Assembly: GCA_029891345.1 (NCBI GenBank)
Contig: CM057006.1
Span: forward strand, 43,623,056 to 43,687,055
Length of the DNA stretch: 64,000 nucleotides
Origin: Dryococelus australis
Lineage: Eukaryota; Arthropoda; Insecta; Phasmatodea; Phasmatidae
Direction of reading: 5' to 3'
The notes under the pieces are model-generated. The model worked only from the letters and a program-made list of their open reading frames with translations. It did not search any database and was not told where the DNA came from. A program made the translations under genes and the position numbers. Positions 1 to 64,000 of this stretch are shown here, piece after piece (position 1 is the first letter of the stretch; each line of letters begins with the position of its first letter).

Positions 1-116
1 TATTTAGTGCTTTTTTTTTTCGCGACAACACGTCTTGGTTTAAAGTGTGTAGCCACTGTGATTCATAAATTACAAATTAAATATAAATTTACTTATCATA
101 TTACTTTCCGTTGCGC

Positions 117-240
117 CTTTTATGTGAAAATAATGTCCAGGTAACTGAGCATTGCAAGTAATAACCTTCCTTGTCATGCTTTTATGTGAAAATAATGTCC
201 AGGTAACTGAGCATTGCAAGTAATAACCTTCCTTGTCATG
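117..240. repeat. Perfect 62-bp tandem duplication
   Basis: Positions 117-178 and 179-240 are identical 62-bp units placed head to tail. Identity continues only two bases further (241-242) and then breaks. The perfect match means the duplication is recent, polymorphic or an assembly artefact. The unit shows no coding potential or known motif. Confidence 0.95.
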
Positions 241-1690
241 CTATTGTCCAGAATTTCGTTTACAGTGTCACTAATTACTTGGGATTCTTTATTCTCGAAT
301 CTGTATTTTTTTAAGAGCATGGCAAAGTGAATGCCTAATTCAATCTACGTAAATAATAATTATGATTTTTTAGAATTAAAATTGACTTTTTTTTTTGTAA
401 AATAATTGCTAGCAACATTTTACATTCCACGGCAATAACTCCTTAAAATGCATCGAAACTTAATATTTTAGTGTTTGTTGTGCTTGATGCAGCTGAATGT
501 TCAAATTTACACTTTTATGTTTAATTTCAGATACAAAAACCAACTGAATTTCTAGTCATTTATAATTTCTTGTGAATATGTAAATGTTTGATCCGTGAAC
601 GATCATGGACGTGACTGTTGATCGGAAAATGGTTATTTTAAGACAATTTTGCGAGTTGTTTTTAAAAACTAATCTTAAGTGCCATCGTTTTTGTGCAGTT
701 GTATGCGATAGTTTTGGAACATACATATTTTTTATAGCGCATATGTCCAAAAATTTGCAAAGTCAGTTTTACACTATTCTTCAGTATGACTAAAAATAAT
801 GATTTATCGCGAAAATCTTTCAGGTGAAGATGGTCACCAAAAATGTATATTTTCATTTTAGGCTAATCAAGTAGGTTCAGTGTCAGAAGCAAAACCCTCA
901 TTGGGCAAGCGAAAAAAAAAGAAAAAAAAAAAAAAGGAAATTATTTTTTTGCACGTACTGTAGCCAGTAGGGAAGAAATGTTACAGGCATGCATATAGGA
1001 TGGTGAGACCTATCATGATGTCAGACATTTTCGCGATGAATTACCATCTCTAGAATGGCGTAACTGTGGTTATATCCGCCTGTAGTTCATGCAACATTGT
1101 CGAAAAGAATTTACACCGAAGACATCTTGCATACGTAATTTTTTATAAAATGCATTTGTGGTGTCAGAATAACTTACAGTATTAACGAAATTCAGTAATT
1201 TAATTTTTAAGTAGATTTTCGTACCAAACTGATTACAAAAACATTGTTGTAAACACGGTCAAAAACAAATTAATGAACACGTAGTTATTAACTACAACGG
1301 ATACAATGAACTTTAGTCTTAGCGCAAGTGTTAACTCAATTTATAAAGCCTTAACAAGAGTAACTATATTTGCAGCTTCCAGCCAAAACCTTTCCGCAAA
1401 TGGATTTTGTGTTTGGAACGCAAACCGAAGTTAGTGGTTGTAAACTCTCATTACTTCGACAGTTTCACACGATATGAGGGTACAATATGATACACAAAAA
1501 CATTTCTATAAATTAACTACATTATCATAAGCGCAATGCGATGTTATTAAACTTATTGTTTTCACTGATGAATATACATGGTTTTACTGTCATAACTTAA
1601 CATAATGTATGCAAATATGAATTACATTTTCACTTGCCTAATCAATGTTATTGTTTTCTCGCTCGCAGATAATACTTGTTCACATGGTTT
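241..1690. other. AT-rich unique sequence, no gene recognised
   Basis: AT-rich DNA with short homopolymer runs (for example the A-rich tract at 910-935). Only short chance reading frames occur on both strands, with no splice-flanked coding pattern, RNA gene or repeat that I recognise. Confidence 0.6.
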
Positions 1691-1694
1691 TACA

Positions 1695-3446
1695 GGCAGC
1701 GATAGTAGGATTCAGAACTGAAAGAGTCCTTTTTTTTCGGCGTAAAAAAACAAGTACTGTACAACCTGTTGCCATGCTGCAGCATTACGGAAAACTCCGA
1801 AGCCTCGCCCATGCTTCAAGAACTGGGAGGAAAACCAAAGTTCGTTAAGTATGGAAGCCGCGCTAATTGTTGAAGGTTTCCGCCACAGTGAAGAAATGTA
1901 TGGTATAAAATACAGTAAACTAATTGCTGACGGTGACAGTAATGTGTACAAAATAGTTTTGAATGCGCATCCTTACAAAAATGTTACCGTCAAAATTGAG
2001 TGCACAAATCATCTTCTGCGCAATTTCTGTAATAAATTTAAGGACATTGCAACTACAAGAAATAAACAGATTGATGACATCGTCACGAGAAAGGAGCTTG
2101 GTGACAATGTTCTTCGATTCGGAACAGCTGTTGCCAAAGCTGTAGAACACAGGCGGCAAGAAGAACGTCCACTGCGTGAAAAAGTTGAACAATTACGGAA
2201 AGGCATCTTGAACAGCACAGGCTATATATTTGGCGATCATTCCCTCTGCTCGGATAGAGGCTACTGTTGTAAGTCTGATGGTAGTGATCGTAATTATGCG
2301 CCAGAGCTCATCAAAAGTGGTCTGCGTGATAATATATCTGGCGTAGAAGGACAGATGAGCAACCACAGCAGAAGTTTAACCCACAAGGTGTGCAACGACC
2401 CTGCAGAACACTACAATTCGGCAGTAGCTCAATTTGTTGGTGGAAAGAGAATTAATTTTTTCCACTAGACGATCTTGCACTGGCAGATGCGCAGGAGCAG
2501 TTGTAAAACACAATACGGGGATGCCATTGTATACGTTACTTATAACAATGTACGAAAAAAGCCCGGGAAAATTCTGTACAAGTATGGAATACAGACGCAG
2601 AACTAAAGTTGTAGCAAGTAATGCCAAAAGAAAGGGAACAGGGAAGGTGTGTCGTAAGCCTTTACCCCGCCGGGCGCTTTCAGATAACTTCTATGGCACC
2701 AATGCAGAAAAACCGGATGTGGATCCAGAGGCTTTCAATAGAGAATGCAGAAATTTTCTCGACTCCTTGCAAATTACAGAAAGTGAGAAAAAGTGTCGAA
2801 AAGGCAACCGTAATGTAAAAAGAAAGTGGGGAGTGGAAAGAGAGAAGACAGCATCGCATTTCGGACAAAGATGCAACATGAAGACATACACGAGTTGTGA
2901 ATCTACAGTAAAGAGTATATTATACAGCATAATCGATACCAAAGCAATGAAATACGGAAGGGATAACGAAAAACTTGCAAAGGAAGCGATGGAGTAAGAA
3001 TTAAAATTAACCATTTTAGACTGTGGACTTTTTATTGATCCGGAAATTTCTTACTTCTGTGCCACCCCAGATGGGCTTGTAGGAGACGACGGAATTGAAT
3101 AAATTAAGTGCCCATCGTCCGCCTCACATATGAGACCCAAAGAGGCGATACAGAAAAAGAAAGTGACGGCATGGAATACTGACAAGTCAGGAGACAACTA
3201 AAGCATGAAAAAAATCACGGTTTTCACCTACAAGTGCAAGGGTAATCACATGTTACTCGCAGAAAATATAGTCTGTTCAGCCTCTGGACACAACTAGGAA
3301 TAAGAATTGAAAGAATATGAAGAAATTATGAATTCTGGAACAAAGAAATAAGGCCAAAACTGGAAATTTTTTATAAAAACTGCCTACGTCAGTAATTAAT
3401 TGATCCAAGGTTCACGCGGTCATTGCCTATAAGAAACCCTGCATAC
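1695..3446 (+). pseudogene. Mutator-like transposase / YqaJ nuclease pseudogene
   Basis: Decayed coding region of a DNA transposon related to the Mutator-like transposases found in many animal genomes and linked there to a YqaJ-type recombinase nuclease. Seen: a T-rich stretch ending in ttacag near 1695 precedes the frame AAIVGFRTE. After frameshifts in the T run (1731-1738) and A run (1744-1750) a Cys/His cluster CTTCCHAAA appears (about 1758), then SMEAALIVEGF and LIADGDS with likely catalytic acidic residues (1848-1941), then HLLRNFC. The longest open piece is 1851-2468. A further frameshift in the T run near 2456-2461 moves the frame to 2434-2997. There ASHFGQRC and CGLFIDPEISYFCATPDGL (to 3079) are PD-(D/E)xK nuclease hallmarks of the YqaJ family. 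Stops lie at 2995-2997, 3100-3102, 3208-3210 and later, with recognisable sequence to about 3446. The stop at 3100 falls exactly where the catalytic Glu of the ExK motif is expected. No terminal inverted repeats were found. It is clearly non-functional. Confidence 0.85.
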
Positions 3447-4787
3447 ATTACTGAAAATCAGAGAAAGAGAAAAGCAATTAAGTTTCAAGAAGCTACATAG
3501 GGAGAATGTAATCTATTTATAGATTGTAAAATGGAGTTATGATTTGTTTTCTACAAGCAATGGAATAATGTCAACATATTTTTACTGTTATTTACTGTGA
3601 TAATTGTTCATATTATGCATTGTGCTCTATGCGTATTAATCATATATATTTTATGTTAATTATTTTTAAAAAATGTATATTATGTTAACATTCAAAATGC
3701 ATTTTCTGGTGATCATTATATTACTTCAAATTTAAATTGTAATTTGTCTGTTTAGTGGCTACGACCACATTTTATATTTAAATCGTTGTTTATAAATGGA
3801 AGAACGTGCCGTACAAAATTAATCCGTCTTATGTCCCTAATGTTATGCTTAATTTGTTTGTTGTTTCAGTATTGCTGAAGTGATAGCTACTTTTTCCTTC
3901 AGGAATTAACTGAATGTTGCAATTCCATTGTGTATATAAACTAGAAAGAAAGTAAGGAGATACCAAATATACGGTGTATATGAACTATGCAAATGTTATT
4001 GATACACAATAAAAAAATTTCGTTGAGAAGGATGACATTTTTTCATTCATTATATCCATTATATGCATAGTTGTTTTAGAATGATAGAATATTTATAATG
4101 TGAGATTTTGAATATTTTTGTGTTAGAAAAGTTGGGATTTAAAAATATTGGGGTATTAAAAACAAAATAAAAAAAAAATGTTCGAGCTTTTCCTTGCTAA
4201 GTTTAAAAACATGACTACCAAAATTATTGCCATTTGATTTTCTCCAAGGTTCCTCTATCCCTCTCCCAAGAGCTTTATCAAAATGTAAAACTAATGCTCG
4301 CTATCATAAGTGTTTAAATTACCATTACAATGTTTCTAGATTTATTTATACAAATACAAATTCAACTAAAAAATAGAAACACAATAAGTATTAAAAAAAT
4401 AATAACTACAAATATATTTTCGGCATATATTGCATAATCTTTTTAAGACTTTTCATAGCGAATATTGACTGTCAGAAAACCATTTATAAGGAAACTCTCC
4501 GTTTGGAGCACGTCCACTATTCCCGCTATGTAATTTGTAACCGAGATTCGCGTAACAAAACTACGTCACTCAAAGCGGGACCCAGGCAAGTTATTCATGC
4601 ATGCTCAGGCACACGGGAACAGCCAGTATATTGACCAAGAGAGAGTTGATGTTTGAAGCGGTAAGACAGCAGCTGCCCTCCCACCCGCTGGTTTGACTGA
4701 CACTCATCACTCGACGGAGTGCGTGCAAATTTTGGGCATAGCAACAACCCACATCTTCCGGCGAGAAAATCGCGTATTTTCGGCCAA
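3447..4787. other. AT-rich intergenic DNA
   Basis: Long stretch of AT-rich sequence with no recognisable gene or repeat. It could include the 3' untranslated or terminal part of the Mutator-like element, but I could not define a matching terminus. Confidence 0.5.
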
Positions 4788-5006
4788 GTCCTCTTAACTA
4801 CGAGACCTTGAGGGCCGATAAGGGTGAAATGAGGTAGGAATGAAGCAGCTCCGGAATGGGAGATCCCCGAGAAATCCTGCCGACCCGCGTGCATCGTCCG
4901 CCACGATTCCCACTTGCGAAAATACGGGAGTGACGCGGCCGGGCATAGAACCCTGTTCGCCCTGGTGGGAGGTTAGCGGTCTAACCACTTAGCCACCGCG
5001 GTCACC
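4788..5006 (-). mobile_element. tRNA-derived SINE copy, minus strand
   Basis: Read on the minus strand, the copy starts with a tRNA-like head: TGGCTAAGTGG fits a polymerase III A box and GGTTCTATGCC a slightly mutated B box. The conserved body follows (cggacgatgc..., a tctcggggatctccc block, tccggagctgc), ending near ggtctcgtagttaagagg. The same head and body recur at about ten places in this window on both strands, which defines a SINE family. It is not a functional tRNA gene because the acceptor stem cannot form. Confidence 0.85.
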
Positions 5007-5572
5007 CGGGTTTAGTTCATTGGCGCCCTGGGCAAGGAGAGATTAACTGCCTCCCCCCCCCGGATCGAATTTCCAACTCCTTCTATCCATTTACTGTTTC
5101 GTTGTTATGTCTGATAAGTTAATGTTGGAAGTTGGCGGCATGTCACCGAAAACTGTTGGCCAGTGCCTAGTGGTAAATATATGATAATTCACCGACCTGC
5201 GGGCGATCAGGTGAACGAAATAATTGAACCTTTCGTCTTTACTTTCCGCATTTACTTTATTGCGAGTTGATTGTGCAGAGAGGTAGGAGCAAACGTGCAT
5301 GCAGGAAATTATACAAAAATTACAAAGTCGGTCATTCACTAAGTTGATTTTTATTTTAAGTAATGGAAAATAGATGTATTATTTTGTAAATCTCCGTGCG
5401 AGTTACGCCCAACGCCCGTCCTCTCATGGCTGCCGCCTTGGGCATTTGCCCAGTTATTACACCGGGTCTGCTTGTAACACATCGCCGCGCCGTGTCTGAT
5501 GGGTCGTCTGAATGGCTTCGCACAACCCTTAGTCCTAACTGACATTTAGAGTGCTTATTTCTATAGCATATT
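5007..5572. other. Unannotated spacer between SINE and MITE
   Basis: Mixed-composition DNA including a C-run (5052-5061). No gene, RNA or repeat family recognised. Confidence 0.5.
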
Positions 5573-5814
5573 TATAGGCTGTTCACGGTAAAGTGAGCAC
5601 TTTTGACGCCCTAGTTACTTTTTCTTTCCAGCCATTTTTTTTATCCTCTAACCACCTTTTTAAAATAACTATTGCCATGTAAGGAATAAACACAGTGTGT
5701 ATATTCCACAGCACTCGGAAGTTAGTGTCAAAGGCTAAAAAAATGTGTATTTATTGACTATTATTCCAGACGAGAGGGCTTTCAAAGTGCTCGCTTTGCC
5801 GTGAACAGCCCATA
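5573..5814 (+). mobile_element. MITE family A copy
   Basis: Non-autonomous TIR element of about 240 bp. The left end TATAGGCTGTTCACGGTAAA and right end CCGTGAACAGCC are inverted copies, and the repeat extends about 35 bp to the block gcacttttga. The core carries gccctagttactttttctttc, tattgccatg and aacacagtgtgtatattcc, which also occur in the copies at 48953, 51133, 55323, 58036 and 58602. It encodes nothing. The superfamily is uncertain; the flanks are TA-rich, so the target-site duplication cannot be fixed. Confidence 0.85.
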
Positions 5815-6320
5815 ACAGACATTGACTGCGTACTACAATTGCGATATGGTTAACAAATGTTCGGAGTAAAAAAAAAATTATAATATAATAAATATGGTGA
5901 TCGTATATGAGCTTGTATATTGGCTATTATTTTCTTATTGAACTAGCTCTTCGAAAGAATAAAGGATTGATGATTCATCTCAGTTATTTCATTTTCATGA
6001 GTGTTGCCTAGAATTTTTTAGAGAACTTGGCGCCCATGATGCTGCAAAATGCATCCCTCCCCATAATTTTGCTTTGAAATCAATTATGGCTGTATTCGTA
6101 GAGACACAGGAAAAAGTTATGTTGACTAAGAAAGCTGGAACCTATATTCGAAATGAGTAAATACTAAACGAATTTTGTGGAAATTCCGTTTGTTAGAGAA
6201 ACTGGCTTCTGGAGAAACTAGCCACAATATTAAATATTCAATAACCTACATGTTCTCGTATTCCCCCGGTTTTCTTCTTGAAAGCTTAGCAGTGGACGGC
6301 TCACAGACTAACTTATAACA
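5815..6320. other. Spacer, no feature
   Basis: AT-rich DNA with an A-run (5868-5877). I see no gene, RNA or repeat family in it. Confidence 0.5.
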
Positions 6321-6386
6321 GAACCTTACCCGGGATTCGAACCCAAAGCCACCACGCACCAACCGACTGCGCCACGGGAGGTCGGC
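6321..6386 (-). repeat. tRNA-like sequence (SINE head or tRNA relic)
   Basis: On the minus strand TGGCGCAGTCGG (A box) and GGTTCGAATCC (B box) are correctly ordered and a T arm can form around TTCGAAT. The spacing is too short for a complete cloverleaf and the acceptor strands pair poorly, so it is a tRNA relic or the head of a second SINE family, distinct from the family at 4788. Confidence 0.55.
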
Positions 6387-7458
6387 TTTTGACATAAAAT
6401 TAAAAAAATATATATATAAATGTATTTTTTTTTATTTGAGGAAAATATTATTACATAAAATGCGTACAAGTTGAACAATGTTTAGCTCACACATAAACTA
6501 TTAATTTTTTTGTATCCAACACCCTTAAACTAAAAAATGGTTCCAACGCCAGTGAGTCCTGCTTCTCCAATTTTTTTTTCTCGTCGTGGAGGACTCCTCG
6601 CCTACGTGTGTGTTGAGCACCCTTCCAGGTCCTTCCCGCGGAGTGGTCGTCTTTGCCCACTTTCCAGCCCCCCCCCCCTTCCCCCCTTGAGCCAGGAACG
6701 GCCCTGAGATTTATTCCCGGGAGTTTTACATGCCGAAGATGCGGGAGGAAGAAAGAGAGAGCGAGAGAGACTCGGGGACTGCGGCGCAGCGAGGCACTGG
6801 CTGGTGTTTTCATATTACCGCGCGGCAGTCGCTAAGACGTGGCGACAGACTGTTTATTGCTTCCTGCGTCTTTCACTCCTCCTCTTCCACTCCCTTCGAC
6901 CAGACATTCCTCCCCAAAACCTCACACACACACGCACACACACGCCGTCCTACCTCTCTAACACACAAGATGTGGCACTTCAACTCCCTTTTCTTCCATG
7001 GGCCTTCGCAGAAATTTTTATCGCACTGCTCCTCCCACTCCCCCCCCCCCCCTTCTCCTAAACCAACAACTTCTCCTCTGATACGCGCGCGGGGCTTTGC
7101 TTTGCCCATAGCAGTTCCTCCTCGTTCCCGAAATGGGGTTTGGACTTGAAAAGCGGCCCGGATAAATTTTCTCGGCGTATAAACGTTATCCGGGTCGCAC
7201 ACAGCGGTTTTCTCGATGTGAATTCCGCGAGAAACGCGTAACCCCTGTCCGGCCGTTTTGTGTTCCCCAGACGCGAAGCCGAGGCCAAGTTCTTAGTCAC
7301 GTGGTCCGCAGCGTGTATTTTCTTTCCTCTAGCAGGGTTCTAATTATTTTCCAATGATAACCCCGATCTTTGATTTACATACATATTTTTTTTAAATTTT
7401 GTAGGTGTTATCATTTTGAAAAATACGTTTCTAGACGTAACAAAAAATCCGTAGTGTG
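6387..7458. other. Pyrimidine-rich, GC-rich stretch without supported gene
   Basis: After a short TA/A-rich piece (6390-6470) the sequence becomes GC-rich with long C runs (6667-6676, 7045-7054) and CT-rich tracts. Open frames over this segment exist on both strands at once and are low-complexity Pro/Ser/Arg-rich, which indicates composition rather than coding. It could be a CpG-rich promoter-like region, but no core promoter was identified. Confidence 0.4.
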
Positions 7459-9026
7459 CAATGAGAAAAAGGTTTTGGTGAAACAAACAGAAGTTTGTCT
7501 GGCATAACCAAATTAATTGTTTGTATAGGGACAGTGAGATATTTAGTTGCTGTAATCGAATTGTTCTGTTGTTTTTATTTGTTTGCCCTAAACTAAGATT
7601 TGATTGGTGCAACTGAAGATATATATTTTTTTGCTTCATGTATATTTAACAGTTTCGGGTTAGTATTTAAGACAATTTGGAAGCCCAACCGAAATTCGAA
7701 ACTAGGCCATTTTCCTCCGAGTGCTACGCCTAAGCAACCTCAGTTAAAGTTACTGTTTACGAAATTGGAATTTTTTAAATACATAAATTTCAGACACTGG
7801 GCAACGTACGCAACTAAATATTTCAAGTGCTGTACTTTTTTAGTTTCCTGTTGAACTTTGCTTTAGCTCGCACAGCCCGCGAGCTCCTTTTATGCGTGGT
7901 CCGGCTCGTTATTGGGGGGGGGGGGGGAGGATCAACCTCTGCACTCCCTCCCCCAGACAAACACGCTCGCTGCCTCGTCGTCCTCCCCTCCCCCGGTAGA
8001 CGAGAAATGATTGACAGCGGTGAGACCTGGCTGGCGTCACAGCCCCTCCCCCCTGCCGGAGAAGCCGACACATGTAGAGGATGCGCAAGAATATTCTGGG
8101 AATTAGGACCCTTGGCGCAACGCGGGATTTAGCGGAATTTCTTTGGTGACGGCCTACGGCCCTATTAATATTGCAGCGGTCCAACGGCCAGCAGTCTTTG
8201 GTGGAGGTCATCTGGCTGAGTGCGAAATTAGGTGCGGACGACGACGAGAGATTACAAGATGGTGGCGGACGAGGTGTTCGTGGTGTGACTGGATGGGAGG
8301 GCGTGATATCAGACGAGTGAAGGCTACTGTACCTGAGGGCGCTCGGAGAACCCTAGAACATTGCGGACTTGCGGGAAATTGACTAAACTAAAGTGAGACT
8401 GAATGAACATGTAATACGGGTTTTATTGTAAATATTGGAACTGTAAAATATGTACACATAATTTATAATTGAATATGTTTTGATACATTGTCTACTGGAA
8501 CTAATTTCTAATTACTTAATTACTTTATTTCATTTGAGGTAATTGTAAAGTGGCTTGATTGAAGTCGCTAATTGTAAACAGCAAGTGATATAAATTTATT
8601 GTTAGATGTTGAGTCGAGAGAATTTTGTTTGTAGTTATTGTAAATGAAATTAGAAAATTATAATTAAATCTTTTATTTGACTAAGACCTCCTTAACGAAG
8701 TTGGTATAGCCCATAGACTTTGAGAGAGAAATCGTAACAGTGCAATTACTAAGCACGAATACATGCACTAACAAACTTTTCCTATCATAATTGTCACAAA
8801 AAAAATGCAAACAAACTCTCGTGCTGTATTTTCGAAGGATGGCAATCAAATGAGTGGCCAAAGAAATAGGCCTATATGCAGTCGGTTCAAGAAAATACTT
8901 TGTTGAAAGACTAATTTATTTTGGCCCAACAAAGAGGTTTTGTTTACCCAACAAAATATTTTTTGGGGGCAACTAAATATATTTTGGCCCTATACAAACA
9001 AATATTTTGTTTGCTTTTCTTTGCGT
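7459..9026. mobile_element. TIR element (780-bp family) split by an LTR
   Basis: The outer parts 7459-7830 and 8740-9026 align in order with the uninterrupted copy at 30145-30923. Shared blocks include ttttggtga, a ggcaacgt..gcaac block, atgcactaacaaa, caaatgagtggccaaa, and the subterminal motif ctatacaaacaaat. The ends are weakly inverted (caatgagaaaaagg / ctttgcgtg). The interior is AT-rich with many copies of a motif resembling AACAAA-TATTTTGTT. It has no coding capacity. The solo LTR at 7831-8739 sits inside it. Confidence 0.75.
7831..8739 (-). mobile_element. Solo LTR, minus strand
   Basis: In its own orientation it begins TGTTACGATTTCTC (8739 downward) and ends AAAAAGTACA (7831), the TG..CA termini of an LTR, and is flanked by the 4-bp direct repeat GTGC (7827-7830 and 8740-8743). 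It interrupts a TIR element whose intact paralogue is at 30145. About 900 bp align with the LTR at 11314-12630 in opposite orientation: the shared blocks cover ctctcgactcaac, gtttacaatta and the segment around ggaccg..gcag, and both end with ttcaacag plus a short tail. A G-run (7914-7926) lies near the 3' end. No internal retrotransposon genes are attached. Confidence 0.7.
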
Positions 9027-10323
9027 GTGTCCTAGGTTTAAGGGGAAACTACCTTTGTGTTATGTTTCGCGTCTTTTTTAGTGTGGTTTTGATACTATTT
9101 TACGGATTTTTGTGGAGGTAGCCGTGATATATGACAACCGAAATCATTTAAGATATTTAGGAGTTGATGTTGTGAACAAAGTCCGACTAAATGTAAATAG
9201 TTAGCTCGTAAGTTATCTAGAAGCGCTTTGCGATATAATATGGAAATAATTGGAGTGGGTGTTCAGCGGCTCGTTGGTAGGAGTTATGAAGCATTGTGAC
9301 AATTGCGACGATAAACGATGTCGGTACCCAGGTAATAGATCCTTCATTAATCTAGATGATCATGTCTTACATGTCGACTCTGATGTTTGGATCGCTGCCA
9401 GGCCCTCCAGATAATCACACGCCATAACGAGGTAATAAATACCGTGCCTGAGCTGGGCTCTTGACATCTAGGTTATTCAACTTTCTAAAAACTTGCTCGC
9501 ATAATGTTGATTGTGCACTACAGCCCTATAACCCATCTACCTGGGTAAAATGTCTCTATTTTTTTTGTGTACTGGAACTTCCTAAATTTTATATGCTTCC
9601 CTAAAGAATATTTACAAATCCGTCCCTGGTCAAAACCTACCCGCTACTTCGCCAGACACGTCACCTCTTTCATTGGCCAAAACTGCACGTTTATTCCATT
9701 CTTGGGAGGGTACGTATTTTACATAGGACATTGATTTGGGATCATTTTATATCTTACAATTCGTTATATCCTATTAAATTAACGTATAGTTACGTTTTTT
9801 TTTTTTGGAGGAAATCGCTTACTAGTATACAAGAACGGGATTTCTCTTTTGTGTATAAAACGGAACATTATTTTGGGACATATTCCATTGCAGTGGGTCT
9901 TGGCTTCTATTATGTGCTTTTATGTTAATTTTTATACACATATCTGGTTTTCTACCACACACACAGCAGTGGCGTGTGTCCAAAATAAAGTTGCATTATG
10001 TGTGTGTTAAGTCCCATTGCACGAATCCTTCAAAGAACAATTTCCGTTTTCTGGTTCCCCCTTCGTTTTGTTTCTTGCTTTTCTCCCTCGTGTTCACCTC
10101 TGTTCGTCTGCCTCGCTTTAGGCGGTCGTGTGGGACCGCCTGAAAATAGTTCGACCGCGGAGGAAAGAGTTCCACCATTCTGCTTCGTACCCCCTCCACC
10201 AGGGTGCAGTATCCCCGGCCAAGGCGACGTGCCTTTTGACGTCCCCGAGGAAAATTAATAATGGGCTTCGTGGTGCGAGTCCCGGCTGTGGACGCCAGTT
10301 TCCTTCCTCGAACTAGGAGTAGG
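9027..10323. other. Unique DNA, no feature recognised
   Basis: AT-rich sequence with scattered short frames on both strands and a GC-richer end (10090-10320). I see no conserved protein, RNA gene or repeat family. Confidence 0.5.
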
Positions 10324-10818
10324 CTCTTGGCTAGGGATGATTCGATACCATGAAAGTATCGATACTGGGATCTAAAGAGCAATCGAAAGACTGGTGGTGT
10401 TATATATAATACATATGATACTTTTTTTAATAATCCAACCCTTTGTATTTGTTTTTCATATCTGTTGTTTACGTTGAAAAAATATAGAGTGCAGCACTTA
10501 TTAGTATCAGTTATATATGGACATCGTTCTAATTAGAGGACAAGTAAAATACTGATGTGTACTGCTTTTCGAATTATTATTATTTTATGGAGGAAAGCAT
10601 CTTATTATTATTGGGGCGCTTTGATTGAAAGGGTTCAAAACTAACAGCTAGAAGTAATTTCGATAAAAAAAAAAAAGTATCGGTATTGAATGATTTACCG
10701 ATATGATATTTGTTAAAGTATCGAAATAAAAATATTGATTCCATAATAACCGGCATCGAAAGAAAAATATCGATGCCAGTATCATATCAGTAGTATCGCA
10801 AACATCCCTACTCTTGGC
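10324..10818. mobile_element. hAT-type non-autonomous element with 8-bp TSD
   Basis: Element 10332-10810 (479 bp) starts TAGGGATGATTCGATAC and ends GCAAACATCCCTA, giving short terminal inverted repeats TAGGGATG/CATCCCTA. It is bounded by a perfect 8-bp direct repeat CTCTTGGC (10324-10331 and 10811-10818). An 8-bp duplication is the signature of hAT transposons. Subterminal regions contain repeated palindromic atcgata/tatcgat motifs, expected of hAT transposase binding sites. No transposase is present, so it would need mobilisation in trans. The element at 61122-62202 has the same terminal octamer. Confidence 0.92.
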
Positions 10819-11277
10819 TAATGTAATAATGTTACATCTTCACAGTCCAAAGTTGGAGTTCAAATACCGGGTAGAGCATTGGATGTATTTGCCGTTTTTA
10901 GATGTAAGTTAGATTGGTTTAATATTTTAGATCCTCGCTTTTCTATATATCACTCAATATATAGTAACTAACAAACGATGTAGAAAGGTCTTGTATTTTC
11001 CTTTTATGATTAATTGAAACTCTTGAATAACCATAAAATAAATCGTTGCTGTTTTCCTTATGTTAGTGAATGAGTGGGAATTTATAGTTGTAGTCTTGTC
11101 AATTGAAGCCGCCACACGTGTGTAAACTATTCCCTGACTAGTATCCTGCATAACACTATTTTTTAAACAAATTATTAAATTACAAATGTAAAATTCTTTC
11201 CCTTTCTTTACTTAAGCCCACAGAGTGTTTAGGGTTGACCACCTTGTACTTTTAAGTTTATGACTTGTTGCCTTATA
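10819..11277. other. Spacer, no feature
   Basis: AT-rich unique DNA; nothing recognised on either strand. Confidence 0.5.
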
Positions 11278-12630
11278 AAATATACATACACTTCGATGGC
11301 AGGCAGAACATAATGTTACAATTTCTCTCTCTCTCTCTCTCTCTCTCTCTAATGTCAGTGGGCTTACCAAGTTCGATAAGGGACGGAGGTCTTGTAAATA
11401 AAATAGTTAATTACAATTTCCTGGATTTATTTACAACTACAAACAAAATTCTCTCGACTCAACATTTCACAATAAACCGATATCAGTTAGTGTTTACAAT
11501 TAATGACTTCCATTAATACAATTTATTTTATAATTACCCCAAAAAATCAATGAATTTAAATAATTAAAAATCAGCCCCAATATACAGTGTATCATAAGCT
11601 ATTAAATTATTTAATAAATTATGTGTCCATGTGCGACAGTTCAAATATTTACAATAAAATTCGTATTACATCTCCGTTCAGTCCCACCTCAGTTTAGTCC
11701 CTGTCCCACCAGTCCGCAATGTTCTAGAGTTCTCTGAGCGTCCTCATGCACAGTAGTCTTCACGCCCTCTCGTCCATTCACACCACGAACACCGCAGCCG
11801 TACCGCACTAAACTTCGCGCCCGCACCAAACTTCGCGCCAGCACTCAACTTCGCGCCCGCACTCAGCTAGATGGCCTTCGTTAAAGACTACTCGCCGCTG
11901 GACCGATGCAGTTTTTATATAGGCTATTCACGGTAAAATGAGCACTTTTGAAAGCCGTGCTTAAGATTTATTTGTATGCACATTGTGTATGCTTCCGCCT
12001 TCTGTAAAATTAATATTGCCATGGGCCTCGTCACTTTATTCAAGCGTTGGTCAAGTGAAACTGTTAAATTATTATCAAAGAAAATGTTTTTTGCAAATCT
12101 GCTCACTTTTACACTTTGATGCATTAAAACAAACAGAAAGTGAAAGAAATAATTTAAGCTATCACAAATGGCTACCGGACACCTTTTATCTGTTGTTAAG
12201 ATACGGAGCTACTTCCCATCCATCGTTACCAACTTCACCGGGCGCAAGTCACTCAGTTCGCCAGTTAAAATATATGCAGGTAGGGATAGAGACTTTTTTC
12301 TAAGGTTGATTTCAAAAGTACTCACTTTATCGTGAACAGCCTATTGGGGCGTAGGCCATCACCCAGAAGTTCCACTAAATCCCGAGCTGTGCCGAGTGTC
12401 CTATTTCCCATAATATTCTTGCACCTGCTCAATGTTCGTCGGTTCCTCAGCAGAGGGATGAGAAGCTATGACGTCACCCAGGCCTCGCCGCTGTCAATCA
12501 TTCCTTTGGTTTCTACGGGAGGGGGTGGGGAATGTTACGCGAGCCAGGAAACGGGCTTCGCGACAGCTGACCACCAGGTGGAAAGATGAGGGGGCGAGGG
12601 GGTCCAGCCCTTCAACAGCGCCGCCCTACA
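11278..12630 (+). mobile_element. LTR with retroelement tail, interrupted by a MITE
   Basis: The LTR body begins TGTTACAATTTCTCTC at 11314 and ends ttcaacagcgccgccctaca at 12630. Without the inserted MITE (11918-12344) it is about 890 bp, matching the solo LTR at 7831-8739 in opposite orientation. Just upstream, cacttcgatggcaggcag (about 11291) can be read as HFDGRQ and is shared almost base for base with 14577, so this may be a 3' LTR keeping the last codons of its internal region. It holds a CT microsatellite (11324-11351), an 18-bp minisatellite (about 11808-11866) and a TATA-like sequence into which the MITE inserted. Confidence 0.65.
11918..12344 (+). mobile_element. MITE family B copy inside an LTR
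   Basis: About 427 bp bounded by inverted TATAGGCTATTCACGG / CGTGAACAGCCTAT. The core differs from family A: aagatttatttgtatgcac, cttccgccttctgtaaaatt, gccatgggcctcgtcactttattcaagcg and ttaccaacttcaccgggcgc. The same core occurs at 25185, 29249, 57795 and 59726. The continuous LTR alignment on either side (gaccgatgcag before, gcgtaggcc after) gives the empty site, so the MITE is younger than the LTR. Confidence 0.88.
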
Positions 12631-14007
12631 CGTAACGGAACTTCGAGTGCGAGGCAAGAAATCACTCGCGTAGCAATAATATTGTTACAAACCACTTGAG
12701 GGGCCAGTAGTCTGGACATCCATGCGTGTCGGTAAAAATGAAGGAGCACAATCTGAACCAAAAGACCAAAGATCACATGTTTCCTGTGCTGGGGATCGAG
12801 AAACAAGGGGGAGGTAAATCCCCGTGAGAGGGAGAATCTACGCCCCCCCCCCCCCGACACGTCACTCCACATAAGCCCGTGTAAGGTTGAGGTATGGACT
12901 CGTGCTGGCAGTGGTTTAAATATTCGCGATGGTGGTGGATAGGTTTTCTCCTATATAGAATACCCAAAATTGGGCCAAGAGCTTATGCCCAGTGGGGCAG
13001 GTGCCCCAAAAGGAGCATGGCATTATAATGAGAATGGAACATCCCGGAATGGATGGCCGAGAGGGGCTAAGAAGCATATATATTTTTTTATTTAGTCTGA
13101 ATGCTATAGAGTAATTACTCTAAGCATCTGGCCAGTGTAAAACGTGTACACAGACTATTTCAGCGAGTAAAGAAAGGTAAATTGAAGATAAATTTAGTAA
13201 AATTAAACAAACTGAAAGCAAACGTGGACATTCTGGTTTCAGAAACACGCCGGAAAATCACAAATGACGAGTGATAGATTTCGTATTTTTATTTGAAAAT
13301 TAATTTTTACAAAGGTTGCATTTTTAAAAGTAACGTTTATGATTATCTTATGGTAAGAAAAGCTGTTTATGTATAAAACTAATTTTTAAAAAAGAATTTG
13401 AGGGGAGTTATGAATATCTTTTGGGGTTTACATTGGTTGCTCAATCAGTACATAGGTATTTGTAAACACAAAATGCTATTCACATTATGCTTGTTCCAAA
13501 ACTACGTTTATTCATGCTTTCATTTGCTGTTACTCTCGGTTACTTTACTCTCGGAGTACCGTTGTGGAACCCGCAGGCTTTGTCGGGAGAAGACCCTAGC
13601 AGAACCCGCACTGGCCCTTTCGACGAAAGACGGAACCCGTCGGCCTCGTGTTGACGAAACTGTCCACGCACTCCCCTCCCCTTAATCCCAACGCACATGA
13701 TCGAGGGCAAGTGTGTGTAAACCTTCGCCCTGCAGAGACCGAGCACCCTTACGGAGGGGTCTCCGGTAATTGGGCCCGCCAACCTCGTCTTCTTCGGGGC
13801 CCTCGCTGCTTTTTTCCCGCCCCTACGTGCTTCTCCTCTCGCCCTACCTTACTCTTCTCCCTTGTTGTTGCCTCCTGTTCGCAGCCAAGACACGCTTCGT
13901 CAGCGGTGAACGTGCTCCGAGTGCGAAGCACCCTGTGTAGTCCCGGGAAAGGAGGGCAGTGGCCTCCGCTTTGCCCCTGACAATTTCAATTTTACTCCAG
14001 GGTCGCT
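12631..14007. other. Mixed spacer with an LTR-start fragment
   Basis: 12660-12720 contains aatattgttacaaaccacttgaggggcc, split here only by its resemblance to the start of the LTR copy at 14604, and may be a small LTR fragment. A C-run lies at 12843-12855. 13540-13990 is GC-rich with open frames on both strands but no recognisable protein. Otherwise unique. Confidence 0.35.
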
Positions 14008-14075
14008 CGCTTGTGGCAATCATGCCGAACGATGCCGCTGGTCTGCGGGTTTTCTTGAGGATCTCCTGTGTCAAC
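14008..14075 (+). mobile_element. SINE fragment (middle part)
   Basis: ggcaatcatgccgaacgatg followed by ccgctggtctgcgggttttc matches the body of the SINE family between the tRNA-like head and the 3' part. Head and tail are absent here; the missing 3' part may be the fragment at 14437. Confidence 0.6.
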
Positions 14076-14436
14076 AAAATCTGCCAATTCGGACACGGCC
14101 TGAGTGTCCTAACCGCATAAGATTGTTTAATTACAGAGAGCACTGGACTGATTATTATGCTTGTTAAAGATAAATATTTAAATAATTTGATGTCTTAATT
14201 AGTCGCGTAAAAGTCGGTTGTACATAAATGTGAAAATGGTACCTTGTTTTTTATACATAAGCAGTGCCATTACTAACATTATTTTCCATACATTAATAGT
14301 CTAGTTCTTGTACTCAGAAACTTAAATAAATACAGTCTTCAGGGAAAAAATAGCCCTCGTAATTTTAGGATGTACCAGAAAGCACCTAAGCCCTGCCAAC
14401 TGCGGATTGTCCGCCATTTGCGAGTTGTTTTTGCTT

Positions 14437-14500
14437 GCCATCGGCTGTCAAGACCTCGATGTGCAGAGCCGGCCAAATCTCTTCATTCACTCATTTTAGG
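14437..14500 (+). mobile_element. SINE fragment (3' part)
   Basis: gccatcggctgtcaagacct and the following cgatg..gagccggccaaatctcttcattcactc match the 3' end of the same SINE family. With the piece at 14008-14075 in the same orientation, the two could be halves of one copy separated by about 360 bp of AT-rich sequence. Confidence 0.6.
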
Positions 14501-14576
14501 GTCACTATTGCGACCTTGGGAGCGATTCTCGTCAGCGCAGAGCTAATCTCCGTTTCATCTACGCAGGTCGCTTTTA

Positions 14577-15230
14577 GGCACTTCGATGGTAGGCAGGACA
14601 TAATATTTTTACAAGACACCTGAGGGGCGTATCGGAGTTCGTGAGGGATGGAGGTAATAATGGAAATAAAATAACTAAATTTTATTTTAATTTATTCACG
14701 CAGCTATTTTTTTCAGCATTAGTCTATCTCCACTATTACTCTTTTTATTTCTCAGTGAGTTAATTATTTAATGTCTTATTTAACTCTAATTAACGTTCTA
14801 CTTAATGTATCTGTTTGCTTATAGTCAACTAACTCATACTCGTCATTAATACACTTTCAATTCGTCTTTTGCCATCATTTTTTATGTCTTTCACTCACGC
14901 ATCCAGTCCAATAGTCCATCCTGCAAGTCGCAGTATTCGCTGCGCCGATGTTTGCAGACGCAGATTTTCTTCTCTCGCCGCTCGTTTTTATTCTCGCTCG
15001 TCGTCTACCGCTAAAACTCTAGCCATTCATCTACTCATCAACTCCCGGCTCGGAGGCCCGTCGCACTTTTATACTCGCTACCTCGACCTGGAAAGTTCGA
15101 CGCACCCCGAGTCATGCTGAGAGAAACTAGGGCAGCAAGCCAACCACCAGAAAATTCTTCAGATAAACATGGGAACTCAACCACGTGAAGGCCAGGAACG
15201 CAAGCCGCAAAAGATTTATCGCAGGGCCAC
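14577..15230 (+). mobile_element. LTR-like repeat, diverged relative of the 11314 LTR
   Basis: Starts with the same cacttcgatggtaggcagga leader as the copy at 11291, then ttttacaagacacctgagg and ggagttcgtgagggatggagg, which resembles ttcgataagggacggagg in the 11314 copy. A TATA-like cttttatact lies near 15065. The region 14890-15210 aligns, inverted, with 55740-56080 (ctcagcatgactcggggtgc there; gcaccccgagtcatgctgag here). Likely an LTR or LTR remnant. No coding region was recognised and the right boundary is not defined. Confidence 0.5.
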
Positions 15231-15500
15231 GCGAGGCGGCAAGCCTGTGTAAGCTGATGTTCGTGTTGGGCTACACGCGTGACCTTCACACATTTCCGCT
15301 CTCTCGCACGGGATGCGTAGCAGCGAGCGTGTAACAAGTGTTCCGTGAACAGGGCAGGGTTCGTCGAGACCATTTTGTGTCAGCTTGACAAAACAGACCA
15401 AAGCAACGTGGCTTATCGTGTGTCAGAACAGCTCAGGTGAAGGCATACGTCGTCAAAATAACATTGCAGCTATACCTTGGAACTGTCAAATGATGACCTT

Positions 15501-15630
15501 AGCATAGTCCATTCACAGTTAGTTCCAACTTTCCTGAAGCTCTGCTGAAGTTTTGCTTTCAGGCGATTCCTCCGCCTAGTGCAAAGAAAGCTTAACTAAG
15601 TCTAGGAAATTACACCGAAGGGGCAACACG
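15501..15630 (+). repeat. 130-bp repeat, copy 1
   Basis: Contains agtccattcacagttagttc, ctgaagctctgctgaagtt and attcctccgcctagtgcaaa. The same order occurs at 53445-53576 (plus) and 48821-48950 (minus). Unclassified short interspersed repeat without polymerase III boxes. Confidence 0.75.
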
Positions 15631-16456
15631 CCTTATTCTGGCGCACTTATTGTGAGCGAGAACTTTTTATTACTAGGTAATAACAACACGCCTATTTTCT
15701 CTCTCTATTTGTTTATATCGATTACAGATGAAATAGTTAGTTTATAAATACAATTTGACTTTATATTAAATTAAATAGAAAATGAGATACTTTTGTTTTA
15801 GCATATGTATAATACGCTTGTGATACGTAGCACGTTTACGAAACAACCAAACACGTTACACACAGGATTATTTTTCAAATGTTTAATTCAAAAAGGGTGA
15901 AGAAACCGCGAATTGACTATAACTGAGGCAGAGAAGAGACCAAAGCCTATGTGCCAAGTCAGAATTTTCGATGCAAGTTTGCGCGGCCACTGGTATAGTC
16001 ATGTCTCGCGGTCGAGTGCACTTTTTTGGACAGGCTGGATTTACAACAGCCCGTCGCATCCGTCCGTCTATCACGTGACCAACAGCCAATAAGAGGTGGC
16101 CATTAATTTCATCCGCCTGTCCATCAAAACCTTGGCTAGCTTTAACTTCTGACGGACGGACGGATGAAATTACAGCCTTCTAAACCTGCACGTTTTGTTG
16201 CCCTTCGTTCCGAGTTATCTAGAACACTGTGTAAGCGTGCACTGTGTGCAGTGTTTTTTTTATTGGCCGTCTTTTGTTTTCGTATGTTCGTTTATGTAAC
16301 TGTAAAATGAAATTACCGTGCGTTACATTTTTCCTGAAGATTTATTGATAATTACTGTATTGATAATTATTGTGAATCGGCGTTAGTTGTCATCTTATTT
16401 TGTTTTAAGAAACAGTGATAAGAACATTAAACAAGAATAAATAGTTAATAAAAAAA
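15631..16456. other. Spacer with small GACGGACG inverted repeat
   Basis: Mostly unique DNA. catccgtccgtc (about 16058) and gacggacggacggatg (about 16152) form a possible hairpin about 90 bp apart. No gene recognised. Confidence 0.4.
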
Positions 16457-17124
16457 TTGGGTTTGGCTGTGTTGGGGACACGGCCGTTTGTTTTGCGTGA
16501 ATACGTCTACGTTGACGCGCTCGGGCGCTTTGATGTATTTTTTACGTTTCCGGCACCGCTTCACTAGATTATATGGGTTTTTTTTTTTGGGTATCACTGG
16601 ATTGTTTTTGAGGTGCTTTTTCCAACTGTATACGATTCCTGTATTTCGATTTGGCTTTTTGACAAGTATACGCCGAATTCGTGGTAAGTTTTCTTAATTT
16701 TTTACAGTAAATGCATACAATTTCACTATAACCACGTCACGCAAATGTTTTTATACACGCAATCGACTGATGTTGACGAGAGCTGTCGATTGAAACTCAA
16801 ACGAGCGTCGTAGCTTCTCCTAGTCAAAAGTTATATTACGCGGAAATTATGAAACGCGGCGAAACTAACTCAAAATTGTGGCGCCTCCTTCCCCCTTTTT
16901 TTCCTCCCCACCCCTCTTCCACCCCCGGGGGTCCGCGATGCGTCGCATTCCTCACTCAACGTAACATATTCTTTGATCCTTTGGCATCGAGTAGTATAAT
17001 TGAATTTAGAATGTAGACGATAGATTCGAAGATGCAATGCCAAACTGTATCCGACGATTTTGTCATCATCGGATTTTCTGGATTGCCTCCCTCTATAGTT
17101 GCAAATTTGAAGACCTATTCACAT
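16457..17124 (+). repeat. 650-bp repeat, copy 1
   Basis: Aligns along its length with 51327-51954. Shared blocks include cacggccgtttgttttgcgt, gaatacgtctacgttgacgc, cgacgagagctgtcga-like, cgtagcttctcctagtcaaa and ggattttctggattgcctcc. At 51327 the same unit is embedded in a MITE, giving its limits as about 630-670 bp. A frame over the first part reads AVLGTRPFVLREYVYVDALG in both copies before stops, so a coding origin is possible but unproven. Confidence 0.75.
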
Positions 17125-17489
17125 AAAAAAAAACCCCGCGGAAATGCTTACTGTTGCCATGAACGTATAGTGAGACAGTTAGTAAGTTGTGCGTGTTTAT
17201 TTGACTCGGAGAATTCGACTTATCACAACGAAACAATTAAGTTCCGTTCATAAGCGGATACTACCGAAGTTGCGATCGAAGTCCGATTCTCAACGACAGT
17301 TGCAGAAGTAAAATAAAAACAAAGCAATCGCGTTTGCGTGTGTGTCAGCAAGCCAATAATGATATTACTCTGACTGCGAAACCGTTCTTAGCGCCACAGG
17401 TGCGGATGTTGAAACTTCGTTATAACCATGGAATTACGGATTCTATTTCATGCGGTAGTAGGGGAGACCAGTTTATATAAAGAGAGATT

Positions 17490-18690
17490 AGTAGTAGGGG
17501 TGGGCGGGTCGTGGATACAAAGGGATGCCGCCTTTTTCGTTTGACCTAGTTAATTTAATATCAAATTGATACCAAAGGGTAGATTAAAAGTGTTCATTAA
17601 ATCTAAAGGGTTAAATTTAATGAAAGGATTAACTCTATAGAAAGAGTTGATTTTTTTTTTGGTTCAAGAGTGCCATGCGTCCAATTTATTAGTTTCTTTC
17701 TTTCTTTATTTTTGTGGGTTGGGGAGCAGCTCTGTTAGATTTCAGCACGGCGACTGGCACTAGACTGAGGTGCGGCGTGTTGGGGACGGTGTGTGTGTGT
17801 GTGTATATATATATGTGTGTGTGTGTGGGGGTGGGGGTTAGTTTTGGTGCAAGTGTGGTCTAAGTGTTTTTTTTTTTTGTTTGGTAGTGATCTTGGTCGT
17901 AGACGGTGTTGGTAGATAGGCGACTTCGAATGTTAGTATTAGTCCAAATGCAATTAAATGTTAGAGAGATTCAGAGAATTTTGTGTATGAATAAATTACA
18001 CACGTCGAATCGCAAATTCCAAACTACTGCGTGAATAATAAGTGGAATTACGTGACTCGCCAGTATGAAACTAAACGTAAAGAGATTAATTAGTCTACCC
18101 CGAGCTGTGTGTTAGAAATATAATTTACACAAGGGAGAAGTATAAAGAACGAACACAACTACGTGAGTATGGAATTAGCAATCTACAACAAAATATCCCT
18201 ATAAATTAAACAAACACAATAAGTTATATGATACTACTTGACGCCACTCGCACATACCTTACACATCTGTCTGCCTGTGAGACTGGTGAGGAGGAACTTT
18301 AGAAACGTAATCCACACAAAGCGAGCTCAGTGAAGCACTCTTTGATTATAGACTAAGGTGAAAAACTCGGAAATTTTAAACAAAAAGGAATGTTTCCAAA
18401 TAAATTTAAAAATCACGTAATGAAATGGCACGAGGAGCTCCCCGAGAACACATCTGTCCAACTCGCAGACCAGTCGATGAATGAGTGGATCATATGACGT
18501 GCACCCGCTTATAATCTGTTACATGGAGCGCAGCTGAGTTTGAATTTACGACTGACAGAACCTATTTCATTACCAAGCTACTATTAACGACTTGATTCGT
18601 CCTACAAGTACGTGAATGTATAAACGTGAATTATTTAAAAATAACGGACTAACTACAGATTTTTTCGTCAAGTCTGTTGGAAATGCTACG
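17490..18690. repeat. Left inverted arm of Polinton remnant 1
   Basis: Inverted relative of 22100-22785. It includes a GT/TA microsatellite (17788-17828) and an extra 600 bp or so around 17700-18300 that is shortened in the right arm. Sequence blocks such as gagactggtgaggaggaac and caatgaatgag-like motifs are shared with the arms of the second Polinton at 32242. Confidence 0.7.
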
Positions 18691-19712
18691 AAGTTTCGAC
18701 GACCGAACACAGAAACAGGGTTTACACGATAAACGCACTGTCGCCCGATAAATTCAAGACTTGTAAAAAAAATATTTTATGCTATAGTTTACAAAGACTG
18801 TGAACGAGATCTGAGCAATAATATTGCATAACAAAAATCGCAGCTATCACAATCCAAAGCCTGGTTTATATGAAGGAGCTGTTGAGTTATACATCCACCT
18901 ATTCCATGCTTCTATGAGCAACTAAAGATGGCGGCGACTGTATACAGGGATGAAGATGGCACCTGACCTCTTCCACCCCTAACCAGATTGCGTTATTCTG
19001 TACTTCAGGTTACTCATATCTCTGATATCGATTGTCAATTTTATTGGCAATGTAACAAGATGGCTACGACTGGCTAGATACATCCACGTCGCTCCCGACC
19101 TCCCTGCACCCCCCGCCTCCTCTCCCCCCTCCAACACTGAGTGCATTTTTCGTAGGGATGCTCTGTCCAAGGTCACACAACGCTGTCTGCAAAACCTCTA
19201 CAAGACCAAACACCACGACCCCCAATGTCCACACTGCCTAAGAATGTGTCTTTTATCCGACAACTTCAGGGACTCTCCAACTGGCAAACACCCCTCAAGA
19301 CATCAAGTTGGACTCTTCCAAAACTTTTATTTATTTGCAAAACTACTCTATCCATGAATTGTGGACTCTCCCATTCTGTGACTTATTCCCCTGCCAGCCC
19401 CTTCCCCCGACTCGCCATACCAAGAGCTAGTCAAGAGCCTTCAAAGCTTTGTGGCAAGCAGTGTTTGAGAAAATTCTCGCATTTCGAGTCTTAAGTGTCT
19501 GATCCTTTATTTCCATCGAATACATATTTAACATCTTTTGTTGAAAAAATTATTCTCTTTAGATTAATAACTAGATTAAATATATTAGCAGTAGATATGT
19601 AACTGTATTTACAGAAATGCAATTCATCGTTTCCGAATAACTTTAGCTGTCACGATAAAAATAATTTTTTACGATTCTTCTAGCGAAGCCTGTTAACTCC
19701 CACATGGCGAAG

Positions 19713-19715
<3 letters not shown>

Positions 19716-19771
<56 letters not shown>
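19716..19771. repeat. TA dinucleotide microsatellite
   Basis: About 28 uninterrupted TA units inside Polinton remnant 1, between the left arm and the integrase remnant. Confidence 0.95.
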
Positions 19772-19772
<1 letters not shown>

Positions 19773-20339
19773 GAAAATTTTCCAAAGAGTAATTTCTTTC
19801 ATTGATATTATTAACTAATTTAATGCTACTAAGGAAATGAAAATAATAACATTTGTAACACCAGAAACTAGGCTTACGTCTAGGATGTCAACCCATTCCG
19901 GATGTTTAAGAGGAATTAGATAAAGTAATGTTAGGAAGATGCAATAAACATGAACACAGATTTAGCCGTATCTCTCTTGCTCTTCTATCCTCTCTCTTTA
20001 TAGGCTTGAACCCTAATGTTAACACAGGATTAATATCCCCTTCCTTTGTAATAGGCAGTGCTTATGGAAAATTTAAAAGTTTTCCGCAAAGACTATTGTT
20101 TAAAAATCAAAGTTAAGAAAGAAATAAGTAAGGAATATTTTAAAGGACTGTATAATTTAAATTATTATAAAATGATAAAAAAAAACACAGTGTATTATCA
20201 TGTTAATCCAATTAAACAATAATTCAATCAACAAGGGATTGATTGCAGAATAAATATCAAATTCATCATCTGTCTACAGCTTTATTAATAAATAAATAAA
20301 AACATATACATGATTTAAAATCAGTTATTTAGTATTGGG

Positions 20340-20850
20340 AATTTTTACAAACATTGTATTACAATCTTTTAAGATCTTGATTCTTAACACAGGAGTCATG
20401 TGCTTTAAAGAATCTTCTCCATCGCACCAAGGACATATCTTTCTTCCTTTTAATGATTTTATCAACCAAATATTCATTTGGCGAACTGACTTTTTGCCGT
20501 TCATGCTTGTAAAATCCACCTTTTATTGGTTCTCCATCATAGGTTTCTAGGTAATACGCTCTGAGATGTGTTTGTCTACTTCCAATAATTTGAAATATTT
20601 CAAAAGATCAATTCACCGTAATTTTTATCTCAAAGATCCCTTTCTGCTTCGAGATACATATAAATTCCCCAACTTTGAACTTTGGTTTTATTTTGTCGAT
20701 GAGTTTAACATTATTATAAATAGTTTTAATTAAACTACTATCTGTTACTTCTGTGGGAGCCATCTTGATAGTTCTATGATATCTGGAAAATTTAAATTGA
20801 ACTATTTCAGGCAAAACGTCAACCCATTTGAAAGTCCCCTCGTTGTGAAA
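20340..20850 (-). pseudogene. Polinton-type integrase C-terminus with chromodomain-like tail
   Basis: On the minus strand from about 20847, FKWVDVLPEIVQFKFSRYHR and then TIKMAPTEV match the end of the retroviral-like integrase catalytic core used by Polintons for insertion. KFKVGEFICISKQKGIFE (near 20640) fits the SH3-like region that follows. After a stop at about 20608-20610 a second frame resumes near 20560: YYLETYDGEPIKGGFYKHE, then a chromodomain-like segment YLVDKIIKRKKD with a conserved RW and SCV, ending in a stop near 20363. The N-terminal zinc finger and the catalytic D,D of the core were not found. Only about 170 codons survive against several hundred in a full integrase. Confidence 0.8.
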
Positions 20851-21845
20851 TGTTTATATATTAACTGCTTAATCAATTTGTTGTAATGTTAGTGATTTTT
20901 TACTAGTAATAGGCTGATGAGTTTTTACAGTTTTAATGATTGAAAGTTTAAAGTTGTAACGATTTCAAAGACCCATCATTCAATTTGATAAAAAGTTTTA
21001 CAATTTTAAGAAAAGTTTCCGCAAAACTGGTAATTTAATAATGTTTTGCTAAGAAAGTTAATGATTTATAATGTAAAATGCCGGAAAGTTTTAATAAACT
21101 TTATTGTTTCAATCATAAAATATTGGAAGGTTTTTTCAGTTCGTAATTTTAAATGTTTAAATTTACTGCAGTTTTATGACGTAAGATGGTTATCGGTAAA
21201 AAAAAAAAAAGAGCCACAATGGCTTACACATGCTTTGATAAATATATTTAATGATTTTCAGTCGTAACATAATTTGTTGATTTTTTTTTACAGTTTTATG
21301 GTGTATGATGGTGTTTTGGTTATAAAAAGCCAGAATGGCTTACACATGTAATGATAAATATATTTAATGATTTTCAGTTGTCACATACTCTGTTCTGACG
21401 ATTTTTTAAACGGTTTTATGGCATAAGATGGTGTTTTGGTTTTAAAAAACAGCCAGAATGGCTTACACTCCTAACATGTTGATAAAGGTTTGTAATTAAT
21501 TATATATTATTTGTGATGTAACATGGGTTCCAATATTTTTAAAGCTCGTAAGGTTTTCAATACTACCATGTTTGATGTGAACATGTAAAGAAATGTTTTA
21601 TGATTGTTAACTAAACTATTTGTTATAATTTTTTTTTAAAGAAAGGAATCTTGATTTAAATGTTTTTTATATTAAATTTAAATACTGTGAGTTGTTATTT
21701 ATTAGTTTGAAAAATTCCCCATGTCATTACTTTGTGTTTAATTGGATAAATCTCGAAAAGGCACAAAAAATAATATATATTAAAACACAGTCTGTAGAGC
21801 TGAGTAGAACTTGCAAAAATTATGGAGGGAAACGAACATGTCTGA

Positions 21846-22061
21846 ATGAATGAATTTTTAAACAGAAGAAAGGATAAGGCTTGTATATCTCGAGAAAACT
21901 TTGCTGGACTGTTGGCCAAAAACTCTAGGGATTTTAACAAAACTAAGAGAGTATTCACACAAAAACCTTGTCAATGGCCAGGTAAAATGATCCCATGGTG
22001 TCAAGCCACAATGCTTCTCTGCTGTCATACAACTGGGAGAGTCCAGCCAACCTTTAAATAA
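21846..22061 (+). CDS. Small frame near the right arm, family unknown
   Basis: A 71-codon frame with no domain that I recognise. The end of the frame and its 3' flank (ccagccaacctttaaataaa, followed by aatatttttccttc) recur in Polinton remnant 2 at 42560-42605 (cccagctaactttcaataaa, then aatatttttttctt), where the frame is broken. Conservation at the same place beside the right arm in two elements suggests it is the 3' end of an element gene with its AATAAA polyadenylation signal. It lacks a good N-terminal match, so it may be only the last exon or a remnant. Confidence 0.35.
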   Translation: MNEFLNRRKDKACISRENFAGLLAKNSRDFNKTKRVFTQKPCQWPGKMIPWCQATMLLCCHTTGRVQPTFK

Positions 22062-22099
22062 AAAAATATTTTTCCTTCAACTCGCTTTTTTTTTTTACC

Positions 22100-22785
22100 A
22101 AATGACGTGAATTTCACAGACTTGATGGAAATTTTTTTTAGTATATCCATTACTTTAAATACTTCACTTTTATACATTCACGTACTTGTAGGATGTATCA
22201 AGTCGTTAATAGTATTTTGGTAGGGAAATAGGTTCTATCAGTCGTAAATTTAATCTCGGCCATTCTCCACATAACAGCTTATCAGCAGGCGCACATCATA
22301 CGATTCACTCATTCATCGACTGACCTCCGAGTTGGACGGATGTGTTTCCGAGGAGCTCCTGGTGCCATTTCAGTGCGTGTTTTTTAATTTATTTGGAAAC
22401 ATTCGTTTTGTTTAAGATTTCCGAGTTTTTCACCTCAGTCTATAATCAAACAGTGCTTCACTGGGCTTGCAGCCGGATACAATGTGTTTTGGGAGAAATT
22501 TTATTATGTGTGTTAATCAATTAATTTCTTTTTATGTGTTGATAACGTTTATAAAGTTCCTCCTTATCAGTCTCACAGGCAGACCACAAAAAGAAAGAAA
22601 GAAAAATAAACTAATAAATTATACACTTATGCCACTCTTTCACCAAAAAAAATTTTCTATACATTTAACCCTTTCATTAAATTTAACCCTTGCAATTTGA
22701 GTAATTCTTTTTTATTAACCATTAATTAGGCCAATAATAAAAGGTGGCATCCCTTTGTATTTAGGAACCGCCCGCTCCTACTACT
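22100..22785. repeat. Right inverted arm of Polinton remnant 1
   Basis: Inverted relative of 17490-18690. Starts near tgacgtgaatttcacagact and ends CCCGCTCCTACTACT. Shorter than the left arm because of an internal deletion around 22600. Confidence 0.7.
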
Positions 22786-22791
22786 TACATT

Positions 22792-24330
22792 CAAGTGTAT
22801 TCTTTTTGTAATTTAACGTCTGTAGTGTCAAAATAGAACGCAACATACTGTCTCATCATATGTTCAAATGCGAGATTTACACAACTGCATGGGATTTGAA
22901 TTTTAACTGGCCTCGCTTAAAATAATATATCCTGAAATAACGTCACAGTAATATATAAATACCCAATTGCTTTAGAATGTAACCTGGCAGGTCAGAAAAA
23001 AAATCAAATACTTTATATACAAAATAAGAATATTGCTGCAAATTTTAGGGTAAGATGTACATACAGAATATTTAAATGATAAAATCGAGCAATTAAAACT
23101 AGACTACGCAAAAAAAAAAACTAAGGTCCCTACCATAGTACCCCACGAACGAGAAAGAAACGGAATTTTACAGAAAGGGAATCTACGGGACTACACTGCT
23201 CTTCTGAGAAAATATTTTATAAATAACCACCGACTTCCTGTGGCAAGAACACACCTTGTTAGAACACATCTTGTTAGCTCTACAAAAACGTGAACAACTA
23301 AATACACACATTAAAAGTCACGACCTCCATTCCTTGAGCTTGGAAGTAACAACGCCTGACGAGCGCAGAATATGCATACCTGCGTATCACGGCTGTCAGA
23401 AACATTGCCTATCACACACCTCTTGAACGAGAGGCACGCTGTTCTACGAACGGTTAGGTTTACTTTAAAATGAATTTCGTCTCGTGAAAGATTACGAGTT
23501 CCCCAGGACTATTTTCGTGCTGCCGAACCCTTCGTAAGACAGCCTGATCTACAGTCCCGTCCCCTGCTGAATTTGAATTGCGCCAGCGTGGATATCATCA
23601 TCCATCGTTTGGCCCGAGACATCTGTAGCGGCCGTTGCTACTACAATGGGCCAGAACAGAACACATTAAAATGGCACAAGTACCCAGCCGAAGGTCATAA
23701 CTAGTCTCTCAGTTAGTAGAATTTAGAATAAATTTATAAAACAGTCGAAACATCAAATTTGTCGCGTTATAACATTTAAAAACAAGTTAAATTTTAAAAC
23801 CGAGGCTTAAAATTATTTTGTTAAAGTTTAAAAGAAAAGATTACGTTATAATTTTAAAATGTCAAAAGGTAAAATTCCTCTGCCTCCACCCTCGAACCCT
23901 CACCCCGCCATCCTCTCCGGAGACAGAGGGGCCGACTGTGGTTGATGTCGTTTTGTGAGGATTCCGTCGTGTGTTTGATGTCTGTGTCTGTGTTGTGTTG
24001 GTGTCAGTTTTAATGTTGTTGGTGTAGGTGTTGTATAGTGTAAGTGTTGTTTCTTCAGTTTATTTGTTCTTGTGTGCATCTGTACTATTGATGTCTGTGT
24101 GGGTCGTTCGACATTTATATACTGAATATTAATGTTTGTATTGGTACGTAAAGTATTAGCGAGGGCTCAAGAGGAACATTTAGCAATTTAGTTTAGAAAT
24201 ATACTAACAGTAATTATTATTCATACTCTATATCTACTATCTAGATATTACAGTGGTACAATCTTCCATAGGATAGTGTTAGAGAGGTTCTTTGCAAAAA
24301 TACCAGGCGCACAATATTCGCAGTGTTCAG
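22792..24330. other. Unique flank of Polinton remnant 1
   Basis: AT-rich to mixed DNA; 23940-24120 is GT-rich (many tgtgt and gttg motifs). No gene or known repeat recognised. Confidence 0.5.
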
Positions 24331-24340
24331 TGTCTACAGG

Positions 24341-25030
24341 GGGCCGCGGTGGTGTACTGGTTAGACTACTCGCCTCTCACCAAGGCGAACTGGGCTCGAA
24401 TACCGGCGTGCCGGACGATGCCGCTGGTCGGTGGGTTTTCTCGGGGATATCCCGTTTCCCCCGCCCGTGCATTCCGGTGCTGTTCCACACTCGCCTCACT
24501 TTCCCTTTATTTGCTCTCAAGACCTCGATGTTAAGGCGCCCGTCTACCTGGCGCTTGAAGTGTGTTGCAGAGTGTTTGAAATACACGTTTTTCTACAAAA
24601 TTATTAAACGTGCGTCCAGTGTACTGACCTGCGAAAAGAACACACATTTCACACGAGGACTGTTGAGTGTTTTCAAGACCTCACGTAAACCATTTCAGAG
24701 CATGGCGAAATGGCTAAAAACGCCTTTTTCAAAGCTCTTTATCTCAAAATGTACGTGTCAGATGCATACAAAACTGATCAAGGGGCATTCATTGAGCCTT
24801 CCTACACACTTTCCACCAATAAAATAATAGGGTCGGCGTTGAAAATCCCATAGGTACACGCAACACGACGAGAACACTGCACGCCAGTTCTGAGCCTTGC
24901 GCTTAGAGGCGATGGGAGACTTTATGTGCGTGGCAGTGTCGCCTCTAACGCTCCTTCGCCTCTCGGCTTCAAACGCGGAAAAAAGCTCTAGGTAGACGGG
25001 CGTCTTAAGAGCACCCCCCCCCCTTTTTTC
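24341..25030 (+). mobile_element. SINE copy split by a TTAA element
   Basis: The head and body lie at 24341-24534: gggccgcggtggtgtactgg, a degenerate B box, cggacgatgccgctggtcgg, ending ctcaagacctcgatgTTAA. The family continues gagccgccc at this point; here gagcacc resumes only at 25009, after the inserted element 24535-25004. The B-box-to-body segment (the gtcac...gtgggaatcg part) is also deleted in this copy. Confidence 0.8.
24535..25004. mobile_element. TTAA-flanked TIR element (piggyBac-like)
   Basis: 470 bp bounded by GGCGCCCGTCTACCTGGCGC on the left and, inverted, GACGCCCGTCTACCTAGAGC on the right, flanked by TTAA at 24531-24534 and 25005-25008. TTAA target duplication is characteristic of piggyBac transposons. 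The insertion splits a SINE at a TTAA that is present in uninterrupted SINE copies, which confirms the boundaries. An interior frame (about 24640-24825) reads GLLSVFKTSRKPFQSMAKWL; a diverged copy at 56420-56600 keeps a similar reading, so a short coding or domesticated origin is possible. No transposase. Confidence 0.82.
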
Positions 25031-25184
25031 CTTTTGCCAATTCTCTCCACTCTTTTTTCGTTTATCTGTACTGGATTCCCAGGAATTTGTCGTATACAAT
25101 TAAAATTTATAACGTAAGTGTCAAAATTGTATTTACCGTAAATTATATTTAGTTTTTTATGTTAGTCAAAAATAAGACATTTGC

Positions 25185-25562
25185 TATAGGCTGTTCACTG
25201 TTAAGTGAGCATTTTATAAATCAACCTTAGAAAAAATCACTGCTCCTGCTTGCGTATATTTTAACGTGCGCACTGTGTGATATGCGTCCAGGACAGTTGG
25301 TAACGATGGATGGAAAGTAATTCCGTATCTTATCGTCGAATGAAAAGTGTTATGTAACTATTTGAGATCATTTAAATTATTTCTTTCACTTTCTATTTTT
25401 TTTATTGCTTCGAAATTTAAAAATGACCACATTTGGAAAATTATTATTTTTCTGATAATTTCAGAATTTCACTTGCCCGACGCATGAACAAAGTGACGAA
25501 GCCACGACAATGTAAATTTTACATAAGGCGGAAGACTACACAACGTGCATACAAGTAGATCT
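25185..25562 (-). mobile_element. MITE family B copy, 3' end missing
   Basis: Starts TATAGGCTGTTCACTG and runs in reverse through the family B core (aaatcaaccttag, gttggtaacgatgg, ctttcactttct, gccacgacaatgtaaat, cggaagactacacaacgtgc). It stops at gtagatct, where the family would continue taagcaggg plus the terminal repeat; instead the repeat at 25563 begins. About 40 bp of terminus is lost. Confidence 0.82.
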
Positions 25563-25766
25563 CGGGGCTAACCCCTTACGCCTACTAGGAAGGAAAATCA
25601 TGCAAGGAGCCATGTATCGCGGCAAAGAGGGATTGGGCAGCCATGACCTGCACTTTGGGGCCATGGCTACCTCCCTAAGTGTACTTAGAGCTAGGCTTAA
25701 CTATGAAGAGCAAGGGAAAAACCGCCAAGAGAGACGTAAAAACCCTTGCGACAGAGAATTAAAAAT
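25563..25766 (+). repeat. 200-bp repeat, copy 1
   Basis: gggctaaccccttacgccta, then ggattgggcagccatg, ggggccatggctacctccct and cgtaaaaacccttgcg recur in the same order in the inverted copy at 46172-46350. GC-richer than its surroundings. Not recognised as an RNA gene or known SINE; its left edge is exactly where the MITE is truncated. Confidence 0.75.
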
Positions 25767-25859
25767 GTGAAGAGTTATTGCATGTATTAAATTTAATTTA
25801 ATTTAATTTAATAGAATGCTACAGGAGACAGGGTGTTTGGAAAACATGCTCTATAGTAA

Positions 25860-26530
25860 ATAGAATTGGAAAGACTAGTAGAGAGGGGGCGGGAGATTTG
25901 TTTTTTCTTAACTTGATGCCGGCAGTAACCAGAGAGGTGTTTGGGCGCCTCTCTGGTGGGAGAAGTGACGCTATTGGGCCTCTTCCCCCCGCTCTCTTCT
26001 ATAGTCCCGGAAACTAAAGGAGAGAAAGTGAGCTGCCAGTAAATGTCGGCGTCTGCAGTCCCGGGTCGCGCGAGACAAAGCGTGTCCAGGCTGCTTCGCT
26101 AAGCGGTCTCGAGCGAGTCCTCAGCCGGGCTGCAGCCTGCCGAGATATTCATGGACCAGCAGGAATTGCGCGCGCGTAGCAGTAAGATGGCTCTCGGCGT
26201 GGTTATACCCGGGCCGTGTCTCGGGACCCGCTCTACATCGTGCGCTCCCAGCGGCCTTGTATCGAGTCTTCGCTGGCCGTAAATTCGTTTGCGAAGGGCT
26301 TTCCTTCCCCGCTGGAAGTCATTAGCACAATGATCACCCCGGAGCCGCTACTCGACGCCGGTCCGGACAGGCTCATTAGCGCAAATATGGAATTATTACA
26401 CACGCGAACTTATTTACCCACGCGAAAATCGTGGCGCATGGCTCCGTTAGCCTCGACCTCATGCTTTGTTACCCCGTTTCCCGAGCATGGATACGTGTTT
26501 GTGGGTAACTAAGTTTCAACGTCTCGTCGA
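25860..26530. other. GC-rich, CpG-rich unique segment
   Basis: Unusually GC- and CpG-rich compared with the flanks, with little low complexity. It holds a 98-codon frame (26216-26512, plus) without recognisable domain. Features such as the homeobox-like gcaaatatggaattatta (about 26380) suggest a regulatory region or promoter/CpG island, but that is inference only. Confidence 0.3.
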
Positions 26531-26683
26531 CAGCGAGGTCACTACAGACGAAGCAAATTGCTGAAGAATCATCTTCACTTCTTGGAGATTGGCACAGTTT
26601 GTTTATAATTAAAAAAAAAAAAAAGTGTTTGGATATGTTTTATTTTTTCCAACTTCATGTGAGGAGTTTACCCCAACCCCTAC

Positions 26684-26938
26684 GGGGCCGCGGTGGTGTA
26701 GTGGATAGACTACTCGCCTTTCCCACCAAGGCGAACCGGGTTCGGTTGCCGGCGGGGTTTTCGCACGTGGGCATCGTGCCGCGGGCGATGCCGCTAGTCG
26801 GCGGGTTTTTTTTTCTCGGGATCTCCAGTTTCCCCCGCTCTTGCATTCCGACGCTGCTCTATACTCACCTCGATTTACCCTCGTGTGCTCTCAAGTCCTC
26901 GATGTTAAGAGCCGCCACAAATATTTCCATCACATCTC
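26684..26938 (+). mobile_element. SINE copy
   Basis: ggggccgcggtggtgtagtg with A-box-like TGGTGTAGTGG, B-box GGTTCGGTTGCC, then cgtgggcatcgtgccg, gcgatgccgctagtcggcgg and ctcaagtcctcgatgttaag. Full-length plus-strand member of the family at 4788. Confidence 0.88.
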
Positions 26939-27231
26939 AAAACCCTTCCTGTGTGCGCGGCCCCGATGCCAGAATGTTTTTTTTTATTTTAAAATATTGT
27001 CCTCTATGATTACTAAATGGGAAATGTGTGTTTTTATTTGTAGAAATAGTTAATTTTTAACTGTACATTCGTGTTCTTATTTACAGAGTTTTAAAAACAG
27101 AAATGCAAAAATATTATTTTTCCAGCGTATTAAATATACTTCTATGGAGAGGTTAATGGTGTTAGCCCCCAAAATGACTTTGTATATTTTTAAGGTATTT
27201 TATAATTATGTTTTGTTGCATCAAATAGTAG

Positions 27232-27304
<73 letters not shown>

Positions 27305-27767
27305 TAGTCAATTCCCAAAAATTCATTACAGGAGTTACGAGAATTTCTAATTTTTATATCTCGACATACACATTTCGAAATTTTGCACAATTGCCATATT
27401 TTGCTACCGTTATAATTAAGTTATTATGTCATTAGAATAAGACAATTCCCTTGAAAATTCTTCAATTGGTTCGGCTGTAATATTATTTTAAGTTTTGCAA
27501 TAACATTTAAATTCAAAATAGTCAGGAGTCAAAGATTAATTGCAGGCGAACATTATGCCAAAATTCCTGGTGTTCCTAAGAGACTTCAAGAAAAACTTCA
27601 GCCGAAATCAAACATTGTGATCATATAACTTTTTGAAATTGGTTTTGCACGATATTTTGAAGGTTGAATTGCTTATAATTATCCGAACACAGTACGCAAA
27701 AGTTATTATTTTTTAAATTAAATTGTTGTAGGTATTGTATCGCAAATTCGTGAAATATCTTTAAAAC
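26939..27767. other. AT-rich spacer with TA microsatellite
   Basis: Holds a TA microsatellite of about 34 units at 27234-27302. Otherwise unique with no supported gene. Confidence 0.6.
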
Positions 27768-28301
27768 ATGGAACGGAGTTTTAGCCGCCCGAACAGCACG
27801 AAGATGATGATGATGATGATGTGCCTTCGCTTGCTTTACCCGCTGCGTGCTGAAGACCTGCGTTGTGCTGTTCGGCGCACCACGAAACAGCCTCCGGCGC
27901 GCGATACGAAAATTAGATCCGACTTCATTCGCGAACAACACGGTCATTCAATTCCGCCGGATGAAAAACTTTTAAGGGGAGGAAGTGATGGAAAAGGGGG
28001 AGGGGGGCAGATGAAAGAACAGATGACTTGTTTTCTTGCCCCGTTGTTTATTTTTCTGGAATTTGAATGCGCGCGTGTATATACTTTACGATTTGGTAAA
28101 CAAGAAACGGGGGGGAAACCCTGGTTTTCATTCGGTTTGCTTGGAATGGGGAAAAAGAACGACGTAAAGGAAAATAATACAGGCGACGAGAGGAAACAAA
28201 TAATCATCAGTTGTTTTTTTAATGCGTTGTTTACTCAGCTGCGGGAAGAAATTGAAAATGATACAGTACGAGTAATTGGAACACGTAATTTTGATCCGTA
28301 G
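27768..28301 (+). CDS. Longest uninterrupted unexplained frame (177 codons)
   Basis: A single ATG-to-stop frame, hydrophilic and charged, with a run of six Met from an (ATG)n microsatellite at 27802-27819 and a Gly-rich patch KGGGG. No signal peptide, membrane segment or domain that I recognise. A 108- and an 87-codon frame overlap it on the minus strand. It is GC-richer than its flanks. It may be chance or part of a host exon; nothing in the sequence decides. Confidence 0.15.
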   Translation: MERSFSRPNSTKMMMMMMCLRLLYPLRAEDLRCAVRRTTKQPPARDTKIRSDFIREQHGHSIPPDEKLLRGGSDGKGGGGQMKEQMTCFLAPLFIFLEFECARVYTLRFGKQETGGKPWFSFGLLGMGKKNDVKENNTGDERKQIIISCFFNALFTQLREEIENDTVRVIGTRNFDP

Positions 28302-28529
28302 CTGAAAATCTTGCGTATCGACTGATTTTTACTACACTTAGCTGTTATATCACGTGTAAGTTAGATGGACTGTGCGTGTTTAAAAATAAATGTTAAAATA
28401 TTACACGTATGCAGCATAAATCTTTTCCTTGGGGGATCATAAAGGTAAATTTACAATCATAAAACTTCTGCATGTGTCAGTTAAAACAATGCAGGATATT
28501 ACGATTTGTTTTAAGAAATAAGATGAGAG

Positions 28530-28733
28530 ATTGGGGGAACTGCTGATGGAGCGTTGACGGAATGCGATGGTGGGTAAAAACTGGAACACCCCGAGAAAAC
28601 TCATTAGACAACGGTAACGTCCGCCATGGTTTACCATATGCGAAAAACCGGGTGTGACTCCGCCGGCAATCGAACCCGGTCGCAGTGTTAAGAAGTTAGT
28701 TGTCTAGCCATTTCGCTACCACGGACTGTCACT
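28530..28733 (-). mobile_element. SINE copy, diverged, minus strand
   Basis: Minus-strand head tccgtggtagcgaaatggct and B box GGTTCGATTGCC, then cggagtcacacccggttttt, cgcatatgg and a body with ttttctcggggtgttcc. More diverged than its neighbour at 28919. Confidence 0.7.
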
Positions 28734-28918
28734 TTTTTTTATACAGTGCATCGATTTCTGTCACTAGAACGCTCGCGTTGACGTGGAGAGAAAATTCGGG
28801 TACACAAAATAAAATTGAGTCTCTGCGATAAAACTAACGTGCTGTTGATTTATCAGAATTAAGTGCTTGGAACAGACGCATTCGCGTTAACATTGGCGCA
28901 CTTGTTTCATGGAGGAAT

Positions 28919-29176
28919 CGGTGAGTGAAGAGATTTTGGGCCGCTCCTAACACCTAGGTCCTGAGAGCCGAAGTGGATGAAGCTAAGCTAATATGGAGCA
29001 GCGCCGGAATGATGAAGCGGGGGGAAACGGGAGATCCCCGAGAAAACCCGCCGACCGGCGACATCGTCCGGCACGATTCGTACATGCGAAACTCCGGGAG
29101 CTCCCCGCCGAGAACTGAACCCCCGGTTCACCTAGTTGGGAGGTGAGTAGTGTATCCACCACACCACCGCGGCCCC
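28919..29176 (-). mobile_element. SINE copy, minus strand
   Basis: From 29176 downward: ggggccgcggtggtgtggtg, a degenerate B box, gcatgtacgaatcgtgccgg, acgatgtcgccggtcggcgg, tctcggggatctcccgtttc, ending gttaggagcggcccaaaatc and tcttcactcacc. Near full length. Confidence 0.88.
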
Positions 29177-29248
29177 TTATGGAGGAATGATTGTGTTCCT
29201 GGGTGTCACATCGACGTTTATTTTACATAGAAAATGTTTCAGAGAGTA

Positions 29249-29668
29249 TATATGCTGTTCACACTAAAATAAGCACTTTTGAAAGCTCTGCTTAAGATCT
29301 ACGTGTATGCACGTTGTGTAGTCTTCCGCCTTATGTAAAATTAACATTACCATGGCCCTCGTCACTTTATTCAAGCGTCGGTCGAGTGAAACTGTGAAAT
29401 TAGAAAAGTAAATATTTCACAAATCTGCTCATTCTTACACTTTGGTGCGTAAAAAAACACAAAGCGAAATAAATCATTTAAGTTGTCACAAATGGTTACT
29501 TAACGCTGTTTATCCGACGTTAAGATGTGGAACTATTTCCCTTCCATCATTACCAACTTTACTGGGCGCATGTCACTCAGTGCGCACGTTGAAATATACG
29601 GAGGCAGGGGCAGTGACATTTGTCTAAGGTTAGCTTCAAACGTGCTCACTTTATCGTGAACAACCTTT
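29249..29668 (+). mobile_element. MITE family B copy
   Basis: About 420 bp. tatgctgttcacactaaaat at the left and tttatcgtgaacaacctt at the right are diverged forms of the shared terminal repeat. The core matches 11918-12344 (gctctgcttaagatctacgt, cttccgccttatgtaaaatt, cgtcactttattcaagcgtc). An older copy, judging by terminal mismatches. Confidence 0.85.
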
Positions 29669-30144
29669 AGAAGTATTTTTGTTGCAGTATCACAAAAAAT
29701 TGTGTAAATAAAAAAAAAGTTTTTGGGAAGCCTGAAAATGTGCTCAATCTCTTGGAAGTTACTTACTACCTAAGATGTGCCATAGTAAAGTAAGATAATT
29801 CCTCGTCGAATATACAATACGCTCGACTAATTTCTTTTAAAGCTCAGATAAATCCGAGTAGTGTTGGCATAGTTGATCGTGGGTGCCGAGAAAAGTGTTC
29901 AAAGTAATTGGAATACTGTTTTGCAACTTGGAGGTAGTTGAAAGTGCAGTGTTTTGCAGAGTTGGTATAACCTCCACGTCAAAAGCTGCGAGGAATTTCT
30001 TGTGCACGTGAAATAAAACAATGCGAGTTATGAAAGCGACCTGCAATTATTGTGAAGGTGAGTTGAGCTTCCTTGAATATCAAGATTTTCAGTTGATTTT
30101 GTTTCGAAATGTTACTACTGGGAGGGACTAGGCTCTGTGACCCT
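29669..30144. other. Spacer, no feature
   Basis: AT-rich unique DNA with an A-run (29709-29718); nothing recognised. Confidence 0.5.
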
Positions 30145-30923
30145 GCACCGAGAGAAAAGTTTTGGTGAATCAAACAAGATTTGTTTGGTTCGACCAAACT
30201 ATTTGTTCGTATAGGGGCAATTAAATATTTTGTTGCTGATACCAAACTATTTTTTTTTTGTTCTCATTTTGTTGCACCCAAACTGTAAAGTTTAGTCGGC
30301 GCAGCTAAAGATTTGTTTGGCTGCACGTATATTAAACAGTTTGGGCCGATATATAAAAAATTTTACAAGTTCGACGGAGTTTCGAACCTGGAGCACCTGT
30401 GTCCGAGCGCTACGCCGTAGAAATCTCAGCAAATGTGACAACTATTGACGCCGGAAAGATATGAAATATATATAATTAAAATATTGGGCAACGTGTGCAA
30501 ACAAATAGTTCGAGTTTTACAGCATTACTTGTCAGTTTCTTGTTGCATTACTTTATCAGTGTGTTCATACGATTGTTAAGCATCAATATATGCACTAACA
30601 AAACAGTGTTACTATTCTAATTGTCACAATCAATACAAACAAACTATCGACCTGTATTTTCGAACTAAGGCAGTCAAATGAGTGGCCAAACAAATATATA
30701 CAGTTGATTCAACAAAATATTTAGTTAACAGTCTAATTTTTTTTTGGCCCGACATTGATATTTTCTTTATTCAGACATATATTTAGTTTGAGGAAGAAAT
30801 GTAATTTTGTTGCTTTTCAAATTTTGTTTACTCAACAATATATTTTATTAGAACAACTAAATACTATATATTTGGCACTATACAAACAAATATGTTGTTC
30901 GATTTCCTCTCAGTGTGGAAGAA
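30145..30923. mobile_element. Intact copy of the 780-bp TIR element
   Basis: Ends CACCGAGAGAAAAG (30145) and, inverted, CACTGAGAGGAAATCG (30923) form imperfect terminal repeats. The next 80 bp on each side are also loosely inverted around caaacaaat/atttgttt motifs (ctatacaaacaaat near the right, atttgttcgtatagg near the left). No coding region, and no clear target duplication. It is the uninterrupted paralogue of 7459-9026. Confidence 0.75.
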
Positions 30924-30968
30924 ATGCGGCGGAGGGTGGCAAGTGTCGTCTACCCCCCTACTCACCAG

Positions 30969-31208
30969 GAGGCCGCGGTGATGTAGGGGTCAGACTTCTC
31001 GCCTCCCACCAAGGCGAACCGTGTTCGATTCCCGGCGGGGTCGCTCCCGAATTTTCACCACGTGGGAATCGTGCCGGACGATGCCGCTGGTCGGCGGTTT
31101 TCTCGGGGTTCTCTCGTTTCCCCCGCCCCTTCATTCCGACGCTGCTCCGTACTCACCTCGCCTCACTTCACTTTCATCGACTCTCAAGACCTCGATTTTA
31201 AGGTTGAA
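30969..31208 (+). mobile_element. SINE copy
   Basis: aggccgcggtgatgtagggg, B box GTTCGATTCCC, then cgtgggaatcgtgccggacg, atgccgctggtcggcggttt and ctctcaagacctcgatttta. Full-length member with a near-perfect B box. Confidence 0.9.
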
Positions 31209-32235
31209 GTTAAGAAACTGCCTATGGAGCACTGAACCCGACTATACAACATGAAGAACTCATAAAAAAGTAGTACAGACACCATAAAAATTGTCAGAAG
31301 AGTGCGGTTTATGCTGCACATGAAAGAAGAATGTATATATTTTGCAATATTATATAATACTTTACTAAAACATACTTTTATATGTAAAATAAGAATCGAT
31401 TATAATAGTCTATTTTTCTTTTTAGCAAAATTTTAGCATATTGCCATTATGGATGCTTCATAAAGCAGAATTTGCAAGACAATACTCTTCAAGAAAGATT
31501 TTCATAATGTTTACTATGTTTGCATGTGATAAAATCATAGTTATAATGTATGTATCATATCAATTTTATAATTAACTTTATTTACTTCAGTTTCAGCCAT
31601 AAATGTTTGTGACTAATGGACGCACATAAAATTAATTATAAAAATTATTTCCTACATTGTTATTCCAATTACTATATGTTTGCTCTCCGATATGTTGTTT
31701 CTTTATAGAATCTGTCACAGTGGAATCTTCTAAGATAAAGGCAAGTAATCTTGACTTTACGATCTAAAAAAGTAGAAATTTAAAGTTAAAGTCAAGCAGC
31801 CATTTTGCCGAGAATCTAACAGGGTTTATGTGGAATGTGTGTTATTTTGCTGGGTGATTTCCATCTCGGTATATTAAACCAAAGCTCCCAAACTACAAAC
31901 GAGTATTATGTGAAAAGGAAATATATAAATAATATGAATTTATATTTTTAATAAAGTAAACAACTGAGTTTTTGCTTTGAAATTAAATTTTAATATAACT
32001 TTTAAGCCTATTAAAAAAGGTAAATAAAATGCATACGTGGATAATATGATAATGATTTATTAAACAAGATACGCATTTTTACGAAGCTCGCAGAACCTAT
32101 GTTCAATTGTCTGAACTCTGACTTTACAATTGTATTATGTGTTGGTGGTTTTGCCCTTACTAAACGCTGTAGATCGTAGGACGCATGATCTTGTCTTACT
32201 CATTTTCCATAGCGTTTAATCTCACAATCTACTGG
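31209..32235. other. AT-rich flank of Polinton remnant 2
   Basis: Unique AT-rich DNA; no gene, RNA or repeat recognised. Confidence 0.5.
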
Positions 32236-32241
32236 CCTATT

Positions 32242-33720
32242 AGTAGTAAGGGCGGGCCGGTCCTACCCCAAAGGGGATATCGTTTTTATTAGTGGAATTA
32301 ACCCTTTGATATCAAATGGGTTATCCCTTAATCCGATTTAAACCTATCAAAAATTGTTAATTCTATTTTAATCCCATGGAATTTTTTTGGATTAATTTAA
32401 TCTGATCTTAATTCGAACGATTTTCATTTCATTCTCATAGGATAAAATGATAGGTAACGTTGATGGATTGATCCAATTTATTTCATTGGATTAATCAATC
32501 AAAAATTGTTGTGCAATAAGTGTATAGTTTTACTTCATATTGTTTCTTTTTTTGGGGGGAGTGACTCTGTTACATCCTCACCTTTGAAGCTTTGGCAGTC
32601 GATGAGGTGTGGCATGTTTGGATAGTGTGTATGTGTGTATATATGTGTATATATATATATGCTGAGTTTTGTGCAAGAGTGGCATAAGTGTTAATTTTTT
32701 TGGGCAGACGTTGGGCGATAGACGATTTTTTGGTAATAGTAATTAAACGGAAAGAGAAAGCTATATATAGTTAACATGCAAGAGAAATTTCGGAGTGTTT
32801 AAACGAAATATATATATATTTTTAGTTCTACCTATCAATATAAGTATCACAAGAGAGAAGTATATCAATCACAACTACGTGATTAACCTGGTGTCGACAA
32901 GTGCTAAATGATTATAACTATGTGAGTCTCCAGGTGTCCTAAAAATGACTTAACGAGATACAACAAAGCAAAAATATCCCTATCAATTAAATAGCAGTTG
33001 GCCTAAACACAAAAACAAGTTATTTGAAGAGACGTAAAAAAACAACACTACTTGACGCCTCCAAGTTCTACATGTAGCTGACATGATTTTAAAACACGTC
33101 CGTCCACCTGTGAGACTGGTAAGGAACTTTTGAAATGGAATCTACACATTAAAAGAGATTTATTTATTTATTAACACATGTAAAAAAAGAAAATGTTTAA
33201 CTGTCAGTGATTTTAATATACGTCCATTCGCTCGGGAGGTCTCTGCAGCACTGACTTGGATATACCACTTATGTCGAGTTATAAGCTGAACGAGGTGTTG
33301 AGAGCGAACAGAACCTGCATGTGCATCGGCCTATGTTTGATTATAGACTGGTGCAAATACTATTTAGTGACAAATTGATAAAAATTATGTTTATGATGCA
33401 TGTACTAATATATAAATTACAGTAGTTGAATTAAAAAAACAAATTAATGAAATAGCAAAAGCACCTCTCCCAAAACACGTCTGTCGGGCTGCGAGCTCAG
33501 CCAATGAATGAGACACGTGGCAGGCAACTGATTTGAAATTAGGTCAAAAATCAATAAAAATATCCTATTTAAGAATTATAAATTCTATTTCCCTACCAAA
33601 CTACTATTAATGACGAACAGTTAATCACGTCTTCCTGAATGTTTCACATGAAATTAAAAAAAAAACTCCCCCAGATTTTTAACGTAAATTTCACTATTGT
33701 AAGAATAATTCACTTTTTAC
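32242..33720. repeat. Left inverted arm of Polinton remnant 2
   Basis: Inverted copy of about 42720-44105. Landmarks in order: ggcgggccgg terminus, ttaatccgattt, a GT/TA microsatellite (32627-32660), ctacttgacgcctccaag, gtgagactggtaaggaac, aacgaggtgttgagagc, cacgtctgtcgggctgcgag, aacagttaatcacgtcttcc and gtaaatttcactattgtaag. Confidence 0.85.
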
Positions 33721-34780
33721 ACAAATTTCCATTGAAGCATAGGGAGACTCGGCTGTCATGAAAAAGTACTTAATCCTGCACAGCGTAATCCTGTAACACC
33801 TTATAAAAACACATAGAATATATTTTAAGACACAATCAAACTTCCTCGAAGAAAAAATTAATAATAAAGGATGTACTACAAATTTTCCGTTAAGTCTGTG
33901 AAATTCACAGCACTAGTTAACGAAACGATAGTTGTAAATGCTATAAACTTTTCGAAATTCAAGGGCCTGCCTTATTTGCAGCAGAATAAAATTTCACAAG
34001 TCTTGCCAATGACATTTGTATCCCTAAAGCTAGATTTGACATTCCAAGGAATTTTATATTTTTATCCAATTAACTCTATATTTTAATCCTGTAAACTTAA
34101 TCCATATACAAATACAAGATATATTCTAACTCTCTAAATTTTTTTAAGTAATGAAAAACACAAGTAAAAATTTTTTTTAACAATTGAAAACTTTCGTTAA
34201 ACAAACTCATGTTAAAACCAAATGTCTTTAAATTCAGGGGAATAGTAAACAAACATATTCAAACTGTTTTTAAAATATTTGTGCGTGTTTTTTCGTGTAA
34301 ATTTCTCTAGTTTTCCCAGCCCAGAATTTCGACTGTACTATATAGGATAAAAATTGTATATTTGAACAAATTTTATTTACAAATACTACTTTTTCGACGT
34401 AATATTACTGAAATAGTACGAAACCAGTTTGAAATGACTGCTATTGAAGCTGGATTATGTCAAATTCCATTATATTTCAACTTGTTCTCTAAAACGGTTA
34501 AAATGTAAGCGAATTTGAAGGAAATCGGTGGCCATTTTGAATTCATTTACTATATTTACTATATAAGAAGGGTTAAATTAATTTTTTCTCAGTGTTAAGT
34601 CGTCAACTGCCAAGATCACTTTGTGTGTGTATGCGCGCATTGCATTAGCGAGACTTAGGCTTCTGCAATAGATCTGAGAATGATTCCAGACATCTACGAC
34701 AGGCTTCCACACAGAGAACGACACCATGTGCCCATTACGTCTACAACGCCAGGCATCCATCATGTCTACAATAACACCAG

Positions 34781-35266
34781 GTGTCCACGATAATGTCTAC
34801 AACAATGCAGTATCTACAAGGGATTTCATCTATGCATTGGCCTGCAACAAGTACAATGCATCAATGTCACTGCTGTGACAATTGTGATGCAGAATGTGTT
34901 GAAGTATTCAATGCGATTTTAGCATATGGGAAAGCAAAAATGATATTGAGTTTAGACTATTCTCAATTGCTAGTACTGCCGAAAGTATTTATAATTTCTT
35001 TTGTAGGGCACAAAATAAAACTAGTAAATCCATTCCTTGTTGAACATTTACAAGCTGATGAGGATATTGTATCATATTTGCCATGTGAAGACTGCCCTTA
35101 TGGCATGCCTGCCTTTGCAAAGATGAGAATTTATAGCATATGCAGAGGGAATGTATGTTGCAAAGACTGGAACAGCTACTTGAAAGCTATATCTATTCCA
35201 GATGTAGTAATGGACAATTCTAGAGTCGATGAAGTGGATTCCGAGGCGAGCACTGCGATCTTATAA
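34781..35266 (+). CDS. Polinton-internal frame, family unknown
   Basis: 161 codons, Cys-rich at both ends (CHCCDNCDAEC near residue 29 and LPCEDCPYGM near residue 100, then CRGNVCCKDW). The paired Cys motifs could bind metal but fit no family that I recognise. It follows a low-complexity stretch of atgtctac-like repeats (34690-34810), so the true start may be downstream at residue 52 or later. Expected neighbours in Polintons include capsid and protease genes, but no homology is visible. Confidence 0.3.
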   Translation: MSTIMSTTMQYLQGISSMHWPATSTMHQCHCCDNCDAECVEVFNAILAYGKAKMILSLDYSQLLVLPKVFIISFVGHKIKLVNPFLVEHLQADEDIVSYLPCEDCPYGMPAFAKMRIYSICRGNVCCKDWNSYLKAISIPDVVMDNSRVDEVDSEASTAIL

Positions 35267-36887
35267 ATATGAGTTGAGACTTTTTGTACATAGTGTATAA
35301 TTTGAGAGTTAAAAAAAATAACCTAAAAATTATGTGCTACACACATGGTTTCGAAAACTACCAAGACAACTCCTTTGTAATAAAGGATCTTGCTATTTAT
35401 TATGCAACCGATGCTAATGACTCTTAAGTACTGTGCGTTAAACCCCCCAGACCTTGTTATACTTTAAAACTTCAAGTTAAAATGATGTTTCGGGAACAGA
35501 CTTACGAAAGACGACCTAAAATTGTTTTCTGGTGTCATAGCTTACAAAGAGAGTTCCAATATGTAAACGATGCACTCCTCGAAGATTATCCTGTATATGT
35601 GCTTGGAAAAATGCTGAAGGAAATTTTAAAAAGTTTAACCAATGTAGAAATAATAAATTTCTGAAGATATTAAGACTGTTCGAGTATTAATTCAATAGTC
35701 GAACACTATAATACCAATCATTGTGAGAAAAAATGTTTTATTCCCAATAAACAAGCGAAATTTTAAGAGAATAATTGTACCAGCATCCTTATTATATCTA
35801 AATATTCTAATTTAGAAAAATGCTTTGTTACCTTCATAAGATTTCGAAAAAAAATATGGAAAAATTCAACCCAGAGAAGACATACTACATTATTACTCGA
35901 CGATGCAAGAAAGTATGATTCCAGTCTCTAAACAACATATACTTCCAAATACAGATGTGCAATGGAGATGAACACTGGAATGTAGCATTAAGTTTCGGAG
36001 GAGACATGTATACAGAAAAAGTGTTGTGTTATTAAAAAGATGACTCTGGTTTTTAATAAGTGGCCTGACAGTGAACTGCCCTGTTCTTCTTAGGACCTGT
36101 ATTTTAAAAATAGAAATGAAGAAATAACCAAAGATCCAGGTTTTCATCAAATGAAATATAAATTGAGTATAGAGTTTTACGACAGCCCCACCTTATGTCC
36201 TGAAACACGCAATAATAAGGAAAACATAATTCAAATGCGAGGCAATAGCCAGCTTCGAAGGTCGCCTTGTGGAGTGTAAGAGTGTGAGGTTTGGAATAGT
36301 AATGCTTGTGTGTGTAAATTTGATGTAACCAAGTTAACGTTGAAGAACTAATATCAGCTCAAATTGGAAGAAAATTTCAATATATTAAGAAAAAGAGCCT
36401 GACACTGGAGTTTCAGTTATGATGGAGAAACTCGACTCATCGCTTTCTTATGCCAGTGTTACGCCAGGACACAGATGAGTGTGGTTTTGAATTGAAGACG
36501 AAGATAGTCCCCTACAGATACAGATGTGCAACAGAGATGAACATTGGCATTTCTTGTTAATTAGTCCTTCTTATACTTTAAAAGTTTTCGAGGTATGTTA
36601 TGGACGGAATTCTTTACCTAGGTAAAATTTATGTCCTGACAGCAAACTACCGTGGAATGGCAGTCAACTACATTTGAAGCTCAAAGTGGATATATCAGTA
36701 AATGTGTGTCCTACAAGAAAATCAAATATATCATCCCAAAGGAATGTATTATGGTAACCAAGAATTAACTACTCCCTCTGGCATGTGGAATTGTAAAGTT
36801 TGTCTCAGCAAGACCACTTAAAAATGAGAAAAAAGTGATGACACAACAGCTATATAAAAAGAACCATTCAGTATTAAATGTGCAGCC
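35267..36887 (+). pseudogene. Decayed Polinton interior, no protein identified
   Basis: Contains a 60-codon frame at 35482-35664 (MMFREQTYERRPKIVFWCHS...) and many shorter frames broken by stops. Two separated near-identical snippets, acagatgtgcaatggagatg (35953) and acagatgtgcaacagagatg (36521), each followed by aacact/aacatt, suggest a partial internal duplication. Composition resembles the neighbouring decayed genes. No family recognised. Confidence 0.3.
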
Positions 36888-37335
36888 ATGGCTAGAATCT
36901 TCAACCCTACAGGCATATATGAAGTACTGCAAATAGGACACAGAAGAGTTTTATTTAAACCATGTGGCAGTATTTTACAACTTCATGGCTGCAACAATAT
37001 AGAACATTGGTGCTATAATTTTAGTAACAATCTTGCCATTCACATTGGTGAAGTAATAGCATTCAAAGATTGTGCTGTAAGATATCTTCGCCCCAACAGT
37101 GACTTACCAACAACATTAGAAGATTTGATGATTGCCAGTCCTTAGTGAGGAGAAAGAAGTGGTGTGTGGAAATGAAGTAATCGCCTACCAACTCACCAGA
37201 CCTCACCAGGGAACCACAATCCATTGGAAGGAGACCTGCAATGGGGACATCCACAACTTTATTTTCATGCAAGGAGGATTAATTTTTTCTTCCATGTGCA
37301 ACTTATATGCATTTGAAGTTGCTAATGCAGAATAA
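36888..37335 (+). pseudogene. Polinton-internal gene remnant, one frameshift
   Basis: Two overlapping plus-strand frames, 36888-37145 and 37132-37335, look like one reading frame broken once near 37140. The first reads MARIFNPTGIYEVLQIGHRR with HGCNNIEHWCYNF; the second ends in a hydrophobic stretch FIFMQGGLIFSSMCNLYAF. Together about 145 codons. No family recognised. Confidence 0.3.
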
Positions 37336-38599
37336 GGTTCTTGCTTAAATGCAAGTATGTGTTTTTTTTATAAACGCTTGAATTCTGTACATTAAAACAT
37401 AGTATATTCACATTTTGTTGTCAGGAAATGTGTTAGACATTCATTTCAATTGTACGTAAATTCTAAATCTTAGACACCACATAGTAAACCAACTGGTTAT
37501 GATTCTGGTTTAACTAACTGCAATAGTTCAAAATGTCTTGTAAACCAGTACTAACATCACCCCCTTCAGCTCTTGATATCTGACTTACCTCACTACCCCA
37601 CGCACGATATTCTCGACCATCTGCTACCTCGCTTTGGCCACTGGGCGTTAGACAGCGTCGTTCCTAGTATCTTTTCTAAAAACATGCAGCTCGCTCTTCT
37701 GCCTTTCCCAAACAAACAGTACTTTGCTCCTTTCCTCATAAAATTTTCTTTATATAAATAATGTTCTCCTTTGTATTCTATATACATTTATGTTGTGGCA
37801 AGTGAATAAAGTGTGGTTCTTTTTTCTCGGTTTTGAGAACAGTGAGGCACTTCATATTAATTAATTGTTGTGTTGTAACTGTTATAACAAGGAAACAAAA
37901 GAAAATTTAGCTAGCTATAATGAGTGAGCGTAAACGACAAAGTATTGACAGCTTGCTTGAAGATTTTACATAAGTGATTCAGATTCTGCATCACAGATGG
38001 AAAGAAAGTCTACAGCAAGCTATCGAGACAGTGTCCCTTCGTATAAGTGGACACTAGTTAATCTGTTGGAGGATGAAGTGATTCGAGCATGGATTCACTT
38101 ACAAAGAGATCGTCAACAACAAATGATCGAAACATGTCAGTTTCCCCCAAACATGACAAGATTTATCTTTTGAATGATGACTTATTTCTATTAGTAGCGA
38201 AAGATTCTTGTGATTCGGAGAGAGTGCTCCATCTGTCTAACAGCCGACTTTCGAGTCGATTAGAGATATTTCGCCAAGGGAGCTGGAAAACAATCGTTTT
38301 CTGCTTCCCCAGGTTCAGTGGAGCCTTTGCCAAACCTGACATAAGAGCTATTGGCTATGGCATTCCTGGGTAAGCTAACTGATACACAGATAGTTAACGA
38401 TAGGCTTAACAGTGATGCAAATTTTTCTTGTTTTTTTTTGTGATGTGCAAGGTCGCTTTATTAAACTTAATAATGGAATCACCCCAGGCTATTAGAGTAT
38501 TCGTCACCATAGCGGGTTAGTACTTGAAATTCCTCTCGGCGGAAGAAGGCACTACAGAAACCTTCCATTTTCAAAGTTAAGCACTCCCTGTCCTACACT
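37336..38599. other. Polinton interior between remnants
   Basis: AT-rich spacer, then about 37980-38167 is open without stops in one plus frame (SDSDSASQMERKS..., ending MTRFIF). Its closeness to the polymerase suggests it may be the polymerase N-terminal extension, but I see no conserved motif. Confidence 0.35.
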
Positions 38600-40022
38600 C
38601 ATCTGATGTGGGTTAAATCTATGTTGATGACATTGTCCCTTATCTCACAAACAGGCATGAGGAGCTTAGTGCATGTGGATCTGGCTGGAGTCTGCAAATA
38701 TTGATGTACATGGATGTACATTTGTCTCAATACCAGCTGTTCACCATCGGAGCTGTGCAGACTTTCTTATGAAAGTTTATTGCTGATAGGAATGCTTGTA
38801 TCGATGTACACTGCCTGGAGGAAATGTGTTTCCACTATGCTGTTGTAGCATCTTTGGATCCTGCGACACGACACGCCAAGATAATTATTTTGTATCCAAG
38901 TCCTCATGAAGTTTTGAATATTGAAGGTCTATCGACACCTGCAGTCATACAGGATATTCGTAAGTTTGAGGAGAACAATTCTATTTCTTTCAATGTCTAC
39001 TGTGGGGTGGACAAAGATAGCAATATAATTGACGAAACTTGTGATAAGAGCGGGGTTGTCATACTCATGTGTATCTCTCCTGTACATAATGACAAACATG
39101 TGAATATTTTGGCGATTCGTGCTAGTGGAAATGCCACTTATTTGCATTTTCTCTGTATTACAAATTTTTCAAATCTGGTTCGTAGTCAGCTGAGTAAGAA
39201 ACAACGCAAAAGTCATGTTTGTGATTGCCTTTAGTACATTGTTAGCGAGAAGAAACTCGCAAGTCATACTATTATTTGCCAGCAACAAAAAGCTGTCCTC
39301 AGTACTTTCCCCACTGGAAAAAAATGTGCTTGGAATTTAAAGATTACAGCAAACAACAAAGATTGGGTTTCATCGCGTATTGTGATGTTGAAGGTTGCCT
39401 GAAACACATGTCCACTTGCTTACCTAATGATGAAATGAGTAATACAACTACCATCACCCAACATGTTCCATATGCTTGTAGCATTTTGTTTTTTGTTGGT
39501 CTGCTCATGCAATCCAAGTTTATCTAACTATTTTGAGTTTGTAGGTGCCGATCGTATGTACCGATTAGTATACAAATTAGTTGAACTTACAAAGTGGGCT
39601 GTAGGATTCTATAGTGTGATTGTTCTGATGATGCCAAAAACCTCTGCTGATGAAACTAGCTTGGCGGCTTACTCAAATTGTCACATTTGTAAGGAAAAAG
39701 CTCGGTATAGATGATATTGTAGTCGGTCATGACCATCTGATGGGTGAAATCAGAGGTCCCGCTAATAATAAGTGCAACTTAAATTTCAGGCTGCCCAAAA
39801 GACAACTTGTCACAGTTTTTCATAACCCCTGCAAAACTATGATGCTCACTTTATCATAAAGCCTTTGGCTAAACATCATATACATCAACCCAATGGAACC
39901 ATGTTAATCGAAAACCCAGTTAAAATTCATTTGATTGGAATGAACCTAGGGAAATACAAATGCAGTACCAAACAAATTCCCAGTGGAACTGAAATAAATG
40001 GAAAGGCACAATATTTCAAATT

Positions 40023-40057
<35 letters not shown>

Positions 40058-41830
40058 AATTCCAATTCATGAGCACCTCTCCGGAAACTTTGGCAGGCAA
40101 TTTACTATCTGCGCAATTGAGTATCACCTGTTCGATGTTTCCAGATAACACCCAATTCGAATTGGCAAAACAAAAGGGAGTTTTTCCTTATTACTTTATT
40201 AAGTCGCCAGGCAATCTGACGTACAAGTCACTCCCACCAAAGGACACATTTCATAATGTGATGAGAGGCAAAGGCATTAGCGATAAGGATTATTCTCATG
40301 CCCAAGCAGCATAGGATGTGTTCAACTGCATAAACTTGCTGCAATATGCCATTCTCTATTTATGCATGGACATGTGTTTGCTGGCAGATGTATTTGAGAA
40401 TTTCAGGTCAATATGTTTAATTCATTACAATCTTGACCCCGCCATGTACGTCACAGCTCCTTCTCTTTCATGGGACTACTTATTGTCAATGACACGTGCG
40501 CAGCTAGAGTTGTTGACTGACCCAGACATGTATCTTTTTGTAGAACGTGGGGTTAGGGGCAGCATTACCCAGGTTTCAAAAAGATATGCTGTAGCAAACA
40601 ATATTTACATGGGCGAGGACTACAACTGCAGTATGGCATTGAAATATATATGCTATTTCGACTTCAATGGTCTGTGCAGTAATACAATGGGATCCAAGCT
40701 TCCGATTGGCAATCTTTAGTGGATTGAGGACGATGTGTTTTCAACATGGGATTTTTCAAGCATGGTGAATGGCAGTGACACTTGTTTTTTCGTGTAAGTG
40801 GATGTATCTTTCCCTGATGAGTGTCATGATGAACTATCTGATCTGCCTTTGATCCCAGAAAACAGCTCTTATGAAAAAACTTCTTTTGACATTCCTGCCA
40901 CGGGAGAATTATGTTATACACGGGGATATACTGAGGCAGTACTTGAAGTATGGAGCCACACTTGACTCTGTTAATTGTGTTTTGCACTTTCAGCAGAAGG
41001 CTTGGATGGCTCTGTACATCGAGTTCAGCATTGAGAAACGGCCCAGGCTGCGAACGAATTCGAAAAATTGTATTTTTAATTGATGAATAATTCAGTTTAC
41101 GGAAAAACCTTGCAGAATGTCAGCTGGGAAAGAGACATAATATTTGTTTCGAGGTATGACACGATCTATGGGGCTGCAGAACTGATAGGACATCCAAAAT
41201 TCCTGGCAAGGCAGATTATCAATAAAAACTTGGTCATTAACAAGATATCAAAGGGATCTGTTGCATTCGACAAACCTTTTTACACTGGTGTTGCCAATCC
41301 TGATCTTTCTAAATTAACCCTCTATGAGTTTCATTATCAATTGGTGTGTACAAAATTTCTTCCACCAGCCTTACACCTCCTCTATTGTAATACATATTCC
41401 TTTGTGTATTCTGTTGCTTTTATCACATTTATAAAGTAATTACCCCACATTTAAAGCGGCAGTTTGATACATCCAACTATGTGCTCGATAATCCGCAAAG
41501 ATTCCCTCACAAGAATCAGACTGTACCAGAGCGATGAAAGATGAATGTGCTGGATGCATCATCACACACTTTGTGGGTTTACATCCTAAGCTTTATGCAT
41601 ATGTTGATACGAATTAGTAGTGTATACATAAGGCAAAGAGTGTAAAACCTAATGCATTACAGTCACTTAGGTACGAGGATTATCGAGATTACCTCGAAAA
41701 TTGCACAAAGTATTTGGGAACCCAATATCAGTTCCATTCATGTGATCACAAAGTCTACACCGAACATGTAACCAAAGTAGTGTTGTCAGGTATGGGTGAT
41801 AAGCTTGGGGGCACTACAGAATACCTAAGT
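38600..41830 (+). pseudogene. Polinton protein-primed type B DNA polymerase, decayed
   Basis: Remains of the element's replication polymerase (family B, protein-primed, as in Polintons and adenovirus-like polymerases). Open pieces in order: 38824-39234 (N-terminal region with FEENNSISFNVYC and VRSQLSKKQRKSHVCDC, a degenerate zinc-finger start), 39276-39859 (exonuclease-domain region; VGHDHLMGEIRGPANNKCNL is a degraded Cys/His block), 39865-40059 (ending in a T-run, 40027-40054), 40069-40719 (LPPKDTF, GISDKDYSHAQ, CLLADVFENFR, DFNGLCS), 40871-41083 and 41080-41439 (MNNSVYGKT, FDKPFYTG, LYEFHY). The C-terminal part continues to about 41807 across stops. The palm motif expected as a D-T-D-S core reads N-T-Y-S at 41389-41400, so both catalytic Asp are gone. 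About 1,070 codons in total, normal for this family. At least eight frame breaks or stops. Confidence 0.88.
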
Positions 41831-41839
41831 AATTTTTTT

Positions 41840-42342
41840 TATTTTCTCACTGCATTAGTTACAGCACCACAATAAATACAGCTAACCCACAACACCACAA
41901 CTTCCATCATCACACCACCAATGGCATCCATCTGACACTACTACACGCACCTCCTGTTCCACAACCATCATCACAGCTATCTGCAGCTACCCACAATATC
42001 TGCAGATATCTGCAACTGTTCGCAACACATGTTGCATCACCATCAATGCTGCTGCTACCTGTTTGCCTAACTCTAAGGCATGACAGAACTACAGTAGCAG
42101 CATACTTTATACTACTGTCTTCGATATCTTTTCTCCTTGTCAAATAAGAAGAAGAAATTCACAGTATAATATTACATCCTTTGGAACCTATGTGCATTTG
42201 AGTGTGCTGTAACCAGTCGTTGGCATGTGTATGTGTCTGGAAATTATACTACTTTTTAATTAACATGTCAATTAAAATTTAACCAAACTACTCTGAACGA
42301 CTGAAGGGGGAATCACAAAAGTGATGGAGAAAAGAGTCCAAC
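41840..42342. other. CA-rich low-complexity segment and spacer
   Basis: 41860-42080 is a cac/cat-rich low-complexity stretch (ccacaacaccacaacttcc type). The remainder is AT-rich. It sits between the polymerase and the last conserved remnant; no gene recognised. Confidence 0.6.
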
Positions 42343-42605
42343 ATCTGAATGAATAAATTTGAAATGAAAGGAAAAGGAACTCGTAGTATCTTCAGAAAAC
42401 ATTTGGCAACCTTCTAGTCAAGTTGAAGGTTCCTGGGGAACATTGCGAAACTGAGAGTCAAGTGACACAAATACCTTTTTAGAGCCGGGTAGAAAGAGTT
42501 CTTAGTGACACACCACAGCTCCAAGAATGTTTTCCCGCTGCCCTTCAAAACTACAGCTGCAAGAGCCCAGCTAACTTTCAATAAAAAAAATATTTTTTTC
42601 TTACA
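42343..42605 (+). pseudogene. Broken counterpart of the 21846-22061 frame
   Basis: gaatgaataaatttgaaatg at the start parallels gaatgaatttttaaacagaa in Polinton remnant 1, and the end parallels it through agctaactttcaataaa with the AATAAA signal and the A/T-rich tail. In-frame stops break it. It marks the end of a plus-strand gene just inside the right arm in both elements; function unknown. Confidence 0.45.
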
Positions 42606-42719
42606 GCAACGAGATTAATACTTCGCCTGAGGAATCACCACGGTGATACCTGCTGGTAAAACACATTCATAGTTTATACAAACTCAGAAAACAAAATTAA
42701 AAGGTTTTTTTTTTAAATT

Positions 42720-44105
42720 CCTCTCTTTCAAAAACATTAATTCTTCATCTTACAATAGTGAAATTTGTGTTAAAATCTGCATAAGTTTTTTTTAATTTCA
42801 TGTTAAATGTTCAGGAAGACATGATTAAATTGTTCGTTGTTAATAGCTTAGTAAGGAAATAGGTTATGTAATTCGTAAACAGGATATTTTTATTGATTTG
42901 TGATGTAATTTAAACTCTGTTGCCTGTCAGATGTCTCATTCATTGACTGAGCTCGCAGCTGGACAGATGTGTTTTGGGAGAGGTACTTGTGCGATTTCAT
43001 TTTGTGTGTTTTTTTAATAATTGAACAAGTGTAATTTATAAATTATTACGTACATTGTAAAAATAATTTTTATCCATTTGTCATGTAAATCGTATTCACA
43101 TCAGTCTATAATAAAATGTAGGCGAACACACATGCACCTTGGTTTGCTCTCAACACCTCGTTCAGCTTATAACTCGATGTAAGTGGTATATCCAAGTCAG
43201 TACTGCAGCGACCTCCCGAGCGAATGGAGGTATATTAAAATCACTGACAGTTGAACGTTTTCTTTTTAATGCATGTTAATAAATATAAATTATTTTTTTT
43301 ACATGTGGATTCCATTTCAAAAGTTCCTCACCAGTCTCACAGGTGGATGGACGTGTTTTGAAATCATGCCAGCTACATGTAGAACTTGGAGGCTTCAAGT
43401 AGTGTAGTTTTATTTATGTGTTTTCAAATACCTTGTTATTGTGTTTAGGGAGATTGCCCTTTATTTTATAGGGACATTTTTGCTTCGCCGTAGCTCATTA
43501 ATTCCTTTTCTTTAGGACACCTGGATACGTAATTGTGATTGTTCAGCATTTGTCAACACCAGGTTATTCATGTAGTTGTGTTTGTTGTACTTCTCTCTTG
43601 TGTTATTTATTTTAATTGGTAGGTAGAACTTGTTTGAAACATATTTCGTTTAAACTCTTCGAAATTTCTCTTGTGTGTTAACTATATGTCGTTTTCTCTT
43701 TCTGTTTAATTACTATTACCAAAAATCGCCTATCTACCAACAACGACTACAAACAATATCCCACTACCAATCCATAAAGATTAACACTTATGCCACTCTT
43801 GCACAAAACGCAGCACAAAACATATATTATATATACACACACATGCACGCACCCACCCTGTCCCCAACACGCCACGCCTCATCGAGTGCCAGAGCTCTCA
43901 ACCAAAGTTACATATAATTTTATCCGATGAGAATTTTAAAAAAAGATCATATTAAGATCGGATTAAGGATTAATCCAAAATATTTTCATCGTATTAAAAT
44001 CAGATTATGTAGTAATCCTTTTGATATTAATTTGATATCAAAATTTTAATCCGATAAATAAAAGCGGCGTCACCTTTGTGGTATGGCCGGCCCGCCCCTA
44101 CTACT
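42720..44105. repeat. Right inverted arm of Polinton remnant 2
   Basis: Inverted copy of the left arm. Landmarks: cttacaatagtgaaatttgt, tgtcagatgtctcattcatt, cgctcgggaggt-related cctcccgagcgaatggagg, ccagtctcacaggtggatgg, cctggatacgtaattg, ttggagg..caagtagtg, and the terminal ccggcccgcccctactact. Confidence 0.85.
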
Positions 44106-44111
44106 CGTATT

Positions 44112-46171
44112 GTTCAGAATCATTGTTGTTAACGATTTAGTAATAGAAAAAAACAACAGGAACTCTAAGCGTTAGTAAGGCCAGAAACACGCACGATAAA
44201 CAATGTCGACTGTTTCGTAAAAATATATCAGATGTGAGAATATTGTGCAGCAGGAATTTTTCTAAATAAATACTTCTGCAATGCTGTCAGTTCGTGTACA
44301 TTTGACACCTGATATTTTTCGTTTTCTACGCCTGAGGCTACCGTGGCTAATTAATTTTTACGAAGAAAATAGTTACAGTTTCAACTATCTGCTTGGTGGC
44401 TTAGTGGTGAGAAGCTCTAAAAAGAGTTTTTGCAACAGCTTGACAATGGCATGGCTGGAGGAATTAACATGCCTCGAGAGTATGATGGCGCATGTGTCAG
44501 AAATTCATCTCTACTGTATAAAAAATAAGTTCTTTACAAATTAATGTTTAAAAGTGCACGTCATCCTGAACGCGCGGTCACCGCTAGGACAGTAGTCCAC
44601 GCTTAAAAAACACAGGTGTATTTTTTTTAATAAACACATATATTTTTTATAATTAATCTTTTTAATTTTTTACGGCAGAATAACCGCTTTTAATTATACC
44701 TGTCTCCGGTTTCTCATTTGCGTTTCCTGCTACGTCCAGGTTTTTTTTTTTTTTCTGAATCTGTCTCTCGTCCACCAACTTCGAAAAAAAAAAAAAAGTA
44801 ACGCTTGCCACGTCGCAACTGTTGGTATAAGAAGGGGAGAGAAAAAATGGGGGCGGGAGTGTTGGCTGCACTGTGTCTAGCCGCACGTGCGCACACGGAG
44901 GCATGCTGGGAAATGTCGCGTGTATTACAAACGACGTGGGGGTAACCCCCCAACCCCTTTTAGCACATTGTGGTTCACTCCCCCTCTCTAGAGGGTGGCG
45001 GGGGGGATGGGGTACGGGGTTGTAGCACGAAGTGTCGTGCTTGTAATCCACATACCATTACCCCCCCCCTCCCCCCAAATTCACACACAGCCCGTGCTGC
45101 GTCTCCGACGTAACGCGGGTTTAAACTTGAGAAATTCACCGTTTTATTAAAAACTATGTGCACACTTTATTAAGGCTACTGCTTACTCGCCATATTGTAT
45201 CTCCTTTCATTTATTTATGGTATAATTGTATGAGAATAATTTGTACTTACGCCGTGGACCGCTAACATTTTCCTGTATCACACAATATGAATTAAGGTGT
45301 ATATGCCTACATGTATATATAATATTTTAATTTCAGATATTATGTAGGGCATGCCCATATATTTTTCTAAAAAAGACATATTTAAAATTATCGTTTTGAA
45401 ACTTGAAGTCATTTATAAATCAAAGAATTCGAGAGCAACGCTGCGAATCTTGAGGAATAAGATTATTATATTTTCTGTACCATTTCACAGTAGAATCGAA
45501 GAACTCGTGTGCGCTTTCAGACATGTCCTTTAAAAAGTTTGATAAATCGCTGTATGTTATATCCTAAGATAAAAAAAAAACGTAGGAAAAATTATCCAGT
45601 AGGGGCATGGCAGTAAATGGTTCGTGGGAACCTGTTTTCTCATAAAACAAGCTTAGGAAATAATAAAATGTTTTTTGATTTTACATGAGTATTTGATGAA
45701 ACAAAAGCAAGTGTATTCGGCAGGCTGAGTAGGTCTTTAATTAACGATGAAATAAAATGCTTACTGTGTTAGGTCAGATTAAATTAATGTGTACACAAAA
45801 CCTGCGCGATCGGCTATTGCTGCGAAATCCTTACTTTACAATTGTTTTTTCACATGTAAAAAGTGCCAGAGGTAAAGTTTTTCCCATTATTATGATGGCA
45901 TGGGGAGGTCTTAATTCCGCCTGCTTTCCTGACCGCGCGGTCTCGCATTGAAGTACAATCAAGCCAGCATGCAGCAGATTCTGGCACGCCATTACCCAAG
46001 CCTCCAGGTTGAAACGACAAGACTCCCCTCCGTAGAAGGGAGGACCCGCCATTCTCCGCTAGTTTTTCTCCCCTACCAATAAGAGCGTGTTTCCAAACAC
46101 ACACACACACACTCTCTCTCTTTCATGTAGCATTTCTTTTTATTGCATGTAACATCTTTGAGATATTTCCT
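44112..46171. other. Unique flank with low-complexity runs
   Basis: Contains T and A runs (44739-44753, 44785-44798), C-run 45061-45069 and C-rich patches. Frames at 44662-45051 and 44714-44953 (minus) are composition artefacts. A CA/CT microsatellite lies at 46097-46120. No gene recognised. Confidence 0.45.
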
Positions 46172-46350
46172 GCCGCAAGGGTTTTTACGTCTTTTGACGG
46201 GTTTTCCCTCGCTCTTCTAGTTATAGTTTAACTATAGGCACGCTTAGGGAGGTAGTCGTGGCCCCAATTGCTGGCCATGGCTGCCCAATCCCCATCTGCC
46301 GCAATGCATGTCCCTTGTAGCCGTAAGGGGTTAGCCCTGAGACGCACTAC
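46172..46350 (-). repeat. 200-bp repeat, copy 2, inverted
   Basis: Minus-strand copy of 25563-25766: the inverted order gives gggctaaccccttacggcta, ggattgggcagccatgg, acgactacctccctaagcg and cgtaaaaacccttgcggcag. Confidence 0.75.
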
Positions 46351-46397
46351 GATCCCGTCCTACCTTAGATTAAGGTAGATTAGAAAAAAATCCGTAG

Positions 46398-46654
46398 AAG
46401 GGGCAGCTGTGGGGTGTAGTGGTTATACTACTTGCCTCCCACCTAGGCAAACTGGGTTCATTCCCGTGGGGGAGGGGGGGATAGTGCCGAACGATGCATG
46501 CTGGTCGGCGGGTTTTTTTTCGGGGATCTCCCGTTTCCCTCGCCCTATCATCCCGGCGCTATACCCTCCATATTCACCTCGCTCTGCCCTCATCGGCTCT
46601 CAAGACCTCGCTGTTAAGAGTCGCCCAAATTTCTTTACTCCCTCACTCATCATT
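46398..46654 (+). mobile_element. SINE copy
   Basis: gggcagctgtggggtgtagt head with a degraded B box (GGTTCATTCCC), G-run, cgaacgatgcatgctggtcg, tcggggatctcccgtttccc, ggctctcaagacctcgctgt and taagagtcgcccaaatttct. The acacc-to-gtgggaatc segment is deleted. Confidence 0.85.
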
Positions 46655-47929
46655 TGTCACCCGTATATGAGTCATATATCTATGGACCATTCGTCAATCG
46701 TCACTATGAATCGGCATTTTCAATCGTCAACTAATTCTAGTGTATTTTTGGACACTTTTTTAAATTTTAGCTGCATCTCCATGATAATTTATTAATAACA
46801 AAGTGGTTTTGTCATTTCAGGAAATAAATAAATAACCACTGAGATGCTCGATGCATTCACAAACCGTAGACGCCGCTTTTGTTGGCTTCGCAATTTCGCG
46901 TTAAACCTGCAAAACATTCCGTCGTGTTGTTTTTCGACGTGGTGGCATTCGGTCGCATGCCCTCGAGGACATTCTGCCTTTCTCTCCCCGCACGCTAATG
47001 ACGGCAAGGGGAGAAAATGAAGCCCCTTAATGGCGCGTGAAGTCGTAGAGACGCAGAAATAAGAGATGGTAGTTGGAATACGCTGGCAGTAAGTCCTTTT
47101 TAATACGTCTTTGTCATGCAGATAGTACCACGGAATAATTTACTTTGTTAGCTTAAACCCCAGACCCAGATAAATAATAACGCGGCATCGTAAATGGCCG
47201 TTGTCTTCTCCTAGCTGTGTGATTGAACTACTGTTTTAAGAGTAGTCTACGAACTAGGATTGTCTACGAGACCTACAAGTATATCATCAAAAGAACAAAA
47301 TAAAAATAATAACGTTGTGTGTTTACTCACTCTGTGATATGTTCAGTGTCTTTAACTACGATGTTAATTTTACTTGTCGTAATTTTAAAACGTAACTTTA
47401 AATATATGTTTTATTGATCATTTAATAGAAAGGCCTAGTAGTCTTCGTGTGTGGAGTCTTGGGCGTTATTACAGTGGATTATATTTGTGTAAAATGTATT
47501 TGTAATTAAGTGCTATAAGGAAACGAGAACGCTTCCACCCGCCCCTCTCCTCTACATATTTCACAGATATAATTCTTTGTTTAATAAATGCACTGGAGCC
47601 GGCAATATAATGTGTGAAATTCGTGACAAGTAATTACTGTAACCCAAAATATTGCATTGTTAGTGTTTTAGGTGATTTTAATGTGTTTGTTATAATTGTT
47701 CCTAAGCAGAAAATTCTATTTCGTTTTATATTTATATTTTTCTTTCGCCAAAGAAAGATCTAAATTAAATAAAAAAGTTATTAATCCAGTTGTCATTTAT
47801 TTGTATACAATACAAACGAAATACTCTTCGAGTTAATATCTCTCAATGACTGTCACTTGCTGTTTAATACAGTCTACACTCCCCTTGAGAAGATTAATTT
47901 AATCAAATAACTGAAATCAGTCGCAATAA
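46655..47929. other. Unique AT-rich DNA
   Basis: 46850-47030 is somewhat GC-richer. No recognisable gene, RNA or repeat family. Confidence 0.5.
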
Positions 47930-48517
47930 TAAGCGTATCAAAACTTACTATTAATAATAATAATAATAAATCGTCATTATTTGGCGCATTTAAGGCATAT
48001 CTGCCTTCTCTTACACTTAACCATTTTTACAATTTACACTTACTTATTACAGTTTAGAAGTAAAAAAATTAATAATTCTTTCAGATTAACAAACACTGCG
48101 GAAAATCAGAAGTCGTTACTAGACACTGACGGAACAGGTAATTAATACTAGGTACACATATGCATATTTAAGTACTGAAAAAATTATAAATTTAGGTGGT
48201 GATTATTAAGTTTAAACTAGTCCATAAAAAACCGATGATGAACTGGCAAGTATGTATGTTACAGATCATATGTCCATGTTTGACAGTGCCAATGTTTGCA
48301 CTAGTATGTTTCACACATTCGTACAGTCCCGCATTAGTTCAATCCACATTCCACTAGTCCGGAATGTTCTAGAGGGCCCCGATCGCCTCCCAAGCACAGT
48401 GTTAGGATTATACTAGTCGGGTACCACGCCCTATCGTCCGTCTATATCACAGGCGCGCGCTCGTCTGCCGTCGTTTCGCACCCTCTGCCGCCGTCCTCTG
48501 TTCTCTTTGCTGTCGTC

Positions 48518-48620
48518 CTTTGCTGCACCAGACTTCGTCCGATTGCCGCACCAGACTTCGTCCGATTGCCGCACCAGACTTCGTCCGATTGCCGCACCAG
48601 ACTTCGTCCGATTGCCGCAC
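48518..48620 (+). repeat. 23-bp minisatellite, four copies plus a partial
   Basis: Unit gattgccgcaccagacttcg followed by tcc, repeated at 48541, 48564 and 48587, with a diverged first copy at 48518 and a partial last one at 48610. It lies where the 11314 LTR has an 18-bp repeat with a related core (gcaccaaacttcgcgcc). Confidence 0.95.
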
Positions 48621-48820
48621 TTCAGCCAAACGGCCGCCACAAAGATTGTGCAGGTGCGGCGGTATTTATAGGTGGCACCGGGACGCCATACATGCTATCT
48701 ATGCATTATAATGCTTCAGTTAAAAATAATGTAAATAAAAAACACGGAGAAGAAGGTATGTTGGTAGCGCCTAGTAAGAAATAGTTCTTATACAAAATAT
48801 TGTTACACTTAGTGCGCACG

Positions 48821-48950
48821 AATTTGGTGCGTTGTCCTTCGGTGTAATTTTCCAGACTTAGTTAAGCTTAGTTTGTACGAGGCGGAGGAATATCCTGGAA
48901 GTAGAACTTCTGCACGGCTTCAGAAAAGGCTGTAGTAACCGTGAATGGAT
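48821..48950 (-). repeat. 130-bp repeat, copy 2, minus strand
   Basis: Inverted copy of 15501-15630: gtccattcacggttactaca on the minus strand, then gccttttctgaagccgtgc and atattcctccgcctcgtac. It abuts the MITE at 48953 with only a tat spacer. Confidence 0.75.
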
Positions 48951-48952
48951 TA

Positions 48953-49191
48953 TATAGGCTGTTCACTGTAAAGTGAGCACTTTTCAGGCCCTGGTTACTT
49001 TTTTCTTTCAGTCATTTTTATCACATAACTAACTTTTAAAATAAATATTGCCGTGTAAGTAATAAACAAAGTGTGTGTGTTCCGCCGCTCTCGGAAGTTG
49101 ACGTCTATGGTTAAAATAAAATACATCTATTGACTATTATTTCAAATGAGAGAGTTTTCGAAAGTGCTTACTTTAACGTGAATAGCCTATA
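48953..49191 (+). mobile_element. MITE family A copy
   Basis: TATAGGCTGTTCACTGTAAA on the left and, inverted, TATAGGCTATTCACGTTAAA on the right. The core ggttacttttttctttcagt, attgccgtgtaagtaataaa and acaaagtgtgtgtgttccg belongs to family A. 239 bp. Confidence 0.88.
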
Positions 49192-49340
49192 CCAGAAAGT
49201 TCTTGCTCGTTCTCGCAGTCGTAGACTCCTCCGGGAGGGGTAGGAGGAAGGGGTGCTGTGACGCCAGCCAGGTCTGCTGTCAATAATTCCCCCGGCCATC
49301 GGGCGACGTAGCGCGGAGTAGATCTTCCGGGGGCTAAAGC

Positions 49341-50063
49341 CCCTGTCACGCTCAAATTTTCGCCTTCCACTGTATTTGACAATAAAATTTGAAGACAAAT
49401 TACGGCCGTCAATTTTTTCCTTCCAAAAAATTTTATCAAATAATCACGAACGTGCCTGAAACCATACGTCAAATTTTTATACTGGGAGAATCTAATTTGA
49501 ATTATTATTTAAAAATTATATTCATAGCGAGATATTGATTTTGTTTTTCACATGCAGTCCACTATACGAAAAATTGTAAGGAATATTGTAATTTATTTTC
49601 GCTTCTTTACTAAATTAAAATTTTATTTATCAGATATGTTTTTCCTTCACGATGAAATGTAATGCCTCCTAGTTCATAATATAATGTGCAGTATTCTCTT
49701 GTAATAGCATTCATGCCCACACAGCTTCTACATAAATCAGTTATCTTTATAATTTACTCCGTTTCCAGAAATTGTTCGTTATTTTAAAGTTTCTTGACGT
49801 CCGTGTTTGATCGTGCACGAATCTGATTGGCTGAGACCGTCAAACATCAGTGAATTTCACAACCGGTCCAGTCTTCAAAAGTTTGATGGGAACTGAAGCC
49901 GTCCAACTTTCTCAGACAAATATGGCGGCGTTTATGAAGTTTCGATGATGCCATAACTGTCCAACTTTATCTGACTAAACTTATTGGAAGCAGTTTGACG
50001 GAAAGATTTGACAGGTTCGAGATGGGTCGCTCCCCTCAGTGCCGGTAGCGCGCATAACCAGGT
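49341..50063. other. Spacer, no feature
   Basis: AT-rich then mixed DNA. Repeated short words such as ccaact, gtcaaa and caaact around 49850-50010 give weak internal repetition. Nothing recognised. Confidence 0.45.
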
Positions 50064-50330
50064 GGGGCCGTGGTGGCTGAGCGGTTAGCACGCTCGCCTC
50101 CCACCAAGGCGAACCGGTGTTCAACCCCCGGCCGGGTCACACCGGATTTTCGCAAGTGGGAATCGTACCGGACGACGCCGTTGGTCGGCGTGTTTTCTCT
50201 GGGAACTCCCGTTTCCCCCCCCCGCCCCTTCATTCCGGCGTCGCTCCATACTCACCTCAATCACCCTCATCGGCTCTCAAGACCTCGCTGTTAAGAGCCG
50301 CCCAAATCTCTTCACCCATTCACGTAACTA
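50064..50330 (+). mobile_element. SINE copy, near full length
   Basis: ggggccgtggtggctgagcg with A box TGGCTGAGCGG and a near B box (GTGTTCAACCCC), then gggtcacaccggattttcgc, aagtgggaatcgtaccggac, tggtcggcgtgttttctctg, ctcatcggctctcaagacct, cgctgttaagagccgcccaa and atctcttcacccattcac. One of the most complete copies and a good reference for the family consensus. Confidence 0.92.
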
Positions 50331-51132
50331 GGTGACACAGGCGTCCGCGTACTGTGGAGTCGACACGTTAACGGTAGTATTGGCAGAAAAGCAGTCAAAT
50401 ATTGGAACACGGAGCGTGGCTACTGCGTAGCTCGTACGAGCACTCTACTCCATTCCCCACTCTACGTTCCGTTAAGGTTTATTCTACTCGGTTTGGGAAC
50501 AAAGCAAGATTCCTTATGGGTAGGGACTGGAAAATTTCGCGTTTTGAACCACCTGTGTGGTAGACTCGATGCTGCTATGAATTTTCGAGCTTCGCCTTTC
50601 TGTTTATTGGCTGTTTCTCCAGTTTTTAGCCAGTTTCACCTCAGACCAGGTGTTTCCTCGTAGGTCCGTTATTGGCTCAGAGTTCACATGGGCGTGTCTA
50701 ATAAACTGTGATCCAATTGTAAACACGATAGAAATGTACACGTGCACGAAGTCTAGCTTGTCCTAAAATGAATTCGCGAAATCCTCCAGTCCCTACTTGT
50801 GGACTGCCAGCTGCAGCACGTAACAGTATTATTTACTTAGATTATAGCAGAATGTTAATTGGAAGATTTTTTAAAAATATGTATGTTTTATAAAAATTAC
50901 AATTATCCCATTTGTTTACGTACAAACTGCAGAAAATAAGGTAACTTGGTTGCGAGAATTTTTAGTTGCCAAACTAAAAGCAATGAACTTCCCAACGTGA
51001 GTAGGATAAACCTTGGTTTCGTATTCGGCTTGCGGTGTAACCAACACCTGAATCCTTAGCTTTTTGTAGTGTTTATGTGCTTCGACGATTGTGTTTATGT
51101 TGGCAATAAAAGTGTGACATATTTACACTTTA
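50331..51132. other. Unique DNA
   Basis: No recognisable gene or repeat; composition mixed, AT-rich toward the end. Confidence 0.5.
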
Positions 51133-52003
51133 TATAGGCGGTTCACGGTAAAGTGAGCACTTTTGAAAGCGCTTTCATTTCGAATAATATTCCATAGGTA
51201 TATTTTATTTTAGCCGTAGACGTTAACTTCAGAGTTCGGTGGAATATACACTCTGTCTTCATTACTTTCATAGCAATATTTATTTTATAGGGTGGTTAAA
51301 GGATGAAATATGGCTGAAAAGAAAAACATGGGGTGTAGCTGTGTTGGGCACACGGCCGTTTGTTTTGCGTGAATACGTCTACGTTGACGCGCTCGGGCGC
51401 CTTGATGTTTTTTTTACGCTTCCTGCACCACTTCACTCGATCATATGGGGTGTTATGGGTATCACTAAATTGCTTTTGAGATGCTCTTTCCAACCGTATA
51501 CGAATTCTGTATTTCGACTTGGCGTTTTGACTTGTATAGGTCGAAATTGCGTTTTCTTAATTTTTTACATTAAACGCATACAATTTCACCATAACCACGC
51601 CACATACAAATGTGTTTTATGCGCGCAATCGATTGATCTTGACGAGAGCTGTCGACTGAAACTTAAACTATCGTCGTAGCTTCTCCTAGTCAAAAGTTAT
51701 ACTACGCGGAAGTTATGAGACACGGGGAAACGAACTCAAAATTGCGGCCTCCCCCCCCCCCCCCTTCAAGATTCACAGTCCTCACTCAACGTAACACATT
51801 CCTTGATCATTTAACAATCGAGTGGTGTGATTGAATTTTTAATTTAGACAAGAGATTCGGAGCTGCAATGCCAAACTTTATCCCCCTTTTTTATCATCGG
51901 ATTTTCTGGATTGCCTCCCACTATGGTTGCAAATTTAAAGACGTATGCGCGTCAAAAGTAACTAGGGCCTCAAAAGTGCTTATTTTATCGTGAACGGCCG
52001 ATA
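51133..52003 (-). mobile_element. MITE family A copy split by the 650-bp repeat
   Basis: TATAGGCGGTTCACGGTAAA (51133) and, inverted, the end near tttatcgtgaacggccga (52003). The core before 51327 and after 51954 is family A in reverse, and joins at an A-rich site (gaaaaga... / ...aaaagtaactaggg). The 51327-51954 insert is a copy of the repeat at 16457. Confidence 0.85.
51327..51954 (+). repeat. 650-bp repeat, copy 2, inside a MITE
   Basis: Aligns with 16457-17124. A C-run (51752-51764) replaces part of the pyrimidine-rich middle of copy 1. Insertion at an A-run with A-rich junctions is compatible with a retroposed unit, but no poly(A) tail or target duplication is clear. In this copy the first frame stays open longer (51239-51679). 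Confidence 0.75.
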
Positions 52004-52317
52004 GCTATCTATACATGGAAATTCATGGCAGTGTGTGTCGTCTGTGTACTTTAGTTGCTCTGTGGGTCCTGGTGGCGCAATCCGCTTGGTACTGACAGCG
52101 TTGGCCAGGAGCATATCAAAAGGAACGCCATCAGTAAAATTCCGCACTCAGTAAGGCTCAGTGTTGTGGAACCGTGTGGAACTCTCGTCAGCATAGTTGT
52201 TTTCAGCGGGAATAAAGGAATCTGCTATGCGTGGTTGAAGCAATGGGAAGGATGTATTGGTTTCTGTTCATTTTCGTCTGAATCAGACTTATCAATTGAT
52301 GATGAGATCGAAGAATC

Positions 52318-52391
<74 letters not shown>

Positions 52392-52574
52392 CGTATTTTC
52401 CACCGGCTTCTTCTGCAGATAACAACGTGACTTGCTTGTTATCTATGGCCGCCATGTTGCGTCGTCTGCTTTTACTTAGATTGCTTGACCTGGTAGCATC
52501 AGTCGGTAGTATAGTCGCCAACCCAGACGCCACAGCGCCATTCGTCAATTACCGATCAGCAGAATCGGTATGCC
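52004..52574. other. Spacer with TA microsatellite
   Basis: A 175-codon frame (52055-52582, plus) spans a TA microsatellite of about 34 units (52320-52388), which it would translate as alternating Tyr-Ile; a minus frame spans it too. The frame is therefore not convincing, although the flanking non-repeat parts (52060-52310, 52390-52580) are mixed-composition and not recognised as a repeat. Confidence 0.5.
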
Positions 52575-53162
52575 AAGCCTAGTACACACGGGCATCTTTC
52601 TTGTACAAGAAAGTGAGCACGTTCTTGTACACTCCGACTTGCATCGTGTGAACGGCCGCCGAGTATGCTATGTTGGTTACTAGCATACAAGTGCTTGTAT
52701 ACTAGCTAGTGCCATATAGGGTTGATCCTATTTTTCGCCATCTTTATTGTACAGGTGGAACCAAATATATATTTTGTTGATGCAGGCAATAAGCAGATAT
52801 GTTAATATTTTTAATACGATAAAAAGTTTAATAGTCTCACTATCGTAAATAATTCTGTGTATGTGTTTTAAAATATAGATAGGTTTGTATTTTTTTCTGT
52901 GAGTGATTTTACATTTTCTACATTTGTACATATTTAATGCTTAAAATATGTCTGATTGGACTAAATTTGTTATTATTTTTTTTATGGCAAGTGGTATTGA
53001 TAATGCACAAATTACCCACACAACCCCAAAAACTGCTTCCAAATCATACGTAGTTGACACAATTCCGTGCATACTAGCTAGTAGGCGCTTTAGTGTTCAA
53101 TTTACTGTTCACCTTGATTCTCAGTTTCTTGTACAAGAAATATGCTCGTGTGTGCTAGGCTT
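52575..53162. mobile_element. TIR element with palindromic ends
   Basis: 588 bp. aagcctagtacacacgggca at the left (52575) and, inverted, aagcctagcacacacgagca at the right (53162). The inverted repeat continues through the perfect palindrome TTTCTTGTACAAGAAA (52597-52612 and near 53127-53142), about 38 bp in all. A second palindromic word gcatacaagtgcttgtatac follows on the left and a related catactagctagtagg on the right. AT-rich interior without coding capacity. Target duplication not identified. Confidence 0.82.
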
Positions 53163-53444
53163 AAAGGAACGCTCGTCAGTAATTTCAGCTGTTGTCAGTA
53201 CCCAGTGGAACGCGGCCTGGGTAGCAAACCGCAACGCAAGCGGGGTTGGCCAAGCTGACTGTGTAAGATCACTCTTAGTTGGTCCAGTGCCTGTAGTAAG
53301 GCGGGCAGCTGGTCTGGGCTAGGATTCCAGGTGGGCGATGGTGAGAGTGGGGCGGTGTCACACTTCCGTCGTGCCCCTCGCAACATCTGCAGGAGGAGCT
53401 AGGCAATGCTCTTACAAGATGCTCATGATGCGAGGCTCGTTCCC
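53163..53444. other. Spacer, no feature
   Basis: GC-moderate DNA with open frames on both strands (53195-53386 minus, 53338-53538 plus); nothing recognised. Confidence 0.45.
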
Positions 53445-53576
53445 AGCTATAGTCAGTCCACTCACGGTTACGTCACGCTTTTCTGAAGCCCTGCTGAAGT
53501 TATACTTCCAGCATATTCCTCCGCCTCATGCAAACTAAGCGTAACCGAGTCTACAGGATTACACCAAACGGACAGT
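53445..53576 (+). repeat. 130-bp repeat, copy 3
   Basis: tagtcagtccactcacggtt, cacgcttttctgaagccctg and attcctccgcctcatgcaaa match 15501-15630 in order and orientation. It ends 15 bp before the Helitron. Confidence 0.75.
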
Positions 53577-53590
53577 AAAGTAACATTTTA

Positions 53591-54035
53591 TCTATACTAC
53601 TAAATTAAATAGAAGTGTCTATCTGTGATATTCGCATTTTTCACATTTAATTATTTTTTCATGTTGTATAATTGATTACTAAGTCATATATAATGTTAAT
53701 TTTTTTCCTCTCTGTCTGTCCGAACGGATTTAGCTCTAAAACCACTTAACGTATTGACATCAAATTTACACAGTATATAGATGATAACCCCAGGACCAAT
53801 TTAGTCTTTGATTCATCGATATATCTCAAACGGTTCCGTAAGAAATGATGATCAGGGATGTAAATAGGTACTGGATTAAGCTTTTCTTTGCATTACTGCA
53901 TAAAAAAGCATTGTTAAAAAAAATTCCCGTCATTTCTCTTTCCTTTTTTGTCTACGGGCTGTCCTCCTTTCCTTCCAAAAAGCCGTAGTGGCCCAGTGGC
54001 TAGAGTTATTCAAAGTGGGGCCGCAGTGACCTAGT

Positions 54036-54091
<56 letters not shown>

Positions 54092-54449
54092 GCCACAGTA
54101 GCTCGGTGGCTATAGCATGCAGTAGTGGGGCCGCAGCTGGTCAGGGGCTAGAGCACCCAATAGTTGAGCCGCAGTATCTCAGTGTCTAGAGTACCCAAAA
54201 AGGGGGCCGTAGTAGTTCAGTGGCTGGAGAACCCAATAAAAAACGTGGCTAGATCAATTCAAAGTCCTAAATATCATTCTAAAATAAAACATGTGAGAAG
54301 CGATGGAAGGGTGTAATTTAATAACTACATTAAACCTGAAAGAAGAAATATTACTATTTTATACATAAAAACTTTACTAAACTATGGTGGGCTTAATTTT
54401 AATTACATTACAAAAACATAATGCGAACGAAGTCGCACGGGTCAGCTAG
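53591..54449 (+). mobile_element. Non-autonomous Helitron
   Basis: 859 bp. It starts with TC (53591-53592, TCTATACTACTAAATT) directly after a host A (53590) and ends CTAG (54446-54449) directly before a host T (54450), which is insertion between A and T without target duplication, as for Helitrons. Eight bases before CTAG is a hairpin with stem TGCGA (54422-54426) and TCGCA (54433-54437), the expected 3' terminal hairpin. The 5' end also carries the ctgtctgtccgaacggattt block and the 3' end gaacgaagtcgcacgggtca, which are of the type seen at ends of many insect non-autonomous Helitrons. No Rep/helicase gene. The middle holds a 38-bp tandem array. Confidence 0.85.
53982..54270 (+). repeat. 38-bp tandem array with tRNA A-box-like units
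   Basis: Six units beginning at gcc(g/a) positions 53982, 54020, 54092, 54130, 54168 and 54206, plus a partial seventh to about 54270. The spacing is exactly 38 bp except between 54020 and 54092, where 34 extra bases come from a TA microsatellite (54038-54088) grown inside unit 2. Each unit is of the type gccgtagtggcccagtggct followed by agag, and unit 1 has TGGCCCAGTGG, a perfect polymerase III A-box match. No B box is present in the array. Confidence 0.92.
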
Positions 54450-55322
54450 TAATCTATAATTAAAATATTAGTAAAAGTTCAAATTAATTAAAAAATAAGG
54501 TACTTATTTTTACGTTAACAAGTATGAAATGCTTGCGATAAATGACATATTTAGGATACAACCAAGCATGTCATACATTGGTTAATTTTGCAAAGGTTTG
54601 TTTCAAAATGTGTCAAGAAGCCGTGAATAAACTATAGTCGTAGCGAAGATAAGGCTGGGATTGTGATGTCTTCACGTTACACGTCCACGTAAGCCGGCGA
54701 CACGTTGTCGAGTCCGCCATTTTACATCACTGGGACGCTACTCCCTCAGCGCGGGGGTAGGTCGGCTCCTTGTGAGGAACCTTGGCCACCCAGTTAGTTG
54801 TCAGTTAGCTTGCGGAGGCGAGGAGAAGCTAACCCCCTCCCCCCTCCGCACCCATCAAACTTACTTCAAGCTGCAAAGCAACATTATTGTACAGGATTCC
54901 CAGGGTAGCGCCTGGGAGCTGTTTCCATAACTGAATTTTACTCTCTTTTTCCCTGCCTGTACGGGATAAAAGAGAGTGGTGAAGCGTTGTCGAGTTAGTT
55001 TCGAGGTGATGGGAAAGCTTGCCAATATCTAGATCTTGCTTGATACGTGAATTTGCACCACGGGATCTCGCTGGCCAATCACAATAGGGACTAATTTGTG
55101 TTCGTCTTTACTTTGTATCGTTTTTTTTATCTTCGCGACGTTTACTCACATTTTTAATTAATGTAGCGCATGCATAGCTTTCTCTCGGAAATAAGGACGA
55201 AAGAGTAATAGAAGTTAGGCTAGGATTATTTCTTAACTCGTTAATATACAGCGAGCTTTACATTACCGCATTGTGTTTCTCAGAGGTGTCAAAACGCTTT
55301 GCATGAAAGCAAGAATGTTTAC
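54450..55322. other. Unique DNA
   Basis: AT-rich then GC-richer (54650-54850) sequence. No gene or repeat recognised. Confidence 0.5.
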
Positions 55323-55555
55323 TAGAGGCTATTCACGATAAAGTGAACACTTTTGAAAGCCCTCCCATTTTCAAATAGTAGTGAATAAATATATTTTATT
55401 TTAGTCTTAAAAGTTAACTTACGAGTGCCGTACACACTGTGTTTATTACATATATGTCAACATTTATTTTAAAATGTTGTTAAGGGATACAAAAGGCTGA
55501 AAGAAAAATGTAAATAGGGTCTCAAAAGGGCTCACTTTATCGTGAACAGCCTATA
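55323..55555 (-). mobile_element. MITE family A copy, reverse orientation
   Basis: ggctattcacgataaagtga at the left and, inverted, TATAGGCTGTTCACGATAAA at the right. The reversed core attttattttagtcttaaaa, acacactgtgtttattac and gatacaaaaggctgaaag matches family A. About 233 bp. Confidence 0.88.
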
Positions 55556-56170
55556 CCATTAAATTTGCAATTTTTAGTAAGCCTTGTTCATGAAAAACTA
55601 TTTGATTTTCTTAGCAGATTAAAGCTGTTACATGATAGCGGCAACGAGATACAAGGGACGTAAGATAAAGGGTCGAATGACAGGCGAGCGATAAACAAAA
55701 AAACGCGTATCTGTTACAATAAGCGAGCCGACACGACAATTCTTTCGCGGTGCTTGCTGCTGACCGTGGTTGTATTGAGTTTCTGCATTTATCTGAAGAA
55801 TTTTCTAGTGGTTGCTGTGCCCTGGTTTCTCTCAGCATGACTCGGGGTGCGTTAAATTTGCCGGGTCAAGGCCAACTAGAATAAAAGAGCGACGTGCATC
55901 CGAGCCAAAAGTTGACGAGTGAATGAGTGGCTGGAGTTTTAGCGATGGACGAAGAGCGAAATGAGCTGCGAGATAAGTGACCAGCGGGAGGAAAATCTGC
56001 GACTGCGAGCATCTGCGCAATGAAGAGTGCGACTGGCAGGCTGGACCATTGGACTTGGTGCGGGATTGTGAGACACTACAAATTGATACGAGCTTGCAAC
56101 CAGGCGATCGCATTCTCACAAACATAACACCGGTAATTGGGACTCGAGCCGAGCGCCAGACAGCATAAGG
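55556..56170 (-). mobile_element. LTR-like repeat, inverted copy
   Basis: The stretch 55740-56080 aligns, inverted, with 14890-15210: gaattttctagtggttgctg, ctctcagcatgactcggggt, aaaagttgacgagtgaatga and gttttagcgatggacgaaga. Frames over the region (55832-56182 minus) are shared composition, not a known protein. Limits uncertain. Confidence 0.5.
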
Positions 56171-56419
56171 TACCCTCTCCAAGTGAGCGGAAGGCCTTGG
56201 AGTTTGTTAGTCAACATGCACCCTATATTAAGGCGGGAAGCGCGTGGACAGGGTCTTTTGTTCTTGTTTGCTGAGATGAAGACGTAATACGTACACAGAC
56301 ATCGGCTTTCAGAGCCATGATTCAGGTTAAGACGTTCTATTCAAAGAGCATCCAAGCTAAATAATGTTCTGTGGCTTACTTAAATTATATTTTAATGTGC
56401 TGGTCATGGGAAAGAACTC
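56171..56419. other. Spacer, possibly the left end of the next element
   Basis: ttaaggcgggaagcgcg near 56232 resembles the left terminus of the TTAA element at 24535 and may be its diverged end. Otherwise nothing recognised. Confidence 0.35.
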
Positions 56420-57056
56420 GCACTTACGAAGAGGGTTGTTGAGTGCGTTCAAGACGACAGAAAAGGAATTTCAGAGCACAGCTGAAAAAGGCTTTTAAAG
56501 CGGTATGTCTCAACATAATACGCGTCAGGTAATTTCAAAAATACTAGAGGACTTTGCATTGAACCTTGTCACAGACTTCCCACTAATAATGTTGGCGTCG
56601 CCGCTTTAAGGCCAGGCTGCACAAATCACGGTCGTATAGGGAACCAAATGCTAAGTTCGGACAAAAATCTCTCAGTCGTTTATTGTGATAGTGTTTTCAA
56701 CTTAGGGCTTTGTTTTTGTTTAAGACTGAACTCATCTAAATTTGTAAACCTCCCAAATTTTTTTTTTGGTTCAAATGTACGTTTTCATTATTAATAAAAT
56801 TGGGACACTTTATACATAATTAAAAAGTGCATTATATTTTAAAGGCTAAACATTGAATGGTTTACTAATGTAGATCCGTTTAATCTTAAACAAAAAAAAA
56901 AGCCTTATTTTAAAACGCTATCACAAAAAAAACCACTGACAGATCTTTGTCCGAATTTATCCTTTGGTTCCCTATACGCCCGTGATTTGTGAAGCCTGGC
57001 CTTAATTTCCGTAAGTACACTCAGCACGACGAGAATACTGTACGCAAGTAATATTT
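56420..57056 (+). mobile_element. Second copy of the TTAA element, interrupted
   Basis: gttgttgagtgcgttcaaga, gaatttcagagcacagctga, ttctcaacataatacgcgtc-like and tgaaccttgtcacagacttc parallel 24655-24830. After the inserted element 56610-57001 the alignment resumes at tttccgtaagtacactcagc and acgacgagaatactgtacgc. Its own termini are degraded. Confidence 0.7.
56606..57005. mobile_element. TTAA-flanked foldback-like MITE
   Basis: Element 56610-57001 (392 bp) with TTAA at 56606-56609 and 57002-57005. The termini GGCCAGGCTGCACAAATCAC and, inverted, GGCCAGGCTTCACAAATCAC continue as an inverted repeat for about 110 bp with few mismatches (tatagggaaccaaa, ttcggacaaa, gtgatag.gttttaa), so a single strand could fold into a long hairpin. 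No coding capacity. The paralogous sequence at 24835 is uninterrupted and serves as the empty site. Confidence 0.9.
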
Positions 57057-57794
57057 GATCATAGAAAATTGTAAATTTCCTAGTTATTTAATACCTTTGT
57101 ATCAAATTTTCACTGGGTGATATTTCCTGCTTGCAAAAGAAGACAGAAAGTTATCGATAAAATGTAACACAAAAATATTTCAACAACTCGTAAACTGCAG
57201 ATTTTCCATAATCGTGCATTATTAGTAATTAATCTTAATCCGGAGTGATGACACGAGCACGAAGAATTCCTGCAAAAAGAGGTGAAGCCGGAGCCTTAGT
57301 GGCGATGGCGCACTTGATGCGATAACAGTGTAGCCGTTATCGGATTATAGCCAATTTTGGTGAACCCCCCCGCCCCACTCCCCTGCTGCCCCTGGTGTAG
57401 GGGGTGGCTTTCCTCTGGCGCAAACCTGTCGGCTTCTTGCCTGGGCGTCTCCATTCTTCGGCCCGAGCCTTTTCCTTTTGTCTCAGTGCCTGGTGCCGCT
57501 GCGGCGCCACCCGTTACAAGCCTCCGTCTCAGCTGGGGATCCCGGGACAATAGGGATACAATATCTGTCCCGTGGCGCCCAGCGCTGTGCACCTCGCGCG
57601 AGGGCGCGCGCCGAGAATCCGCAAGAAGTCGGGAGGGCGCGCGCACACAAGCAGGGGCCAGTCGCGTTTAGACGGAGGGGCACACAATCACGGGCCTGTT
57701 CGCACCGAACTTCTATGCGCTGTCCTCGGTAAAGTAAGCGCCAAATCGAAATTCGGGAAAAAGGAAAAAAATATATATGTATATTGCCCATAGT
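57057..57794. other. Unique DNA with a GC-rich part
   Basis: 57300-57730 is strongly GC-rich with overlapping Arg/Pro/Ser-rich frames on both strands, typical of composition. No promoter, gene or repeat could be supported. Confidence 0.4.
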
Positions 57795-58035
57795 TGTAGG
57801 TGGTTCACGGTAAACTGAGCACTTTTGAAAGCCCTGCTTAAGATCCACTTGTATGCACGTTGTGTATTCTTCCGCCTGTAAAATTAAACACTGCCATGGG
57901 CCTCATCACTTTATTGATATATACGTCGGTTAAGAGAACATATGAAATTATTAGACAATTATGTATTTTACAAGTATGCATTAAGAAAAAAAGAGGAACG
58001 AAATAAATCATTGTAAGTTATCAGATATATTTACC
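57795..58035 (+). mobile_element. MITE family B copy, 5' half
   Basis: taggtggttcacggtaaact, gaaagccctgcttaagatcc, acttgtatgcacgttgtgta and gccatgggcctcatcacttt match the first half of family B. The copy stops at 58035, where a family A element begins; no 3' half follows. Confidence 0.82.
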
Positions 58036-58250
58036 TATAGGCTGTTTACGGTAAAGTAAACACTTTTGAGGCGCTAGTAACTTTTTCCTGTCAGCCATTA
58101 TTTATCCTTCAACCACATTTTATTTAAAATCAATAGTGCCATGAAAGTAACGAGAACGGTTTGTATATTCCACCGCACTCGGCAGCTAACGTCTAAGGCT
58201 AAAATAAAATATATTTATTAATTATTATTTCACGAGAGGGCTTTAAAAAA
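58036..58250 (+). mobile_element. MITE family A copy, 3' truncated
   Basis: TATAGGCTGTTTACGGTAAA followed by the family A core (gcgctagtaactttttcctg, gccatgaaagtaacgagaac). It reaches gagagggcttt and then ends without the right terminal repeat, so the final 30 bp are lost together with the 3' half of the family B copy it interrupts; one deletion could explain both. Confidence 0.8.
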
Positions 58251-58322
58251 TCTATCTTTTTGTTTTTGTACTTTATAACACGCGAGATGCGTGAATAAGT
58301 CCATTAGGCCGATGACAATATA

Positions 58323-58503
58323 AGGGAGAGAATTGGACGACTCTTAACATCGAGGTCTTGAGAGCCAATGACAGGGGGAAACGAGGTGAGTATGGAACAG
58401 CGTCAGAATGCAAGGACGGCGGAAACGTGAAGATCCCCGAGAAAACCCGCAGACCGGCGGCATCATCGGGCACGAGCGAGTATTCTGGCCACTACACCAC
58501 CGC
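58323..58503 (-). mobile_element. SINE copy with internal deletion, minus strand
   Basis: From 58503 downward: gcggtggtgtagtggccaga, then directly cgtgcccgatgatgccgccg, gtctgcgggttttctcgggg, atcttcacgtttccgccgtc, ctcgtttccccctgtcattg and gctctcaagacctcgatgtt. The B box and the segment after it are deleted. Confidence 0.85.
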
Positions 58504-58601
58504 GTGTCGTAAAAGCAATGTTGCCAACACATGCGTACTTATTTTCCTCTCCGAATATCTGGCAACCCTGCCTTAACAGGACCACCTAAACTAATCTAGG
58601 G

Positions 58602-58840
58602 TAAAGGCTGTTCACGGTAAAGTGAGCACTTTTGACGCCCTAGTTACTTTTTCGTTTCAGTCATATTTAATCTAACGACCTTTTTGAATAAATATTGCCA
58701 TGCGAGTAATAAACACAGTGTGTATATTCCACAATTATCGGAAGTTAACGTCTAAAGATTAAACAAAATATATTTATATTGACTATTGTTCCAAATGAGA
58801 GGGCGTTCAAAAGTGCTCAATTTACAGTGAATAGCCTATA
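58602..58840 (+). mobile_element. MITE family A copy
   Basis: aaaggctgttcacggtaaag and, inverted, TATAGGCTATTCACTGTAAA. The core acgccctagttactttttcg, attgccatgcgagtaataaa and cacagtgtgtatattccaca is family A. 239 bp, well conserved. Confidence 0.9.
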
Positions 58841-59024
58841 GCTAGTGGGCGAATGTGTGGATAGTTTCACACGAGCATGAAGCTGGATTCACAACCTCCA
58901 TGTAACGTTTGTACGTTCGATCATGGCTAGCATTCACACAGAAACGTAAACTTTGCGAAAGTAGACTGACGCACACTCTGGCGACGGATGTTGTCAACAA
59001 CATTTTCGCGCTGGATTTGTTTCG

Positions 59025-59489
59025 TTAAGCTAGAGTCACAATATCACGACGAAATCTGCTCTACAAGTGCGTTGGTCGGCTGTTAGAAAAAAGCTAAAAC
59101 GGGGAGTAATTTTTATAATATCCAATATTTACTTTTCAAAACTCGCGATAAACGAATGATTATTTTGCTTTTGACAATGTTTGAATTTATACGAGAGATA
59201 AAAAGTATTTAGAAAGAAACCGGAACGTTATTTTGGCGGCAAGTTAGATTATTATTTTCTACAGTAGATAAATGCTCTCGAAAGTTAGTTTTCTTATGTT
59301 GTATTTACTTTTTTGCGCGCTCCGACGAGATCGAAAGTAGAAATAGAAACTACTTTTGTCGGGCTGTCGGGGCTGCAATTTTGTCGGACTGACGTCACAG
59401 TGACCTCGCTTTTCATTGGCTGCTATTCATATTTCGTTGTGTCGAGGTTGTCGTGTCGGGTTCGTCGGGGTATTGTGACTCCAGCTTTA
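59025..59489. mobile_element. TTA-flanked TIR element (PIF/Harbinger-like)
   Basis: Element 59028-59486 (459 bp). AGCTAGAGTCACAATATCAC on the left and, inverted, AGCTGGAGTCACAATACCCC on the right, continuing through cgacgaa; the flanks are TTA at 59025-59027 and 59487-59489. A 3-bp TTA/TAA duplication is typical of PIF/Harbinger elements. No transposase. Its terminal words resemble those of the outer pair at 58881. Confidence 0.82.
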
Positions 59490-59725
59490 GTGGAATCTGT
59501 GAGACGATTTCAAATTATTGAACGTTTAACCTAGCCCAAATCAAATTATTTATAAAATACGGTAATTGTTTAAATGTACTGCAATGTTTATTGGCTTTCG
59601 AAATTGACAACTCTGCTTGGATGGAACAGTTCCAGCACTCCGGGGCACGTTCTTAGATGGATTCACAACATGCGTGACGTACGTAAAACAGTTGAAAGTT
59701 GAGCCACTCTGTTCGTTTACCCACG

Positions 59726-60153
59726 TGAAGGCTGTTCACGATAAAGTGAGCACTTTTGAAATCAACCTTAGAAAAAAGACACCGCTCCTACCTGCACATA
59801 TTTTAACGGGTGCACTGTGTGACGTGCGCCCAGTAAAGTTGGTAACGATGGATGGGAAGTAGTTTCATATCTTAACATCGAATAAAAAGTGTTAGGTTAC
59901 CATTAGTGGCAAATTTAATTGTTTTTCTCGCTGTCTGTTTTTTTTTTTTTAATTCATCGAAGTGTAAAAATGACCATATTTGTAAAATATTTACTTTTAT
60001 GGTAATTCCACAGTTTCACCTGACCCGACACATGAATAAAGTGATGAGGTGCATGGCAATGTTAATTTTACATAAGGCGGAAGAATACAGGACGTGGATG
60101 GAAATAGATCTTAAGCAGGGCTTTCTGAAGTGCTCATTTTACCGCAGCCTATA
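59726..60153 (-). mobile_element. MITE family B copy, reverse orientation
   Basis: aaggctgttcacgataaagt (59728) to accgcagcctata (60153). The reversed core aaatcaaccttagaaaaaag, gttggtaacgatggatggg, acccgacacatgaataaagt, cataaggcggaagaatacag and gatcttaagcagggctttct is a full family B core. Confidence 0.88.
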
Positions 60154-60329
60154 CGTACGTACTGTAATGTTTTTTAAAATGTTTTTATACTGGTGTCTAT
60201 AGACTACGGGAGGTTTGAACTGAAGTTAATTGTGAAGACAGGACAAATATTTAATACAATTTCTAGGAGTTACAGTAAATATAAGGTATTAACGAGGGAG
60301 GTCCTAATCAACTACAGTATATGACTAAC

Positions 60330-60636
60330 CTGAATGATACAGTCGCCGGAGGCTGAGTGTTGAGTCGGAAGGCGGCGAGCGACACGCCAAGCTGCATCTT
60401 GATGGCTACATCTCGGCGTGGGTCCACACACAGACCCCCGTACAAAGTGTTGCCAAGTATTATATAGTTTCTGGTGGCGTGATTGTCCCAAATACCGTGC
60501 CGCCGGGAGGGGAGCTCCGCTGGTGATTCGCTGATATGTTTAATAAACTATTGTTGCTGTAATGATGTTTTGGATTCTTCGCCTGGCCTGGGTACTGACG
60601 CGTCACTTGTCCGCCTGTACTGAATCATAACAGTAC
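60330..60636 (+). promoter_or_regulatory. LTR-like unit: TATA box, poly(A) signal, TG..CA ends
   Basis: On the plus strand TATATAG (60461-60467) is followed about 75 bp later by AATAAA (60542-60547) and then about 90 bp ending ctgaatcataaca (60636); a TGAATGATACAG start lies at 60331. That order is the U3-R-U5 layout of a short LTR of about 306 bp. No 4-6 bp target duplication was found at these exact limits (ACAGTA occurs at 60314 and 60635 and may be relevant). Alternative: the minus strand is open from 60530 to 60330 with an acceptor-like atatcag and a donor-like AG|GTTAGT, encoding a segment such as NTLYGGLCVDPRRDVAIKMQ, so a host exon is not excluded. Confidence 0.4.
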
Positions 60637-60724
60637 GCTAAGTGTGGTTGTGCATGCATGTATACGATGTGGTGGACTTGTACGTACGTACGTACGCACG
60701 CCACGTGGAGGTGTGAATCCAGCT

Positions 60725-61113
60725 TACGCAGTGGCAGCAGCCACATTTATTCACAGGCGCTCTACATCGGGCTGTCAGCTCATCATCGTGTTATCAGTTG
60801 ACCTTAACATCACCTCATAAACTGTTAGAAAGAGGGAAGATAGGAAGGATTATATTAAATAAGAAGAATAGTTAAGTTAAATTGTACACAGTTACTTTAC
60901 TGTGTAATAAGATAGGATCACAATGCCATTGTAATTAATTGCCTGGCCAACTATGGATAGAAGGAGAAGGTTCTTGGGTAAAGTTAGGAAACTGAGAGAC
61001 GTATAAAAGGAGTAGCTTTCACCATTGTCTCTCTCCGGGACTCGCCGCCCCGACTTTCTAGTACTGGACCCACCAGTTGGCTGCTCCGATGATCTGTCGC
61101 CGACTGCACCCTT
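60725..61113. other. Spacer, no feature
   Basis: Unique DNA between the nested cluster and the hAT element; nothing recognised. Confidence 0.5.
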
Positions 61114-62210
61114 GGCTGGCCTAGGGATGTTGGGAAAATATCGATATATCGAAATGGCGATATTTTTCCAACGATATATCGATATATATCACCGATATTA
61201 TTTGAGGATATTTTTTCGATATCAATATTTTTCTGCGATATTTATCGGCGATATTTTTTTTGACTTCTAGAACCTAAAACGGTAATACCCTTAAAAAAAA
61301 AAAAAAAAAAGTACCAGGATTCGCATCCAACACTCGTCATACGTACATTTCTGTGAAGGAAAAAGATTTTTTGTCTACAATTCCTGATAAGTACTGGCTT
61401 ATGTAAATATTTTGAAAAACATACAGTTTCCTTAAACTTTTTAACCAGTACCAAGTTGTTTCTGTTTACAAAAATATTGTTTTTTTTTTTTTTTTTAATA
61501 ACCTGTTCCATGCAAACGAATAATTTATACAAGTGGGGTTTACTTGTTTCATTTGGTGTAAGATTATGTTTGTTTAGTAATAAGTCTGTTGTAATTCCAG
61601 GTGAAGGTTTTATTACATTATCATATTGTGAATGTAATTTAAGTTGTAGTGATAACGTATAACAAGGACAAAGATATTAATAAGAATTTTTTTTTAAATA
61701 TAATAAGTTACACAAATATCCAAGATATCTGTTGCAATAAATATATTCGACCTTACTAAAATTTTGGTTTAGTGCCTATAATTCATTACTTCATAAATCG
61801 GTATACTGTTTGAAGTTTTTTTTATCAAATGTGCTTTCATTAATTTTACTTGTGAAGTTGGCAAGAGAGAATAATTAGTTTCTAGATTCTTTTCCATGTG
61901 TGGCTAACGGAATTGCAAACAAACTATAATTTTATTGTTATATACTTATTAAATTATATTAAATACACTAAAAGAGCCATATTTTATTTAAAAATAATCA
62001 TTTAGAACAGCAATTGTAATAAAAATTCGAATTATTCAAGCTGGTTTTAGACGTACCCCTTTATTTTTGGGGGAAAAAAATCTTTGAAGTCCACCGATAT
62101 ATCGATATTTTTTCCCCGAGATATCAAAGCCCGATATTGATATATTAAAAAATATATCGTTTTGATGTATATCAATATATTTTTCCGGTATCAACATCCC
62201 TAGGCTGGCT
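61114..62210. mobile_element. hAT-type non-autonomous element, 1.08 kb
   Basis: Element 61122-62202 with termini TAGGGATGTTG and, inverted, TAGGGATGTTGATACC. The flanking octamers GGCTGGCC (61114-61121) and GGCTGGCT (62203-62210) match at 7 of 8 bases, consistent with a hAT 8-bp duplication. The first and last 150 bp are dense in gatatatcgatat-type palindromes, likely transposase-binding subterminal repeats. The interior is AT-rich, with A-run 61292-61309 and T-run 61480-61497, and lacks a transposase. It shares the terminal octamer with 10332-10810 but not its interior. Confidence 0.88.
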
Positions 62211-64000
62211 CCATGGCTCCCTTGACACTTCTCACCCCACCACGCGTGCTCGTTTGCGACGTGTCTTTCTATTGGTTCCTGCTGTGCACCGAAGGGGAAT
62301 TTCCCAGTAGTTGTTTAGTATTCTGAAGAAACTTCATGAGGTTTGCCGGACCCACATTTTCTGATTAGCCTCGCGCATTTCTTGGTTAGTTTGCTGATAG
62401 CAGAAGTGGCTCGTTATTTTGAATCTGTGTCCTGTGAATCTCCTCGTGGCCTGCTTTCCAGCTCATCTCCAGTCTTCTAAAACCGCGTGCACAGCGGGAT
62501 GCTATCGTAGCAGTCGGCAAGTCCAGTAAGGCAGCAGTGGCAAGCTACAGATAAATAGTTTTGCAGGTGTGTGAATTTAGTACGTTGGATTTCTTATTTG
62601 GGCCGTAGTGGACGCGAAGGTAACTTAGTGCCGCCCCCCCCCCCCCCCCCATCATACCCGAAAGAAATCCCGTTAGAAATACTTCTCGTCCCTTTTCACG
62701 ATGAGAACCGGACTTGAAAATGTCCCCCCACTTCTCTCCCGTGGAACTCATCAGCGCCGCCGGGTAAAGGGTTTTCTGTTTCCTTCATCCCTTTGCTGAT
62801 CCGGCCCTCAAGACTAGCAATTTTCTTTACCGCGTGTGAAAACGTATCCAGTCTAGTTTACCGTGGCTACTCTCTTCTCCTTAGGCCCGGTGCTCTATGT
62901 TCCTTCGACTTTCTAGCGGTAGAAGTGGCTAGAGAAATAGGGATTTTTTTTTTTTTTGTGAAATTTCTCAGCGTTGCTCCCGAACGTAGAAGGGCCCGTG
63001 TTAGACGCCAACGCGTGCGCACGGTGTGGTTTGATATGTGATGTTGATGAGAAGCGAGATCGTAAAAATTGCGCGTCACTTGCGATACCGGCAGAGAGTT
63101 CGAAAATCGTTTTTTTTTTTTTTCTCTCGAAGGGTTGGATATGAAAAGCGGAAGACTTCATTATTTCGCGCGAGTTGACGTTCCCTGGCTTCATCAGCTT
63201 TTTTTTGCAGTAAGTATTCCGGGGAATCTATTTTCATAAAGGTATTTTGAACTTCGTAACAGCGAGACTTCATTCCTTGAATGTGCCCCTCTTAAGGTAG
63301 TGCATTCTAATTCTCTGTATTCTTAGGTATAAAGATTCCTCCATCGCGACTGCAGTCTTATCTGAATGACGCGCAGAAATTGCACACACACTCGGCACAA
63401 AAGTGTCGAGTAATTTGGTTAAAGAAACTGTCATTTTATGACAAATTTCGAACTCCTAACACTTTACCAATATACGTTATAATACTTAACTACTAGAACG
63501 AATCAAAGTTCCGAGATATTTACAATGAATGCTCTTTATGTGTAGTAAGTTTAATTGTTTATTAAAGCTAAAAAAAAAAAAAAAATAGTTGATTGAATTG
63601 AAAAAGTTATTTACGTGTAAACAATAAATGCTAGAGCCAGTTGATACTGAGCTAGTGAGACTAAGCTAGTTTTGCTACGTCACTTTTGACAGGTATCAGG
63701 TTATTAATTCAGCGAGGGCATTAATGACAGAGATTGTTACGTCATTTGCGTGTTCGTTGTCTTGAAACTATTTAATTATACAAACTTAACTCGTCATCTT
63801 AAATTTTACTACAGTTTTCCCGTACATGCGAGGATTTTTTTTCCTATTCTCTTACGCTGAACAAGTATTGTGCATTGTAAGTAGTGTTATATAAAGTCCT
63901 AAGTATGCCGACTCAACTCGCATCATTTCAGAATCATGTTCTATGAATTAACACGTGGAAGTTATATAAAGAAATGGTGCTTTATTTTTCGTATTTTATT
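62211..64000. other. Unique DNA to the window end
   Basis: Mixed composition with a C-run at 62634-62650 and T-runs at 62945-62958 and 63109-63123. Minus-strand frames over these runs are composition artefacts. No gene, RNA or known repeat recognised. Confidence 0.5.

Follow-up and report, generated by a model that had tools for sequence, protein, structure and literature searches.

An old, internally deleted Polinton-derived element in Dryococelus australis and its probable capsid-less sub-lineage

A window of 64,000 nucleotides, the whole stretch of Dryococelus australis DNA analysed here (contig CM057006.1, positions 43,623,056–43,687,055), contains a Polinton-like element (element A) whose preliminary description recognized a polymerase and little else. 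This raised the question of whether element A is a decayed standard Polinton or belongs to a reduced lineage. The answer we favor is that element A is probably an old copy, with an internal deletion, from a capsid-less Polinton-derived sub-lineage that integrates by means of its relatives' integrase.

The interval first delimited, 32236–44111, consists of element A itself (11,864 bp) and both flanking hexamers (Table 1). The AG..CT ends reported for it are the canonical termini AGTAGT...ACTACT, and, in the parts of PMC8097293 cited here, the commonest ends of vertebrate Mavericks are (AGT)2//(ACT)2 with 6-bp duplications. The flanking hexamers agree at 5/6 positions, a level that by plain arithmetic would arise in about 0.5% of random hexamer pairs, and the near-matching duplication proposed from them was corroborated by a relative, C6, which has a perfect 6/6 duplication at the same ends. 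The two arms, described as about 1.4 kb each and about a quarter of the element, make up 24% of it, and their alignment score was 1261, compared with a maximum of 33 among 20 shuffles. Together with a PolB of family PF03175, the ends, duplication and arms bear out the assignment to the Polintons.

Table 1 Coordinates of the features of elements A and B within the window.
Feature	Position	Strand	Remarks
Element A, decayed Polinton-derived, PolB type	32242..44105	+	Ends, arms, flanks; same boundaries in relative C6
Left flanking hexamer CCTATT	32236..32241	.	Target-site duplication, 5/6
Right flanking hexamer CGTATT	44106..44111	.	Target-site duplication, 5/6
Left inverted arm, 1,477 bp	32242..33718	+	
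Right inverted arm, 1,375 bp	42731..44105	-	
ORF of 163 aa, gene without assignment	34775..35266	+	Relatives in C6, C13, C12-left, L029
Piece of gene x4	36858..37145	+	148-aa frame intact in 9/12 selected copies of other loci
Deletion junction, element A without ~4.5 kb present in C6	37551..37564	.	
Region directly upstream of PolB	38294..38721	+	Related to a stretch ('U') of element C5, E 4e-7 and 6e-24
PolB, several broken frames	38773..41875	+	PF03175 (40315-40719), homologues, collinear with 11/11 other PolB loci examined
PolB ORFs	38773-39234, 39246-39527, 40060-40314, 40315-40719, 41080-41439, 41621-41875	+	
Stretch adjoining right arm	42270..42597	.	63% identical to element B 21768-22073
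Element B, relative with integrase-like pieces, same ends and related arms	17490..22785	.	Same window as element A
Integrase-like pieces in element B	20359..20853	-	62% identical to C9 piece

With blastn, the arms were 80% identical in a 1.17-kb block and 70% identical in the outer 220 bp; a gap-friendly aligner, which inflates arm identity, gave 85.5% over 1,303 columns (K2P 0.162). On the assumption of identical arms at insertion and of a drift rate near 3e-9 per site per year, this distance corresponds to an age of roughly 25–30 million years, a value shifted by arm-to-arm conversion and by the choice of aligner. Element A is real, old and broken.

The left arm was searched against the 3.415-Gb D. 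australis assembly, and scoring 40 of the 5,485 first-look candidates returned at least 90 matches. The relatives covered were six paired copies, taken as ten stretches, and two further regions. The preliminary description had called the arms unusually long. They are long, but for the six other paired copies the maximum length of an aligned inverted block ranged from 0.9 to 2.2 kb, so long arms are usual among elements sharing this arm family and arm length alone is no surprise. In the cited parts of PMC8097293, the arms of intact vertebrate Mavericks span 46–1,447 bp (mean 402), which places the arms of element A at the upper end of the published values, the left one slightly above their maximum. 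Stretches of the left interior of element A also occur inverted beside the right arm in C9, C5 and C4, indicating that the length or make-up of the arms varies within the family. A single arm family is common to elements of the PolB type and elements of the integrase/capsid type.

The closest relative among the copies fetched was C6 (C6:23943761-23962204; 18.4 kb), approximately 75% identical to element A. Its boundaries are those of element A, with AGTAGT...ACTACT ends between perfect TACAAT/TACAAT duplications. C6 matches the interior of element A at ~75% on either side of 37551/37564 and carries about 4.5 kb more at that point, showing that element A lost this stretch. Two further copies, C13 and C12-left, are collinear with C6. 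A search for the far arm of C13 did not find it, and C12-left lacks a normal right arm and is joined at its end to an element of the integrase/capsid type. L029 holds most of the missing ~4.5 kb and is itself without PolB. C6 is the only copy of its type seen with both ends and without the deletion of element A.

The PolB assignment in element A is supported. ORF 40315-40719 matched PF03175 with E 2.4e-5 and 23.9 bits, below the Pfam cut-off of 25.8, and 34 of 37 candidate proteins from the protein search were homologous to it (E 5e-34 to 1.7e-11); the same family was matched at E 7e-20 in relative L041. The aspartates of what we take to be motif C, present in L041, were not found in the PolB of element A, and a solved-structure search with its PolB piece gave no match. 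Whole-frame Pfam scans of the element A interior, with X at stops, matched nothing; they missed even PolB, so this negative is uninformative. The view that a polymerase alone is identifiable holds for known families, but two ORFs represent genes found in relatives: 34775-35266, with no Pfam match and no homologue in a large protein search, and 36858-37145, a piece of gene x4, likewise with no Pfam match.

Twelve elements were queried with pieces of PolB, integrase-like, PLA2, PX, protease, minor-capsid, MCP and other genes. Element A, C6, C13 and C12-left (4/12) have PolB and gave nothing below E 0.1 for the integrase-like, PLA2, PX, protease, minor-capsid and MCP pieces. For the integrase-like pieces, the best E values were 4 in element A, 2 in C6, 6 in C13 and 0.7 in C12-left; the protease query returned nothing below E 1 in these four elements, and the MCP queries had no match in them. 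The impression that integrase, protease and capsid genes are missing from element A was thus upheld with the relatives' own pieces as queries. Integrase-like or capsid pieces without a PolB catalytic core occur in B, C9, C5, C4 and C12-right (5/12); C5 retains the stretch upstream of PolB, and the best PolB value in C9 was E 0.007. Strong matches to most of the integrase-like, PLA2, PX, protease, minor-capsid and MCP pieces were obtained in C9, C5, C4, C12-right and C1_387, with no integrase-like piece in C4 and no MCP in C12-right. C1_387, in the stretch covered, which excludes its integrase region, is the one element of the 12 with PolB and capsid genes together. L029 has only genes without assignment, and L030 has none of the genes queried (1/12 each).

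The gene labels differ in their basis. MCP, strong in C9, C5, C4 and C1_387, takes its label from PF21738 (8e-23, 1e-21 and 8e-21) and PLA2 from PF08398 (1.6e-9 and 5.7e-10), and for the adenovirus-type cysteine protease the relatives gave a weak match to C5 (E 0.088). The minor-capsid and PX labels are our assumption, as no such Pfam family was found for these pieces. We likewise presume the integrase-like pieces of element B and its relatives to be integrase; they matched no Pfam family and had no homologue in the large protein search. Element B gave E 5e-46 with the integrase-like query, and its flanks, GAGATT and TACATT, agree at 4/6. No known function or fold was found for the genes before PolB in the PolB type, and neither viral_contigs nor genome_contigs yielded a confirmed relative when scanned for PolB or MCP.

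Linkage was scored genome-wide at the best 150 places per gene, out of 15,584 candidates for PolB, 5,748 for x4, 8,116 for the MCP-adjacent gene and 10,149 for MCP. Among these places, PolB and x4 lay within 15 kb of each other six times, as did MCP and its neighbor, each six including one copy that was the source of the query; the four cross comparisons (PolB–MCP, x4–MCP, PolB–neighbor and x4–neighbor) gave zero such pairs, against an expected background of 0.14–0.27 pairs per comparison. The five other PolB–x4 pairs were on one strand, with x4 2.1–8.1 kb upstream of PolB. Looser pairs among the best 150 places per gene were PolB–MCP at 20.7 and 25.4 kb, x4–MCP at 15.5 kb, PolB–neighbor at 28.8 kb and x4–neighbor at 22.5 kb, and one PolB–x4 pair lay on opposite strands at 19.1 kb.

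The region upstream of PolB was also sampled with 1.6-kb probes taken 7.0–8.6 kb upstream of ten of the 11 best PolB copies after element A; the eleventh, C12:95538003, already had x4 listed nearby and was left unprobed. PolB-type sequence was found in 4/10 probes, capsid-type DNA at 74–78% in one (L087), a distant integrase-like match at 28–39% in one (L091), and the remaining four matched nothing. L087 belongs to C1_387 (C1:387.54 Mb), where MCP, PLA2 and PolB form one run. The 5.6 kb from L087 towards PolB comprise PLA2, PX, protease, minor-capsid and MCP pieces, a pair of relatives of unassigned PolB-type genes and the PolB-upstream part, all on the + strand; PolB comes next. The two genes between MCP and PolB have 36% (E 7e-12) and 42% (E 2e-10) identity to their PolB-type relatives. 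PolB and the capsid module are therefore found in a single element, which rules out the strict two-part family that linkage and gene content had at first favored.

Among the old copies C6, A, C13, C12 and L029 the third-position excess was weak, and some segments showed none; the codon-position test being weak on them, other copies were used for dN/dS. The ratios were 0.34 for x4 (dN 0.103, dS 0.298; 16 stop-free of 20 fetched copies), 0.28 for PolB (the 6 of 11 loci with frames long enough) and 0.36 for the MCP-adjacent gene (14/14, all from places listed without stops), values lowered by the picking of copies by protein similarity and, for many, by long open frames. Of 12 copies picked for long frames, 9 carried an x4 frame of 148 aa with identical start and stop. 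The x4 protein had no Pfam match, and its structure model (mean pLDDT 38) was too poor for a structure search.

Could the loss be confined to element A? Such a reading, in which an ordinary complete Polinton lost its capsid and integrase genes in one copy, draws on the 4.5-kb deletion relative to C6, the broken frames and the existence of C1_387 with capsid genes and PolB. Degradation is also the common fate of vertebrate Mavericks, whose intact copies measure 12.7–24.6 kb and of whose loci 96% are eroded (PMC8097293, parts cited). However, C6 has the 4.5 kb missing from element A and still gives no capsid or integrase-like match, C13 and C12-left are alike in this, and x4 and PolB are linked at five more places. 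We regard this explanation as improbable. Since C6, C13 and C12-left carry the same cargo and give no match, the absence of capsid, protease and integrase-like genes appears not to result from decay of element A alone. The two possibilities offered at the outset are both right in part: element A is old and internally deleted, and it groups with C6, C13 and C12-left, which are free of its deletion and gave no capsid, protease or integrase-like match. The genes without assignment in the PolB type might instead be strongly diverged capsid genes; several similar-looking frames in a row, the x4 ratio and the lack of any known function or fold fit this. We consider it very unlikely, as two of these genes have counterparts in C1_387, next to a separate DJR MCP, where they are extra genes, while x4 itself is without a Pfam match.

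The shared arms, the five of 12 elements that have integrase-like or capsid pieces but lack the PolB core, and the contrast between zero cross pairs and six plus six in the controls would also suit a two-part system in which PolB-type and integrase/capsid-type elements are mutually dependent, the complete copy being a relic or recombinant. This too is hard to sustain: C1_387 has both modules in one collinear run, PolB may simply have been deleted from C5, which keeps the stretch upstream of it, and the linkage rests on the best 150 places per gene. A related proposal, that stick-insect Polintons are splitting into interdependent parts, with a capsid-less, self-copying PolB type that has accessory genes of its own and integrase/capsid types without a working polymerase serving each other in trans through their common ends and some complete copies being ancestral, seems to us somewhat less doubtful, if still unlikely.

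The reading we favor is a capsid-less sub-lineage, which would keep Polinton ends, long arms, a Polinton-type PolB and the block of genes before it, and would be without capsid, protease, PLA2 and integrase-like genes. Its PolB would copy a linear free form from the arm ends by protein priming, as Polintons are known to do. Common AGTAGT...ACTACT ends would let the integrase of sister or complete elements, presumably supplied in trans, insert the copies with 6-bp duplications, and the form without the deletion of element A, at ~18 kb, might be packaged in borrowed capsids. Given the two shared genes between MCP and PolB in C1_387, the PolB type resembles an element of that kind minus everything to the left of these genes. 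It may thus have originated when a complete Polinton lost all that precedes the gene following MCP, additional genes being placed between the two genes still common to the capsid-bearing copy; element A would then have lost ~4.5 kb more and decayed in place.

Whether Polintons are viruses or transposons is debated. If the proposed reading is true, the sub-lineage, having retained PolB and the ends and shed the capsid with its genes still under selection, would offer a natural test of how a virus becomes a transposon (or satellite) within an animal. It would also parallel the proposed origin of linear plasmids, and sister copies with capsid genes are at hand in one genome for comparison. The interest lies in this sub-lineage, not in arm length. 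Among the titles and abstract beginnings listed by full-text literature searches, which leave most subscription papers outside, none reports an integrated, capsid-less animal lineage of PolB Polintons. The words 'Maverick' and 'Polinton' are absent from the main text of the D. australis genome paper, as far as the portion cited extends (PMC10268593). For stick-insect Mavericks, the passage of PMC5691397 cited prints repeat counts and does not give sub-lineage gene content.

Among known systems, Polintons/Mavericks resemble element A in their ends, 6-bp duplication, long arms and PolB, but their core set when intact numbers eight genes, among them capsid, protease, ATPase and integrase (PMC8097293, parts cited), whereas in the type of element A the queried capsid, protease and integrase-like pieces had no match. 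The Bidnaviridae possess a protein-primed PolB related to that of Polintons but are single-stranded DNA viruses (PMC4061559, in the excerpt cited). The nearest parallel is provided by the cytoplasmic linear plasmids, which, according to the cited section of PMC11071308, arose from (proto)polintons that lost their morphogenetic module and, like the type of element A, retain the protein-primed polymerase; these plasmids are free, whereas element A and its relatives reside in an animal genome as integrated copies bearing Polinton duplications.

Element B, a second element within the window that the initial observation did not cover, has ends identical to those of element A, the decayed PolB-type Polinton-derived element, and its arms are related. 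One copy of a ~690-bp direct repeat (80% identity between copies) lies near element B. The window also contains a ~400-bp dispersed repeat at four sites, with 78–81% identity, as well as 400 bp of sequence that aligns with its own reverse complement at 76% identity.

Element B pieces and other repeats in the window.
Feature	Window position	Strand	
Integrase-like pieces (putative)	within element B, 17490-22785	-	
~400-bp dispersed repeat	11916-12342, 25153-25562, 29247-29699, 59729-60144	both	
Partial copy of ~400-bp dispersed repeat	near 57803-58048		
400-bp self-complementary stretch	56606-57005		
~690-bp direct repeat	16447-17129, 51319-51957		

Among the relatives of A elsewhere in the genome, stretches from A's left interior were present inverted at the right ends of C9, C5 and C4 (L024, L026 and L028), adjoining the right arm, as if the arms grew or shrank. 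On C12 (~7.639 Mb; L034 5780-6800), the right arm of a PolB-type element is not normally formed. Immediately after this element, and oriented the same way, come inner left-arm pieces together with genes from an element of the integrase/capsid type; this junction could be a fusion or deletion joint.

In L029, a copy with unknown genes only, an unknown-gene frame (2545-2889) matched PF05144 (phage replication protein G2P N-terminal) with 23.3 bits against a Pfam cut-off of 21.7, a match that may be due to chance. A distant integrase-like match (28–39% identity) was located upstream of one PolB copy (L091, C8:1482313-1483913) and perhaps represents another Polinton family.
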